DNA from: Macrocystis pyrifera
Lineage: Eukaryota > Sar > Phaeophyceae > Laminariales > Laminariaceae
Length of the DNA stretch: 64,000 bases
Assembly: GCA_031763025.1 (NCBI GenBank)
Contig: JASSKH010000017.1
Location: 9,092,254-9,156,253 of the forward strand
Direction: 5' to 3'
Below are positions 1 to 64,000 of the stretch, in pieces. The stretch's first letter is position 1. Every line of letters starts with the position of its first letter. The notes below the pieces were generated by a model. The model was not told where the DNA came from, ran no database searches, and was given only the letters and a program-made list of their open reading frames with translations. A program made the translations under genes and the position numbers.

Positions 1-100
1 CAGGGAAGAGTGGGGCGGAGGGGACGGGGGTGGGGGAGGGGGTGGGGGGGGGTTGGCGGGTGAGGGAGGGAGGAGGGGGGGGGGGGGAGGGGAGGGGGAG
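1..100. repeat. G-rich low-complexity DNA at the window edge
   Basis: The first hundred bases are almost only G with scattered A, T and C. No coding or regulatory signal can be read in them. The same G-rich style recurs inside the first gene (616-760), so this may be intron sequence of a gene entering from the left. Confidence 0.6.
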
Positions 101-262
101 TAAAATTGACACGTACAATGCAATGCGGCGTTAAGTGTTTCGGTCGAAAATTGTTGGCATGAACCACTCCCTTCATTGCTGCTGTAACGTTAACATGCTT
201 TAATGTTCATGCTTCGATTTTGGCCTTTTACTACTACTACCATATGTTTCATAATACTACTA

Positions 263-368
263 TTACGGGGGACCATAGTAAATAGGACCAGATATTGTTG
301 GTAAAAATAGGTAAATATATAGGTTTTTTATGTATACCATAGGTCCTATTAACTATGGACCCCCGTAA
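263..368. mobile_element. Stowaway-like MITE, copy 1
   Basis: A short element bounded by TTACGGGGGACCATAGTAAA on the left and the complementary CCCCCGTAA end on the right, flanked by TA on both sides. The left end is the ACC...AAATAGG subtype and the right end is the TAACTATGGACC subtype, so the two ends are not from the same consensus. The AT-rich interior has no coding capacity. Confidence 0.85.
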
Positions 369-447
369 TACCACCACTACTACTAACCACTACTACTGAC
401 CACTGTAACTACCGCTGCGACCGGCTGGTTCACCAGGGGGGAGAGAG

Positions 448-615
448 GTGTTCACCTTTACCCAGAACGATTTACCTCCGGGGCCTCTCGCCAAGCGCCT
501 GCTAGCGGCACAGGTCTCCGTCATCCTCACCCACACGCGCCCGAACGCCGCCAGCCCCACCCTGCGCCACACGCTCTCCGAATGGGAAACGATCGACTTG
601 ACTAACGTCCAGGAG
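448..615 (+). CDS. Exon of unrecognised protein (gene A), 5' partial
   Basis: An open stretch of about 56 codons starting near a GTG and reading VFTFTQNDLPPGPLAKRLL, with a mixed hydrophobic and polar composition unlike the low-complexity DNA around it. No ATG lies at its start, and AG dinucleotides at 435-436 and 446-447 could be splice acceptors, so it is read as an internal exon of a gene that begins left of the window. The frame stays open to GAG|GTGGGC at 615/616, a usable donor in phase 0. I do not recognise the protein. It could instead continue without an intron into the following exon if a one-base shift lies in the G-rich stretch after it. Confidence 0.4.
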
Positions 616-685
616 GTGGGCGGGAGGGGGGCGGAGAGGGAGCAGGGGAAGGATGGGAGGGAGAATGGGGATGGGAACGGGTCAG

Positions 686-3110
686 GGGAAGGGGGGAGGA
701 AGGGGAGCAGTGGGAAGGGGTGGAGGGAGGGGGAGGTACATCCCCGACGACAACGTTCTAGCCTTGGCAGGGCAGTCGAGTACGCCGGAGACGGACCCCG
801 AAGTAAGCGACTACGCGAGAGAAGCCGGAAGCAGCAGCAGGCAGGGCGCCGGTGTTGGCGGCGTTAGCGTTGGCGCTGACGTCGCCGGTGGTGAAGCTAT
901 CGCCAGGGGAGGTGGCGGTGGCTGGGGCGGGGGGGGGTGGGGGTGGGGGTGGGGGTGACGACGGCGGAGGCAGAGACAGAGGTGCGGCAGGCACCCCGTC
1001 CTTTCTGTCGGGGTTACCGCGTGTGTCGGACCGTCATGACGGTAGTGACGGTCATGACGCTCGTGACGGTCATGAAGGTCGTAACGGTCATGAAGGTCAT
1101 GACCGTCATGACGGTGACAGTGACAGTGACGATGACGGCGAGGGTGACGGTGATGACGGTGGCAGTATCGGTAACGATGTCGACGACGACAAAAGGTTTT
1201 ACCTTTCTTCTGATGACGAGGAGGAGCACGAGGAGGAGGAGGAGGAGGAGGAGAAGGAGGGGAAGGAGTCTGCGTCGCTCAATAGCACCCCGAGCAGGAG
1301 CAGCAGCAGGAGGGGACGGGGAGAGGGGAACGGGAGGAGGAGGGGAGACAGGCCGCCGACGCTCGCCGATCCCGCCCGAGTGCTCCCGCCCGCGACGTCG
1401 TGGAGCCTGCAGCTGACGGCCCCCCAGACCGGCACCGGCCCCGGCCGCATCAACAGCGCCCCCGGCTTGTTAACGCCCGGTCGACACGACTTCGCCACCC
1501 CTGCCCGCCACAGATCCGCTACCTCCAGTCGAACGGGGTACGCCACACCTGGACACGGTGGGTACGCTACCCCCGCTCGCATCGGTTACGCAACACCAGG
1601 TCATGGCGGGTACTTGACGCCAGGTCACGGCGTCGAGTACATGACCCCGGGACGCGGAGGCCGCCCCACCCCGCTGTCGAGCGCGTGCCCTTCCCCTCTC
1701 CGCTCGTGCCGCGCGCGCGGCGGTGTCGGCGCGAAAGGAGCGGCTCAACGAGAGGCACGCTCGCGCGGCAAAAGACGAGTTACCGGCAGCGGCGGGGCCG
1801 GCGGCAGTAGTAGTCCTCAAAGACCCGCCGGACGTCCGTCTGTGGTCGAGCTCTAAGGTACTGCGAAGTCCCGCGATTCTGGATGATCTGAAGCTACCCC
1901 CGCAGACGCAGCAGCAGCCGCGTCGACGGCGGCGGCAGCAGCAGCACCAGTCGCCTATTGCTGCTGCTGCTGATGATGATGGTGATGATGATGTGGCAGC
2001 AGCAGCACCAGCGGTGGGGGCGGCGACAGCGGGGGCGGGGGCGGGGGCGGGAGCGGTGATCCCACTGGGCCGCGTGGAGCTCAACGCTCGTGCCCGAGAA
2101 GGGCAGCGAAGAAGCGGAGGAGGCGTTAATGGATACGAGGGGAGCGGTGATGTCAGTGGGGAAATAGTGCGCCAGGGTCAGGGTCAGGGGTTTGCAGGAG
2201 AGAATAATTCGCAGGTGGCGGTGGCGGGGACGGCGTCGCCTAGATCGGCGCAAGCCAGAGGTCCGGCCGTGAGGCTGGACAAGGTGGTACTGGTGAGGGT
2301 GGAAGGCTCCCACAAGTACAGCCTGGGTGGGCTCGAGAAGGGGAAGGATGATCATGGTCACGGTGGAGGTGGCGGTGGTGGCGGTGTTGCTGGTAGCGCC
2401 GAGGAGCGCGAGGAGGGCGGGGGGGGCACGAGCGTAGTGATGACTGTAAAGAAAGCAACGCCGAATAAGGGGAGAGCAAAGGGATCGTCCTGCGGGGGAA
2501 AAGGGGTCCAGGTCTTGCTGCAGACGGCGGCAAAGAGGTCTTTCGAAGAAATAATTGGCTCCGATACAGACCAGTCGGACGATGGCGCACCAGGAGGCGG
2601 AGGAAGAGGAGGAGGATTGCGGGGAGGGTCGTCGTTTTCAGACGGGGACGGAGAAAACGCGACCCTCGCCGCGCGCGTGCTGGCCGGGTGGGTGGACAGC
2701 GGGAACGGCCAAACGCCAGGGGAGGCGGAGACATCGTCCCCCCCCATCGAAAAACGCCGCGGTGTTAGCGCCAGGTTTATCGAAAACGAAAACCTAACCG
2801 CTATCGCGCCGCTCCGGCATCGCGGGTGGCCGCCCTCCCTCCAGAGGGTGGTGGCGGGCGAGGAGGAGATTCAGGGGGCGCTGTTCATGCACGAGTCGGG
2901 CGACTCACCGCTACAGCTGCAGCAGCAGCAGCAGCAGCAGCAACAGCAGGGACAGCAGCTGGGGCACTGGCAGCAGGGGCAGGGGCAGCGAGGGCAGGGA
3001 CAGGTGCGGGGGAGGCGAGGAAAACACGAGAGGAAGTACGGGAGCACTGGAACGTCTTGCGGGGAGGACGCGAAGCTGGCGCTCGCGAGGAAGAGGCTTC
3101 AGTGGGAAAA
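686..3110 (+). CDS. Large low-complexity exon of gene A with TP repeats
   Basis: About 800 codons of unrecognised protein on three successive frames. The first frame (to about 940) contains YIPDDNVLALAGQSS. The second (about 940-1690) has HDG/HEG repeats made by a 9-bp CATGACGGT unit (1033-1130), an acidic Glu run (1215-1260) and TPGHGG/TPARIG repeats (1465-1660), Thr-Pro sites of the kind that proline-directed kinases use. The third (about 1690-3110) has Gly and acidic blocks, a Gln tract (2905-2960) and a charged end, EDAKLALARKRLQWE. The frame changes occur at a G run near 925-955 and at C-rich DNA near 1680-1710, which fits single-base indels better than introns. The apparent stop at 3112 is probably not used, because AAAA|GTGAGA at 3110/3111 is a strong donor in phase 2. 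The exact 5' border is uncertain. Confidence 0.6.
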
Positions 3111-3129
3111 GTGAGAGATAGCCGGGGGG

Positions 3130-3195
3130 GGGGAAAGAAGGGGGGGGGGGGGGGGGGGCGACCTAAAAAAAACACACACACACACACACACACAG
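3130..3195. repeat. Poly-G followed by (CA)n
   Basis: A G run of about 17 bases at 3142-3158 is followed closely by an ACACAC tract at 3171-3194. It lies just after the inferred donor of the preceding exon. Confidence 0.8.
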
Positions 3196-4084
3196 CAGTG
3201 TATTTTTCTCCCTGATTGATTTTGCGCTGATCTATTTCTACTCGGTACGTACCCTGCGTTCACACCACTCTGTCTCTGAATATAACGATTTTTGTGTATT
3301 AATATTGAAAGAAAATTATCCTCATATTTAGGACAGTGTGGAATGGAGAAGCGGAAACGTGCGGTACGTGTACGTTTTCTTTTCTTCTTTTTTTAAATCC
3401 CCCGGGCGGACTGGTCAAAAAACAAAGCTTAAGCTCACCACACTTCGACGTTCAGATTTCGTGTCGTGTGTCAATTTAACTACACGTATGCATGACATTT
3501 ACCTTGCCGAGAGAAGACGTGTCGAATGTCGGAAGTTTCAAGGGGGAGGTCGCCGGACAGCAACTTTGAAAAAAAAGGAAAAAAAAAAAAAAACTTGGAT
3601 GCGAACGTTGGTGTGACGCACAAAAAACGATGAGATAAGGCAATAATACTGACGTCGTGGCGTGGTACGCGATTACAGGACGCGAGGACGGTCAAGCGAA
3701 GGGAGCCAGTCGCTACGATTACACGCCGCCTTCGTGGCCAAGCGGGAGGCGGAGGTGAGAGGGATAAACACAGATAGATGTCGAGGCGTTCTACGAGAGA
3801 GGTGCGTATCACATTTGGGAAAAAAAAAATTCTGAGCCACCACGGCGTCCTTGTCGGGAGTCAGTTGAAGGATGGATGAGTGTGTATGTAAACTTGTGCT
3901 CTACACTGTTGGGCGTATTGCGTACGTACACGTACGAGATGCGTATACTTGTAGCACCAGTCGTATTCATATGTTTGTCCCCAGTATACCTTTGGGGGGA
4001 CATGGGAGCCTCAGAAAAAATAGGGTGAACCTCCTTCGTAGAACGCCTCTGTCCACAGCTCGGATAGACAGTTCTTACAGATCA
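3196..4084. other. No gene seen
   Basis: This stretch has A-rich runs (3569-3593, 3821-3830) and ordinary unique-looking DNA. A 32-base segment at 3331-3362 has an acceptor-like and a donor-like border, but its length does not fit the neighbouring phases, so no exon is called. Confidence 0.4.
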
Positions 4085-4395
4085 TGATCTATCTGATCTA
4101 TCTATCTGTCCGTTGTAGACGATCTAGTTCCTCACCTGCCGTCGGGAGAGGTTGTTCAGGATCTGTTTTATAGGGCAGATCATCCAACACAGGAAATAGG
4201 TGGTACTGTAGATCATGCAGAATATACGGATCCCACCCGGCAGCATGAGCTGAATCATACAGATCATACGATATCGGGAATAGATCTATCTGCCTCCAAA
4301 GATCTAGGTCATGAACTGTGGGAATCGAATATCTGCCCAAGGTATGGGACATATCAAGTCAAATCATTGGACACATCAGATCACTGGAGAGCTCC
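4085..4395. repeat. GATC-rich dispersed repeat, copy 1
   Basis: The segment is dense in AGATC/GATCT words (for example GTAGATCATGCAGAATATAC and CATACAGATCATACGATATC). The same word order, including GCATGAGCT, CATACAGATCATAC and a GATCTGCC or TCTGCCC followed by GGTATGGGAC-like DNA, recurs near 30.5 kb and in pieces near 26.5, 35.1 and 35.9 kb, so this is a dispersed family and not a local simple repeat. No open frame of note. Confidence 0.6.
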
Positions 4396-4844
4396 TCAAG
4401 CGAAGAAGGAGTCTCAGAAAAGAAGAAGAAGAAAAAAAAGGTGCCATCAGCAGCACGTGCCTCCCCCAATATCGACTTCGTATGGGACTACAGTAGCACT
4501 CGCTTACAGTGAAGGTTGAAAACGGAGTCGGAAACGAAAAAAAAAAAAAACGGACGGGTTTCGTTCGTCGTCGGCCGGCCACACGGAGCAAAAGCCCCGG
4601 GCTGCTGGAAGGAAGGGTTTCCATTTGCCATACATGCACCCTGTGTCCGGACTGACCGCAACATATACGGAGCTGTACCCCCTTGCAGCACAGGCGGTCA
4701 TGCATTTTATATTTGTTGCCCAAAATTTAGACCCACCCACTCCTAGAATTCTGCAGCTTCAGATTTGTCTTCCCTCGTGTACAGACTGTACTTCCTGCAG
4801 GAAACCGTATATAACCGGTGATACGCGCAACCGAAGCATCACTA

Positions 4845-4947
4845 TTACGGGGAACCATAGTTAATAGGACCTATGTTATACATAAAAACCTACATATTTT
4901 CCTGTTTTTATTAACAATATTTGGTCCTATTTACTATGGTCCTCCGT
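4845..4947. mobile_element. Stowaway-like MITE, copy 2
   Basis: Ends TTACGGGGAACCATAGTTAA and ACTATGGTCCTCCGT. The interior is the usual AT-rich sequence, here in the opposite orientation (ATACATAAAAACCTA near the left end). The right end lacks the final AA and is slightly decayed. Confidence 0.8.
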
Positions 4948-5170
4948 CAGAGTATCACACACAGCTTGAAAAGATGATGAGTTTCGACCAAATCCTGCTC
5001 GATCTCACAGCTGTTTTTTTGTTTTTGTTTTTGTTTATTTTTATTTTTTTATATCCCAAGGTATGACTTCCAGTGTCTTGGTGTGCATGTCACGTGTGAA
5101 CTGCTGTAAAACAACTTTCGATTGTCTTGTGTACCCCGGTCCTCGCGTGTCGGTCGATCTTCCGTTTCAG

Positions 5171-5216
5171 TGCACGAAATGGTACTGGCCGACATCAATT
5201 GGAAGTCGAGCCTGCT
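5171..5216 (+). CDS. Candidate 46-nt exon of gene A
   Basis: A 46-base segment between a good acceptor (TTCCGTTTCAG) and a consensus donor (GTAAGT at 5217). Its length is 1 modulo 3, exactly what is needed to connect the phase-2 end at 3110 to the phase-0 start at 7053. In that frame it reads NARNGTGRHQLEVEPA. Another frame reads HEMVLADINWKSSLL, which looks more protein-like but does not fit the phase of the next exon. The call rests only on splice signals and phase arithmetic. Confidence 0.25.
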
Positions 5217-5514
5217 GTAAGTACTATCGTCTCGTCGACCCTGGTAGCATCGAGGGGAGTCATCGGGTCACCGACCAGTAGTCAATCGCGGAGGGAATAG
5301 TGGAAACCGCGCGAACGGTTCACGCAGCTTGCAGAATTGAGTATCGACCGATCTGCCGATCGGTTGAACTCACATCTGACGTGCTTTTTTAGTTTTTTTT
5401 TTTTATTAAATGTGATTTTTGATAGGATACTCATCGTACTCCAGCGCGCTCTTCCCATGCCTAACCCTTCTGAACTGACGTTAAAAAAGTTCCGATCATA
5501 GCAGCAGGCGCTGC

Positions 5515-5622
5515 ATGATTGAGATGATTGAGAGGATTGCGATGATTGCGATGATTGAGACGATTGAGATGATTGAGAGGATTGAGAGGATTGAGATGAT
5601 TGAGATGATCGAGATGATCGAG
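5515..5622. repeat. GATTGA/GATGATTGA microsatellite
   Basis: An imperfect tandem array of GATTGAGAT and GATTGAGAG words. Both strands are open in several frames only because the unit length is a multiple of three. Confidence 0.85.
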
Positions 5623-6137
5623 GCCAGAGTTGCAGTGCAAGGAGGGCTGCAGGTCACGGGGGGGGCGCAGCACGATCTTAGCTGTGTACAGTACACGACA
5701 ACAGTCAACAAATCTCTTGTTCTGGCCAAGGCTCGCGGCTTGTTGTGATGGTCAACGTTGGGCACAGGCTCTAAAATTCTGCCAGGTATTGTATACCAGG
5801 ATTTATTAGAGTGACGTCCTCGCTGAGCACAAAAATGCTTGGCTGTAAATAAAAATTCTTGTGCAAATATTTTTTTCAGCCTGAAGTTTTAAAGCTACCG
5901 AATTCTTAAGACATGCCGCGTCGTGTAGACGCTCGCGCATCTCGTGGACGGCCAACAACAACACCAAAAGCTAGGATTTCTATTGGTCGCTGCAGACAGT
6001 AGTGCGTCTGCTCGGAGGGGGATCCTGAAGGCGGGCTGATCCAAACAAGCTCGATAAAGATCGTTCGTGTACGCGCGTACTCGCCGTTTTGATTGGTCGC
6101 CCGTACTACGATCAAAGCAAAACAGCTACTGTTTGTA

Positions 6138-6242
6138 CTACGGGGGTCCATAGTTAACAGGACCTATGGTATACATAAAAAAATATATATTTAAATATTT
6201 TTACTAACAAAATTTGGTCCCGTTAACTATGGACCCCCGTAG
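6138..6242. mobile_element. Stowaway-like MITE, copy 3
   Basis: The ends match the TCCATAGTTAACAGGACC subtype on the left and CCCGTTAACTATGGACCCCC on the right, with TA on each side (6136-6137 and 6243-6244). The first base of the terminus is changed to C. Confidence 0.85.
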
Positions 6243-6316
6243 TAGTAGAAATGCTGTGCGTGAGGTTCCGCCAACAAGAAAAAAACATCCAATCTCAAGC
6301 GAGCCTCCGCTCGCCG

Positions 6317-6506
6317 CTTAGGGCGCATCTTGACGGGGAACACTAAATTTCGTTTAATCAGATGCAAATTAAATTAGAAAAAAAAAAATCAAGTCAAATC
6401 GAAAGAACCGAAAGTCCTCGATAAGATGGGCCCTTAAATTAAACTAGAAAAAGAAAATCAAGTCAAATTGAAAGAGCCGAAAGTCCCCGTTAAGATGGGC
6501 CCTTAG
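6317..6506. mobile_element. 190-bp element with inverted ends and an internal tandem repeat
   Basis: Left end CTTAGGGCGCATCTTGACGG pairs with the complement of CCGTTAAGATGGGCCCTTAG at the right, about 20 of 23 bases. Between them lie two copies of a unit of about 71 bp (6364-6434 and 6435-6505), each ending AAGATGGGCCCTTA, so the right terminus is itself duplicated inside. There is no coding capacity. It could be a non-autonomous DNA transposon. I see no clear target duplication. Confidence 0.55.
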
Positions 6507-6629
6507 CACGATTTCTCATTCCAATTTTGTTAGCGTCATCCCAAAAGTGAACCATATTTTCTTATTGGGTTATTTCGTAGTTGTAGGCCTATACTGTACC
6601 CCCTCCCCCCGTCAGTCGTTAGGTGAATC

Positions 6630-6860
6630 CCCCCCCCACCCCCCCCCCCCCCCGCATGCCCGGTGGGTGAAAACCCGACGTGCTCCGTCCCGGCATCAAA
6701 AACATCAAAGGGATGCGAGGGTCTATGGTCATACGACTACCGCCATGCATGATAACGAGTACCCTCCCACACACATACCCTCCCGCCACGACTACGGCCA
6801 TACACGATAATGAGTGACCCCCCCCCCCCCCCCCCCCCCCCCCCGCCCCCGCCCCCCCGC
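6630..6860. repeat. Poly-C tracts with GATAATGAGT repeat units
   Basis: C runs near 6630-6653 and 6809-6857 flank a unit containing GTCATACGACTACCGCCATG and GATAACGAGTACCCTCCC. The unit is a member of the repeat described at 8640-8935, in the opposite orientation. The long open frames read here on both strands are products of the homopolymers. Confidence 0.7.
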
Positions 6861-7052
6861 CAGCCTTTAGGCGAATTGAACAAGCCACCACATTCTCGGC
6901 CCACACGCACGCACATTTTTAGTGCTGACGAATTTTTCGACCCACACCCACCCACCCACCCCTTGTTTTATTTTATCTTATCTTATTTTTGTTATCGCTG
7001 TCGCTGCTAAATGGCATATATATATGGCTTGGCATGACACCGCATCTGGCAG

Positions 7053-7169
7053 CTTCTGGCCATCGAGACGGACGTCAAGCAAGCGGTGAAGCTGCTCGAG
7101 GACAGGATATCTCGCCGAGAGAGCGCCGAGGCCGCCTCGATAGAATGGAGAAGGCAGCTCCCACCAAGG
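7053..7169 (+). CDS. Coiled-coil exon of gene A
   Basis: A 39-codon exon beginning right after an AG acceptor (CATCTGGCAG) and ending at the donor AGG|GTGAGC. It reads LLAIETDVKQAVKLLEDRIS and continues RRESAEAASIEWRRQLPPR. Hydrophobic residues fall at heptad spacing and the rest is charged, so a helical coiled coil is likely. Both borders are phase 0. The opposite frames are basic and interrupted. The segment has no neighbours of its own; it fits between the gene A exons and the exon at 17172. I do not recognise a family. Confidence 0.55.
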
Positions 7170-7199
7170 GTGAGCTAGCAAAAAAAGCCAGACTTAAAA

Positions 7200-7237
7200 A
7201 AGCCAGCCCCGCCCCGCCCCGCCCCGCCCCGCCCCGC
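7200..7237. repeat. (CCCCG)n short tandem repeat
   Basis: CCCCGCCCCG units repeated about seven times directly after the coiled-coil exon, inside the inferred intron. Confidence 0.8.
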
Positions 7238-7398
7238 GCAAAAATGGTTGACATTGTTGTATACTGTAGCATTAAATTAAACATCGGTGGCGGCCGGCTT
7301 CGTTGGCTGGCCCGGCGCGGTCGACAGAATGATTGACAGTTGTCGTAAGTCGCAGGCAACGAACCACCTTCCAAATATAGTAGTCTTCACGACAATTA

Positions 7399-7503
7399 GT
7401 ACGGGGGTCCATAGTTAACAGGACCAAATATTGTTAGTAAAAATACCTAAATATATAGGTTTTTATGTATGCCATAGGTCCTGTTAACTATGGACCCCCG
7501 TAA
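7399..7503. mobile_element. Stowaway-like MITE, copy 4
   Basis: Both ends are the TCCATAGTTAACAGGACC subtype and are complementary over about 25 bases. TA flanks lie at 7397-7398 and 7504-7505. The first two terminal bases on the left are changed. Confidence 0.85.
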
Positions 7504-7759
7504 TAGTACTTGGTCCAGTTTCGACAAAATGGCTGATATTCTCACCGCTAACACAAGGTCCGTTCGATTTTTACATATCAAGAGTCTGAATGGTGCTTAA
7601 AATTTGCGTCAGAGTGGTGTTATGGTATACAACAGTAGGTCACGAAGCAGCATGAAGCAGCACGAAGCAGCACGAAGGAATTAACGCCTTTCCGAGGCTT
7701 GCATATTGTTTTGTCTGCCCCTCTCCCTTCCCCCCCCCATGGAGGAGTTTGACACGCTA

Positions 7760-7864
7760 TTACGGGGGACCATAGTAAATAGGACCAATTTTTGTTAGTA
7801 GAAATAGGTAAGTAGATAGGTTTTTGTGTGTACCATACGTCCTATTTACTATGGGCCCCCGTAA
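7760..7864. mobile_element. Stowaway-like MITE, copy 5
   Basis: Left end TTACGGGGGACCATAGTAAA and right end ATTTACTATGGGCCCCCGTA, both of the AAATAGG subtype. It lies only ten bases from the next copy. Confidence 0.85.
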
Positions 7865-7873
7865 AAGATGTTA

Positions 7874-7978
7874 TTACAGGGGTCCATAGTTAACGGGACC
7901 AAATTTTGTTAGTAAAAATAGGTAAATATATAGGTTTTTATGTACACCATAGGTCCTGTTAACTATGGACTCCCGTAA
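7874..7978. mobile_element. Stowaway-like MITE, copy 6
   Basis: Ends TTACAGGGGTCCATAGTTAA and GTTAACTATGGACTCCCGTA, with TA flanks at 7872-7873 and 7979-7980. Same orientation as copy 5, other subtype. Confidence 0.85.
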
Positions 7979-8069
7979 TAGCATCGAGGAAACGATCGCT
8001 ACCCTAGGAGGTAGATGGTGGCCACAGGCGGCCAAACAGGAAGGGGACAAGAGTAGCAAAGGGTTTCCA

Positions 8070-8283
8070 TTACGGGGGACCACAGTTAATAGGACCAAAC
8101 ATTGTTATTACGGGGGTCCATAGTTAACAGGACCTATGGTGTACCTAAAAACCTATATATTTGCCTATTTTTACTAACAATATCTGGTCCCGTTAACTAT
8201 GGACCCCTGTAATAGTAAAAATAGGGAAACATGTAGGGTTTTTGTGTGTACCGTAGGTCCTATTTTACTATGGTCCCCCATAA
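8070..8283. mobile_element. Stowaway-like MITE, copy 7 (outer, interrupted)
   Basis: The left part (8070-8107) and right part (8213-8283) form one AAATAGG-subtype element, split at its internal TTGTTAGTAAAA sequence by a complete second element. The target TA is duplicated at the split. Confidence 0.85.
8108..8212. mobile_element. Stowaway-like MITE, copy 8 (nested)
   Basis: A complete TCCATAGTTAACAGG-subtype element inserted into copy 7. The duplicated TA at 8106-8107 and 8213-8214 fixes the true ends as TTACGG and the complement, and shows that the target duplication is the dinucleotide TA. Confidence 0.9.
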
Positions 8284-8639
8284 TATGTAATATTTGGAAA
8301 CGACGTAATGAGCGCCCAATTGTTGGAGGTGTCCCTATTGGGAGGAGGAACGGTGCTCCGTCTCGAAAGGGATGCGTGGTCAATGGTCAAATGACTACGG
8401 CAAGCAGCAAATGAGTACGCCCCTCCCCCCCCCTCGATGTCGAGGGGCGAGGGGGGATAGTAATCACGAGGCACGGTTTTGTTTTCCGGCTATGATAATA
8501 TATGATCCGTATGGGAATCTCTTTGGAAAACCGCGGCACCGTGCGAGTAAGGTAGGTGTGCCGCGCGCGAGACTTCGTCCTCTTCGCCTGTTAATTACGA
8601 ACTGTGCTTGACCAAGGACCAAGGGCATAGGGGGGGCGG

Positions 8640-8935
8640 GGGCGGTGTACTCATGCCATGAATGAACGTAGTCGTATGACATAGATAGGAGCGGGGGGGG
8701 GGGGGGTGTACTCGACAACATGCATGGCCGTAGTCGTATGACCATAGACCCTCGCATGTTTACAATGCCGGGACGGAGCACGTTCGGGTTTTCACTGACG
8801 AGGCTTAAACGTTGCTTGAGCTGAGCGCGAAGAGTAGCGCGAGGCGTTCGGCGAGTCGCATGAAAAGTGGGATGCATCCTACTAAGAACCGCTTGTCGGG
8901 AGGACTTGAATGTGGATGACAGCTCCAATGAGTTG
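8640..8935. repeat. Dispersed repeat joined to a G tract (CATGGCCGTAGTCGTATGAC family)
   Basis: Begins around a G run with GTGTACTC next to it, continues GCATGGCCGTAGTCGTATGA, then CATAGACCCTCGCATG, GCCGGGACGGAGCACG, and a tail GGCGAGTCGCATGAAAAGTG followed by GGATGCATCCTACTA. Tails or heads of the same order occur at 6.7, 25.8, 38.9, 41.4 and 54.4 kb. The minus-strand frame through the tail is open and similar between copies, which may be a decayed coding remnant, but no domain is recognisable. Confidence 0.65.
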
Positions 8936-9193
8936 ATACCTGGGGGGGGAAGGGGGTACTCATTTGTTGCTTGCTTTGGTCGTTAGATCTTTGACCGCTC
9001 AGCCGTTTTTCGAGGTGGAGCAAGAGGGGCGGGAGTGTACGAAAAGTACCATTTTCTCTTCTTTTGTTTTCGTGGAACAACTTGGTTCTTCTGCTGCTGC
9101 TGCTGATGCTGGCTCTGTATTGAAAACGTATTAGTGTCTCATGTACTCGTTTCTCATGTATTTGTGTATCATGTCTCCTCTTCCTTTTTTGCC

Positions 9194-9194
<1 letters not shown>

Positions 9195-9249
<55 letters not shown>
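9195..9249. repeat. 55-base poly-C run
   Basis: An uninterrupted run of C. Such a run cannot be measured reliably by most sequencing methods. The proline or glycine frames through it are artefacts. Confidence 0.95.
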
Positions 9250-9625
9250 TTCGGCCCTTGCTGCTACTTGTATGTATCCACTCAACGATACGCAGAGATA
9301 CGGGCAGGTCATGTCCTGCCTCAACGGGAAACAGTCCTTCGGCTTGTACGGCAGCGACTAATCCATCAAAACTGCAGATACAGCCACCAACCTCAACCCG
9401 TGTCGCTGGTTTCCATGAACAAAGCAACAACGAAAAGGGCTATTAGACGTACGCGAGGAAGTCTGGTGGGTGGTACAGACAGCGGGCGCGGGCGCGGTGG
9501 GGCATGCAGCTGGCAGCTGGAGGGTTACGGAAAACCGCGGGCGCAGGGGGGGGCGCAACCTGCAGCCGCAGCGAAACCGAGGCTTCCAAACCGTTCTTTC
9601 GACGGGACCGCGCAGGAAGAGAAGG

Positions 9626-9712
9626 CTTGCAAGACTTGCAGGGCTTGCAAGGATTGCGACGCTTGCAAGGATTGCATCGCTTGCAAGGGTTGCAGAGACT
9701 TGCAAGGTTCCC
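9626..9712. repeat. GCTTGCAAGGATTGCGAC 18-bp minisatellite
   Basis: Four to five imperfect copies of an 18-bp unit. On the plus strand it sits in a long open frame (9268-9897) and would give Cys-rich repeats such as ACKDCDACKDCIACKGC. Because the unit is a multiple of three, an open frame is expected by chance on both strands, so no gene is called. Confidence 0.75.
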
Positions 9713-10374
9713 GGTATAACACGCAACATAGCACACCTCCTCCGAGCATTATTTCCTTAGCCGACTTTTTTCCCAACAAACTAAGAGAGCAGAGCATGCA
9801 TATTGGTACAAGACGCAAAAGTGCGAGTAACCCCCCTCCTCCCGGGACCGACTTTTCGATATCGATATCTCCACAGCAACTAGAATGCCAGCGCTGAAAA
9901 GGGCGGCGTTGGGTAGATCTCGTCGAGGGCTGTTCGAAAACGGGTGGTTTGGTACAGGCACCTTCTTTGTGGTGGAGTTGTCGAGCTCGTCCCGGGGGGA
10001 AGGGGGGGAGGGAGTGGGCGTTTACTCGCTTTATTACGGTACATACGTACGCAAAATAAATGGTGGCTTCTTTGAAAAAGTCTTTTCCAGGTCTTTCACT
10101 GTTTTGATAGACGCGCATCGCTCGGAGTTTGCGCTCTCTCGAGAATATCTGCTATGGTCTACACACAGTCCCGAGTGATATTCGGCCGAGGGGGAGGGAG
10201 CTTTTATCCTTTTGCGTGCTATGCGGCACAATATAGGGCGGGGCAGCTGCAAAAAAAAAAAAAAAAAACTTTTTCGGCGCGTTAAAGAACAAAAGCTCCT
10301 GACACATGCGTGCGTGCATGCATCCCAATATCTATAGCACCCCACTCCCCCCCCCCCCCCACCCCCCCCCCGAC

Positions 10375-10800
10375 GTTTGAGTTTGGAGATGTCACACGAA
10401 GTGTTTCTGGCGACGTTTCCGTTGAGTCTGGCATGCTTATCCTACGGACTGGACTGGGCGACATTTCGAGCCCTACGAATTATGATTTTTGGGGACATTT
10501 TGAGCCCTAAGAATTTGGTTTTTAAGCGAGGTTTCGAGTCCTACGAATTGCTAGGCGACGTTCTGAGCCCCTCGAATTTGGTTTTGGGCGAGACTTCTTA
10601 AGCCCCTTTACGAAAAACTTTTCGGCGAGGTTTTGAGTCCTACGGATTGTCTGGAGGCGTGTTGAGCCATGCCAATTTGATGCTGGCGACGTTTTGGAGT
10701 TTGGTTGGGTTGGTGTCTTGCGAATTGTTTTCGGCGGCATTTTGAGTCTGGTGCTTTCCTACGAGCTGTTGTTTTTTGGCGACTTTTTTTTTTCTAGTCT
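10375..10800. repeat. Degenerate GGCGACGTTTTGAGTCCTAC minisatellite
   Basis: Eight or more imperfect copies of a unit of roughly 45 bp with the core GGCGACGTTTTGAGCCCTAC followed by GAATTTGGTTTT. It is strongly diverged between copies, so it is probably old. It is preceded by a C-rich tract (10348-10372). Confidence 0.7.
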
Positions 10801-10939
10801 GGCTGGAGTTATTCTGCTTGAACTATTGCGGATGGCGAAGCAAAGGCAAGGCAACCACCGCCCCCCATATAGAAATGCTCATGGGGTTTACATGCCGCTC
10901 TCCTTAGAGAAACGCTCAAGGGGTTTCCATGCCAAGTAC

Positions 10940-11276
10940 AACTATTGCTACTACTGCTGCTACCTTTGCTACCTCTGGTACTACTATTAATACAACTACT
11001 ACTGTTTGTATGCAAGTCCGCAGATGTATACATAATAGGTCAGCTCACTCTGCTGGCTCTGCTCTGCTTTGCTTTGTTTTTTTATTTTCTTTGTGATTTG
11101 CCTTGCTTCACCTTGCTTTGCTTCGCTTCGCTTTGCTTTGCTTTGCTTTGCTTTGCTTTGTTTCGCTTCGCTTGGCTTCGCCTTGCTGTGCCTTGCCTTG
11201 CTTTGCTTTGCCCTGCTTTGCTTTGTTTTCTTTTGCTCTGCTTTGCTCTGCTTTGCTCTGCTTTTAGTTGCTTCGC
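10940..11276. repeat. (CTA/CTG)n then (CTTTG)n microsatellite
   Basis: A short trinucleotide stretch (10940-11010) is followed by about 220 bases of CTTTG, CTTCG and CTCTG pentamers on the plus strand. The leucine- and cysteine-rich frame through it is not a gene. Confidence 0.85.
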
Positions 11277-11689
11277 ACGATGCGATGCGATGCGATGCGA
11301 TGAGCGACGTAAAGTTATACTTCGTACATTTTTTGGTGGCATCATCGTGGGGTGGGTCCGAGTGGCGGGTCCCTTGTATCGGAAATGACTTACACTACGG
11401 CTACTCGTACGACCTGGTATTGTTGTGTAGAGATCGGGAGATGTTCATAAATTACTCCCGTCTCTACGTATCTAAGTACTACATGATAGACTCGTCGTCT
11501 GGCTGATGGGCTCACATTACTGTGAAAAAATCAGCTAAAAGTCTATGCAGTTAGATAATGTATCATCGACAATCCAACCGCAAGATAAGGAATGGCTGGA
11601 CAAAGAAGCAGGAGCGTGTCGTATAGTCTTCTGTGCGTTTTTTCTTCTAAGCCATGTAGTGGGCGAGGGGAGGAAGGGGGGGGGGGGGG

Positions 11690-12580
11690 ATAACACCGCT
11701 TGAATGAGTGTGGAATACTGTTGTTTTTTGTTTGCAGCAGACAAGAGGGACTTAGAGAATTAACGAAGCTACATATTGTGTAGCCCGTTCGTTGAGGGAC
11801 ATGCTGATTGCCCCGCATGTTCGAAAGTGTGTCGAAATGGGATTGGTCTGTCTGTTGGTCGGTCTGCTGGTCGGTCTGTTGGTTGGTAGGTTGCCGTTCG
11901 CTGGGGGTTTGGTATGTTTGGTCGATCTCGTTCTTTGGCCAGAGCCAACATCGCAGGGGAGAAATCGCTTTGACCTTTTGAGGGCCTCTTTTCTGCAGAG
12001 GCTCGAAAGCCATTCGCTTGAGTAGCTACTGCTATGAGAGATACCCCTGCGATAATTTCTTTTGAGGGTACGTGTTATACGTATGCTGGGTCTGTGTTCG
12101 GGGTTCTTCACTCAAGTGTCTTATCAAGGATGTGCATGCATGCATGCACACGCCGCCGTCGCGAAAACAATCAAACGGAATATTTTTCTGATGTGCCCCC
12201 CGTTTTAAGGCGGGCTTGCAGAAGAACGTCTCGGTCGAATCAGGCCTAAATAAGTTCGGTGCAGCCGTAGAACGAAAAATATATAGACGGTGGGGGTACC
12301 CTGCCTACCGTAGCCTTGCTTTGTCTAGCTTTGGCCGTTTGCCGGTCTGGCAAATATAAGTGTATGTCCGGCAGTGCGCCCCCCCCCCCCCACTCTCCCC
12401 CCCAATTCTCTTTTTGTTGCTGTTGTTGTTGTTTGCATATCGTCCCAATCGACTCGCTGGCGGTTTGTACGACGTGCACAGCACGGTCAGTCCATAATTA
12501 CACAGTACGTACGTTACATAGCTAAAAATAACTTACTGGGGGGCGCGACGGGTGCGTTTTTTTTTTTTTCCCCCCTTTGA
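11690..12580. other. No gene seen
   Basis: Mixed DNA with a GGTCTGTTGGTCGGTCTGCT-like simple stretch (11850-11890), a GCATGCATGC palindrome (12132-12147) and homopolymers. No convincing exon borders were found. Confidence 0.4.
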
Positions 12581-13084
12581 GAGAGGGAGGGAGGGAGGGA
12601 GGGAGGGAGGAGACTCTTTGTGAACAGTTTTTAGTTTTAGCTTGTCGTTGCTTTGTCGTTACTGTTGGCTTTGTTGTGCGTGGTGTTTGTTGTTGCGTGC
12701 TGTTGTTAATCTATGTAATACTCTACCTGCCTGGACGAAAACGTTGGGGGACATCTAGGTTCTGCCTATTGATCCCTAAACATGCTCGTCCAGAGGGCGG
12801 CTTTCCCCGTACGAGCACGAGTACAGGGGCCCGGAGGAAGCGAGGGGAAAAGAAGGGCCTTTTGCTCCATGCTCTCATTTTATACTATATTATACTATAC
12901 ATGGGGGTCGGTCTGGGGTCTTGGTATAATGTTATGCTTACTTTATGAAATAGGTGTATGATACTCGTGCGTGGCTCGGCTGGATTTGCTTGGCTCGTGG
13001 CTTGATGCTTTAGGTGCGGGAAGAGGGAGGGGGGAGGATGGAAGCGGCTAGGGGGTATAGGTAGGCGGCGGGGTGGGGGTGGAG

Positions 13085-13175
13085 GAGGGGGCAGGGGACA
13101 GGACCCACGCAACAGATGCTCCGCATTTGCCATATTGCTCCGCATTTGACAGATTGCTCCGCATTTGACTCTTCA
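13085..13175. repeat. ATTGCTCCGCATTTGAC tandem repeat
   Basis: Three copies of a 24- to 25-bp unit containing GCTCCGCATTTG, in otherwise unremarkable DNA. Confidence 0.7.
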
Positions 13176-13946
13176 AAGGGCCGCCGATTTGTCGCGGCCT
13201 TCGCCCTCCCTCCCTCCCTCCCTCCGGCAAGGTTAATATAACCCTCTTGGGACTTGAGAGAGCAAAATTGACGACCATACTCATTCGTCCATTTTGACGA
13301 TTATTGCAGCAACGTCCACCACACTCACTTCGTGATTGATTGGGGGGAAATGATACCGGTACAACTTGAGTACCCGAGTTGCGGCGCAAGGGGGACGAAT
13401 CCCACGTACGTGCGGCACGGACGTGCAACATGAGCCAACTACTAGTGCCGATGGGCGCTCGTAGACACTAGTGGGGTAGGTGACGCACCAAAAGTTGTCA
13501 CTGATGTACTGTAGCGTGAAGCTGCCACCTGCTAGAGGGGCGCAACCAGATTGACCAGATCGAAGGTGACAAAACGATCTACCTACTAAGAGCAGTGCAG
13601 TAGTCGCAATATAACGGTCCCGAAGGGATTAACTCTTCTTACGTAAGTAACCCCATTTTTTCCTGCGAAAAAATCGTTCCACTCTAATTTCAAGTGGCTT
13701 ACTGTCCCCCACCACGAAGTTGCTGCAGTTTTTTTGCAAGCAATTCTACGTGATGCTATGATTTGGAAGATAAGAAGATGCGTGGAGAGGCTAAGTAGCA
13801 GGGTAGAACTGCTCGTACGAACGATCAACACTGCTGTTGTAGGCGTTGGGTGGGGTGTGATAGGCAGGGGGGGGGGGGAGACTCGCCAATATACGGCTCT
13901 TTTCTTCTGCGTGTTTGGCGTACGCTCGCGCTTGCGGCAGTTTTCC

Positions 13947-13947
<1 letters not shown>

Positions 13948-13994
<47 letters not shown>

Positions 13995-14023
13995 ATCAAT
14001 CGATCAGTCAATCAATCAATCAA
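13948..14023. repeat. (CAAT)n microsatellite
   Basis: About nineteen CAAT tetramers with a few CGAT and CAGT variants. SINQ peptides appear in all three frames because the unit is a tetramer. Confidence 0.95.
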
Positions 14024-14039
14024 TTTGCCTGGCATCAAT

Positions 14040-16220
14040 AAGTCAAAACCTCCCTTTTTGGGGAATGTTTGTGAGCGATCAAGTCATAGGGTTAGGGTGA
14101 ACCCTGAGCAAACCCTACACTAATAAGCAGACAAACCAATTCATAGAGCTATGAGCCGGCACCACTTTAACGTAAGTAGTTGCTAATCGGATTGATGGTT
14201 TGTCGCTTCCCGAGGTACCGACTACCTGCTGCACTTTATTGTTCATACTTTGCTCGTAGTAGGCATTCGTAGTTTAATGCCGGGAGGGGGGGTCGGGGGG
14301 GGGGTTGGGGGGGGGGGGCGGTGGGGCTTGGTCAGGGAGGCCGGTTTGGCTCGCTTGTCGGCTGGCCATCAGCTGGCAGTCGACTTACGGACTAAAAAGT
14401 CAGCAAATTGGCTAACGACACCTACCGATTAGTTGGTATAGTCGTCAAATCCCCCGCCGACTTACACTTGCACCAATTAACACATGTACGGTCAGACGAG
14501 GTAGCCAGTAGCCATGGCATCCCATAGCGGAAGCAGATCAAGAGTTAACCGCACCCCGAAATATCTACAGCAATAGATCGTGAAGCGGGGATGATCTGAT
14601 ATGTCCCCCGTCCAGTGTGTGAAGCGTTTTTTTCATTACATGTTACTACTAACCTATTTGGGTGTTAATGATAGAGTAGACCAGGGCAGTCTTATAACTT
14701 CTATTATAGTGTTATCAACCGCCTTCGTACGATGTGCGAGAGAGCCAGGAGTAGAGGTGCGATCGTGCCGTGCCCGAGTGCGTGGCTGAAGTGACCGCTT
14801 GTCTTTCAACCATTATTGTAGTTCAGACACACCAACCAATCAATACGTAGAAGGCAGATAGACCTTGTGCATAGGTTTCCTTTGTTTCCGGGGATTTCTT
14901 CTTTCAGGAATGTTTTGAGTGATCAACGTTCAAGCTCGTGCTGCACGTTGCCGGATGGCAGGCATAATAGCAATGTGTATCAACTATCCCCGGATCACAA
15001 TCACGCGGTGGCCGATGCTGTAACCGTCCCTGTTTTTCGTCAGTTTTCCGCTCTGAAGACCCAAGAGGATTACTACTGTATTACTGCAAGTACGTCTACC
15101 TCAACGTACACATCAAGAACCATCCCACACTACACCAGTGCGTAAGCAGGACAACTACTATAAATATAAGTACGATAGTGTTGGCCCTGTGCTCTCAGCG
15201 CTCCTCAGCGTTTCTGATACACGTGTTTTTTTCGCGTTGTTCGTGCTAGCGCGAGATGAGGTTCACCTAACGGGGCGAAACCATCTCATCGTGAACCCCG
15301 AGCCCGACTGTGTCGGGGGTGGCCTCGGGCGTGCTTGCGCCGTGCCCTGGCTGCCGGCTGGCCGGGTGTGCTGTACTCGTTTTTTGCAGCAACATTTACA
15401 TTTCAAATATTACGTCAGCTGTGAGTGGGGCCAGTTGAGTGGTCGACACTGAATTGATTAAGTACCACTCCGGACGGAAACATAAGAACCTTTGGATGCC
15501 CATATTTATGTATAAACGATCCTTATATTTTCGCTCAGAGCTGTAGGCATTTAGTTCGCGGGTTAGTATACTTAGTTGCAGCGGTGCCAACTATCCGACT
15601 ACTCAGGTTTTCCGTATTTAAGGAAAGCTTATTTGCTACGAGGATGCACATTTCCCCGTGATACAACCGCTCGCTCAGAGAGGGAAGGAGAGAGAGGTGA
15701 GAGGTCTACAGTAGTAGTGCAACTCATGACGCATCAAAACCCATCCCCATCGACGGTGCCGGTGGCGATGGCAGGAAATATTTATTTTCATAATCTTCGT
15801 ACTTCGTACGCATGTGAGGTGAAGCCAAATAGCGCCGGCCAATTAGTCAACTAAATAAAGTCAGTTAGTTGGCTGGCTTCGCCAACCAACTCGTCAGCCA
15901 ACCAGCAACTAGACGACAACCATTACCACCCAACTCACAGCCCTAACAACTATCTTAAGGTGTCAGGGGGTATGCAGTAGGAAGAAAAACATGTAGAACG
16001 AACGCACCCATTCCCATATAAGAAATCAACAACCTGGAACGGCTTTCCTGTTGTTTCTTATTGCAGTATAGTAGTCCCTCTATACAGCAGTACCGCCATA
16101 CGCGCCAGCCAGCAATATCGGCAACACTATATGGCGGCAACGGGCACTACTCCGCACACTACCACACTACTGGCGAATCCCATCTGTCTGTGCCAAAAGT
16201 GATTCCACAGGCACTATATA
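14040..16220. other. No gene called
   Basis: One stretch near 14910-15060 has a possible acceptor (TTCTTCTTTCAG) and a protein-like frame (QRSSSCCTLPDG), but no matching donor phase. The rest includes copies of a short GGCTTCGCCAACCAAC motif (15870-15890; related DNA at 14340, 19570 and 27390) and no clear exon. Confidence 0.35.
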
Positions 16221-16227
16221 TACTGTA

Positions 16228-16332
16228 TTACGGGGGTCCATAGTTTATAGGACCTATGGTACACACAAAAACCTATATATTCCCCTATTTTTACTACCAA
16301 AATTTGGTCCCATTAACTATGGACCCCCGTAA
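16228..16332. mobile_element. Stowaway-like MITE, copy 9
   Basis: Ends TTACGGGGGTCCATAGTTTA and ATTAACTATGGACCCCCGTA with TA flanks at 16226-16227 and 16333-16334. Interior reversed relative to copy 1. Confidence 0.85.
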
Positions 16333-17171
16333 TAGTATAGCGGGCAACCGGCACTAAACACAACCGGTACCATATATAGAGAGACCACAACTGTAATTCC
16401 AAGTAGTTCGTCCCCAAAATCGTGGGTGTATATACAGTACCAGGTAGTTCTAAAACTTTCACCACTGTAAATGGGTTTACGTACAATTGTTATTGTTATT
16501 GTGCTTGCGCCTTATTCCGCGACAATATATAATAGCAGCGTAGATGATGTTCCTATATAAGCCGAATATCCTTCCGTAAATCAGTAGTGTCCCTCATACA
16601 CTTCTCTGCCAGTCGTTTCCCAATTTCCATTCCCCACATCATTGCATTTTAGCTACCGGTATTGTTGTTCTTCTTGCATTTAACTCACGTTCAACGCATA
16701 CTGAGTCCGTGGTCACAGGAGAGGCTCCAAAGTGCTGGAGGAGCGGAAGAATACCTCAGGGAGAAAATATAGTCGAAACAAACAAAACAACAGCAGTACA
16801 CCGACGGCACTCTCGTACGCCGGCCGTTGTTGCGACGGTTGCGATGTTGTTTGTGTCCTGAAGGCATGGTGTGGCTTTCGACGTTGGATGTTGTACCAAG
16901 GGCGGGGGGGGGGGGGGGGCGAGAGAGTCTGTCCACCCGTGGTCCGTGTGGCTTCTATTAATAGATCATACAAATCATACAACAAGCGTAGAGAGGGGGG
17001 GCAGATCTGACAAAAATAACGCTAAAAACGACTGAAACCCAAATAAAGCGTGCTCGCTTCCTTGGCTGTTGGAGATCTCAGATGTCTCAGAGCACGACAC
17101 CTACTATTTTTCCCCCTGCATACATGCACAAAAAAAGGCGCCAAGCAGCACCCACCAGTTGCCGACCCTAG

Positions 17172-17438
17172 CGGGTGGAGCACTGCACCATAGCGGAAGA
17201 AGCTGCTGCTACAGTAGGAGGTGGCATTGCCAGGGGGAGGAGCATGCTACCCGGCGGCATGGAGTCGAGATGGAAAACGATTGCTTCGGTCTCGAAAAGT
17301 GTGTGTTTATCCATCAGCGGACGAGACGAGGGGGGTGTTGATAGCGTCAGCGGCAGCATTGTTGACGTTCCTCGAAATACACAGCAGCAGCACCAGCGGT
17401 GGACACGTTGGCGGCCTGCTGGCGATGAAGATGACGAG
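17172..17438 (+). CDS. 89-codon exon of the kinase gene (gene B) or gene A
   Basis: Opens immediately after an in-frame TAG that also supplies the acceptor AG (17170-17171) and closes at GACGAG|GTGCGA. It reads RVEHCTIAEEAAATVGGG, later GGMESRWKTIASVSKSV, SGRDEGGVDSVSGSIVDVP and an acidic end, AGDEDDE. Both borders are phase 0. The end joins in frame to the exon at 18670 to give an acidic-to-Pro linker. The minus strand is also open here but reads as serine runs. The product is unrecognised; it looks like a regulatory or linker segment. Confidence 0.5.
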
Positions 17439-18669
17439 GTGCGACGCAACGTAACATGACCGGAAGTAGAGCGTGTGCGGCCGACGTGGTGTCCCCACGT
17501 GCTTTGTATCGTTCGTCGTTTTTAGTTGGTTTTGGCTGGAGAAACAAAATTTCGTCGTGGATATGATGTGATACGTATGATGATGCTGGTTTTTTGTACT
17601 CTCGGTCGACAGATACTGCTGTATGTAGAAGATGTTCAAGTTGCTCCATGCCTTGCTCGTACAACTCGATCATCAACGTGGTCATGCATTAGTCCCGAGA
17701 GGCCTGGCCAGTATAACTGTGCTGGTCCAGTCCACTCCCCCCATTGTGCTTCACATATGCCATGTTGAAGAGCGAGCGCGCACTCTCTCCTATTATTGCA
17801 AGAGAGGGATTCATTCTTATCAATCAGTTTGTGTTCGGATTTAGTTCGGATTTGAAAAGCTGGTTCTGCTGTTGCTGCTGCTCAACACTGCCATCAGGCA
17901 AATATCGTTTCAGTTTTGAAATCGCTGTACTACTACTGCTGTTGTACTGTTTGTTGCATGTACTGCGCCTATCTTACAAGAAACAATAGATCGCAGCATA
18001 GCAAGGTACAGCAGTGCGTACGCGTGCTGCGCACCATCGTTCCTCTCGCCCGAGCGCGCGGTGCATCTGTCCACCTACATCTAACCTACGTACGGTTGTT
18101 GCCGGTGCCTGTTGGGGCCGGCAGGCCGGTTCGGTTCCTAGTTCCTGGCACGTATTTGTCAATCAATGTGAACATGCGAACCGCCCATGTTCTGAAAATC
18201 CAACAAGATATTTGAACTTTTTTATATTCCGGGTCCAAGAAGTCGGCAAATCTCCGCGAGGGCTTTGGCGCACGCACTGGCCGCTGGGGGTATCCGACAG
18301 CGGCTTCAATCCCATCTCTGGGGGGCATCTATCACAGCGTGGTCCTTGCTGTTCTATGGATATGTACGAGTACTCTCGATGCGACCTATGATGATGTGAT
18401 ACTTGTATAGAAGACGTCTTGAAATGCGATCGTTTCCAATTTCCAGCTTCTACATTTCCACAGCCACGCGCTTGAAAAAGTCAAATTTTCACAACATTTG
18501 AATTTTTAGCTCGTAACTTCATTGGCTGCCGTTAATCATCCCCTATCCCCGCAGCAAATATATCGGTACTATTTGATGCAACTCCCATGTTTTCTTTTCC
18601 CGTTGTGCTTCCTTCCTTCTTGTGCCCTTTGTGCCTCCGCTACGCACTCTGCCGTGTCTGCTGGCGTAG

Positions 18670-18887
18670 TCACCGCCGGGCGTGATGGCGCATACCGACC
18701 CCTTCTACTGTCACTGCGCGGCGTGTCGTTCCCTCGCCCAGGATCCGCAACAGAGGGCAGGGTCCAGATGGATTCCCAATCTTCGAAAAGACCCAACAAG
18801 GCCGGCACGATGGGCACCACAGCGGATGGACGGATACCTGATGCTACCCGATGACTTGTTTTGGAGGGATGATGACCCTGCTGTCGA
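18670..18887 (+). CDS. 73-codon exon of the kinase gene with a CHCxxC motif
   Basis: Begins after CTGGCGTAG and ends at GTCGA|GTGAGT, a consensus donor in phase 2. It reads SPPGVMAHTDPFYCHCAACR, then RWIPNLRKDPTRPARWAPQR, MDGYLMLPDDLFWRDDDPAVE. The aromatic and acidic composition and the Cys-His-Cys-x-x-Cys cluster make it look like a folded segment, but I recognise no domain. The acceptor follows a long T/C-rich stretch (18590-18660), as expected for a real 3' splice site. The phase-2 end is completed by the first base of the next exon. Confidence 0.5.
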
Positions 18888-19773
18888 GTGAGTTCCAGGA
18901 AGTCGTTCAGTGTGTACTGCTACAGCAGTACGTTTGCACGGGTTGCATCTCTTAGTTGCGCAGGTAGGTGTAAAAGTTGTACAGAAGTCATGTAGTTGTC
19001 ATTTTCAGCAGCCTGCATGTACAATAGTTTTCAAACGGCTTTTCGTCCCGTCTTTTCGTTCTTCTGTCTTTTCGTTCTGTCGTACGAGTAGAGGTGGGGC
19101 GCGCCGCTGCTCTGCTCTGTGCTCTGTGCTCTGTGCTCTCCTTCAAACCCTGCAATCCTGACGATAATCTGATCATCCTGCACTACTCGTGCATCTAACT
19201 CGTACGTGTAGCAGTGCACGCGTGAGCGCATGTACACCATTGCGCGCATGCGCGAGTGCACGAGTGCAAATACATGCGCTTGCACGCTTGCACTTGCACG
19301 CCTGCACCTGTCACAGAGCAGTACTGCTGTACCATTGTATCGTACGTACGTATGCCTTGCGTATGAAAATGATATTTTAGACAACGGCAGTGAGTAACGG
19401 TGCTATTAATATTAATATTAATATATTTAGTACACCACTACCGATACAAGTACGGCATGCATGCATACGTACGTACTCGTAAGCAGAGAGCTTCGAGTCG
19501 GCACGAGGCCCGGGGAGGGCTGATTGTCTCTGTTCGCTCTTCTGACCTGCGACGGTTGACCATCAACTGGCTTCGCCGACCGATTTAAAGCCATTTAGTT
19601 GGCTCACGGCTCACGATACCCACCGATTAAAAAGTAGTCAGTCGTGCACTCCTGCCGACTCACAGCTCAATTATTGATATTTTACGTAGTAGTAGTAGCA
19701 GTAGTAGTAGTGGTAGTAGTGGTAGTAGTGGTAGAATTAGTAGTAGTAGTAGTAGCAGTAGTAGTAGTAGTAT

Positions 19774-19871
<98 letters not shown>

Positions 19872-20355
19872 ATAGTAGCAGTAGTTGTTGTTCCGACATT
19901 AACTCCCAATTCAATCAATGAGTCCGTGGTCACACAAAGGTGCTGGAATCCTATTATAAGAACATCCGAAAAACCATAAAAATATATAAAGATTCGGCCG
20001 TGGGAAGCACGACGCTTTCCACTTAAACAATACACGAGACGAAGAAGGCGTACACAAATGAAATCAATGTTGCAAACTGAATTATTAATACTAATGTTAA
20101 CATTAGTATTAACAGTTCGCGGTATCAACAGTAATGCACAGTTAGTCAGTCATTGATTCTCCTGCCACCTGCCCGCAAAGTCATTGGTTCTTCTGCCACC
20201 TTCCTGGGCATCATGCGACGCGTACATACGTACGTATTCAAACATGCGTAAAATACATTGCATTGTCTGCTCTGCTTATTGCATAGCAATTTACTACTGT
20301 AGTAGTATCCCTGTGGCGTAGTTCTGCGACCGCAGAGCTTGGTTTATCTCTCTAG

Positions 20356-20419
20356 GGTTGGAGAATCGGCACGGACACTGGTTGTGCTGGATGTCGATGG
20401 ATGGAAAGAGCGGTTTTAT
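20356..20419 (+). CDS. Small exon of the kinase gene
   Basis: Starts after TCTCTCTAG with one base that completes the codon split at 18887, then reads VGESARTLVVLDVDGWKERF and ends at TTTTAT|GTGAAG, phase 0. The frame stays open past the donor to 20548, so a later donor is possible. The call rests on phase agreement with the preceding exon and the hydrophobic core LVVLDV. The function is unknown. Confidence 0.4.
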
Positions 20420-21010
20420 GTGAAGAACACACACACAACCGCAGGAGGTGCAGAAACGTTCCGCGTGCACGTACCAGGTATACTGCAGTACAGTACCAGT
20501 GTCACATGTGTTCCAGTATATAACAAACTCGGGCACACCGAACGTTGACTAAACACTTCCGCATTTCTGCTCGTTATCGTGTGGGTAATGTTATGCCGCT
20601 TGGTTCTCCACTCGGCGTTACAGCCCACAGCACACACCCAGTACGTACGTAATTAGGAAAGCCAGGTTGGTTTTTTCTTATTTGAGATGAAGACTTTCTT
20701 ATTTGAGACGGACACTAGAGTCATTGTAATAGCGACTCCCTAGTTTCTTTATTTTGTACCAGCATATATTTTACGGCTAAAAGTGTCAAACTTCAGCCTG
20801 GCTTTTCTTAGTGCACGTTTTCTTGACGCCAGGTGTATGTCAGGCGGGTTACTATAGAATACGAGGTTTCCTGTGTTCACACCGTACCTATCTACTGCAA
20901 TACGATACCCGATATTTTTGTAGTTTTTACTTGGAATATGTCTGTTCTGAATCGGTACGTACCCAACCCATGCCCAAACCTTACCTGTCTGACTCTGCCT
21001 TGCCCCACAG

Positions 21011-21083
21011 GCATCACGCCGAAAGAACCAAGAGGTTTTCCATGGAGGAAGGAAGGCCAGTTTTCTTCGCTTCGCCCGTTCAG
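21011..21083 (+). CDS. Tentative exon of the kinase gene
   Basis: A 73-base segment between TGCCCCACAG and CAG|GTAACC. In the frame set by the previous exon it reads ASRRKNQEVFHGGRKASFLR. A different frame reads HHAERTKRFSMEEGRPVFF, which is equally protein-like and would require another upstream donor. Splice sites are good; the reading frame is not settled. Confidence 0.3.
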
Positions 21084-21174
21084 GTAACCACACTAAGCAC
21101 ACCACTGCACCCACCCGGACTTACGCGAGAATACCCCCCGCGCGGCCCGTCCCCCCTCCCCCTCCCTTCCGCAG

Positions 21175-21206
21175 ACGAATGGGATGTTGTTCGTTTTGTT
21201 TTATAC
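21175..21206 (+). CDS. Tentative 32-nt exon of the kinase gene
   Basis: A short segment after the pyrimidine-rich acceptor CCTCCCCCTCCCTTCCGCAG, ending at TTATAC|GTACCA. With the previous exon in the phase-0 frame it reads DEWDVVRFVLY and ends in phase 0, which matches the start of the next exon at 21987. Short exons like this are easy to imagine by chance. Confidence 0.22.
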
Positions 21207-21949
21207 GTACCAGGTAGACCATACCATGGTAACCCTCTTGTGGCTTGAAAGGGGAAAGTTTCAATGACGGCAAAACACGGTACTACTACTATATACCAGG
21301 TAGTAATCAGGACCAAATATGGTTTGTTTACATAGGGGGAAAAACTGTTTTTTGGGTCAATCATGAGTTCTGATTACTATGATTTTGATACAATACCTTA
21401 CAAAATCAAACAAATGACGATAGCGGCATCGACTGGACGAAGCAGACTGGACACTAGGCTGCTTGGGTTACCGGGATGGCGTTCAATTTATTGTCCCACC
21501 GACCACTCTGCCCGTAGAGAAAAGGCGCGTTTGGTATGCATGTTGACAGCCAAACGATCATTAATGCACAGAGTGATGCGCTGAGTGATGCACTGCAGGG
21601 AGTAGTTGGCGATATTGCTGTTGCAGCGCGGCATGTGTATATATATACTGCGGTTGTGCTGCCACGCGTTCACACCATGACCGCACGCACTGCTTGCACA
21701 CCCAGGGCAGCTCATGAGCTGTAGCTCATTTATCATGTGCTGATCTAGCTCAAGCGTACAGAATATGCGCAGAGGAGCTGCCTCCTATAGCTCAAGCCGG
21801 GAAAAACATGTGTAGCTCATGTAACTCCTATAGCTCACCCTGTCACGTTTTTTTCGATATCACACGGCACCTCCGTGCGTACATAACGCTCGAATGTTTC
21901 ACGCCGTGATTTGGCCGCGATGTGTCCCCGCTGTCAAAACGCCCCCGCC

Positions 21950-21986
21950 CCCCCCCCCCCCCCCCCCCCCCCACCACCACCACCAG
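21950..21986. promoter_or_regulatory. Poly-C polypyrimidine tract and 3' splice acceptor
   Basis: A run of more than twenty C bases, then CACCACCACCACCAG, immediately before the exon at 21987. Read as coding it would give poly-Pro/His from a possible ATG at 21894. As an acceptor it is a near ideal pyrimidine tract. I prefer the acceptor reading. Confidence 0.5.
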
Positions 21987-22979
21987 ACGCTCGTGGTCGC
22001 TCCTGCTGTGGTGCTGGTTCTGGCGAAGCTTGCGAGGCGTTACTGGATACCAGCGGCGTCTGGACAACCGGTGCCGCGGGAGCAACCTGCACAGCTTGTT
22101 GTGCGATCTGTGCAGTCTGCGCAGCACGCGCAGCCTGCACAGCCTGCACAGCCCCCCCCCGTACCAGTCTTGCCGGAAACCGCCGCCCCTCGAGCAGATA
22201 AGCAGAAAGAGGAGAAGGACGACGAACAAGAGGGAGGAGAGCAAGACGATTCGCAACATGGGGAAAAGGAAGAGAACGCGCGAACGGTGGACAAGATGGC
22301 AGAGCTCAAGGGAGAAGAGCATAAAAAAGAAGATGCTCTTCCTTTAGCTCCTGTTCCTTCTGCTCTTCCTCTTGATATTCCTCTTGGTGTTCCTTTGACT
22401 GAGCGAACCTTGGAGCAAATCCTAGAGCAAGCCTTAGAGCGAACCCTAGATAACATCCTAGATCAAACGCTTGAGCAGAGCCAGGAGAAGAGCCCAGAGC
22501 AAAGCTCTGAGAAGCCTGTAGATCAACACGTAGCGACGGCGGCAGCGGCGACTACAGCGGTGACGGCAGCGGTGACAGCAGCAACGGCGGCGGCGGTGGC
22601 GGCGGCGGAAGAATCTGCCGCTGCCCGCACCCACCGTCGGCGCGAGGAGCTTGAGCAAAGACAAGCGCGTGCCGCTGCTGAGAGGGCGCGAGTGCAGGAG
22701 ACGCTTGATGCCGCCGGTCGACGCGAAGAGGAGGCGAAGAGGGCCATGTCGGCGGAAACGGCGTCCCAGGCGGTGAAGGTGGAATCCCTCAAGCGTGCCG
22801 CGGCGGTAGCCAAGGAGAGGAGGGAGCAGCAGCTGAGGGTGATTCGGGCGGAGCGGGCGAGCGGGCGGGAGGAGGAAAAGAAGCTGGAGCGGGAGCGGAG
22901 CGGGTACCAGGAACGGGCCGACTTGGCGCGGCGACACATCGCGCGCTTGGAGAAGGATCTGAAGGAAGAGCAGGCCAAG
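21987..22979 (+). CDS. Coiled-coil exon of the kinase gene
   Basis: 331 codons in one frame, from a poly-C acceptor to GCCAAG|GTGGGT (phase 0). In order: a Pro/Ala/Gln region with AQPAQPAQ repeats from a 9-bp unit (about residues 40-60), a charged KQKEEKDDEQEGGEQDD stretch (70-90), heptad-like LEQILEQALERTLDNILDQ (about 140-160), an Ala run (185-205), then a long alpha-helical coil rich in Arg/Glu, ending ARRHIARLEKDLKEEQAK. The coil continues without a break into the next exon (RAQRRALEEVRRQVDHASAK), which strongly supports joining the two. An upstream ATG at 21894 could alternatively start the protein. No family is recognised for the coil. Confidence 0.7.
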
Positions 22980-23188
22980 GTGGGTTTGCGTACAGTGGTT
23001 AGTCGCGTGTTTCGTTGCTGCTGGTGTTGTTACTGTGGATCCTCCGGCTGATGGGTAAAAATAATAATAGGACTGTTGTTGTATACCAGGTACCGCACCC
23101 TGGCCGTAAATATAAGGATATTTTATCATTTAACATGAATACCAAGAGGTCCTTATATTTACGACCAGAGCGATATCAATTTAACCAG

Positions 23189-23403
23189 CAGGGCCCTTCA
23201 CGAGTCATGACTCTAAAGACCCTCGGGTCGGGTCAGGAAGGTTTGGAATCTCACGCGGGCGGGCTGGGTCGGGTCAGGAGGAATTTCAACTCTCACACGT
23301 GGGGTCTGGACAACCTTACCCGACCCGACCCGATCCGACCCGACCCGACCTGACTCGACCAGACCTGGCTCGCGAATTCTGACCCGACCCGTGAACACCC
23401 CTG
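23189..23403. mobile_element. Short GGGTC-rich element, probably hAT-related
   Basis: Begins CAGGGCCCTTCACGAGTCAT and ends with the complement of CAGGGGTGTTCACGGGTCGG. The interior is full of CGGGTCGGGTC and its complement, as in the 898-bp element at 47675. No 8-bp target duplication is visible, so one end may be decayed. Confidence 0.55.
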
Positions 23404-24556
23404 ACTTTTACTCTGTTGTTGCTGTCGTGACACGTTGTTCGTCGAGTTGCTTTGAAAGTCCGGAGGAGAGGGTGGGCGGTAGACAAATATCGGACTTGCC
23501 AGCGGTTGGTGCGTTATTTTTTTATTTCAACTCTCGACTTACAAATTCGAGCTTTGAACTTGAAATTCGAAACTTCAAATTCACAGTTTTGAAAAGTTGA
23601 AAAATAGATTTTTGAAAAAATGAAAATTTGAATTTGAGAATTTGATACTTTGGTAATTTGATGTTCGATATTTTCTTGGTGTTTATCCCAGTCTTCTTGC
23701 TCACTAGGTCGTGTTTTTTTTGGGTTGAAAGTGTGTTCCTGGCAACCACTAGGTCATGGCCACCACGTTCAATGATCATCCACAACTTGTCCCTCAAACC
23801 AAGCTGTGCCGTTTTGTCGCGCTGACTGGCCTATGCTCTGCTGCCTTTTCCTCGCTTGCTAATATTAACAGTACGAGACCTATTGCGGTAGTCACAATAA
23901 ATGTAATACTTTTTATGGGTTTTTTTCGGAGTCTTCGAACCATGCACTGACTGCTGTCGTCGTGCTTGTTTCTACATATATGCAGGCGTTTTTCGGCACA
24001 CTTTGAACAATTTTGGCGTGCACCGCAATTGTTACGAGTAGTGCCTGAACATCGATAGATAGATGTAAACCGTTCGCGTACAGCGTGCCTTAAACGCACC
24101 AGAACACAGCCATCGTTGACGGAGAACTTCGTGTGTTCACGAGCTCTCCTGCAATCTATCGCGTAACACATGCATGGACACCCTTCCACGCCCCTTATAG
24201 ATCGTCGACTCCTACTTCGGTATCTACATCTTCTAGGGAAAATACGGTAGATTCCTGATCTCTACCCTGTTTAATTTAGCTCTCGTGTTGCCGGGCCGGT
24301 GCCGTATATCCTGCGTGATGTGTTTCTCGGGTTGGGTATGTACGGTAAAGATCCTGTACAACACCCGACAACGGCTGCTTGGAATCTGCGTCATCTGTAG
24401 ATCTTGATATGTGCAATAGTAGGTGTACATACACCCTTCGCATTCAGCGCGCCGGACACGGAACGCCGACCCAACGTTTGCCGAAGCACGTTTTTTTCCC
24501 GCTGTTCACGAGCTCTCTTCTCTTTCCTTCAATCATTATTTTGGGCTCGCGTTCAG

Positions 24557-25629
24557 GGACGCGCTCAACGGCGCGCGCTCGAGGAGGTGCGGCGGCAAGT
24601 CGACCACGCCTCGGCGAAACACTCAACCAACGGCATATCCACATCGACTTCTTCCAAGGAGGGGCAGAAGCAGCAGCTTGTGGGGGCGTCGGCCAAGGTG
24701 GGGGGAAGGGGGCGAGCTAAGGACGCGGGTAAGGGCAAGCGTAAGAGTAACGGTCTCACTCAAGTCGTTTGCGGTGGAATCGCCGGCGCGGACCCAGACC
24801 AGGAGTTGGATCTGTTCTCCCCCGCGAAGGAAAACCGCGTCGTCGGCATCGAGAATGTCCCCGGGGCGAGGGTTGCGCCGGAGGGGCCCTGGGGAGGAAA
24901 GGGAACCGCCGCCGCCACTGCCACCGCCGCCGCCTTTCCCGCCGTGGCAACCTTAGCCTCGAATTTCACCAGATTGTTGGGAGCTGATGCTCACCCGAGC
25001 TGCCGCTTTCCGTACCCTCCCAAGCTGGTCGAGGAGCTGAAGGGAAAAATCGCCGGCAGGGGGAAGGGCGAGGTCACGGTGGAAGGGGTGGGGGGTGTCG
25101 GGATGGGGAGTGTCGTCGCCGATAGGCCGTCGCCATCGCCGCCGCCGCCGCAGCAGCAGCAGCAGCAGCAGCCAGAAGGAGATAATGAGATGGAGGTTGA
25201 GACTAGAGAGGGGGGCCTGGTCGCGGCTAGGGGATACGGGGGGGTTGCTGTGGAGGAGGAGGGGGGTACTCTGTTGTCGCTAAGAGTTCGCAGCAGCCGC
25301 AGCAGCAACAGCAACATCAGCCAGAAGGAGATAAGGAGATGGAGATGGAGATGGGGGCGGGGAGGGAAGGTTTGGCGGACGCTATCCGAAAGACTCTTCC
25401 CGGTCATCTGAGGACCCTCTTCGTCCAGAACCTGCTCAAGGTTGAGCGGGGCCTGGCTTTCGAGTGCGCCTCCGTGGTGCGCAAGGCTCAGATTGGCCTC
25501 CGGCACCCCGAGGAAGGACTGGGCCAGCTGGAGTTCGACGGGGTGCTTGCAGACGGGTCGTTCGGGGTTGTCACCGCCGTGCATCACACGGTTCTTCCCG
25601 GAGAGTACGCTCTCAAGACTCTCAAGAAG
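24557..25629 (+). CDS. Protein kinase gene: linker and N-lobe exon
   Basis: Starts after TCGCGTTCAG (phase 0), continues the preceding coiled coil, then runs through a basic region (GRGRAKDAGKGKRKS), FSPAKENR, a Pro/Gln stretch and two similar QQQPEGD motifs. It ends with the first part of a protein kinase domain: VLADGSFGVV is the Gly-rich loop (25546-25575, first Gly replaced by Ala) and YALKTLKK carries the ATP-anchoring Lys (25615-25617). The donor is AAG|GTTGGT, phase 0. One base is missing from the frame at the G run 25261-25266: before it the frame gives VEEEGG, after it YSVVAKSSQQ. With one extra G the exon is an exact multiple of three. It is therefore either a real frameshift or an assembly error. 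Confidence 0.75.
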
Positions 25630-25739
25630 GTTGGTCTGGTTGTGTGACCCTTTCATTGCCGCAAGCATTGCCATTGTACCCACGTGTACATGAATAACAA
25701 CAAAAAGGTCGATGCCCCAGTATTTTTATTGAGTCTCAG

Positions 25740-25804
25740 TCCCAGACAGGGGGGGGGGGTGTACTCATTATCGTGCATGGCCGTAGTCATATGACATCCG
25801 GGCG

Positions 25805-25847
<43 letters not shown>

Positions 25848-25925
25848 ACTCATTTGTTGCTTGCCTTGGTCATTTGACCGTTGACCAGGCATCCCTTTCG
25901 AGACGGAGCACAGGGGAGGGAGGTA
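25740..25925. repeat. G-tract repeat (CATGGCCGTAGTCATATGAC family) with a 39-base poly-G
   Basis: Two members abut G runs: GGGTGTACTCATTATCGTGC at 25749-25775, then GGCCGTAGTCATATGACATC, a run of 39 G (25808-25846), and TACTCATTTGTTGCTTGC. The trinucleotide or tetranucleotide next to the run is TACTCAT in both. Confidence 0.75.
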
Positions 25926-26336
25926 TGCTAAAAACCAAGTTTTAAAGCAAAACTGGTAGACAACATGTGTTTTTTATTGATTATCTCTGACAACAATCTC
26001 AACCGGCTGCACATCTATGGTTTTGGTTTTATTTCCGACATGGTGGCGAGTGGCCCCGTTTTCTCTCTTTTGTCTTTTCGTTTACCCCTGCTGTTATTCC
26101 CAAAACCTAAATGTGCAAGAGTTGTTTTGTCCCCCATGAAACGTGGATGCGGCTCTTAACCCTTTTTTTTCAAGACCGCAGTCCCATTTTGGGGGCAAAC
26201 CACTCCACTTCTAAGCCCCGTTTTCTCCTCTTTTTTTTTTTGGTTTACTCATGCCGTTCCCCTCAAAAACTAAATTCGCAAGAGCTTTTTGTCCCCCAAG
26301 AAACGTGGATGCGGTTCTTAAGCTTTTTTTTTTTTT

Positions 26337-26416
26337 TAGGACTGCAGTCCCGTTTAGGGAACAAACCACTCAAATTCTAAGTAGTTTGTCCCCAAAATGC
26401 CACTGCGGTCCTAAAA
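26337..26416. mobile_element. Palindromic repeat, GACTGCAGTCCCGTTT family, copy 1
   Basis: The arms GGACTGCAGTCCCGTTTAGG and AAACCACT pair with AGTAGTTTGTCCCC and TGCCACTGCGGTCCT across a short AAATTCTA loop. Half-copies are found near 16390, 26175, 27605, 36750, 43685, 53345, 53430 and 57035. The element can fold into one hairpin and is probably a small foldback transposon. Confidence 0.6.
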
Positions 26417-26439
26417 CGGTCAAGGAGTTCAGGTGATTG

Positions 26440-26790
26440 TCTAACCCTAACTTTGACCCAAATAGAACGACCAAAATCGAGCAGTGGGGCACACGTAGAA
26501 CAGACAGATCATTCCCACATGATGATCTAGATAGATACTTCAAGGCAGATAGATCTATTCGTGATATATACCGATCTGCATGACCTAGCTCATGTTGCCG
26601 GGTAAGGGGCCGTGTATTCTGACTGATCTGCCAATTGTGGTTCTGGATTGGATACAAATACATACTACGCAGATCCTGCAGAACATCTCACAGCAGCAGC
26701 TTAGGGTCTACTGTACAAGGGTTTAGACGGTAAAGATGATCTACCGTCAAGATGATCTACCGATCACGGTATGTCCTGATGTGTACAAAT
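26440..26790. repeat. GATC-rich dispersed repeat, copy 2
   Basis: Words such as GATGATCTAGATAGATAC, GATAGATCTATTCGTGATAT, GACCGATCTGC-like DNA, GATCTGCCAATTGTG and GATGATCTACCGTCAAGATG. It resembles the copy at 4085 read on the other strand. Confidence 0.5.
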
Positions 26791-26999
26791 GTGGCCTCGG
26801 CAATCGCCTTCCATGGCGTGACCGCGCTGCAAAAGTAGTATCATGTCTGCACGCGTGCCGTGCAACCGACTTGTTGCGTCCGAGTTCGAGTGAGCCATCC
26901 ACGATACCCTACTTTCCCTTCAAGGCTTCCCTACTAATATAGGCTTCCCTGCCTGGCGTGCAGCTCATTGCGTCGAAAATCGGGTACTCCAAACATGAT

Positions 27000-27205
27000 A
27001 CCCTCCCTTCCCTGCCCTATTCTCCCCTCCCCTCCCTTCCCCTCCCCCCTCCCTTCCCCTTCCCCTACCCTACCCTACCCTACCCTACTACCTTACCCTG
27101 CCCTGCCCTACCCTACTATATCGTAGCCTACCCTTCCCTACCCTGCCCTACCCTACTCTATCCTACCCTACCCTTCCCTACCTTACCCTTCCCTACCGTA
27201 TCCTC
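27000..27205. repeat. (CCCTA/CCCTT)n simple repeat
   Basis: Pyrimidine pentamers CCCTA, CCCTT and CCCTG on the plus strand. The unit is five bases, not the six or seven of common telomere repeats, and unique sequence lies on both sides, so this is an interstitial simple repeat. Confidence 0.85.
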
Positions 27206-27968
27206 CCCCATCCGATCCAGGCAACCCGGGTTGCTTGAATCGTATGGCCGACGCTGATGCAATTGTAACTTATACTGGACGTTTTGTTTCTCTTGTTGAT
27301 AGTGCTGCTAACCGGTAGATCTTGACGACTTTGAACCGACCACTATTACTAGGTGCCGTTAGCCGACGAACTGACTTTAGTCGGCAGGTCGGCTTGCGAA
27401 GCCAGCTGATGGCCCAGACGACCTGCCGAATTAAGTCAGGCGAGCGAATCGAGCCAAATCAGCCCTCCCTCCGGCCGAGCCCCCCCCCCCCTCCGCCCAA
27501 AGAAGAAACAAACGTATCTCGTACTCAATAATCCTTCCTACAAGTATGGAAAGCCGACAAGTCGGATAGTGTTGCTTGCGCATCATAACCCCTACACTTG
27601 TTTTGGGGACAAACTACGCGAAATTAGAGTTGAGATCACTGTTGTATTTATTTTTTTATTGTTTTATTTGTTCGTTCTATTTAGTTTCTCCCCCATTCTT
27701 GCTCCTCCTCCTCCCTGCTACTGCTACTGTAGTAGCAGTCGCAACTCAGATCTGGGGTCGCATGGTAGGGTTCTGTCCCCCCTCCCACCATGGTACGTGC
27801 CTTGCATGTTTATCGCGAGAACCGCTCAGTTGTTTTCGGTCCCTCGTCGACTCGCGTCGATTGTGCAGAAGAAAGTAGCGAGTGATTTTCTGTTTTTTTT
27901 TTCTGTATAAAGTGGTTGATAAGGTCGCCCTTCGTATTAATTTGGTATATGTAGCGTAACCACTATTA

Positions 27969-27990
27969 TTACGGGGGTCCATATTTAATA
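27969..27990. mobile_element. Stowaway-like MITE, copy 10 (5' fragment)
   Basis: Only TTACGGGGGTCCATATTTAA remains. The element is cut off where the GATATTATCCCG-type repeat begins. Confidence 0.7.
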
Positions 27991-28125
27991 GTATTCTCCC
28001 GTTGGGGACTTGAAGGCGTCATGCCTTCAAAGGGGAAAAAGCGTCGAAAAACAGCGCGGTGTAAGCAAGGACCGTTTGGGATATTATCCCGTTTGGGAAT
28101 TGAAGGCATCATGCCTTAAAAGGGA
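27990..28125. repeat. GGATATTATCCCGTTTGGGA repeat, first block
   Basis: Two imperfect units: CCCGTTGGGGACTTGAAGGC with CATGCCTTCAAAGGGGAAAA, then GACCGTTTGGGATATTATCC and TTGAAGGCATCATGCCTTAA. Each carries the hairpin GAAGGCATCATGCCTT. A second block in the same orientation lies at 29005-29160 and an inverted remnant at 30084-30110. Confidence 0.65.
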
Positions 28126-29004
28126 ATGAAAATTGTAAAAAACTGTGGTGTAAGACTTACGCCAATGGAAACGCGAAGTCCAAAAGTTTTCTTTCAAAAA
28201 TATTGCTTTTATAAAACAGCCGAAAATATCCTCATACGGCCGCTGTGGGAAAAAAGGAAACAACTATATAATTTTTCCTTCTTTTTTTTTCTAACGGCTG
28301 CAGGCGGCGCAATTTGTTTTCTCTCGTTGCAAATTATCAACACGCTGATGAAAATCAGCTCGTGCGACGATAGACGCTCGATCTCGATATAGACTCAGCC
28401 CACGGCCAACCCGCTTGGTGTTGGGCAAGGCCAACGAGTATAGATGACGGCATCGAAGATATAAAGTGGATACATGCTCTAGGGGGCGAGAGCTCGCCGG
28501 CTTTGTCCTGCGGTATCCTCCCAAACCTGAAAAAAAGCCTGTTTTTTATCATTCAAGACGGATCGAGAATTTTTGTCTTCTGTTTTGTACACACCAGCGG
28601 CTAATTGTTTTTTATCGTACGCCTGGCCAGCGCCCGCCACACGCCACTGTCCATTGTGTGAACACTGTGACCCTAGGGTGGGTCGGAGCCCCTAACGAGC
28701 GCGCTCCGTTCAGAATTCATGACGCAGTCGTCGGTTTTGTCGATCGATGTCTGTCGAGGACTCGGAATCTCGCCGCTTCGAATCAAAACATCCGCCTGAG
28801 TTTTTCTGAAACCGATCTTGGCCCAACAACGGCCCCAGATTTGCCTTTTTTCGGGCTTTTCCAAAAGTTGGGAACTTTTTTTTTTTTTTCTAAACGTGCC
28901 CATAGGAAAAGGAAGCGTGTTCTATTTTTTTTTTTTGGCGGGTATCTTTTGAATTCAAACTTTTTACGGGAACTTTGCGTTTCCATTGGCATAGGTCAGG
29001 TCTA

Positions 29005-29160
29005 AGCAAGAACCGTTTGGGATATTATCCCGTTGGTGAATTGAGGGCATCGTGCCTTAAAGGGGAAAAAGTGTCGAAAAACAGCAGTGCGGTGTAAGTA
29101 AGGACCGCTTGGAATATTACGAGTGGTAACCCGTTTGGGACATGAAGGCATGCCTCAACC
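29005..29160. repeat. GGATATTATCCCGTTTGGGA repeat, second block
   Basis: Contains AAGAACCGTTTGGGATATTA, TTGAGGGCATCGTGCCTTAA and AAGTAAGGACCGCTTGGAAT in the same order as the block at 27990. About 0.9 kb of other DNA lies between the two blocks, so they could be direct terminal repeats of an inserted segment, although no coding region for a retroelement is visible. Confidence 0.55.
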
Positions 29161-29166
29161 CTTTTA

Positions 29167-29273
29167 TCACGGGGGACCATGGTAAATAGGACCTACGGTA
29201 CACACTAAAAACCTTCATTATTTACCCATTTTTACCAACAATGTTTGGGCCTATTTACTATGGTCCCCCGTAA
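29167..29273. mobile_element. Stowaway-like MITE, copy 11
   Basis: Ends TCACGGGGGACCATGGTAAA and ATTTACTATGGTCCCCCGTA with TA on both sides. AAATAGG subtype at both ends. Confidence 0.85.
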
Positions 29274-29276
29274 TAG

Positions 29277-29509
29277 TGCAGTCCCGTTTTGTGGACAAAC
29301 CACTCTAAATCCAACTATTACGGGGGTCCATAGTTAACAGGACCAAATATTGTTAGTAAAAATACCTACATATATAGGTTTTTATGTATGCCATAGGTCC
29401 TGTTAACTATAGACCCCCGTAATAGTTTGTCCCCGAACCGGGGCTGACTGCAGTCTGCCCTAAAAGAGTGGTTACAAGTAGTTCGTCCTCGAAACGGGAC
29501 TGCAGTATA
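29277..29509. mobile_element. Palindromic GACTGCAGTCCCGTTT element split by a MITE, copy 2
   Basis: The left arm 29277-29317 (GCAGTCCCGTTTTGTGGACA) and the right arm from 29425 (GTTTGTCCCCGAACCGGGGC, then GACTGCAGTC) belong to one palindromic repeat. A complete MITE sits in its loop with TA duplicated. A further half-copy follows to 29509. Confidence 0.6.
29318..29422. mobile_element. Stowaway-like MITE, copy 12 (inside the palindromic repeat)
   Basis: Ends TTACGGGGGTCCATAGTTAA and GTTAACTATAGACCCCCGTA, TA at 29316-29317 and 29423-29424. It interrupts the palindromic element and is therefore younger than that copy. Confidence 0.88.
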
Positions 29510-30001
29510 TACTAATGGCAAAGAGGGGTGTACGTGGTCTTCTTGCCAGCACAAAAAAATGTTCCGACTCATGATTTCATGTGCGGTACTGTACGGTACC
29601 GTACCGTACGGCTGTAGTCAGTGCCCAAAACGCGACTACATGAAGGTACTCGGCCTTTTTGCTTGGTTATGGCACAGCGATCAGCAGGGGGTTACGTCGC
29701 CCTTTTTGATTTGATCACAGCTCAAGCGACCATCATCATCAAGTCGAGAGGTTGGCCCTTTTTAACGCCAATGCTGGTACATCACAAGTACGGCGATCAT
29801 CAAGAAGTTGTAGCGTTTTTGAATTGAGTATGGCCATCTTTAAGGGGTTAGTCTTTTTACTTGATCTTTGTGAAGCGATTATCAAGGTGCTCGGCGTTTT
29901 TATTTGGTTGTAGTATGGCCGTCATCAAGGGGTTTGCCTTTTTGACTTATTCATAGTGTAGCGATCGTCAAGGGTTTAACCTGGTACAATTGATGCTACT
30001 A

Positions 30002-30083
30002 TTACGGGGGTCCATAGTTAACAGGACCTATGGTATACATAAAAACCTATATATTCACCTATTTTTGCTAACAAAATTCGGTC
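30002..30083. mobile_element. Stowaway-like MITE, copy 13 (3' truncated)
   Basis: The left end and interior are intact up to AAAATTCGGTCCCC, where the sequence changes to AAACGGGATAATATCCCAAC, an inverted piece of the GATATTATCCCG repeat. The junction reuses the shared CCCC. Confidence 0.75.
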
Positions 30084-30214
30084 CCCAAACGGGATAATAT
30101 CCCAACGGTAATTACTTACGCTACCGGGCAGAGCGGTATTGAATACCTGGTGCCTGGTATGTACGTGTCAATCACGGTAGCGTGAGTGGAGCCGACCGAA
30201 GCTTGGACACGTCC

Positions 30215-30665
30215 GACAGATCACCTACAGATAGATCATTTACAGATAGATCATTTACAGATAGATCATCTACAGGTAGATCATCTGCCGATAGATCATC
30301 TACAGATAGATCCTTTACAGATAGATCATCTACAGATAGATCATCTACATATAGAGCGTCTACGGATATATCATTTACAGATATATCATTTACAGATAGA
30401 TAATCTACAGATAGATCATCTACAGATAGATCGTCTAACCTGCCGCCATGAGAAGTTGTGCAGGATCTGCAATAGTACAGACCAAACCCAGGAAACAAGT
30501 TGTGGATCAAGCAGGTTTTTCGGCTCCTAGCCTTCAACATGAGCTATATCATACAGATCATACATATCATATGTACAGATCATTTGCACCTATCTGTGAC
30601 TGTAGATCACGAACTGAAAATCGATCCTCGTACTCAATTATTAATAGATGATCTGCCCGAGGCGT
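30215..30665. repeat. GATC-rich repeat, copy 3, with a 15-bp tandem array
   Basis: About fourteen copies of AGATAGATCATCTAC (30220-30432) lead into DNA related to the copy at 4085 (ACATGAGCTATATCATACAG, GATCACGAACTGAAAATCGA, GATCTGCCCGAGGCGTGGGA). The three plus-strand frames and minus frames are open because the unit is 15 bp. None is called a gene. Confidence 0.75.
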
Positions 30666-30923
30666 GGGACGTTGCCACAGACCCCGGCAGGGCTATCTTG
30701 TTCTGTTCAATCTGGACACAGAGGGTGGCTTCATGCGCGGAGCGATCGTGAACGCGCTTGCTTGCTTGTCTGACACCCTGCCTACCTTCCTTGTTGCACG
30801 TCTTTGCTGCCTGTTCTTCTTATTTTTTTTTTTTTTCGGTTGCATGCCATTTGTTGTATTCGCCCTTTTTGCTCCTGTGTACTCCCTCTCCACTCGTCAC
30901 TCAGATCCGGGGTCACATTAACA

Positions 30924-31028
30924 GTACGGGGGACCGTAGTAAATAGGACCAAATATTGTTGGTAAAAATAGGGAAATATGTAGGTTTTTGTGTGTACCGT
31001 AGGTCCTATTTACTATGGTTCCCCGAAA
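30924..31028. mobile_element. Stowaway-like MITE, copy 14
   Basis: Left end GTACGGGGGACCGTAGTAAA, right end ATTTACTATGGTTCCCCGAA. AAATAGG subtype, slightly decayed termini. Confidence 0.8.
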
Positions 31029-31186
31029 TAGTACGGTCTTGTCTGCACTCCCTGCTAAGAGATACCAACGTGTCATGCGTTTTTTATCGCGAGAAGTTGT
31101 TGGGCACTTTCTTCCCTCGCCGACTCACTTCGAAAACGTTGCTGCATGCCGTTGCTGCATCCTGTTTCTGCATGCCATTGCGCCAG

Positions 31187-31242
31187 GGGGCAGACTGGAA
31201 GGCAAGGTACAGCGCAATCGTCGAGATGATGGTGCTCACTCG
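31187..31242 (+). CDS. Protein kinase gene: helix-C exon
   Basis: A 56-nt exon between CATTGCGCCAG and ACTCG|GTGAGT. In the frame fixed by the previous exon (phase 0) it reads GADWKARYSAIVEMMVLTR and ends in phase 2. SAIVEMMVL matches the alpha-C helix of protein kinases, and the Glu is in the place that pairs with the ATP-binding Lys. Although short, it has exact phase agreement on both sides, a consensus donor and the correct position in the domain. Confidence 0.72.
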
Positions 31243-32013
31243 GTGAGTCTGCGTAGGTAGGGCAGGGAGGGGAAGATGTTCCGTCTCGCCTCGTTAACCC
31301 TGCTCCATATTATAGCGCTAGAACGCTATCGCCACGTATACTCGTTACACCCCCCCCCCCCCTCAACAGGAGCTCATACTACGGTGAATATATACCAGGG
31401 TATGTATTCGAGATTGCTTGGTTTTAGGTTTTATGGAGGCAGGCATGCTCGTATAGTGTAGGCGGTGGAAGCCCTGTCAACCGCACGCGGAAGCCTTGTC
31501 CCGCATTTTTTTTTTACTGTGGTAGGCCTGTATATGTTTTGGCCCTTTTTAGTCTTTTTTTTACCACTTTGGTCGAGAGTATAAGGGCCGTTATTGCCGT
31601 TTTCAATTTTGGCTTTCGTTAATTTCCGGTTTGCGTCCCGTCAATTCTTATGCATTAGTTATAGTCCCTTTTTAGAGACCCCACGATGAGGCGAAACGGG
31701 ATATACGAGACCTCATTTTTCTCTGCGCACCGCTTTTACCCACTATTGACTACCGCTATCGCAAAAAATGACTAATCAGGAAACAACGGGCACGAAATGT
31801 TCTTTCTCTCTCGGTGCCAACCCGGATAACGGACGTTTGTACCTACATAAGAGAGCTCCGATCCCGAGCACGCTATTCACTCGAGTAGTAATAAGGTTCC
31901 TTGAAAGGGGCCGGCTACGTACCGCATACCGATACACAAGGTATATACACGTTTTTTTTTTCACTTCAGTTTTTCAGGTAATTTCAGTAAAAAACACTCA
32001 CTCTTCTCTGCCA

Positions 32014-32017
<4 letters not shown>

Positions 32018-32057
<40 letters not shown>

Positions 32058-32060
32058 TCT
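32018..32060. repeat. (CT)n microsatellite
   Basis: CTCTCT dinucleotides directly upstream of the duplicated exon-border remnant. Confidence 0.9.
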
Positions 32061-32129
32061 CGGTACGGGTGCTTTTTTTTTGCTCCACTGGTGCGCGACA
32101 GTCTCAGCCTGGCGCCCCATGCCAACGTG
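32061..32129 (+). pseudogene. Partial duplicate of the kinase exon acceptor region
   Basis: The segment CGGGTGCTTTTTTTTTGCTC ... CAGTCTCAGCCTGGCGCCCC ... GCCAACGTG repeats the pyrimidine tract, acceptor and first nine codons of the next exon (32243-32308) about 180 bp upstream. After CCAACGTG it diverges and soon meets stops, so it is a truncated copy of the exon start. It might still act as a decoy 3' splice site. Confidence 0.65.
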
Positions 32130-32286
32130 TCGTGTTCCATAAAATATATCGAAACATTATATACGATATCCAACAACTACTGCCGCTGTATTATCCAACA
32201 CTACTACTGTACTGCTGTATCTCTCACACTCCCCTCTCTATCCTCGGGTGCTGCTTTCTTTTGCTCCGCTCGTGTGGCAGCCTCAG

Positions 32287-32430
32287 CCTGGCGCCCCACG
32301 CCAACGTGGTGAGGGCGGTGGCCATTGACGACAGCCAGCTGAGCACGATGCCCATCCTACTCCCGAAGGCGGAATGCGACTTTCTCGCGGTGCTGCTGCG
32401 GGGTGGTTGGCCCATGTCGAGCAAGCTTTG
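32287..32430 (+). CDS. Protein kinase gene: beta-4/beta-5 exon
   Basis: Begins after GGCAGCCTCAG (or six bases earlier, after GTGTGGCAG; both keep the frame). One base completes the Arg codon, then it reads LAPHANVVRAVAIDDSQ, the classic HxN-hydrophobic turn before beta-4, then LSTMPILLPKAECDFLAVLL (beta-5 and hinge region) and GGWPMSSKLW, the start of helix D/E. It ends at CTTTG|GTGGGT in phase 2. Shortening by two codons places L-A-P-H closer to the usual distance from the helix-C Glu. Confidence in the kinase assignment is high. Confidence 0.8.
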
Positions 32431-32509
32431 GTGGGTTAAAGTGGGGGCTGCAACCAGCGGAGAGGAGAGGAATCGCGCGTACGTTAGTGATGGATGATGG
32501 ATAGCGAAC

Positions 32510-32760
32510 GAAAATCACTAACGAAAAAGCAAAACGATATGGATAAACGAAAAATATAATCGATTTCGATCTAAGACAAACAAAATCAATATCGATATCG
32601 ATAAACAAAAAGTCAATAACGATGTCGATCAAGATAAACAAAATCAGTAACGATATCGATAATCGAAAAAATCAAATCGATATCGATCAACCACAAAAAC
32701 ACAATACGATATATGCCGATGAACGGAAAATCAAATCGATGTCGACATAAACGCTAGTCG
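32510..32760. repeat. ATCGATATCGAT-rich simple repeat
   Basis: AAACGAAAAATCA and palindromic ATCGATATCGAT words alternate for about 250 bases inside the kinase intron. Confidence 0.75.
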
Positions 32761-32764
32761 ATTC

Positions 32765-33280
32765 ATCTTTGTGTCGCGACAAGCCGTTCATTTCATCCCC
32801 TCTCCGTGTCAGTACAGATCGTTCGTTCACTCCTCTTTCGTCTCGAAACAGGCCGTCCGTCCCCTCTTTGTGTCGCGATAAGCGCTTCCTCTTCATGCTG
32901 CGAACAGGACGTTCATTCCCCCCCCCAACTGACGACCGACCGACCGACTGGATTATTTTTGTGTCGTCATAGGCCGTTCGCTCCCTCTTCGTGACGTCAC
33001 AGGCCGTTCTCTCTCCCCCCAACTGACCGACCGACCGGCGCCCCGGCCGACTGACCGACCGACTGACCGACCGGACATTTTTGTGATTGTTACAGACCGT
33101 TCTCTCCCTCTTCATGTCGTCACAGACCGTTCTCTCCCCCCCCTCAACTGCCCGACCGGCGTAATTTTATTGTCGTTACAAACCGTTCGCTTCTTCTTCA
33201 TGTCGTCACAGACCGTTCCCCCCCCCCCCCAATTGAACGACAGGCCAACTGACCGACCGACCGACCGACCAACTTGCTTT
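32765..33280. repeat. CGTCACAGACCGTTCTCTCC / (ACCG)n minisatellite
   Basis: Seven or eight imperfect units of 60-85 bp, each with a GTCGTCACAGGCCGTTC-like core, a C-rich run and (ACTGACCG)n. The open frames on both strands (TDRS, RPTDRPTD peptides) come from the array. It ends in a T run that forms the pyrimidine tract of the next kinase exon. Confidence 0.8.
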
Positions 33281-33303
33281 TTTTTTTTTTTGCGTGCGTG
33301 CAG

Positions 33304-33458
33304 GTGTGTCGAGCAAGTCGCGTCCGGCGCGCGGCACCTGCACAAGCACGGCCTCGGCCACGGAGACATCAAGCCGGAAAACATTTTGATTTGCTACAGC
33401 GCGAGCGAGGACGGCGTCGGGTTCGTGGCTCAGCTGGCCGACCTAGGCATGGCACGCG
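33304..33458 (+). CDS. Protein kinase gene: catalytic-loop and DLG exon
   Basis: Acceptor GCGTGCGTGCAG, donor CGCG|GTGAGA. One base completes a Trp codon, then CVEQVASGARHLHKHGLG (helix E), HGDIKPENILI (catalytic loop: Asp at 33365-33367, Asn at 33380-33382) and AQLADLGMAR (metal-binding Asp at 33440-33442). HGD replaces the usual HRD and DLG replaces DFG. The catalytic Asp, Lys, Asn and metal Asp are all kept, so activity is plausible. The missing Arg of HRD makes it a non-RD kinase, a group usually not controlled by activation-loop phosphorylation. It ends in phase 1, which the next exon matches. HGD plus DLG is also found in BUB1-type kinases, but the rest does not allow that assignment. 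Confidence 0.88.
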
Positions 33459-34150
33459 GTGAGAGAGCGTCCATCTGACGGGAGTTCCGCTATTATGCCG
33501 GCGTGCTTCCTCCGGGGATGTGCACATGGGGTATAGCTGGTACGCGGTAGTGACTGATTATTTCAATCCTTATATTACGAAGCACGCTGTTCTCAGAAGA
33601 ATCGTAACGATTTTTGTTATCGGTATACATATTGCGTTCTCAAGAAAATTGCAAGCTTTTTTTTTATTATTCCATAACCGGTTCTTAGACGAATCGCACG
33701 TTTTTTTTTTTTCCTTTACGTTTTGTCTCGCACACAGCAGTGACCCTCAATCAGTTGCTCGAAAGAATCGTAAGCTACCCTCAATCATATTCGCTCCAAG
33801 CCAGCCCCGGCCGCCTGGTAAATTTCTCGGGAAAAGTCTCGGAATGAATGGAGGGGTTGGTGTGCCATCAACCATTTTGTCAAAGCAAGGCCAACGAAGT
33901 CGTAAACAATAAACACTGCTAGATTTTTAGTGCGCCTTTTTCGGGCGGAAACGGAAACTCTTGTTGCTGATTGATGTTGGCGGTGAATGTGTTGATGTCT
34001 GGTGTTGGAGTTGGTGTTGGTGTTGGTGTTGGTGTCTGCGATCCCCCTTTCTCAAAATATTTCGGCACGGCTCTATTCATATACCGAGTACAGGAGTACT
34101 GCACAGCAGTACATTTGGATAGATTTTTGGGCCTGAGGTGTAGGATTCTC

Positions 34151-34181
<31 letters not shown>

Positions 34182-34185
34182 TGTT

Positions 34186-34610
34186 GGTTCGGTGGTTAGT
34201 CGGTTTGTTGGTTGGTTGTGTTAGTTGGTGAGTTGGTTGGTTGGTTCAGGGGTACACGAAAAAAGGAGGAAACGGAGCCGCACTCGCCACCATGTCGGAA
34301 TTGAGAACATTTTTTTTTCGCTTTTGTTTCATTGTTATTTTTATACCCCCCCCCCCTGTCTGAACTCGAAAAGAAAACGGGGTGTCGTTTTTGTGTGTAC
34401 CCTTGGTTGAGCGGTTTGTTTGTTGATCAGTGAGTTGATTCTTTGGTTGGTTGGCTGGTTGGTTGGTTGGATGGATGGTAAGTTAGTTGGTTGGTTGGTA
34501 AGTTGGTTGGTTAATTGGTCGGTTGGGCGGATGGATGAATGGATGGTTGGTTGGTTGGTTGGTTAGTTGACTGGTTGGTTCATTGGTTGCTAGGCTGGTT
34601 TGTTGGTTGT
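34186..34610. repeat. (TTGG/TTGGT)n simple repeat with (CGTG)n
   Basis: GTGCGTGCGTGC (34151-34185), then TTGGTTGGT units in two blocks around a unique stretch (34250-34410). It lies in the intron before the activation-segment exon. Confidence 0.8.
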
Positions 34611-34714
34611 TTTTTCGTTTCGATTTGCTTGCCTGTCCCGACGCGATGCTTAACACCCCGCGAATTACTTCTCCCCCCCCCCCCCCGCCCGACCCCCCCC
34701 TCGTCATTGTCCAG

Positions 34715-34887
34715 AGCTGGGAGAGAAGCGTCCGCAGATGATGGGCACGGTGGGGTTCATGCCGCTCGAGTGCATGTTGGGGTCCGTGGCCACCAGCTCT
34801 AGCCAGGACGCCTTCGCGCTGGCTGCGTTGGCCTTCGTCGTCTGTGTTTCGCCCCACAAGGCGCAGTGCAACATGTTTGCTCACGGG
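34715..34887 (+). CDS. Protein kinase gene: activation segment and helix F exon
   Basis: Acceptor CGTCATTGTCCAG after a C-rich tract, donor CACGGG|GTAAGA. Two bases complete a Glu codon; it reads LGEKRPQMMGTVGFMPLECM. GTVGFMPLE is the P+1 loop with PLE in the place of APE (34744-34770). Then SSSQDAFALAALAFVVC corresponds to helix F with its conserved Asp. It ends NMFAHG in phase 0. The order of motifs over five exons proves a genuine split kinase domain. Confidence 0.82.
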
Positions 34888-34984
34888 GTAAGACATACCT
34901 CTCCCGTGCTGTAGATAAAAACAAAAATCGAGCGACCGCACGGCGTTTTAGACAGACGCTGAGCTTGGTGTGGCAAGCCAACTG

Positions 34985-35335
34985 TTCACAACCTTGAACA
35001 GCTCATCAACTCCTAGTTGGTGATATACTAATAGATTTTTTAAGGGCAGAACAATTCGTGATCTGCATCGTCTACTCTATGCTACCTCATGTTGCCAGGA
35101 GTGGACCGTATGTTCTCCATGGTCTAGGTCATGTTTCCTGGGTTGGATCTGCATTGCACAGATCCCGTTCAACAACTCATAACGGTAGGTCAATATCTAG
35201 ATTGTTCATCTGTAGATGATCTATCTGTAGATGATTTGGATGATCTAGATGTTCTAGCTGTAGATGATTTGAATGACCTAGATGATCTATCTGTAGATGA
35301 TCTATCTGCAGATGATTTGTCTATCTGTGGGAGGT
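34985..35335. repeat. GATC-rich dispersed repeat, copy 4
   Basis: GTGATCTGCATCGTCTACTC, CTCATGTTGCCAGGAGTGGA and tandem GATGATCTATCTGTA units (35200-35325). It resembles the arrays at 30220, read on the other strand. Confidence 0.6.
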
Positions 35336-35375
35336 GTGAAGCTAACTGTTTTGGAGCTGCGTGTGTGGCGTTGAG

Positions 35376-35477
35376 GAGTTCATCGATGTTTTCCGGAGGG
35401 TGTATAGCGGCCTCGTTCAGGACTTACTTGTCGACGCGCTGAAAACGACAGCAAGGAACGCATATCGCAGGTCCAGG
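35376..35477 (+). CDS. Possible C-lobe exon of the kinase gene
   Basis: A 34-codon segment after GCGTTGAG, phase 0 on both sides, reading EFIDVFRRVYSGLVQDLLVD then ALKTTARNAYRRSR. The donor would be CCAGG|GTAGGA. It is helical and amphipathic and could be part of the kinase helices G to I or a segment after them. The acceptor lacks a strong pyrimidine tract (GAG|TTC three bases later is an alternative), so the borders are uncertain. Confidence 0.4.
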
Positions 35478-35759
35478 GTAGGACTGGCTTCTCGTGTCAA
35501 TATCTACAGTAGAGTAGTGGAGCCCGCTTGGTTTTGTTGGGAAAAACAGGTTCGTACAATGCTGTCAGCCATGAAAGAAAGGACTATTAGTTGAGGCGAT
35601 GTTCGCTCATCCCCGTCGTTCGTATTCGCGCGCTGGTTTTCGGCTGCTACTGCTGCCTGCTTGCGCATTGCTTTGCATGGTGTACCGTATACCAGGGTAC
35701 CGGTAGGCGTTAAAGAATCCGCCGGCACACGCATTTCAGTTTATATGTGGCAGTAGCTT

Positions 35760-36060
35760 ATGATAGCTTTCACAAACTCTGGGACACTGCGGACAGATAG
35801 CGATCTATTGCATATCATCATGTAGAACCCTAACCGCCCGTTATGATATCTACGGTACAGATCTAACCCAGGGGAGCATGTCCTACTGCAGATCGTATAC
35901 AGATCATGCAGGTCATGCAGATCATCAAGGTTATTCTGCTTCCACCCGGACAAGATGAGCTGCAGCAGTAGTGCATATGTTGTACCAGGTACATCATACG
36001 GGTCAGGAATGTATCTTCCCTGAAACATCTAGATCATGAAGCAGGAATCGGTGATTTGGC
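35760..36060. repeat. GATC-rich dispersed repeat, copy 5
   Basis: AGATAGCGATCTATTGCATA, GATCGTATACAGATCATGCA, CACCCGGACAAGATGAGCTG and ACATCTAGATCATGAAGCAG. The order matches 4085-4395 (CACCCGGCAGCATGAGCTG, CTAGGTCATGAACTG). Confidence 0.6.
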
Positions 36061-36157
36061 TAAGGTGTTTGCTACCTGGTACGTAGCAGCAACGTATGAT
36101 TGGCCTTCACAACCATCGCCTGGTCAGCACCATTCTGGCATTACTCTGTTACGATTA

Positions 36158-36306
36158 TGCTACTACTACACACTACTACTACTACTGCTACCATTACTAC
36201 TACTACCACTACGACTACTACTACTACTACTACCACTACGACTACTACTACTACTACTACTACTACTACTGCTACTACTACTACCACTATGACGACTGCT
36301 ACTACG
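36158..36306. repeat. (CTA)n microsatellite
   Basis: About fifty CTA/CTG/CCA trinucleotides. The Leu, Thr and Tyr frames through it are not genes. Confidence 0.95.
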
Positions 36307-36337
36307 TATCGGCACTTGCTCTTTCCTTTCGTCACAG

Positions 36338-36430
36338 GACCTCTACACGGGGGAGGAACGAAAAAGAAGAACGGCGCTGGATGCAGAGTCCTCCATCCGC
36401 GACGTCTCGGCTGAGATTAAGGAGTTCGAG
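36338..36430 (+). CDS. 31-codon helical exon, kinase gene C-terminal part
   Basis: Between TTTCGTCACAG and TTCGAG|GTTCGT, phase 0 on both sides. Reads DLYTGEERKRRTALDAESSI then RDVSAEIKEFE: highly charged and helical, likely a coiled coil. It follows the kinase C-lobe exons with matching phase. The function is unknown; it may be a dimerisation or partner-binding tail. Confidence 0.55.
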
Positions 36431-37073
36431 GTTCGTTTCACTCAGACATCACACACCCACCTCCTTTTAGTTGTCGTCGTTTACCCCTCCCTCCTCCGTC
36501 TCGAAAGGATGCGTGGCCTATGGTTCACATGACTAAGGCAAACAAAAAAATGAGGACGCCCCCCCACCGTCCGCCCGCGCCTGTTGCTAGCATCTACTGG
36601 TACAGTAGTAGACAGTAGACAGTACCTAATATGCTACTTGTAGCAGGAAACCGCAATTTGACCCCTCGACCGGCCGCCTACATACAGTACACAAATAATA
36701 TATGAAACAGTAAAACTACTGTAGCATGTATATATTATCAATCCCTTATGGACTGAACTCCCGTTTAGGGGACAACCTGCTTGAAATTAGAGTTACACCA
36801 CTCTGGGCGTAAACTTAAGGACCGCTTCGTCTTCATAGTAATGTTAAAACGCTCATTAAATGTCCGCCCGGAGTGCTGCACATGTTTCAAAAGCAGTGCA
36901 AATGCTGTATGTAGTGCACTGCTCACAATTAAACGGGTTGAGGCCGAAAGAGGCCTTGACGCGCCCGAATAGACCGGTGTCCGTTCGAAGCATGTTTTGT
37001 GTGAGATGCGTTTATTTGCGCGTGAGCATGGCTTTGTGATGCGCCAAAAACTTCAAAAACACCCCCGAACTAT

Positions 37074-38085
37074 GTGCTTTTTATGAGCTGCCAGTACTCT
37101 GCTGCTGGTGGGCTCGAAAAATTTGTGGGTGATGGGACTCCTTCCTCGGCTGAGGAATTAACTGCTGAGGAATTAACTGCTCAAGACAGTTGCAATGTTC
37201 TTCGCGCGTTTATTTGCAATCTCATTTGTTCTTCACCCAACAATTGCAATTCCATTCGTGCTGCCAACATGTATTGGCAGTCCCGTTCGTGCTTTAGGAA
37301 TGTACTCGTTGTAGGTGGGGGGATCGAAACCATTCTTCTGAACGAATGTCAAAGTGGTTTTTGGGTCAGTCTTATCCCAGGTACCGCCTTTTTTTGTTGT
37401 TCAACACCTGTGATAAAAGCACACGCTCCCCTCGGGCGAATGTCACTGAGACTACAGCTACTTTTTTTTTTCTCGGCAACAAATATAGCGCAAACGCCGA
37501 GCGAGGTGTGCGTGAATTATGGAAAGCTCTCGACGAGGTGTTTCCCGAATCCGCCATTTCGTTGCGTGCGCCAGCCCGCCCCCGCCGCCCTGATTTTTGA
37601 GAAAATCTGCTCTGAAATTGATCTTAGGGTGTGTGTCATATTACCACCCGTGTGATATACCAGGTATGCGGTAGTGTGTCATCTTCCGTGTTGTCATGCT
37701 ATACAACCCTGTGCAGAAACAAATGGTCCTGGCTTTGATTTCAGCTTGGTAAATTTGAAATACATGGAAATTCAAAATGAAACAGCCCCTAGGTCGTGAT
37801 CGCCAGGGCCATTTCGGCAATCATCGTATACTAAGATCAAGTGTTCTATGTATGGGAGATAACCAATTAGCCAAGAAGATACCCCAGAAGAATCCGGCAA
37901 AAAAAATATCGGTTGGAGATCTGCCGTTTCCAACAAAACCATGTATATAGCGAGAATTGTACTGTTCCTAGAAGCCAAAAACCGGGCCGACCTAGGAACT
38001 GGCGAGGGGGGTCGTTTATCACCCTAAAAGCTAGCCCCGTACGGTGGCATGACGCTTATTGTATCACCTGGTGCGTCTATTTCCT
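37074..38085. other. Intron with an uncertain internal frame
   Basis: A GTG-initiated open frame from 37074 to 37655 contains two copies of a 15-bp unit (GCTGAGGAATTAACT) and, in another frame near 37487, ANAERGVRELWKALDEVFPE after a T-run acceptor. Neither can be inserted between the phase-0 neighbours without a stop or phase clash, so neither is called. Confidence 0.35.
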
Positions 38086-38089
38086 GCAG

Positions 38090-38182
38090 CATGCGGTGAC
38101 GATGAGGACGATGGACGATGGCTCGTTCGAGGAGATGCTAGAGGAGCGGAACTTGGCGGACAGCTTGGGGTCCAAGGAATCG
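38090..38182 (+). CDS. 31-codon acidic exon, kinase gene C-terminal part
   Basis: Between CTATTTCCTGCAG and GAATCG|GTGAGA, phase 0 on both sides, 93 nt like the previous exon. Reads HAVTMRTMDDGSFEEMLEER then NLADSLGSKES. Good splice sites and a helical, acidic composition support it. The function is unknown. Confidence 0.58.
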
Positions 38183-38728
38183 GTGAGAACCTGCCGCCGC
38201 CCGTGCATGCGTGCGTGCGGTCGTGTTTTTTTCTGTCCTGTCTGTCTTATCGTACACCCGTGTTGTGCTTGGCGGCGCGAAGCAATGTCTCGCTCTCGCC
38301 GTGAACGTGCGCGAGGGGACTTTTGAAGTTCTGTGAGATATTTGTGTTTATAAAGCTTCGTGAGAGCTTTTGAAGCTTCGTGACAAGATTGTGGAGTATA
38401 CATATATTATGTGAATGAGATTCTATGGTTGTGTGATTTTATGATTTTATTACTACACCAACTATGATTTCATGATTTTAAGCATTTTTTTCGGTAGTAA
38501 AATCCCAAGCATTCAGCACTCTCTATCGTTTGCTCAAGGCCCGGCGGCTTCTGACGTATGTAATCCCGAGTAAAGAGATACGTTGCCATCGTGTTTCAGG
38601 CGAAGACCACACGCTCATATTTGTTTCACGTGAACCTCCTCCCCTCCCCCGCTTCCTCCCCTCCCCGCCTCCCCTCTCTTCTATGCTGAATGCGCCAGGT
38701 GTCGATTTGCCTCCCGCCGTTTTTGCAG

Positions 38729-38827
38729 AAGACCCCCGCCCACCGCCCCGACATAAACGCCTTTCAGGCCGTCATCGGAAACCTGGCCAAGGGAACCGCC
38801 GAGAAGGAGTCAGAGGAGAAGGAATAG
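38729..38827 (+). CDS. Terminal exon of the kinase gene
   Basis: Follows CCGCCGTTTTTGCAG in phase 0 and reads KTPAHRPDINAFQAVIGNLA then KGTAEKESEEKE before a TAG at 38825-38827. No consensus donor lies before the stop, so this is taken as the real C-terminus. The tail is charged. The sequence after the stop is a dispersed repeat, which would make up the 3' untranslated region. Confidence 0.6.
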   Translation, partial: KTPAHRPDINAFQAVIGNLAKGTAEKESEEKE

Positions 38828-38855
38828 GACCAAGCGGAAGGAGGCACACCAGAGG

Positions 38856-39109
38856 GGCGAGGCCGAGGGTTCTAGGGGCTATGTAGGGTGTATGCATGCC
38901 ATGCATGGCCTTAGTCGTAAGGGCATAGGCCCTCCCATCCCTTCAATGCCAGGACGGAGCACGTCGGGTATTCAGCGACCAGGGCGAGGCCGAGGGTCCC
39001 AGGGGCTATGTAGGGTGTATGCATGCCATGCATGGCCTTAGTCGTAAGGGCATAGGCCCTCCCATCCCTTCAATGCCAGGACGGAACACGTCGGGTATTC
39101 AGCGACCAG
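38856..39109. repeat. Two tandem 127-bp units of the CATGGCCTTAGTCGTAAGG repeat
   Basis: The units at 38856-38982 and 38983-39109 are nearly identical (GGCGAGGCCGAGGGT, GTGTATGCATGCCATGCATG, GCCAGGACGGAGCACGTCGG or GAACACG). Their core is the same family as 8640-8935. The near identity indicates a recent local duplication. The minus strand has an open frame to 39556 that reads through the repeat. Confidence 0.85.
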
Positions 39110-40800
39110 GCGTAAATACTGCTTGTGCCAAACGCGAGAGCGCTGTGTGAGTGGTTCGGCGAGTTGCATGATGGGCGAAGGACAGGAGGAGAGAGACAGG
39201 AGGGTCGAGCTGTTAATCGTGTGATGCCACTCCTTCCCGAGATGGTTTGTCTTGCGAGGCGTTTTTTGTCGAAAGGGAGGTCGGGTCTCCATTTGTCCCA
39301 CGCTGATGCTGCTAAGTTTCGCTTCGTTAATATCTAAAACATGTCGAAATCGTCGAAATGTGTTTGCGAAACGAGTAGGGAAACTCGTGTCAAAGGTTAG
39401 CCGCCCCCTAACCCTGTTATCGTACCAGGTTGGCGTGTGCTGTACAGCGAGTGTCATGCCTGGGATAATACGCTTGGATTGTAGGTGATTTTGAAAGGTA
39501 GTCTTGATTCTTGATTGTTGATTCTGAAAAAGGGTGGGGTGGGGTGGAGTGGGCATATTTTTCGGTTGGGAAGAGGTATTAAATAGTAGGGATGATGTTT
39601 CATTGTTTGGATTGCGACGTGCACAGCCGCGCTTCGATAGTTATTGATAAGTTTATTCTGGTATAATAGTATGCATGTGGTACATATCTGAAGTAGATAT
39701 TATGTATACCTGGTACAGTACCTTGTAGTGCGACTATACATACATGCCTTGAGTATATCCTTATACACCAGTACTTGGTAATTGTGCGATTTGTGAAATT
39801 CATGTCAATACTGATCCCAAACTGATGCTGCGATTGCGCTATTTCTGAGGGGAGTTACGTAGCTTGTATGTATCGAGTCTAAATATTGGATTATGTTAGA
39901 CCTTTTGGAGGGTTTCAGGATATCTTTAGTATCGTCACGATTCTTTTTTCAATTTTTTATGTCCACCCAGAAAAGGGCACTGCTGTAGCCCGTTGTATGC
40001 TTCGAAGGGGCGGAGAGAGAGAGGAGAGAGAGGCAGCGACTGTGATGTTTTGTAGACAGCGAGTCAGTTCCACGGAGATGACACCAGGTCGTAGTGGCGT
40101 GCTTCGAAGTCGATGTTGGGTTGGTGGTTTATCGAGAATATTCATGTTGGTGGCAGTTCTATGACCATTTTCGTGCTGGTTTTGTCTTGTTCGTAGTATA
40201 GAGCAAAAAGTTGGCATTGTTGGTGAGCGCCGGCTATATATTACCGCCATCAAGGCGTGAGAGCAAAAGCCCTCCCAGAGTAGCTTTAAAACACGTGCGT
40301 AGAATCCGTATACTATGACCACCAGGTGTACGATTTACCATGGGCTGCAAGCAGGTACTGTAGAATGTGTGGTACCTGGTAGCCCTTGTGACGCCGTGGC
40401 TTTACGTTCGGTTGCGGTGTTGAGGGCAGTGGCAGACAGCGCACCCACCCTTATCACCCTTGTCAGTCTTATGATATACCAGTTGACGGTATAAGTGATA
40501 ACCCTTCAGGGGCTTGGGACGGGGGAGAAAGGAAAAAGGTGGCGATGGAAAGTGACGATTATTATTACAACATCGGCGACGCACAGAGCAGCCCGGGCTG
40601 CTGCCACGAACTGACAATGGCTTGGGGCATGATGCGTAATAACTTATTTTCTTGTTAACCCTGAACTATTTTTTTGGGGGTTGCTCGGTATGTCGGGGAT
40701 CTGGTGGTGTTTTTTTTAGCGGGCGATGTCGGCTGAACAACCTTAACCTTGAGCCGCAGTGGGTACCCCGGCTCAAGAAAAGTGCTCTGGTGCATGCTGA
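39110..40800. other. Intergenic DNA, no gene seen
   Basis: The stretch begins with the tail of the preceding repeat (GGCGAGTTGCATGATGGGCG at 39157). The minus-strand frame 39038-39556 is open but overlaps the repeat and shows no domain. The rest has no supported exon. Confidence 0.4.
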
Positions 40801-40818
40801 AGACACCCATCTTATCTA

Positions 40819-40925
40819 TTACGGAGGACCATAATATATAGGACCAAATATTATTGTTAGTGTAAATAGGTAAATAAATAGGTTTTGTGTGTACCGTAGG
40901 TCCTATTTACTATGGTCTCCCGCAA
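40819..40925. mobile_element. Stowaway-like MITE, copy 15
   Basis: Left end TTACGGAGGACCATAATATA, right end ATTTACTATGGTCTCCCGCA, flanked by TA. AAATAGG subtype, somewhat diverged. Confidence 0.82.
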
Positions 40926-40954
40926 TAGCCTTCTCTCTAATTCACGGTGGGAAA

Positions 40955-41230
40955 TATTATATAGCTTTAGTGTAGACGGGTCCAGCCGATTAGGCCTTAT
41001 TCTCTCAGCGCGGCCTCTCTTGATTCACGGTACTGACTGCAGTCAGGCGTAATCTTGGCATTTCACTTTACACGTGGCCGGCTGGAGTTATGCCGACTTC
41101 ATAATATATGGCTTCACGTAGTGTAACCGAGTCCAGCCAATTTGACCCTATTCTATTTGCCTGCCATTTCTTAAGTCGGAGTACCCACTGCAGTTAAGCA
41201 TAACCCTGGCAGTTTACTTTACTTTTTGCC
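40955..41230. repeat. Diverged tandem duplication, about 148-bp period
   Basis: The order TATATAGCTTTAGTGTA, GGGTCCAGCCGATTAGGCCT, GACTGCAGTCAGGCGTAATC, TTTCACTTTAC is repeated as TATATGGCTTCACGTAGTGTA, GAGTCCAGCCAATTTGACCC, CACTGCAGTTAAGCATAACC, TTTACTTTAC. No coding signal. Confidence 0.65.
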
Positions 41231-41339
41231 ATGCGCACCAACGTGACACTAAAGCCTTACAAGTGTCTACTTACACTAATGCTGCCCGTTCACACCACGA
41301 ATAGACGGTAAGCAAAAGCTCACTAACATGCTTCTTTGG

Positions 41340-42400
41340 GGGGTCGCTACACTGTCGAAAAACCTCGAAGTCGGGAAATTGGGGCGGGAGGGGGGTATAG
41401 TGATAATAGCTCGTACACCGAGTGCCAGCATTATTTGAGGGTCTATGGTCATAAGACTGCGGCCATGCATGATACTGAGTATACCCCCCCCGACGTGAAG
41501 TCAATGCTTGTGACGTCTTGCAATCATAAGCTATGCACGTAGCGAACGTACCGCTCACTCTTCGTATCTTACAGACTCGGCTTTTACATGTACATACATA
41601 TTTTATTACGAGTTGTTTTTTTAATTTCTCAAGAGCCAAAAACAGAGACACCTTTCGAGATGGACATATTATTTCTCACTAATAAATGTACCCCCCGCCT
41701 TCCACCTCGCACGCTACTTATACTGCTGTAGCAGCAGCTTAACCATTTTCTTTATCCCCACTACCGATAACGATAGTGGCATGTGTCTTAATAGCAAGCC
41801 ACGATCGCAGCAAAGCTCCAACATGATTCACAACTTACATATCAGGAAGACAATACACGAACAACAGGAACAGACTTGACACGTCGTGGCCTTCGAGAGC
41901 CTACTATTAATATTAATACCGTCGCGCGACATGTCCGGAAATGTAGGACCGTTTGGATATTCTTATTATTATCAAAATGGTATGTACATTTCGGACAGAG
42001 AAGCACTGTGCCGTGTAGTACCAGGTATATTTTATTTACCAGGTACTGCTTGTAATATCATTAAAAGTCTAAGGGGGAATACATGATCTGTCCGAGGTGT
42101 AAAGGATGTTCATGTACTTGGTACCTAGTACTGGCACGCGTTTTCAAGTATAAAGTAGGGATGATACCTATGATATTTTAGGCGTATCATGTACGAGTAT
42201 TGAGTATAAACATGACGTCGTATACCAGGTATCTCCTCGAAGCACGAACGAAAAAAGCCGCGAATGCACGCCGAACCATTGCCCAAAGCAGCAGCACTGA
42301 CACTTGACTGCTGTATACGTACATACAGTGTTGTACAGTCTATTATTAGAATAATCGCACCACCATCCACCACCACCCTATACTGTGTACGTATATATTA
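41340..42400. other. Intergenic DNA, no gene seen
   Basis: Contains one more piece of the CATGGCCGCAGTCTTATGAC family with short G and C runs (41390-41495), several TACCAGGTA palindromes (41999-42225) and no supported exon. Confidence 0.4.
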
Positions 42401-42415
42401 CGGCATCCTCCGTTC

Positions 42416-42601
42416 ATGAAACCCGTCATCACGAAGGGCCGACCGCTACGCAAGCAAGCAAGCAAGCCTCCACCCCGTTGCGCTGCCGCCGTCGAGCTCT
42501 TCGAGCGAGCAAGAGCGGCCGCCCTGGCCTCGATCTCAGTGGTAGATAGCTACGAGTACAAAAAGGAGCTCAAAGCTCTTAAATACCTCAGAAAAGAGTA
42601 G
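42416..42601 (+). CDS. Small ORF or first exon of gene C
   Basis: An ATG-started frame of 61 codons, MKPVITKGRPLRKQASKPPP, then AAAVELFERARAAALASI and a second helical part ending KALKYLRKE before a TAG. It could be a small basic helical protein. It could also be the first exon of gene C, using TCA|GTGGTA at 42538 in phase 0 and joining to 42993. The initiation context is unremarkable (CGTTCATGA). No family is recognised. Confidence 0.4.
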   Translation: MKPVITKGRPLRKQASKPPPRCAAAVELFERARAAALASISVVDSYEYKKELKALKYLRKE

Positions 42602-42992
42602 ATATCATTTGTTTCGGTGTCCAACTTGGAAGATCTCAATATCCATATCTAATTTGTTTGGGAGAAAAACAGAGAAAAACGGAAGTTTCTCCGTTCTGCC
42701 GTTGTGTCTTTTTTATGCTGCCCCTTTTTTTCTTTCGTCTTTTCGACGTTCCGTTTGGTTGCCCACGCGCACGCACTCCCGGCTACTGCGCCCACCGATT
42801 CACTTTTTCTGCTGGCCCGCGCGCATCACATCATCTATCTATCTGATCTTCCTGCACTTGCTCACCTAGTCCCAGCGTCAGCGTGACGACGACAGAAGAT
42901 CTCACATGTGGCAGCCACGGTACAACCACTGTCCGATTCAGCACCATGCCGAGTACTAGCTCCACCAGCGGTTCGGCCCGCTCGGCTGACAG

Positions 42993-43085
42993 CAGCAGCA
43001 CCAGCGGCACCAGCGGCACCAGCAGCGGCAGCAGCAGGGCCAGAACGAGGAGAATGCGGCACTGCTCGCTTTGCGCAATGGGCTG
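42993..43085 (+). CDS. 31-codon Gln-rich exon, probably gene C
   Basis: Between CGGCTGACAG and GGGCTG|GTGAGT, phase 0 both sides, 93 nt. Reads QQHQRHQRHQQRQQQ then GQNEENAALLALRNGL, a polar coiled-coil segment. An in-frame TGA directly precedes the acceptor, which shows that this frame is used only from here. Alternative frames give Ser/Gly or Ala/Pro runs. Confidence 0.45.
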
Positions 43086-43089
43086 GTGA

Positions 43090-44400
43090 GTGGGTGTGCG
43101 CACACGTGCATGGGGAGGGAGGGCTATAGCACGCAGAGGGGGACCGACCCAGTTTTTATGAGGGCACAGGCGGGTCCATCCCCTCACCAATTTGTCGACA
43201 CAGAAGGCAGCAGTGCAAGAGCTCCATGTTTAGCGTGCCGTCGACGGTTTGTTCGACGAGCGCCCCTCGTAGACCGGTGCCACGGATCAGCAATGAGAAA
43301 GAATGAACCGCGGGTGTTGCTTCGCGAGTAGCGAATGAGTGAGTGAGTAAGTGTGCGCGATGGTATATGTGCTGATGTGCTTGCATGCATGTTGTCCTTG
43401 CGTGGATACAAGGGCGCAGGGTAAAAAGAAAAGGTCGAAAACAAGTGAGAAAAGTTGACGCCTCTCGGGCGAGCTAAGCGTAGAAGGTTTACTGTATTGA
43501 CTATGTAGGTTGGTTTGTTTTTCGTAAGGGCTGACAGAATGTATCATTCACTACTGTATACTGATGCTGTATGATAGGACTGCCTGTTTGCTGGTTTGTC
43601 AGTACGGTACCTGATACTGTAATATGCAGTGGGGATTGGTACGGTTTAAGAGCTATCTATATTTCTCAAAAAAGTACTTTTAGGACGGCACTCCCGTCGT
43701 GGAGACAAACTACTTAAAATTAGAGTTAGATATACGTTGTTTGTACACAGCAGTGCATGCAGTGCAGTACAGTAGGAAAAGGGTTGAGAGAGGTCACATG
43801 GCTTGTCATGAGCATAACAAAAGCTATACAGTATGGTATCAATAATACCCGTGCGGGTTTAACACCCTTGCGGGTTGATTATGTTGAATATAGCGACCAC
43901 AACAATGATAACCTGGGTGGTATCAGCCGTCTAAGAGCAGCGTGAGGGCCCAGCATCGCAGTAGGGGTAGGATCATGTTCCGCCCGTGCCGCACGACTCC
44001 TTCCATTGTTGGTTGTGACTCGGGACACCAGTCAATGTGTACCACCCACCCATCACGTAGTGGCCGTTTTGCTGTAATCATCGTCAATTTACATCGCCAA
44101 TGTTTCCTTCTATCCTAAGGTCAAACAGGCCTATATACTGCTGTAACTCACCCTTTTCTCCTAAACCGTGACCCCCACTGCACGATTTTTCGAATGCTGC
44201 TGCTTCACTGTTTGCTGACCTGCGTCCCTGTGCGGGCTGCGCCCTCACCCCCCCCCCCGCCCGCCTCCCTCCCCACCCCCGTCCCGTATCTGAGGCGCTC
44301 AGTGCTCGTCTAGCAACAGCAACAGCAACAGCACCGTGGTCACCAACGTGAGCACGGCAACCGCTACCTCCACTATCAATAGCAGCGGCAGCAGCAGCAG
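43090..44400. other. Intron or intergenic DNA, no gene seen
   Basis: It includes a half-copy of the palindromic GACTGCAGTCCC element (43678-43727) and C-rich tracts (44248-44280) before the Gln-rich region. No further exon is supported. Confidence 0.4.
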
Positions 44401-44405
44401 CAGCC

Positions 44406-44652
44406 CCGGCTCCACCACACCAGCAGCAATAGCCCCGGCTCTACCAACTCCTGGCCGAGATCGTGAGCACGATTCCCTCTTGCAAGCGCTCATGGAAGTT
44501 ATGCAGGAAGATGAAGAAGAGCAGGGGGCGGCTCTGCTCTTCTTCATCTTCCTGTATAACTTCCATGAGCGCTTGCAAGAGGGAATCGTACTCACGATCT
44601 CGGCCAGGAGTTGGTAGAGCCGGGGGTATTGCTGCTGGTGTGGTGGAGCCGG
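44406..44652. repeat. 247-bp near-perfect palindrome
   Basis: The left arm (44406-44524, from CCGGCTCCACCACACCAGCA to GAAGATGAAGAAGAGCAG) is repeated in reverse complement at 44532-44652 (CTGCTCTTCTTCATCTTCCT to GCTGGTGTGGTGGAGCCGG) with only a few mismatches and a loop of about seven bases. Both strands carry the same peptides, such as LLAEIVSTIPSCKRSWKL and SLLQALMEVMQEDEEEQ. One arm is presumably an inverted copy of a piece of gene C. A transcript would fold into a long hairpin. Confidence 0.9.
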
Positions 44653-44661
44653 AGCGGCTAC

Positions 44662-45325
44662 TGCACCATCGTGGCCAGGAACAACAGCAGGATCACCGCC
44701 AGCAGCAGGACCAGCAGGGAGAAAATCACCACCAGCAGCAGCAGAAAGGATGGGGGGGAGGGGGGGCAGGAGGAGACGGCGCAGGATCAGGAGCTGGAGG
44801 AAGAGGAGGAGGGGGCGGGGCCGAGGGGGTGGGAGAATCGAGGAGAAGCAGGCTAGCTTCACCGTCGTCAGCCGCAGCAGCAGTATCCCTGAAGTCAACG
44901 CTGAGCAGGAGAACAAAGAGCGGCGCTTGGAGGAGAAGCGCGAGCTGCACCATCTTGACCACCACCAGCAGGACTACCAGCACCACCAGCACCAGCAGGG
45001 AGAAGTGGAGCAGCAGCAGCAGGAACAGCAGGAGAAGGAGGTAAAAGTGGAGGAGGAGCAGGAGCAGGAGCAAGAAGAGGAGGCAGAGGAAGAGGAAGAG
45101 GAGGAGGAAGAGGAGGCGATGGAGGGGGGAGAAGAGGAGGACGGGGCGAAAAGGGACCAGGCTAGCCCAACCGCCGACGACACTTGTATGGCACCGGAGA
45201 AGGTAGTCTTGACGGACAGGACCGTTCGGGCGGCGCTGGAGGTCGCCACGGCGGCAACAGACAGGGTAAGGCATGATATGAGGGATGCCTTCTCTCACTC
45301 TTCTATCGTCGCGACGCACAGTCAG
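44662..45325 (+). CDS. Gene C exon: Gln/His/Glu-rich coiled coil
   Basis: After an acceptor CATCGTGGCCAG the frame reads EQQQDHRQQQDQQGENHHQQ, meets a G-rich stretch (44745-44840) where the frame changes, and continues EEKQASFTVVSRSSSIPEVN, then LEEKRELHHLDHHQQDYQHH, a run of about 40 mostly Glu/Gln residues (45030-45130), VLTDRTVRAALEVATAATDR and ends FSHSSIVATHSQ at GTCAG|GTGGGA (phase 0). The acidic and Gln-rich helices suggest a coiled-coil scaffold. The frame change lies among G runs, so an indel is as likely as an intron. The next exon continues the coiled coil in phase. Confidence 0.55.
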
Positions 45326-45470
45326 GTGGGAACTACAGCAGTATTATTTATCTTGAATAGAAGTACCACTGTAGTATACAGTGCATTGATTCCATTTTAC
45401 AGTTGATCAAACAGCGCCGCTCTTGAGTTTATCTGTCACTTTTCTGACTGGGCAACTGAAAAATGAGCTA

Positions 45471-45554
45471 TTACGGGGGTCCATAGTTAACAGGACCTAT
45501 GATTTGCCTATTTTACTAACAAAATTTGGTCCCGTTAACTATGGACCCCCGTAA
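45471..45554. mobile_element. Stowaway-like MITE, copy 16 (internally deleted)
   Basis: Both ends are intact and TA-flanked, but about 20 bases of the interior are missing (CTATGATTTGCCTATTTTAC). The matching place in the other arm (near 63910-63925) lacks the element. Confidence 0.85.
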
Positions 45555-46236
45555 TAGTCCGAAATTCTCGCACCTGCGACCTGCGACCCTCGAGAAGCGG
45601 GACACTGATCTGGGTAAATACCTCTCCGAGAGTTGTCACACTCAATCCGAGAAGAGCCGGCTCGATTTGCTCGCTTTACGTGGCAAAAACTATTATCTTG
45701 GAAGCGAAAAAATCTCCGTTTACCAACCTCAAACAAAAAAAGTCTCGCACCATAAACGGTCTCATTATTATTCAGTATTGCCACGCTCTTTTCGAGCTTT
45801 ACTTTCCGCTCCTCCCCCCCTAAAGAAGCATCCATTCCTGAGAAGATGAAGCACTTTTAAACTTTTTTTTTCAGTTGTCCTTTTATTCACGGTAGTACCC
45901 GGCACTGCTGTACACAGCCTAATGCCTGACTTTCGCCAGCAGGAGGTCAGCAGTAACGGCCTACGTACACGGTAGTATAATTTAGCTGGTACCTGGCAAT
46001 GCACATATGGTACAAGGCAATACTGCTGTAGATGGATCGTGTACCACTACACGATCCATTCTATTTTTTTGCTCATCCCTCAATTGATAAACATTTCACC
46101 AGTAGTCTGGTTTCAATCTTGTGTAGAGCACACGCAGAATCACAGCCCCCCTTCATTCTCTGTTACTACTACGATACTGGTCTGTATTTTCTCACTTCCC
46201 TCGTCTATTTGTCTACTTGTGCACACGCCGTCCCAG

Positions 46237-47397
46237 CTGACGGCGGACAAGACCCAGCTCGCTGCATCCAACGATACACTCCGACTGGAGAAGCGCCTAC
46301 TGGAATCCAAGGTGGAAGAACTGGTCGCTGAACGCGACCGCCTGGCCTCAACGCCCCAGGAGGCCGGCGTGGGCTCACCACCACACCGGACCAGCGACAA
46401 TGCCAACGACTGCTGCATCAACTGCGGCTACGGGAACCCCGATGCTGGCGGGGTGAGCGCGTTACCTGCGACGCCGTTGGGTGTCACGACTCTTTGTACT
46501 CGCGCGTCGCCGATTGCCGCCGCCGCTACCTTCGACAGCTTGCAAGCCGCGGACTTCTCTACTCCTTCCCCCCCGGACGTCCTCGCATCTTTGGAGGCCA
46601 CCGCAGAACCCCTGCCTTTGGAAGCGAGGGCCACTCCTACCACCGCCGCCTCCGCCGCTACCACCATTCCCTCCTCTATCCCATCCCCGGCCCCCGCCGC
46701 TACCACCGCAGCCCCCGTTGCTACCACCTCTTCCACCCCCGTTGCCTCCCCGGCCCCTGGCGCTACCACCGCCGCCGTCCCCACCCGGCCCCCCACCTCC
46801 ATCGCTACCACCACTGCCTCTTGCACCACCCGGTCCGCCCCCGCTGCCCCGGTCGCTATCGCCCCCCCCCGCTTCCCCTGCCCCCGCTACCGCCCCAGCC
46901 GCCTCCACCGTCTCCACCGCCACCCGGAAGCGTGCCTCGTCGAACGACAAGGAAAACGAAACACCGCAGCAGGGCCGCGGTGGGAAGGCCTCGGCAGGCA
47001 AGGCCGGGGGACGCCCACGCTGGGTCGGGGCCGGGGTCGGGAGCACGGTGCTATCGCCACCTGACGTTTCCTCGGGGAAGAGGCCCATTTCGTCGATGGC
47101 GAGGACTCCTCTTGGCACCGTTCGCATCAACACCACGCCCCGCTCGGTGTTGGTCGACAGGCCGCGGGCCACCAAGGCAGTGCCGTGCGTTGATACGTCC
47201 GGCCTCGGCACGGAGGCAGGAACTTCATGGCGAGGCAACAGCGGCGGTGATTTCGGTGGCGGCGGTCAGGGTGGTGGTGGCGATGGCGACAACGGTTGCG
47301 GTAGCAGCGTGTCGAGGGCATCGGCGACGACCAACGATGGAGGCACATCGATTGAGGCGGCTGGATCTAGGAAGATGCGGCGCGCTTCAGCGACGAG
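46237..47397 (+). CDS. Gene C main exon, left-arm copy
   Basis: Starts after CGCCGTCCCAG in phase 0: LTADKTQLAASNDTLRLEKR, a leucine-heptad coiled coil to about residue 45, then CCINCGYGNPDAGG (Cys knuckle, about 65-78), a long Pro/Ala/Thr region, NDKENETP (a KEN motif), GKRPISSMARTPLGTVRINT, a Gly-rich part and SRKMRRASAT. The apparent stop at 47399 overlaps the donor GACGAG|GTAGGG (phase 2). The frame shifts once at a run of nine C (46862-46870). Without one C the exon length (1160) fits both border phases. The function is unknown. KEN motifs serve as APC/C degrons in other eukaryotes, but a three-residue motif is weak evidence. The protein might be a cytoskeletal or mitotic scaffold, which is only a guess. 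Confidence 0.65.
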
Positions 47398-47674
47398 GTA
47401 GGGTACTTGTTGTTGCTCATCATCATATATATAACGCTGCGTTCGTTGGAGCCCTTCAGCATCCACGAGCGGTGTCGCCGTGCGATGTACGAGGTGTGGT
47501 TGGTGTAAAGAGCGGGCACTGGTCGATACTTTTAACATACATTTTATTTCATGTAGTAAGTACCTTCCCCTCCACCCCCCCCCGCCCCCCTGAGCACCCC
47601 CTACCTTCCGCTCTTGCAGCTGCTTAACCTTCCTGAAAACCGAAAAAGCGAGAAAAACAATATGTCGATTTTTT

Positions 47675-48572
47675 CAGGGCTTTTCGCGGGTCAGGTCAAA
47701 CCTCACGGGTCGGGTCGGGTCGGGTCGGGTCGGGTCAGCTGACCCGACCCGACTCGCGAAAAACTTGAGGTATGTTAACTTGACCGACCCGACCCGACCC
47801 GTTAGATTTGAAAATCTCCTGACTCGACCCGACCCGCGAGATTTTAAAGTCTCCTGACCCGACCCGACCCGCCACCTTCCGATTGACCCGTGGGACACGG
47901 GTTTCATGCGGGTCGGGTCACCTTGACCCGCGAGACCATTTTATCTTGACTCGAAGGTCCGACCCGCGGATCTGGCGCGTGGGTCGGCACTTCAAAAACA
48001 ATTTAATGTTCATTTTAGTGCCCCGCAGCGATATTTGACCTGGCTGTGTAGTGGGTATGAATGGCTGCGGGTATGCGTATATGAATTTGGCGGTGTTTTA
48101 ATGTTTGAATAGGATACAATAGGAGTGTTATTGAGCATTGGTACGAGAGAAGCCTTTGGGTAAGAGAGCGGGAAGTGATTCAAGTGTCGGATCCGCGGGC
48201 CGAATGCGCGGGTCCGACCTGCGGGTCAGTAGGAAACAACTGGCGGGTTATGCTGGTCCGACCGGCGAGTGACCCGCTTCTCGCGGGTCGTGACCTGACC
48301 CGACCCGTGAGCTTTTCATCACGTCTTGACCCGACCCGACCCGACCCGTGAGATTTGAAAAACTCTTGACCCGACCTGACCCGACCCACGAGATTTAAAA
48401 ACCTCTTGACCCGACCCGACCCGACCCGACCCGTGATATTTTGAACACTTCCTGACCCGACCCGACCCGTGATATTTTGAATACTTCCTGACCCGACCCG
48501 ACCCGACCCGTGACATTTTGAACACCACGTGACCCGACCTGCGGGTCGGTTCATGACCCGCGAAAAGCCCTG
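47675..48572. mobile_element. 898-bp non-autonomous hAT-like transposon with GACCC-repeat interior
   Basis: The termini CAGGGCTTTTCGCGGGTCA (47675-47693) and its exact complement (48554-48572) are flanked by a perfect 8-bp duplication GATTTTTT (47667-47674 and 48573-48580). CAGGG-type ends with 8-bp duplications are hallmarks of the hAT superfamily. The interior is mostly GGGTCGGGTC and its complement arranged in minisatellite blocks (47690-47930, 48290-48560) around about 300 bp of unique DNA. No transposase frame is present. The other palindrome arm lacks it. Confidence 0.88.
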
Positions 48573-48647
48573 GATTTTTTTCCTCCGCCACCGGCCGCAC
48601 GGTGTTGGCGTCCTGTTGACTTGATGTGTCGTACTCTGCCATTTCAG

Positions 48648-48787
48648 GGCTACTGTGAGCAGCAAGGCGGCGGCAAGGCCGACACCGATCGTGACCATGA
48701 GGAGGGCCGTGTCTCAGCAGAGGCCCTCCACTCGAAGCCAACTGGGCGCGACCACGAGAAGACGGACGGGATGGCCCGCCGGCTGAG
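48648..48787 (+). CDS. Gene C exon 48648, left-arm copy (probably frame-broken)
   Basis: Acceptor TCTGCCATTTCAG, donor GGCTGAG|GTACGA. In the phase set by the previous exon it reads RATVSSKAAARPTPIVTMRR then AVSQQRPSTRSQL and runs into a stop. The right-arm copy is two bases shorter at ACTGGGCGCGACC versus ACTAGCCGACC and stays open to the donor. So this copy appears to carry a 2-bp frame change, or it uses a different upstream phase (reading GYCEQQGGGKADTDR). Basic, Ser/Thr-rich tail region. Confidence 0.5.
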
Positions 48788-48878
48788 GTACGACATCGCT
48801 TAACTTTCATACTCGTACTTGGACCTAATTACAGTTATCTTGTTTCGAACCACACTTAATTACAAGGCTTGCGTGCAG

Positions 48879-48932
48879 CTCAGCGAATCTACGACGAATA
48901 ACGCCGGCGTCTACGACGACCTCCACGAGAAG
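48879..48932 (+). CDS. Gene C 54-nt exon, left-arm copy
   Basis: Between CTTGCGTGCAG and GAGAAG|GTTCGT. With phase 2 on both sides it reads SANLRRITPASTTTSTR. In phase 0 it would read LSESTTNNAGVYDDLHEK. It is the same length as in the other arm (61064-61117). The phase-2 reading links to the next exon without a break and is as basic and Ser/Thr-rich as its neighbours. Confidence 0.45.
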
Positions 48933-49634
48933 GTTCGTCTGTTAGTTTTTTTTTCCCGCTTTATTTTTCAGTCATGCCCTGCCGGGGTCGCTCCAACACT
49001 AACTTCAATATAACATTTTCTACATGAATTTCACAATAAAATAAAGTAAAATCCACACTATATTCAACATGAACATTCCCACACCAACTTGAATACAAAT
49101 GTCAACACAAATTCCCAGAAAAAAAAAATCGAAAAACAAATCGAACAAAATCGACAAAAAGAAAAAGAAGTCATTTGTGAAACTCGAGTCAGAATCGAAG
49201 ACCAGCCAGGAGTGAGCGAGGTATTTTCTTATGAACTAATTCAAATACTACTGTAAACCAATCGAACAAATTATCCGAAAGAGGATTTTCGGAACTCTAG
49301 TCAGAATCGAAAATCGGTCAAAAATTATATACAGTAGATAGTCGCTCCCACACTAACTCCTAGATGAAATCCCCACACCAACTCCTACTACAGTAGATGA
49401 AAAAAAACCACACCAACTTCAAGATTAAACGTCCAAAACAAATTTCGAAAAAAAACGAAAAGTGGATTTTCGAAAGTTGACTCAGAACAAAAAACACACA
49501 AAACCAAGCGAGATAGTCCCTACCACACTATTTTCTCATTTTGACCGCCTTATATCGAGCGGCCGCCTTATATCGATTCGTGCCGCTTTGTACAGGCCCC
49601 ACCACTGTACTCGTATGCATGTGTGATACGATTA

Positions 49635-49738
49635 TTACGGAGGTCCATAGTTAATAGGACCCATGGTATACATAAAAACCTATATATCTATCTTTGTTTA
49701 CTAACAATATTTGGTCCTATTAACTATGGACCCCCGTA
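49635..49738. mobile_element. Stowaway-like MITE, copy 17
   Basis: Ends TTACGGAGGTCCATAGTTAA and ATTAACTATGGACCCCCGTA, TA at 49633-49634. The flanking GTGTGATACGAT ... GATACGATACATACG is continuous in the other arm (60140-60165), which has no element. Confidence 0.87.
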
Positions 49739-49849
49739 GTAGATACGATACATACGTGCATGCGGCGTCTGGCCTGTTTTCGTCAGGTTTCACCTAATTC
49801 TGGACTCAGTCTGCTTCATTCACACATTCGTGTTCTATCGTTCATTATC

Positions 49850-49905
49850 CCTTGTGAGCGAGCGTAGCGGGCGGAAGACGCCCGCCGAGCGAAGCGCCTC
49901 GTATA
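49850..49905. other. GC-rich hairpin conserved in both arms
   Basis: GCGGGCGGAAGACGCCCGC can fold into a 7-bp stem with a short loop, inside a GAGCGAGCGTAGC...GAGCGAAGCGCCTC context. The same sequence is unchanged in the right arm at 60005-60055, in a region where neighbouring bases have diverged. Its role is unknown. Confidence 0.6.
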
Positions 49906-50034
49906 CAACAACTCAAGTGTCTTTGGCTTACCTTACTTCGCTTTACTCTGTTCTCTTATGTAACTCAATCAAATAATGTTGTCGTCCACGTCCGCCGTCC
50001 CCCGTCCCCTGTTTTCAACCCCTTGAAACAATAG

Positions 50035-50172
50035 GAGCGCCAGCAGGTCTACCAAGGACGCCGCACCAGCCATTGCCGTCGGAGGCCAGAAGGAGGTCCT
50101 GAAGACAGCGGGGGTGGCGTCCCGCACCAGGCAGGCGACGGCGGCGGCGAGGGGGGGGGGGGGGGGGGCAAG
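50035..50172 (+). CDS. Gene C exon 50035, left-arm copy
   Basis: Acceptor CCTTGAAACAATAG, donor GGCAAG|GTACCC. Phase 2 start, then SASRSTKDAAPAIAVGGQKE, VLKTAGVASRTRQATAAA and a Gly run from 17 consecutive G. The right-arm copy keeps the peptide with conservative changes (RPTKDAAPAVAVGGQRKV), which argues that it was coding in both. The G run differs in length between arms, so the last codons and the phase at the donor are uncertain. Confidence 0.5.
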
Positions 50173-51575
50173 GTACCCGTATAGTGCGGAAGCGGTGGGT
50201 GTAGGGAGAGGTGTTGGTGCTCAACGCCGATTCCTAACCGGCAGCCCCATCGTTACCTTAAGAACACCAACAGCACCTGCTACATTTTTCCATTTAAACT
50301 CTTCTACCTGTCCATACAGCACATCATGTGGATGATGTAGATGGCATGAAGCAGTGTGACAGACGGAGCTGTCGGTGACCCGCACATTGGACGTTACCAC
50401 TTTCGGTTTTCTTTGTCCTATATGGTTACGACCGTGGGCACTATTAGACCTACTGGTATTACTTCATCGTGGGGTTATTGCTGTAGTAAGAGTACCCTCG
50501 TCGTAGGAATTTGCGGCTTTCCATAATAAAGGACGTGTTGAAGCTTTTAGTTTCTATTCCTCAAGTAGAAATTACTGCATGCATTGATACATTATGACAT
50601 TACTGCTCTAGTCCCGTGTAACCACTCCCCAGCAGGGAATGCTGTGGGAGAGTAGTGTACCTGATGTTATACTGTAGTACTTTGCTGCCTGGTTAAAGTC
50701 TAATACTGGTATAGTACCTACTGTGCTTGGTATACAGTGGGGGCACCACAGCCGAAACGTGAGGGGGCGTTCTTTAGGGCGTGAAATCTGTGTGGGTTGA
50801 CTCGACTTGAAAGTGCTCGGCAGGATCAAGTTCGCGACTTTGATGTATGGTAGTAACGTGGGCACTTTACTCACTTTTCTGCGTTTGTTGTTTCCTCCAC
50901 ACTGCACTTGGCTTAAACAAACGTTTGTTGTTGCTTGTCGCGTGTTAGTAATGTACTATTGCCTGGGGTATTAGTGGTATTAGCGGTAGCAATGCCCATC
51001 ACGATCGCCGCAGGCTGGCACCTTCGAGCTTCCGCTGTGATAGTATTAATAGATGTTTGATGACGGTGTGTACGCGACAGAATGGCTAGGCCCCTCGCCG
51101 TTAACCTTTCAGTCTCACGCCGTCGAAACGTCCGGCATCATCGTTTTTGTTTGTTCCCTTCCGGACTGAGGGTGCTGTTATCACAATCTGTCAGAATAGG
51201 TAGCTCGCCTACCTTGCGTGCACTGCTGTTGCCATGTCGTGGAAAATTCATGCATGTTCTCGATCACACTGCTGTTGATGGCTTTCGAAGTATTCCTACA
51301 CACCTGGCTAGGCAGTAGCAAGGAAGAGTGAAACAGTATGGGTAGGCGCGTTTTGTTATAGAGTTTTGGAAGCGCCCATCGCGGCCGGCGATCTGTCGAG
51401 GACGCCTGCCTGTCTGTGGGGTGTGTTGTGATGGGGAGAATGGTTTTGGTGATCCGTCCCGACTATTCTCCCCCCGCGTTTCCCTTCCTTACGTACGTAC
51501 TGGAGCCTCCCTCTACTGAAGAGTCGGGGTCAGTGCACAGGTTTTTTCTGGAGATGTTACTCATTCGTTCTTTAT

Positions 51576-51680
51576 TCAAAAAGGGTGAGGGGGTAGGGGG
51601 GTGGTGATGGTGGGAGGGGGGGGTGGTCGGGGGAGGGGGATGGGAGGGTGTGGTGGAGGTGAGGGGGGGCTAGAAGATGT
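51576..51680. repeat. G-rich purine tract
   Basis: GGTGGTGATGGTGGGAGGGG-type DNA. The right arm has only a short equivalent (58360-58400), so it expanded here or shrank there. Confidence 0.7.
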
Positions 51681-52388
51681 TGGGGTAAAAATAGTACTGC
51701 TTGTTGTTGCTGTCCTTAAGTGTCTCTTTATCTCTGTAGCCTGGGTTGCTCGGCAAGGCATGTCTCTTAAAATCCACCCATCCTGTCCTTCAAACTGGTA
51801 TTCGCGGACGATTGTTAATTTTTTACGGCAGGCGCAAAAGGAATCTCGGCAGAATGAGACAGTACGCATCATGTCGGGCCATCGCGGCGGTCGTGGGGTT
51901 TTATGAAGGCTGTTCTCGTCGAAGCACGCGAGGCTGTGAAGCACGGGGGTGTTCATTGCCTTGTATTGCCTACCAGGAAGTCGCTACAGTTCCCGATACG
52001 GTGCACTCTTAGCCGTTCCCGGCAAGGGATGGCTGTTAGCTGTCACCGGCAAGGAATGACGAACGGCTTAAGGCCTAGAGCGAGAGATTACACGGAAGGA
52101 GGTGCAAAGTACAATCAATCATTGAAAATATTTTTTTCTTGGGGGGGGGAGGTGCTACCGCTCTCGCAAGCACCGCCGTTGGGCTTGCTCCTCAGCGGTG
52201 TCGATTTATCCCCCTTTCCTGTTTTTTTTTTTACTTTGTGCTCTAACAAATGATTGAAGCTCGACTGTCTCCGCCTTGGTGCTAGCGCTCAACGACCTCG
52301 GGTGACAGTCCATGCTATAACCATAAACGTTTAGAACTTGAGTGAGTCGCCAGTGCACCCGGCTCTACTGAGGGACACGGAGCTACTA

Positions 52389-52599
52389 TTACGGGGGGCA
52401 ATAATAAATAGGACAAAATGTTGTTATTACGGGGAACCATAGTAAATAGGACCAAATATTGTTAGTAAAAATAGGTAAATATATAGGTTTTTATGTATAC
52501 CAAAGGTCCTATTAACTATGGACCCCCGTAATAGTAAAAATAGGGATATAAATAGGTTTTTGTGTGTGCTGTAGGTCCATTTTTACCATGGTCCCGCGT
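52389..52599. mobile_element. Stowaway-like MITE, copy 18 (outer, interrupted)
   Basis: Left part TTACGGGGGGCAATAATAAA and right part CATTTTTACCATGGTCCCGC form one decayed AAATAGG-subtype element, split at TTGT-TA-GTAAAA. The right palindrome arm has no element here. Confidence 0.82.
52427..52531. mobile_element. Stowaway-like MITE, copy 19 (nested)
   Basis: A complete element inserted in copy 18 with TA duplicated at 52425-52426 and 52532-52533. The insertion point is the same internal base as in the nested pair at 8.1 kb. The left end is AAATAGG subtype, the right end TAACTATGG subtype. Confidence 0.88.
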
Positions 52600-52661
52600 A
52601 CAAAAACAAGATCATACTTGCACTGAACATTGTGTTTGATGTTCATTTTTTTTTGTTTCAG

Positions 52662-53328
<667 letters not shown>

Positions 53329-53689
53329 AAAATATTCCGCTCTCAAACCAAGTAGTTTGTCCCCGAAAGGTGGGCGCGCGGCAGCCGTTTAACTGCTAAC
53401 GTGCAAACAAATTCCAGTGTAATTCCAAGTGGTCTATCCCCGAAACTTGTGTGCACTTGTAAAGGAGACAAAAAGCGGCATGCTTCATAGTGTTTCGGGC
53501 GCTATATATTCGATGGAAAATGAGTGCGTGGGTGTTCAACGCAATCGCCGCCGTAAAAACACCAGAACTTTACACTTTGACCTGCTGATAACACGATAGG
53601 AAACATCATTACTACTACTGTTACTACTACTACTACTGCTGCCGCTAATTCTACTATTGCTACTACTGCTACTACTGCTGCTGCTACTA

Positions 53690-53794
53690 TTACGGAGGTA
53701 CATAATTAATAGGACCTATGGTATACATAAAAACCTATATATTTACATATTTTTACTAACAAAATTTGGTCCCGTTAACTATGGACTCCCGTAA
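53690..53794. mobile_element. Stowaway-like MITE, copy 20
   Basis: Ends TTACGGAGGTACATAATTAA and GTTAACTATGGACTCCCGTA, TA flanked, inserted in a short CTA/CTG array. Confidence 0.85.
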
Positions 53795-53995
53795 TACTAC
53801 CACCATACGATTCGCTGTGTACGTCTCTCTCCTCCTGTTCTGCAGGTGCACTGCTCTGAGCTCGTCACGTCGTCGCCTCGCTTCTACTATGTCGCGTCAG
53901 GGCTGTCTTAAGGGGACTGTAGAATAAATGTGCGAGTGCAGCAGGGGCGAGAAGGGAAAATATGAAAATATGCACCGTACGAGAAAAACAAGCGC

Positions 53996-54949
53996 CCTAA
54001 CTTACGAAACTAAAGTATCGAAACCTCGCTCTTTTTGTTTAGACCCACGCAGGGGCTATGCTAACACCAAGTCAAACGAACAATTACAGTAAATACCACA
54101 AGTAGTATGTTGTACTTTTATTTCGCACAGCGATCCCACCCCACCACTGTACCATTTTTTTTTATCCCCTAACCTGTTTAGGAGTTCGGTGATGTTTTCT
54201 CTTTTCTGTCGCGCACCCCCGGTGTACCACTCCATGCTGCCGTGCACAGCAGGGAGGTCTAGAGTTATTGCATTGTTTGCTGACTTCTTCGGGCACAACC
54301 AACGCACACCTCTTGTATCTCGCTAGTATTACATCAATAGAAGCGTTCAGCGCGGTTACGATTTTCCATCTTGTGTTGTCTTTTTTGGGGGGGGGGGGTG
54401 TACTCATGTCATCCCTCGCACCGCTACAACGCCGGGACGGAGCACGTCGGACCAGGCAGATTTTTCTTGCACCAAGCGCGAAGCGACGTGAGGTGATAGG
54501 CGAGTCGCATGAAGGGTGAGCTGCATCCTACTAATAATGTGATGCGGGCTTTCTTGCATATGGAGGGCATCGGGGGGCCGGGGGGGTTACTTGTTGCTTG
54601 GCCTACCTCCCAAACATATTTTCCCTGCACCTATCCCGTCCAATGTCACATGGTATGGTTACATCACACGTGGCGTGGTGTCGCCGCCATTTTTTTTCCG
54701 ACAGGTAACACCTGTTTCGCTTGGACGGCGGAAAAAGCGAAGGCAGTAGAATGCAGTACGACTGCAGCTGTTTGTGCAAGTACGGGCGGAAACATCACTT
54801 TCGTCCAGACGCGCTGTAGACGTGTTGTGCCGACTCTATGCTACCCTGCACCAGGCACCAGGCAATTAGTGTATATTTCCGTGTACCCATACTGCTGCTA
54901 TATGTGGCCACGGTAGCATGTTTGAAGTTTGCTGGTTGTAGGCGTTTGC
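53996..54949. other. Spacer between the palindrome arms
   Basis: About 1 kb that has no inverted partner in the window. It contains a G run with GTACTCATGT and the GACGGAGCACGTCGG repeat tail (54391-54560). The frames around 54509-54916 are not supported as genes. Confidence 0.6.
54391..54560. repeat. G-tract dispersed repeat in the palindrome spacer
   Basis: A G run, GTGTACTCATG, GCCGGGACGGAGCACGTCGG, then GGCGAGTCGCATGAAGGGTG and GCATCCTACTAATAATGTGA. The order is the same as at 8640-8935. Confidence 0.7.
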
Positions 54950-55144
54950 TCTTGAAGCGTTTGTTTCTCTCTTACGTTGTATACCTTCTCCCTCCTCTCC
55001 CTCGCGGCTCTCGCACGCTTATTTCAGTCCCCTTAAGGCAGACCAGACGTGAAAGAAAAGGAGCAAGGCGACGATGCGACAAGCTCAGAGCAGTGCACCC
55101 GCAGGCCAGGAGGAGAGAGACGTACGTAGCGAATCGCAGTTGTA

Positions 55145-55930
55145 CTACGGCAGTAGTAGTATACGATCTGGTTCAGGGATTCCGTGTTTTATAGTTAGAG
55201 ACTGAAACTTCTTACACACCTTCCGTGCCCTTATGCCGGGGGTTGTGTGGACTTTTTGTTTTGTCTTCTGTCAGTTATCTGGGGCCTTCTGCAACCCCAG
55301 ATATCTACAAAAAAAACAACGAAAAAGTTGCATTCCTTCGATACACCCCTCGGCACAATGGCACGGAAGGTGCGTGAGAAGTGTCAGGGTCTAATTCGAA
55401 AAAAACGCGTGAACTTCCGAGCTTTCGTGGGAAAAAACGTGGATTTCACCGTTTTTTTCGAAGTTACTCGGTTTACGTCTGAAATCGACTTTTAGCGATA
55501 ATTTTTGCTTAATACCGATTCTACTCAGTCAGTCCTTCGATTTTTCGCGCGAAGTCGTTGTACAGATATGCCTTGGAGTACCTAGAGCCGTCTTGTCCAG
55601 AAAATGGTTTCTTCCAACGGATACACCTCATGATTGTTGGCCTTTTTTGAAGGCCTGGGGTAAGTCGGGACACAGTCTCAACGCTAGCGCCAGCCCCATT
55701 GGCAAGCTCTTAACCAAATAAAACTGGAATTTTGTGCCACCCGCTTCCGCTGCCCATTACAGTCAGCATGATACCAAATATGTGACATTCGAGTGGCTAT
55801 TGCATGCAGCACTCATGGTTGACGCAGTTTTAGGGCGTTTCGCTCGAACCAGCCTGTAGTACCAAGTGCTGCTTTTATATCATGATGCCATCAACTTAAG
55901 AAGCAGTTCGTACTGTATGACTACTGTATG
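55145..55930. other. Arm 2 stretch without a clear left-arm partner, no gene
   Basis: The left arm has a CTA array and a MITE in the equivalent place. A plus-strand frame at 55247-55495 ends in a basic stretch but has no recognisable domain or splice support. Confidence 0.35.
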
Positions 55931-56092
55931 GCGTTATTACGGCGGCGATGGTGTGAATGAACGCGCACGCGCCCCTTTACAATGCCCAGAGCCCGAAAAC
56001 TGTGGGGCATGCCGCTCTTTGTCTCCTTTACAAGTGCATACACGTTTTGAGGAAATACTACTTGGAATTAGACTGGAGTCGTTTGCACACTA

Positions 56093-56202
56093 TTACGGAG
56101 GACTTTAGAAAATAGCACCTACGGTATACAAAAAAAACTACAGTATATATTTCCCTACTAATACTCACTATATTTTGCCCCATTTACTGTGGTCCCCCGT
56201 AA
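56093..56202. mobile_element. Stowaway-like MITE, copy 21
   Basis: Ends TTACGGAGGACTTTAGAAAA and CATTTACTGTGGTCCCCCGT, TA flanked, strongly diverged. It lies at one edge of the arm-2-specific segment. Confidence 0.78.
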
Positions 56203-56218
56203 TAGCAGTGAACTCTTT

Positions 56219-56294
56219 TAGGACTGCAGTCACGTTTTGGGGACAAACTACCTAGAATTTCAGCGTTTCGTCCCCAAAACGGGACTGCAGTAAA
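56219..56294. mobile_element. Palindromic GACTGCAGTCCCGTTT element, copy 3
   Basis: GGACTGCAGTCACGTTTTGG and ACAAACTACC pair with GTTTCGTCCCC and AAAACGGGACTGCAGT. It is a complete hairpin of about 75 bp next to the MITE. Confidence 0.65.
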
Positions 56295-56458
56295 ATGACG
56301 ATCTAATTTATGGACTCAAATTTGGCACAAATAATGGAACCATGGATGATATCGAAATGTCTCGGAATTTGTATCGAAGCGAGGTCACTTCTTCCTTTCG
56401 CTCCCGAAACCTCGTAAGCTTTACGAATCGGTCGCGAAAGTCTTGAGAGTATTGAAGG

Positions 56459-56974
56459 ATGCCGCGAACCACGCGCTCAACACCGGCCCTCCCAGCAGCC
56501 GCTGCTGCTATCGCGTCAGCCCCGGTTCCGGCGTTGCCCGAGGAGGCTCCGCGCCCCAACCCGAATCGGGCGTCGGCGACCTGGGTAGACCCTTCCACAC
56601 CGCTGGAGCAGCTGCCCTGCTTCAAGCAAGGGGCCTTGGGAGCCGGGGCGGTTCTGGACCTCACCCGTGTCTTCCTTGCGACGGGCAGCAGCTGTGCGGT
56701 GGGTTCGCGGCATGAGGTTGCGTGCGCGCTCGGCGGGGTGGTACCCAAGGTGCCACCGCGCCCGGGTTCCGACACATGGCCCCAAGTACCGGAGGCCGCG
56801 GAAAGGATTGCCACCTTTGGGCTCGTATACCCAGATCATTTACAGGTATCAACCCCGCGCAGAGTATGTGATTCGCCACTTTACTCAGCGCGGGGGGAAA
56901 TACCAGACGAGACCTCCTGCCCGGCGCAGGAGACCTCATCCAATCCAATACTTACATTAAATGATCCACAGTAG
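56459..56974 (+). CDS. 171-aa ORF in the arm-2-specific segment
   Basis: An ATG-to-TAG frame, MPRTTRSTPALPAAAAAI, then ALPEEAPRPNPNRASATW, PLEQLPCFKQGALGAGAVLD, LTRVFLATGSSCAVGS and IATFGLVYPDHLQ. The middle looks like a folded protein. The minus strand is also open here (ERVVRGILQYSQDFRDRFVK and KLTRFRERKEEVTSLRYKF), so the coding strand is not certain, and CAG|GTATCA at 56845 could be a donor. No family is recognised. It lies in a stretch that the left arm lacks, so it was inserted here or lost there. Confidence 0.35.
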   Translation: MPRTTRSTPALPAAAAAIASAPVPALPEEAPRPNPNRASATWVDPSTPLEQLPCFKQGALGAGAVLDLTRVFLATGSSCAVGSRHEVACALGGVVPKVPPRPGSDTWPQVPEAAERIATFGLVYPDHLQVSTPRRVCDSPLYSARGEIPDETSCPAQETSSNPILTLNDPQ

Positions 56975-59735
56975 AGAGACAGAATACTGCAGTACTAATA
57001 AAAGAGTTAAAGGGCTGCCACGCGCCCACGTTTCGGGGACGAACTACTTGATTTCAGAGTGAGATAATGCTTGCCCTGATGGTAAATGAAGAGCATTGGG
57101 GGCACCTTGAACGCGTGTTCTCGTGTCGCGCGGTGGAATGCTTGCCGCCTCAAAATCGTACCCGGTGCACTCATTGGCTGTTGGGACACACACGGAGTAA
57201 GAATGGCGCTTTTCGTGTTTTTTTGTGTTTAGTTTGGCTTGGTTTCCATCTTGAGTTTTTCAGCGGAGGAAGGGAGGGGGAAGGGGTTTTCGGGCTTTTT
57301 GGTGGAACGATTTTTACTTCTTTCCTTGGCACTGGCACGGCTCTGCTATCGTGGGGGAAGCGGCGGCGGCGTCGGTAGAGGTGGTGGACTGATTTTGATG
57401 GCGATGTATCGATACAATTTACCCGGTGTATATCGTAGTAGAGCAGCAGTAGAAATAGTAGTAGTAGTAGTAGTAAGGGGTGGGGTGAGAGGGTCGAACG
57501 CTGAAGGGTTCCCACGTACTGTAACTGACCACGACTACACCAGCACGGAAACAAAAAAAAAGGAATGTCAAACACAATGTTTAGCGCAAGCATGATTCGT
57601 TTGAGTAGCTCTGCGTCCCTCCGTAGAGCCAGAGACTTTCTTAAGTTCCAAACGCGTATAGTTACAGCATGGACTGTCACCCGAGGTCGTTGAGCGCTAG
57701 CACCAAGGCGGAGACAGTCGCGGTTCAACCGTTTGTTCGAGCACACAGTGAAAAAATAGAAGGAAAGGGGAATAAATCGACCTCTGAGAACAAGCCCAAC
57801 TGCGGTGCTTGCGAGAGCGGTAGCTCTTTCCCCCCCCCCCCCCCCGCCATTTGCGTATAGTTTGTTCTCAATGGTTTATTTTACTTTGCACCTCCTTCCG
57901 TGTAATGTCTTGCTCCAGGCCTCGAGTCATTCGTCATTCCTTACCGGTGACGGTCAATAGTCATTCCTTGTCGGTGACAGTTAAGAGTGCACCACAAGGG
58001 GAACTACAGAAGTCTACTGGTTAATACTATTAATAGTAGACAGTACAAGGCAAGAGGCAATGCGGCGACCGTCCTCGTTACGGCAAACACTCTTGCTTCA
58101 TTCACAGCCTTGCGCGCTCCGACGACAAAAAAACGTCACCAATCTCCACGACGGATGGGCCGATATATAGCGTACTTTCTTCCTTTGCCAAGGTTTCTTC
58201 CGCGAATGCTGTAAGAAACCGACAATCGTCCTCGAATACCTCTTTCAAAGCCAAGATCGGTTTCAAGAAAACCACGTGCTTCTGATCAGACCGCAGATAA
58301 ACAGAGACTCAAGGACGGCTAAAACGGGTGATGCTAATATTATCCGAGTATCTTTCAACCCCCCTCCCACCATCACCACTCCTACTCCCTCACCCTCTTT
58401 GAATAAAGAATGCATGTGTAAAATCTCCAGGAAAACCTGTGCACTGACCCCAGCCCTCCAGTAGAGGCTACAGTACGTATGATACGGAAGGGAAACCCGG
58501 GAGGAGAAGAGTCGGGACGGATCACCAAAACCATTCTCCCTACTACAACACACCCCACAGACAAGCAGACGTCTTCCTTAGACAGCCCGCCGCGATGGGC
58601 CCTTCTAGAACTCTAGAACAAAACGCGCCTATCCGCACTGCATCACTCTCCCTTGCTACTGCCTAACCAGGTATGTAGGAAGACTTCAAAAGTCATAAAC
58701 AACAGTGTAATCAACAACGTGTATAAGTTTTCCACACCATGGAAGCAGCTGTGCACGCAAGGTAGGTAAGCTACCTATTCTAACAGATTGTGATAACAGC
58801 ACCCTCGATCCGGAAGGGCACAAACAAGAACGATCTTAATATACTACACCTGACATTAATAACACGCGACAAGCAACAGCAGCACGCTTTTGCTTAACCC
58901 TAGCACAGTGTGGAGGAGACAACGAACGCAGCAAAGTGAGTAAAGTGCCCGCGTTACCATCATATATCAAAGGAGCGAACTTGATCCTGTTGAGCAGTTT
59001 TAAGTTGAGTCAACCCACACCGGTTTCAAGCCCTCCCTCACGTTTCGGCTGTAGTGGCCCCACTGTATACCAAGCACAGTAGGTACTACCGGTATTAGAC
59101 TATAACCAAGCAGCAAAGTACTACAGTACATCAGGTATAATACTCTCCCACAGCACTCCCTGCTGGGGAGTGGTGACACGGAACAACGATAATATCATAA
59201 TGTATCAATGCAAGCAGTAGTTTCTACTTGTAGAATAGAAACTCAAAAGCCTCAACAGGTCTACTTTCCAAAGCCGCAAATTCCTATGATGAGAGTACTC
59301 CTACGACAGCAAAACCACTACGTAGAATTACGGTAGTACTACTAGGTCTATTACTGCCCACGGTCGTAACCATATAGGACGAAGAAAACCGAAAGTGGTA
59401 ACGTCCAGTGTGCGTGTCACCGACAGCTCCGTCTGTCACTGTGCTTCATGCCATCTACATCATCATCATCCACACGATATGCTGTGTGCACAGGAACGTG
59501 AGTCCGTAGTGAGTGGTACCAAGGCGCTGTGATTTAGGCCGAAAGAAGACAACACATAAAACAAGAAGAAAAGCCACACACGCCAATTTCCATGCATCCC
59601 CACGTAGAAAAGTTGAAACGGCTAAAGTAGCAGGTGCTGTTCGTGTTCTTAAGGTAACGATAGGGCTGCCGGTTAGGGATCGGCGTTGAGCACCAACACC
59701 TCTCCCTACACCCACCGCTTCCGCACTACGGGTAC

Positions 59736-59865
59736 CTTGCCCCCCCCCCTCGCCGCCGCCGTCGCCTGCCTGGTGCGAGATGCCACCCCCGCTGTCTTCA
59801 GGACCTTCCTCTGGCCTCCGACGGCGACGGCTGGTGCGGCGTCCTTGGTGGGCCTGCTGGCGCTC
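59736..59865 (-). CDS. Gene C exon, right-arm copy of 50035-50172
   Basis: Minus strand, acceptor AACAATAG at 59866, donor GCAAG|GTACCC at 59736/59735. It reads SASRPTKDAAPAVAVGGQRK then VLKTAGVASRTRQATAAA. It differs from the left copy by substitutions that mostly keep the amino-acid class and by a G run of nine bases instead of seventeen, so the phase at the donor differs between copies. Confidence 0.5.
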
Positions 59866-61063
59866 CTATTGTTTCAAGGGGTTGAAAACGGGGGACGGGG
59901 GACGGGGGACGGTGGACGGAGACGACAAAATCATTTGATTGAGTTGCATGAGCGAGTAAAGTAGATTAAAGTAAGGTAAATGTTGTTGACCAGGTAAGTA
60001 CGAGGCGCTTCGCTCGGCGGGCGTCTTCCGCCCGCTACGCTCGCTCACAAGGGATAATGAGCGATAGAACACGAATGTGTGAATGAAGCAGACTGAGTCC
60101 AGAATTAGGTGAAACCTGACGAAAACAAGCCAGACGCCGCATGCGCGTATGTATCGTATCACACATGTATACGGTAGTGGGACCTGTACAAGGCGGCACG
60201 AATCGATATAAGGCGGCCGCTCGATATAAGGCGGTCAAAATGAGAAAATAGTATATCAGCGGCTATCTCGCTTGGTTTCGTACTTATTAATGGTATGTTT
60301 TTAATTCTGAGTCAACTTTTGAAAGCTTCTTTCGTTTTTTCGAAATTTGTTTTCGACTTTTAATCTTGAAGTTAGTGAGGGTGTTTTCATCCAGGAGTGA
60401 GTGTGGAGATTTTCATCTAGGAATTAGTGTGGGGGCGATTGTCTACATTAGTTTCGATCGATTTTCGATTCTGACTCGAGTTCCGAAAATCCTCTTCCGG
60501 ATAATTTTTTCGATTGGTTTAGTAATTGAATTAGTGCAGAAGAAATACCACGCTGATCCGAGTTTCGCAAAACCGTTTTGTTTTCCTTTTTTTTTTCTAT
60601 TTGCTTTTCGAATTTCTTTATCTGGGAATTAGAGTTAACATTTGTCTCAAAGATAGTGTGGGAGTATTCATGTTGACTAAAGTGTGGACTTATTATATTA
60701 TATTGTGAAATTGATGTAGGAAATGTTATCTTGAAGACGCGTTCTACGATAGAGGTAGCACATTTCCGCTAAAATATTTTCTGAATGGCGGGGTTCCTTA
60801 ACCAAAAATCGTCGGAACGACAATCTTGTTTCGGACTATGACGTTTTTATATACTTGGGCCTTGGGATGATTCATCGGGACGCAATTTGATTTTTGCTGA
60901 AGTCAGTTTTCGGGTCAGGTATGAAGCTCTTTAAGTGAGGAGCCTCAGAAAAATTAGGGGGAACTTCTATCGTAGAACGCCTCTGAAGCAAGTGTTGGAA
61001 CGACCCCGACAGGGCAAAGCCTAAAAAAAAACAGTAAAAAAGAAGGAACAAAAACAGACGAGC

Positions 61064-61117
61064 CTTCTTATGGAGGCCGTCGTAGACGCCGGGGATATTC
61101 GCCGTAGACACGCCGAG
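61064..61117 (-). CDS. Gene C 54-nt exon, right-arm copy, GC donor
   Basis: Minus strand, acceptor TTGCTCGCAG, exon SACLRRISPASTTASIR in phase 2. The donor is AAGAAG|GCTCGT: the GT of the left arm has become GC. GC-AG introns are a known minor class, so the site may still work, but the change could also mark decay. Confidence 0.45.
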
Positions 61118-61206
61118 CTGCGAGCAAGCCTGTCATTAAGTGTGATCCAACCAAGACAACTGTGAGTAAGTCTAAGTACGAGTATGAAAGTGAAGCTATG
61201 CCGTAC

Positions 61207-61344
61207 CTCAGCCGCCGGGCCACCCCGTCCGTCTTCTCGTGGTCGGCTAGTTGGCTTCGAGTGGAGGGCCTCTGCTGAGACACACCCCTCTTCGTGGCCA
61301 CGATCGGTGTCGGCCTTGCCGCCGCCTTGCTGCTCACAGTAGCC
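61207..61344 (-). CDS. Gene C exon, right-arm copy of 48648-48787
   Basis: Minus strand, acceptor GCCATTTCAG, donor GGCTGAG|GTACGG. In phase 2 it reads RATVSSKAAARPTPIVATKR, GVSQQRPSTRSQLADHEKTD and GVARRLR, open throughout and ending in phase 2 as the next exon requires. The length (138 nt) is two less than in the left arm, so this copy is probably closer to the ancestral reading frame. Confidence 0.55.
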
Positions 61345-61696
61345 CTGAAATGGCAGAGAACGACACATCAATTCAACAGGACGCCAACACCGTGCGGCCG
61401 GTGGCGGAGGAAAAAGTTAGCACAATGTTTTACTTTTTTTTTTGGTGTTCAGCAGGGTTAAGCAGCTGCAAGAGCGGAAGGGAGGGGAGGACATGCTCGG
61501 GGTGGGGGGGGGAGTGGAAGAGAAGGTACTTACTACATACTGTAAAACCTACAGTAAAATAAAAGTATCGACCAGTACGCGCTCTCGACACCAACCACAC
61601 CTCGTACATCGCACGGCGACACCGCTCGTGGATGCTGAAAAGGCGCCAACGAACGCAGCGTTATATGTATGATGAGAGCAACAACAAGTACCCTAC

Positions 61697-63208
61697 CTCG
61701 TCGCTGAAGCGCGCCGCATCTTCCTAGATCCAGCCGCCTCAATCGATGTGCCTTCATCGTTGGTCTTCGTCACCGATGCCCTCGAACCGTTTCCGCCGCA
61801 ACCGTTGTCGCCACCGCCACCACCACCCTGACCGCCGCAACCGAAATCACCGCCGCTGTTGCCTCGCCATGAAGTTCCTGCCCCCGTGCCGAGGCCGGAC
61901 GTACCAACGTACGGCACTGCCTTGGTAGCTTGCGACCTGTCGGCCAACACCGAGCGGGGCGTGGTGTTGATGCGAACGGTGCCAAGAGGCGTCCTCGCCA
62001 TCGACGAAATGGGCCTCTTCCCCGAGGAAACGTCAGGCGACGATAGCACCGTGCTCCCAACCCCGGCCCCGACCCAGCGTGGGCGTCCCCCGGTCTTGCC
62101 TGCCGAGGTCTTCCCACCGCGGCCCTGCGGCGGTGTTTCGTTTTCCTTGTCGTTCAACGAGGTGCACTTTGGGGTGGCGGTGGAGACGGTGGAGGCGGCT
62201 AGGGCGGCAGCGGGGGCAGGGGGGGAGGTAGTGGCGACGGCAGCGACGGTGGCGGGGGTAGTGGGGGCGGCCCGGATGGTGCAAGAGGCAGTGGTGGTAG
62301 CGATGGAGGCGGGGGGGCGGGTGGGGGCGGCAGCGGTGGTAGCGGCAGGGGCCGCGGGGGAAGTCGGGGTGGGAGTGGTGGTAACGGCAGGGGCCGGGGG
62401 TGGGATAGAGACGGGATTGGTAGTAGCGGCGGAGGCGGCAGTGGTGGGGGGTGGCCGCCGTTTCCGATGAAAGGAGCTCTGCGTTGGACGCGAAAGACGC
62501 AAGAACGGCGCGGGTAGGAGGCGTGGACATTTCCGGTGTAGCGGCAGGGGCGGGAGAGGTAGCGGTGGTAGCGGTGGTAGCGGCAGCAGTGGCGGTGGTG
62601 GGGGCGGGCGTGGTTTCCAACGACAAGGGTTCTGCGGTAGCCGCGAAAGAGGCAAGGAATTCAAGGGCGAAAGGCGTGGAGAATTCCACGGCAGCGGTGG
62701 GGGGCGGGGGGGTGGTGCGGCTGGCAACAATGGTAGCGGCTGGGTTGGGGGTGGCCGTCGCTTCCAAAGGCAGGGGCTCTGCGGTGGCCGCCAAAGATGC
62801 GAGGACGTCCGGAGGGGAAGGAGCAGCGAGGTCCGCGGCTTGCAAGCTATCGAAGGTAGCGGCGGCGGCAATCGACGACGCGCAAGTACAAAGAGTCGTG
62901 ACACCCAACGGCGTCGCAGGTAACGCGCTCATCCCGCCAGCATCGGGGTTCCCGTAGCCACAGTTGATGCAGCAGCCGTTGGCGTTGTCGCTGGTCCGGT
63001 GTGGTGGTGAGCCCACGCCGGCCTCCTGGAGCGTTGAGGCCAGGCGGTCGCGTTCAGCGACCAGTTCTTCCACCTTGGATTCCAGCAAACGCTTCTCCAA
63101 TCGGAGGGTATCGTTGGATGCAGCGAGCTGCGTCTTGTCCGCAGTCAGTTGCACGGCTACGGTGTGCAGGCATGAAGCGGCCTCCTTCCAGGCCTTCACG
63201 GTATTGGC
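61697..63208 (-). CDS. Gene C main exon, right-arm copy
   Basis: Minus strand. It starts after CCTCCCAACAG with ANTVKAWKEAASCLHTVAVQ, 19 residues that the left copy lacks, then the coiled coil LTADKTQLAASNDTLRLEKR, the Cys knuckle CCINCGYGNPDAGG, about three repeats of a unit containing VLASLAATAEPLPLE (the left copy has one), the KEN motif LNDKENETP, RTPLGTVRINTTPRS and SRKMRRASAT. The apparent stop is overlapped by the donor GACGAG|GTAGGG at 61697/61696. One frame shift occurs at a run of six C on the minus strand (62446-62451). With one base less, 1511 nt fits the phases on both sides. Confidence 0.62.
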
Positions 63209-64000
63209 CTGTTGGGAGGGCGAGGGACGGCGCGTGCACAAGTAGACAAATAGACAAGGGAATTAAAAAAATACATACCAGGCATCGTAAGAGTAACGGA
63301 GAATAAAGGGGGGCTGTGATTCTGCGTGCGCTCTACTCGTACAAAAAAATAGAACCAAAAACTAACGGTAAAACGTATCAATAGAGGGATGGCCAACAAA
63401 TCAGAATGGGTCGTGTAGTGGTACACTATATTCATCTACAGCAGTATTTCCTTGTACCATACTAGGTATATATTGCCAGGTACCTGCTAAATTCTACTAC
63501 TGTGTACATAGGCCGCTACTGATATACTGCCGTCCTCCTGTTGGCGAAAGTCAGGGATTAGACTGTACAGCACCCAAGTACCCGGGATAAAACAAAAAGT
63601 CCTGTAAAAAACAGATACCGGAATAAACTTATTTCATTTTCAGCAATGGATGTCTCTTCAGGGGCGGAAACAGGTAAAGCTCGAAAAGAGCGTGGTTAAA
63701 CGACCGTTTATGGTGCGAGACTTTTTTTGTTTGAGGTTGGCAAACGCAGATTTGTTTGCTTTCAAGATATTTTTCGCCCCATAAAGTGAGCAAATCAAGA
63801 CGGCTTTTCTCAGAATGATTCTGACTACACTCAGAGAGGCATTTACCCAGATCAGTTTCCCGCTGCTCGAGGGTGGAAGGTCGCAGGTGCGGGAATCTCG
63901 GATTACTTGGTATATAATACCCGGTAGATCATTTTTCAGTTGCCTAGTCAGAAAAGTGACAGACTCAAGAGCGGCGCTGTTTGATCAACTGTAAAATGGA

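Follow-up and report, generated by a model that had tools for sequence, protein, structure and literature searches.

An inverted duplication of about 27.1 kb, with one multi-exon gene in each of its arms, is present across the right edge of a 64,000-nucleotide stretch of Macrocystis pyrifera DNA (the window), and it is larger than was first described. Taken alone, the palindrome is almost certainly an old inverted duplication. The fuller account that we propose, in which an old tail-to-tail inverted duplication lies within a small gene cluster, one of its two copies (A) is decaying, and ectopic gene conversion has produced a mosaic of relatedness among the copies, is put forward as probable; confidence in this whole statement is lowered because a coding exon (e5) shows a dip in divergence similar to the one found downstream of the gene, and because the blocks downstream are uneven.

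In the history that we infer, a unit measuring about 13 kb and holding a single multi-exon gene would have been duplicated in inverted orientation within a cluster that also held an older copy, C, and the likely origin would be a switch of template to the opposite strand during repair or replication. The arms would then have diverged independently through substitutions, insertions and deletions, including insertions private to each arm, and short stretches may have been exchanged within the cluster by ectopic conversion. Such exchange would account for the mosaic that is seen, in which A and B are close and C is far over the gene, and in which C is about as near to both of them downstream as they are to each other.

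Structure and extent of the palindrome

Aligned with itself, the window yields a chain of inverted matches whose identity is mostly 72-92%, and this chain runs on to about 68,410 when 30 kb of right flank is added to the comparison. The preliminary description had placed an imperfect palindrome at 45,391-64,000, with arms of at least 8.6 and 9.0 kb around a spacer of about 1 kb. The palindrome is real and its spacer measures 960 bp, but the extent was underestimated: the arms are 12,655 and 13,456 bp long, the left end lies near 41,340 and not at 45,391, and about 4 kb at the outer end of each arm was missed because the window edge hid those parts. All four arm ends are now defined (inner 53,994 and 54,955, outer about 41,340 and about 68,410; Table 1), and the final 4.4 kb of arm B is outside the window. 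The window contains no N, spacer included; a run of N occurs in the right flank, and the entire palindrome is to the left of it. As had been proposed, the inverted collinear similarity of the arms takes in exons, introns and intergenic DNA, and the structure is a segmental inverted duplication, with genes A and B convergent, tail to tail.

Comparison of the block at 42,088-44,393 with the whole assembly gives at least 41 matches, a lower bound with 40 of 724 candidates scored. Two are full-length and correspond to arms A and B, and the other 39 are short (about 90-235 bases, 71-85% identity); these genome-wide counts refer to this one 2.3 kb block only.

Table 1. Features of the palindrome, with positions in window coordinates.
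Feature	Position	Strand	Remarks
Arm A (left)	41,340-53,994	+	12,655 bp; gene A runs left to right; outer similarity from about 41,340, inner end 53,994
Gene A exon 1	42,946-43,085	+	ATG to GT; 140 bp where B has 141; out of frame with B
Nested small hairpin in inferred gene A exon	44,394-44,664	.	271 bp, 93% self-complementary
Gene A block e4	46,237-47,397	+	Conserved; probably two exons
Gene A exon e5	48,648-48,787	+	140 bp, 138 in B, hence frame-shifted
Gene A exon e6	48,879-48,932	+	
Terminal-inverted-repeat element, arm A only	49,633-49,742	.	About 110 bp; 8-bp duplicated flank; uninterrupted site in B
Gene A last coding exon e7	50,035-50,204	+	170 bp, 160 in B
Downstream segment, A and C about equally near to B	50,438-52,400	.	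Switch at 50,438-50,444
Spacer	53,995-54,954	.	960 bp
Dispersed repeat in spacer	54,413-54,564	.	At least 46 other matches in the assembly, with 40 of 2904 candidates scored
Arm B (right)	54,955-64,000 in window, to about 68,410 beyond	-	13,456 bp in total; gene B runs right to left
Gene B last coding exon e7	59,706-59,865	-	
Gene B exon e6	61,064-61,117	-	GC next, not GT
Gene B exon e5	61,207-61,344	-	
Gene B block e4	61,697-63,208	-	Conserved

The genes and a third copy

The exons of both genes are predictions, set by eye with splice signals and conservation as guides. In three coding pieces, dN/dS is 0.05, 0.78 and 0.36 between A and B (40, 100 and 38 codons) and 0.26, 0.39 and 0.55 between B and the third copy, C (39, 99 and 38 codons), from which it follows that the gene once genuinely encoded a protein. 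Whole-exon codon tests between A and B are mixed, with ratios of 0.29 and 0.94 for the halves of e4, 0.58 for e5 and 0.35 for e7, and high values at exon 1 (3.07) and late e3 (2.22); the exon models are weakened by this spread, and also because alternative frames sometimes score as low as the chosen ones.

Copy A appears to be decaying. Two of its exons are shifted in frame relative to B, its e7 differs in length from that of B partly through a longer G run which alters the terminal frame, and its inferred frame hits a stop within the nested hairpin, a stretch that is single copy in B. Block e4 of gene A has a coiled-coil-like start, a Pro/Ala/Thr-rich middle and an end containing KEN and RTPLG. 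The change of frame where the coiled-coil part gives way to the KEN/RTPLG part was considered as a pseudogene sign and rejected; it is present in A, B and C alike, suggesting that the low-complexity stretch contains an intron that was not recognised.

About 6 kb further right, past the run of N, is the third, more diverged copy; whether it is truly adjacent, and how it is oriented, depends on what the N represent. It is collinear with the arms, with blocks that match the upstream/exon 1, e4, e5, e7 and downstream parts, and its coding pieces are old (dS 0.35-1.8). The arms had been described as something other than two gene family members, a distinction which is not sustained in the presence of C: they are family members as well. 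With three nearby copies of one gene, the nearness of C hinging on the N run, A, B and C probably form a small family or cluster.

Searches for relatives of the protein found none. None of eight stop-free palindrome stretches matched a Pfam family above its curated cut-off, the best match being TFIIA (18.2 bits; cut-off 36.2) in the acidic low-complexity exon. Two segments of the protein predicted from gene B had no match at E <= 0.01 in a protein database that may hold no brown-algal proteins, with the 8,000 candidates sharing most words scored in one search and 376 candidates in the other. The KEN motif is found in A and B and is absent from C; ARTPLGTV.INT.PRSVL is common to all three and resembles a destruction-box region. 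It is conceivable, though improbable, that the cluster encodes a fast-evolving kelp-specific cell-cycle regulator, whose inverted pair and third copy exchange sequence by conversion and keep regulatory 3' segments alike while the proteins diverge.

The similarity switch and the divergence of the arms

Past the end of the gene, A and C are about equally near to B. Three copies without an outgroup yield branch lengths only and no rooted tree, and for this reason relatedness was assessed through counts of changes unique to one copy; a statement that B and C are sisters downstream was dropped on the same ground. Relatedness changes sharply along the copies, as in a local cluster: among two-state sites, changes unique to C make up 119 of the 138 that lie left of A 50,438-50,444 and 65 of the 285 that lie right of it (maximum chi-square 152.2, compared with at most 20.0 in 5,000 permutations). 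A switch as abrupt as this is compatible both with conversion and with selection alone. In the 1,264 columns to its right, unique changes number 65 in C, 143 in A and 77 in B, so that C, which has the fewest, is not the outlier that a ((A,B),C) tree requires.

The main rival to conversion as the cause of the switch is constraint alone: the same inverted duplication would carry a mosaic made entirely by selection, if the downstream segment were a non-coding element under constraint (an RNA gene, say, or a long 3' UTR) and C had evolved fast elsewhere. This is a possible but rather unlikely explanation. It agrees with the finding that none of the frames in the downstream segment stands out as coding, with the 85-88% identity that C shows to each of A and B across the two blocks immediately beyond the switch despite a coding synonymous divergence of at least 0.35, and with the comparable dip in exon e5, where two windows (120 columns) hold 4 C-unique, 6 A-unique and no B-unique changes and the flanking windows hold 13 and 14 C-unique changes. 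However, if A and B were sisters, C should still carry the most unique changes and not the fewest, and a search of the window with Rfam gave no match that reached its gathering score. ARAGORN found no tRNA in the window. Counting against conversion, the five downstream blocks are uneven, three being nearly equal, one having A as the outlier (AB 73, BC 86, AC 73%) and one having A and B slightly closer (AB 78, BC 76, AC 71%). Ectopic conversion within the cluster remains the preferred, conditional account of the switch.

The full MAFFT alignment of A with B has 10,669 aligned columns, of which 84.8% are identical, and within the arms only the mismatch is 14.5% across 10,474 columns. The A row holds 90 gap runs and the B row 85 (whole alignment, edges counted), and each arm has insertions of its own. 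A fixed-pattern scan for the short inverted-repeat element found in arm A gave five copies, most of which have no clear 8-bp flank repeat, and the 8-bp duplication is therefore claimed for the copy at 49,633 only; one scanned copy, in a flank rich in GTA/TAG, matched after sliding. The per-arm identity profile is patchy, with five segments diverged by 21%, 8.5%, 21%, 11.7% and 25%, and the best single split gains 95.5 log-likelihood units, compared with at most 9.9 in 500 shuffles.

The arms of mammalian Y palindromes are nearly identical. That the kelp palindrome is likewise kept up today by arm-to-arm conversion, a possibility raised in the preliminary description, is highly improbable: a largely non-coding block (by the inferred exon models) of 3,019 columns at 8.5% divergence does lie between 21% blocks, and the surroundings of e4, e5 and e7 are 92-96% identical, but the mean divergence and the private insertions still in place indicate that there has been no recent arm-wide homogenisation, and divergence reaches 21% in the outermost block and 25% in the innermost. 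Assemblers can be confused by inverted copies, but an artefact in which two haplotypes, or one strand read twice, were fused head to head is barely credible and a haplotype misjoin was rejected, given that the assembly matches the giant kelp reference, built with PacBio reads (about 100x) of one haploid female gametophyte (PMC10498591), that the arms, as the description had noted, are clearly diverged, far beyond alleles and with many gap runs and private insertions, and that the window and its spacer are free of N.

Comparison with known systems

A narrow search of the literature on palindromes, inverted or tail-to-tail gene pairs and gene conversion found no brown-algal case among the titles listed, and brown-algal reports may exist. 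The locus is otherwise a fairly ordinary old duplication and alone overturns nothing; it offers a clean brown-algal case of a gene duplicated long ago in inverted orientation, possibly with a mosaic left by conversion, and if the conversion reading is true it could serve to compare coding with downstream homogenisation in a haploid-diploid organism.

Old inverted segmental duplications with genes, as a general kind, share with it the diverged inverted arms, the short spacer and the inclusion of exons, introns and intergenic DNA, to which the kelp locus adds a nearby older third copy sharing a closer segment with both arms. Local clusters homogenised by ectopic gene conversion, again as a general kind, likewise have several nearby copies, mosaic similarity and a sharp switch, whereas only three copies are seen here and most of the unit is strongly diverged. 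The putative female sex-determining region of giant kelp is placed on scaffold 2 in the genome report (PMC10498591). Ampliconic palindromes of sex chromosomes, such as the VCY palindromes (PMC6790999), resemble the kelp structure in having a large inverted repeat, genes in both arms and possible exchange; unlike the arms of an ampliconic palindrome, those of the kelp locus are not nearly identical along their full length but are 14.5% diverged and carry private insertions.

Palindrome structure and arm divergence

The window lies at 9,092,254-9,156,253 of contig C197 of the assembly G000 (537,376,219 bases in 223 contigs), and its GC content is 50.7%. The giant kelp (Macrocystis pyrifera) reference is described as comprising 537 Mb, with 35 scaffolds and 188 contigs making up its 223 sequences and a GC content of 50.37%, and as derived from one haploid female gametophyte using PacBio data at ~100x (PMC10498591).

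When the window is compared with itself by BLASTN, inverted matches form a chain, which extends from ~41,340 to ~68,410 once flanks of 30 kb on the right and 10 kb on the left are added (positions beyond 64,000 lie in the right flank). The imperfect palindrome placed at 45391-64000 in the preliminary description is therefore borne out as a structure, but its size was understated. Among the matches listed, which span at least 200 aligned bases, none between -10,000 and 41,000 matches the palindrome region over more than 266. The block at 42,088-44,393 has at least 41 matches in the assembly, of which 2 are full-length (the arms themselves) and 39 are short fragments (40 of 724 candidates scored). 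The dispersed repeat in the spacer has at least 46 other matches in the assembly; since this repeat and the stretch near the outer arm end match adjoining parts of one site (~8.7-8.9 kb), repeats of one family may lie near both turning points of the palindrome.

Features of the palindrome and its surroundings (window coordinates)
Feature	Position	Remarks
Arm A	inner end 53,994	12,655 bp
Arm B	inner end 54,955	13,456 bp
Spacer		960 bp
Stretch near outer arm end	41437-41491	
Dispersed repeat in spacer	54413-54564	
Divergence segment	41,340-42,217	A-B 21%
Divergence segment	42,218-45,466	A-B 8.5%
Divergence segment	45,467-46,122	A-B 21%
Divergence segment	46,123-51,669	A-B 11.7%
Divergence segment	51,670-53,994	A-B 25%
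Hairpin in inferred e3, arm A	44,394-44,664	271 bp, nearly perfect
Insertion between e4 and e5, arm A only	47676-48576	~0.9 kb, (GACCC)n-rich repeat arrays
Stretch in arm B only	opposite A 53,393	~0.75 kb
Terminal-inverted-repeat element	261-370, 7397-7505, 7872-7981, 8106-8214, 16226-16334, 29316-29424, 49633-49742, 52425-52533, 53688-53796	~110 bp; others present

The arms differ at 14.5% of 10,474 aligned columns, in agreement with the earlier remark that they are clearly diverged, and binary segmentation divides this divergence into the tabulated segments, the best single split gaining 95.5 log-likelihood units compared with at most 9.9 in 500 shuffles. The segment of lowest divergence takes in non-coding DNA both upstream of the exons and between them. 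The divergence is patchy, and gaps interrupt row A in 90 runs and row B in 85 (whole alignment, edges included). With arm-private insertions as well, the arms have evolved separately for a long time without wholesale homogenisation. The short element (ends TATTACGGGGGTCC / GGACCCCCGTAATA) occurs in many copies on both strands; GATACGAT stands on either side of one copy in arm A (49,633-49,742) and once in arm B, which gives an 8-bp target duplication in the one arm and the uninterrupted site in the other.

Condition of the two facing genes

Gene A reads from left to right and gene B from right to left, so that both point towards the spacer. The exon models are predictions made by eye, guided by splice signals, sequence conservation and open reading frames. 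Compared with B, exon 1 of gene A lacks 1 bp and is frame-shifted, e5 has 2 extra bp, e7 has a longer G run followed by a different end frame, and at the e3 hairpin the inferred frame runs into a stop. Arm B has a single copy of the hairpin stretch and no hairpin; the hairpin in A reads as a second, much smaller inverted duplication within the palindrome. In gene B, e6 is followed by GC rather than GT, and the frame of e3 changes at a long G run. Some of these frame changes lie at homopolymers and could be sequencing errors.

The A-B dN/dS ratio is 0.29 and 0.94 in the two halves of e4 (132 and 169 codons), 0.58 in e5, 0.35 in e7, 3.07 in exon 1 (ATG frame) and 2.22 towards the end of e3, with 0.05, 0.78 and 0.36 on shorter core pieces, and wrong frames at times give equally low ratios. 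Such mixed values fit a relaxation of selection in one copy or both, and may be due in part to wrong exon models.

A third copy and a change of relatedness

A third copy, C, lies to the right of B, past a run of 5,000 N that is possibly an assembly gap. Its blocks match the upstream/exon 1, e4, e5, e7 and downstream parts with their order kept and in the orientation of B, and the other matches around it belong to the dispersed 110-bp element or to CTA repeats. The B-C coding pieces (dS 1.76, 0.59 and 0.35; dN/dS 0.26, 0.39 and 0.55) indicate that C is an older paralogue and that the gene was under purifying selection. The contrast drawn earlier between a segmental duplication and gene family members therefore fails; the palindrome is an old inverted duplication with its genes tail to tail and belongs to a small gene cluster, with local past exchange among the copies probable. 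Nothing seen here speaks for sex linkage, a centromere or amplification.

Identities (AB/BC/AC, %) in ten three-way blocks, hand-picked among the BLAST matches, are 90/62/61 for upstream/exon 1, 92/73/73 for e4, 93/82/80 for e5, 95.5/73/72 for e7 and 88/76/72 for the first downstream block, and then, in order, 86/87/85, 84/88/87, 73/86/73, 78/76/71 and 86/88/89. Changes unique to C fall from 18-30 to 1-9 per 80-column window around A 50,430-50,510, and a change-point test on 423 two-state sites places the switch at A 50,438-50,444 (of 138 such sites left of it 119 are C-unique, and of 285 right of it 65 are; chi-square 152.2, compared with at most 20.0 in 5,000 permutations). With A and B as sisters along the whole alignment, C should hold the largest number of unique changes, but in the 1,264 columns right of the switch it holds 65, compared with 143 for A and 77 for B; conversion among A, B and C most simply accounts for this. 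A similar dip in two windows of coding e5 (120 columns; unique changes C 4, A 6, B 0), where constraint within the exon is the natural cause, keeps selection alone a serious rival.

The predicted product

The conserved pieces begin with an ATG exon and an acidic, Gln/Glu-rich e3, continue with e4, e5 and e6, and end with e7, which is basic. A Pfam scan of eight stretches of the palindrome gave nothing over the cut-offs, and two parts of the gene B product used as queries gave no match in the protein database at E <= 0.01. Elsewhere, an open frame at 33300-33478 ends in what is, by eye, a protein-kinase-like stretch (HGDIKPENIL..LADLGMA). Block e4 has a coiled-coil-like start, a Pro/Ala/Thr-rich middle and an end that contains KENETP and ARTPLGTVRINTTPRSVL; the KENETP of A and B corresponds to DNETP in copy C. 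The KEN and the region of ARTPLGTVRINTTPRSVL presumably resemble a KEN motif and a destruction box, respectively.
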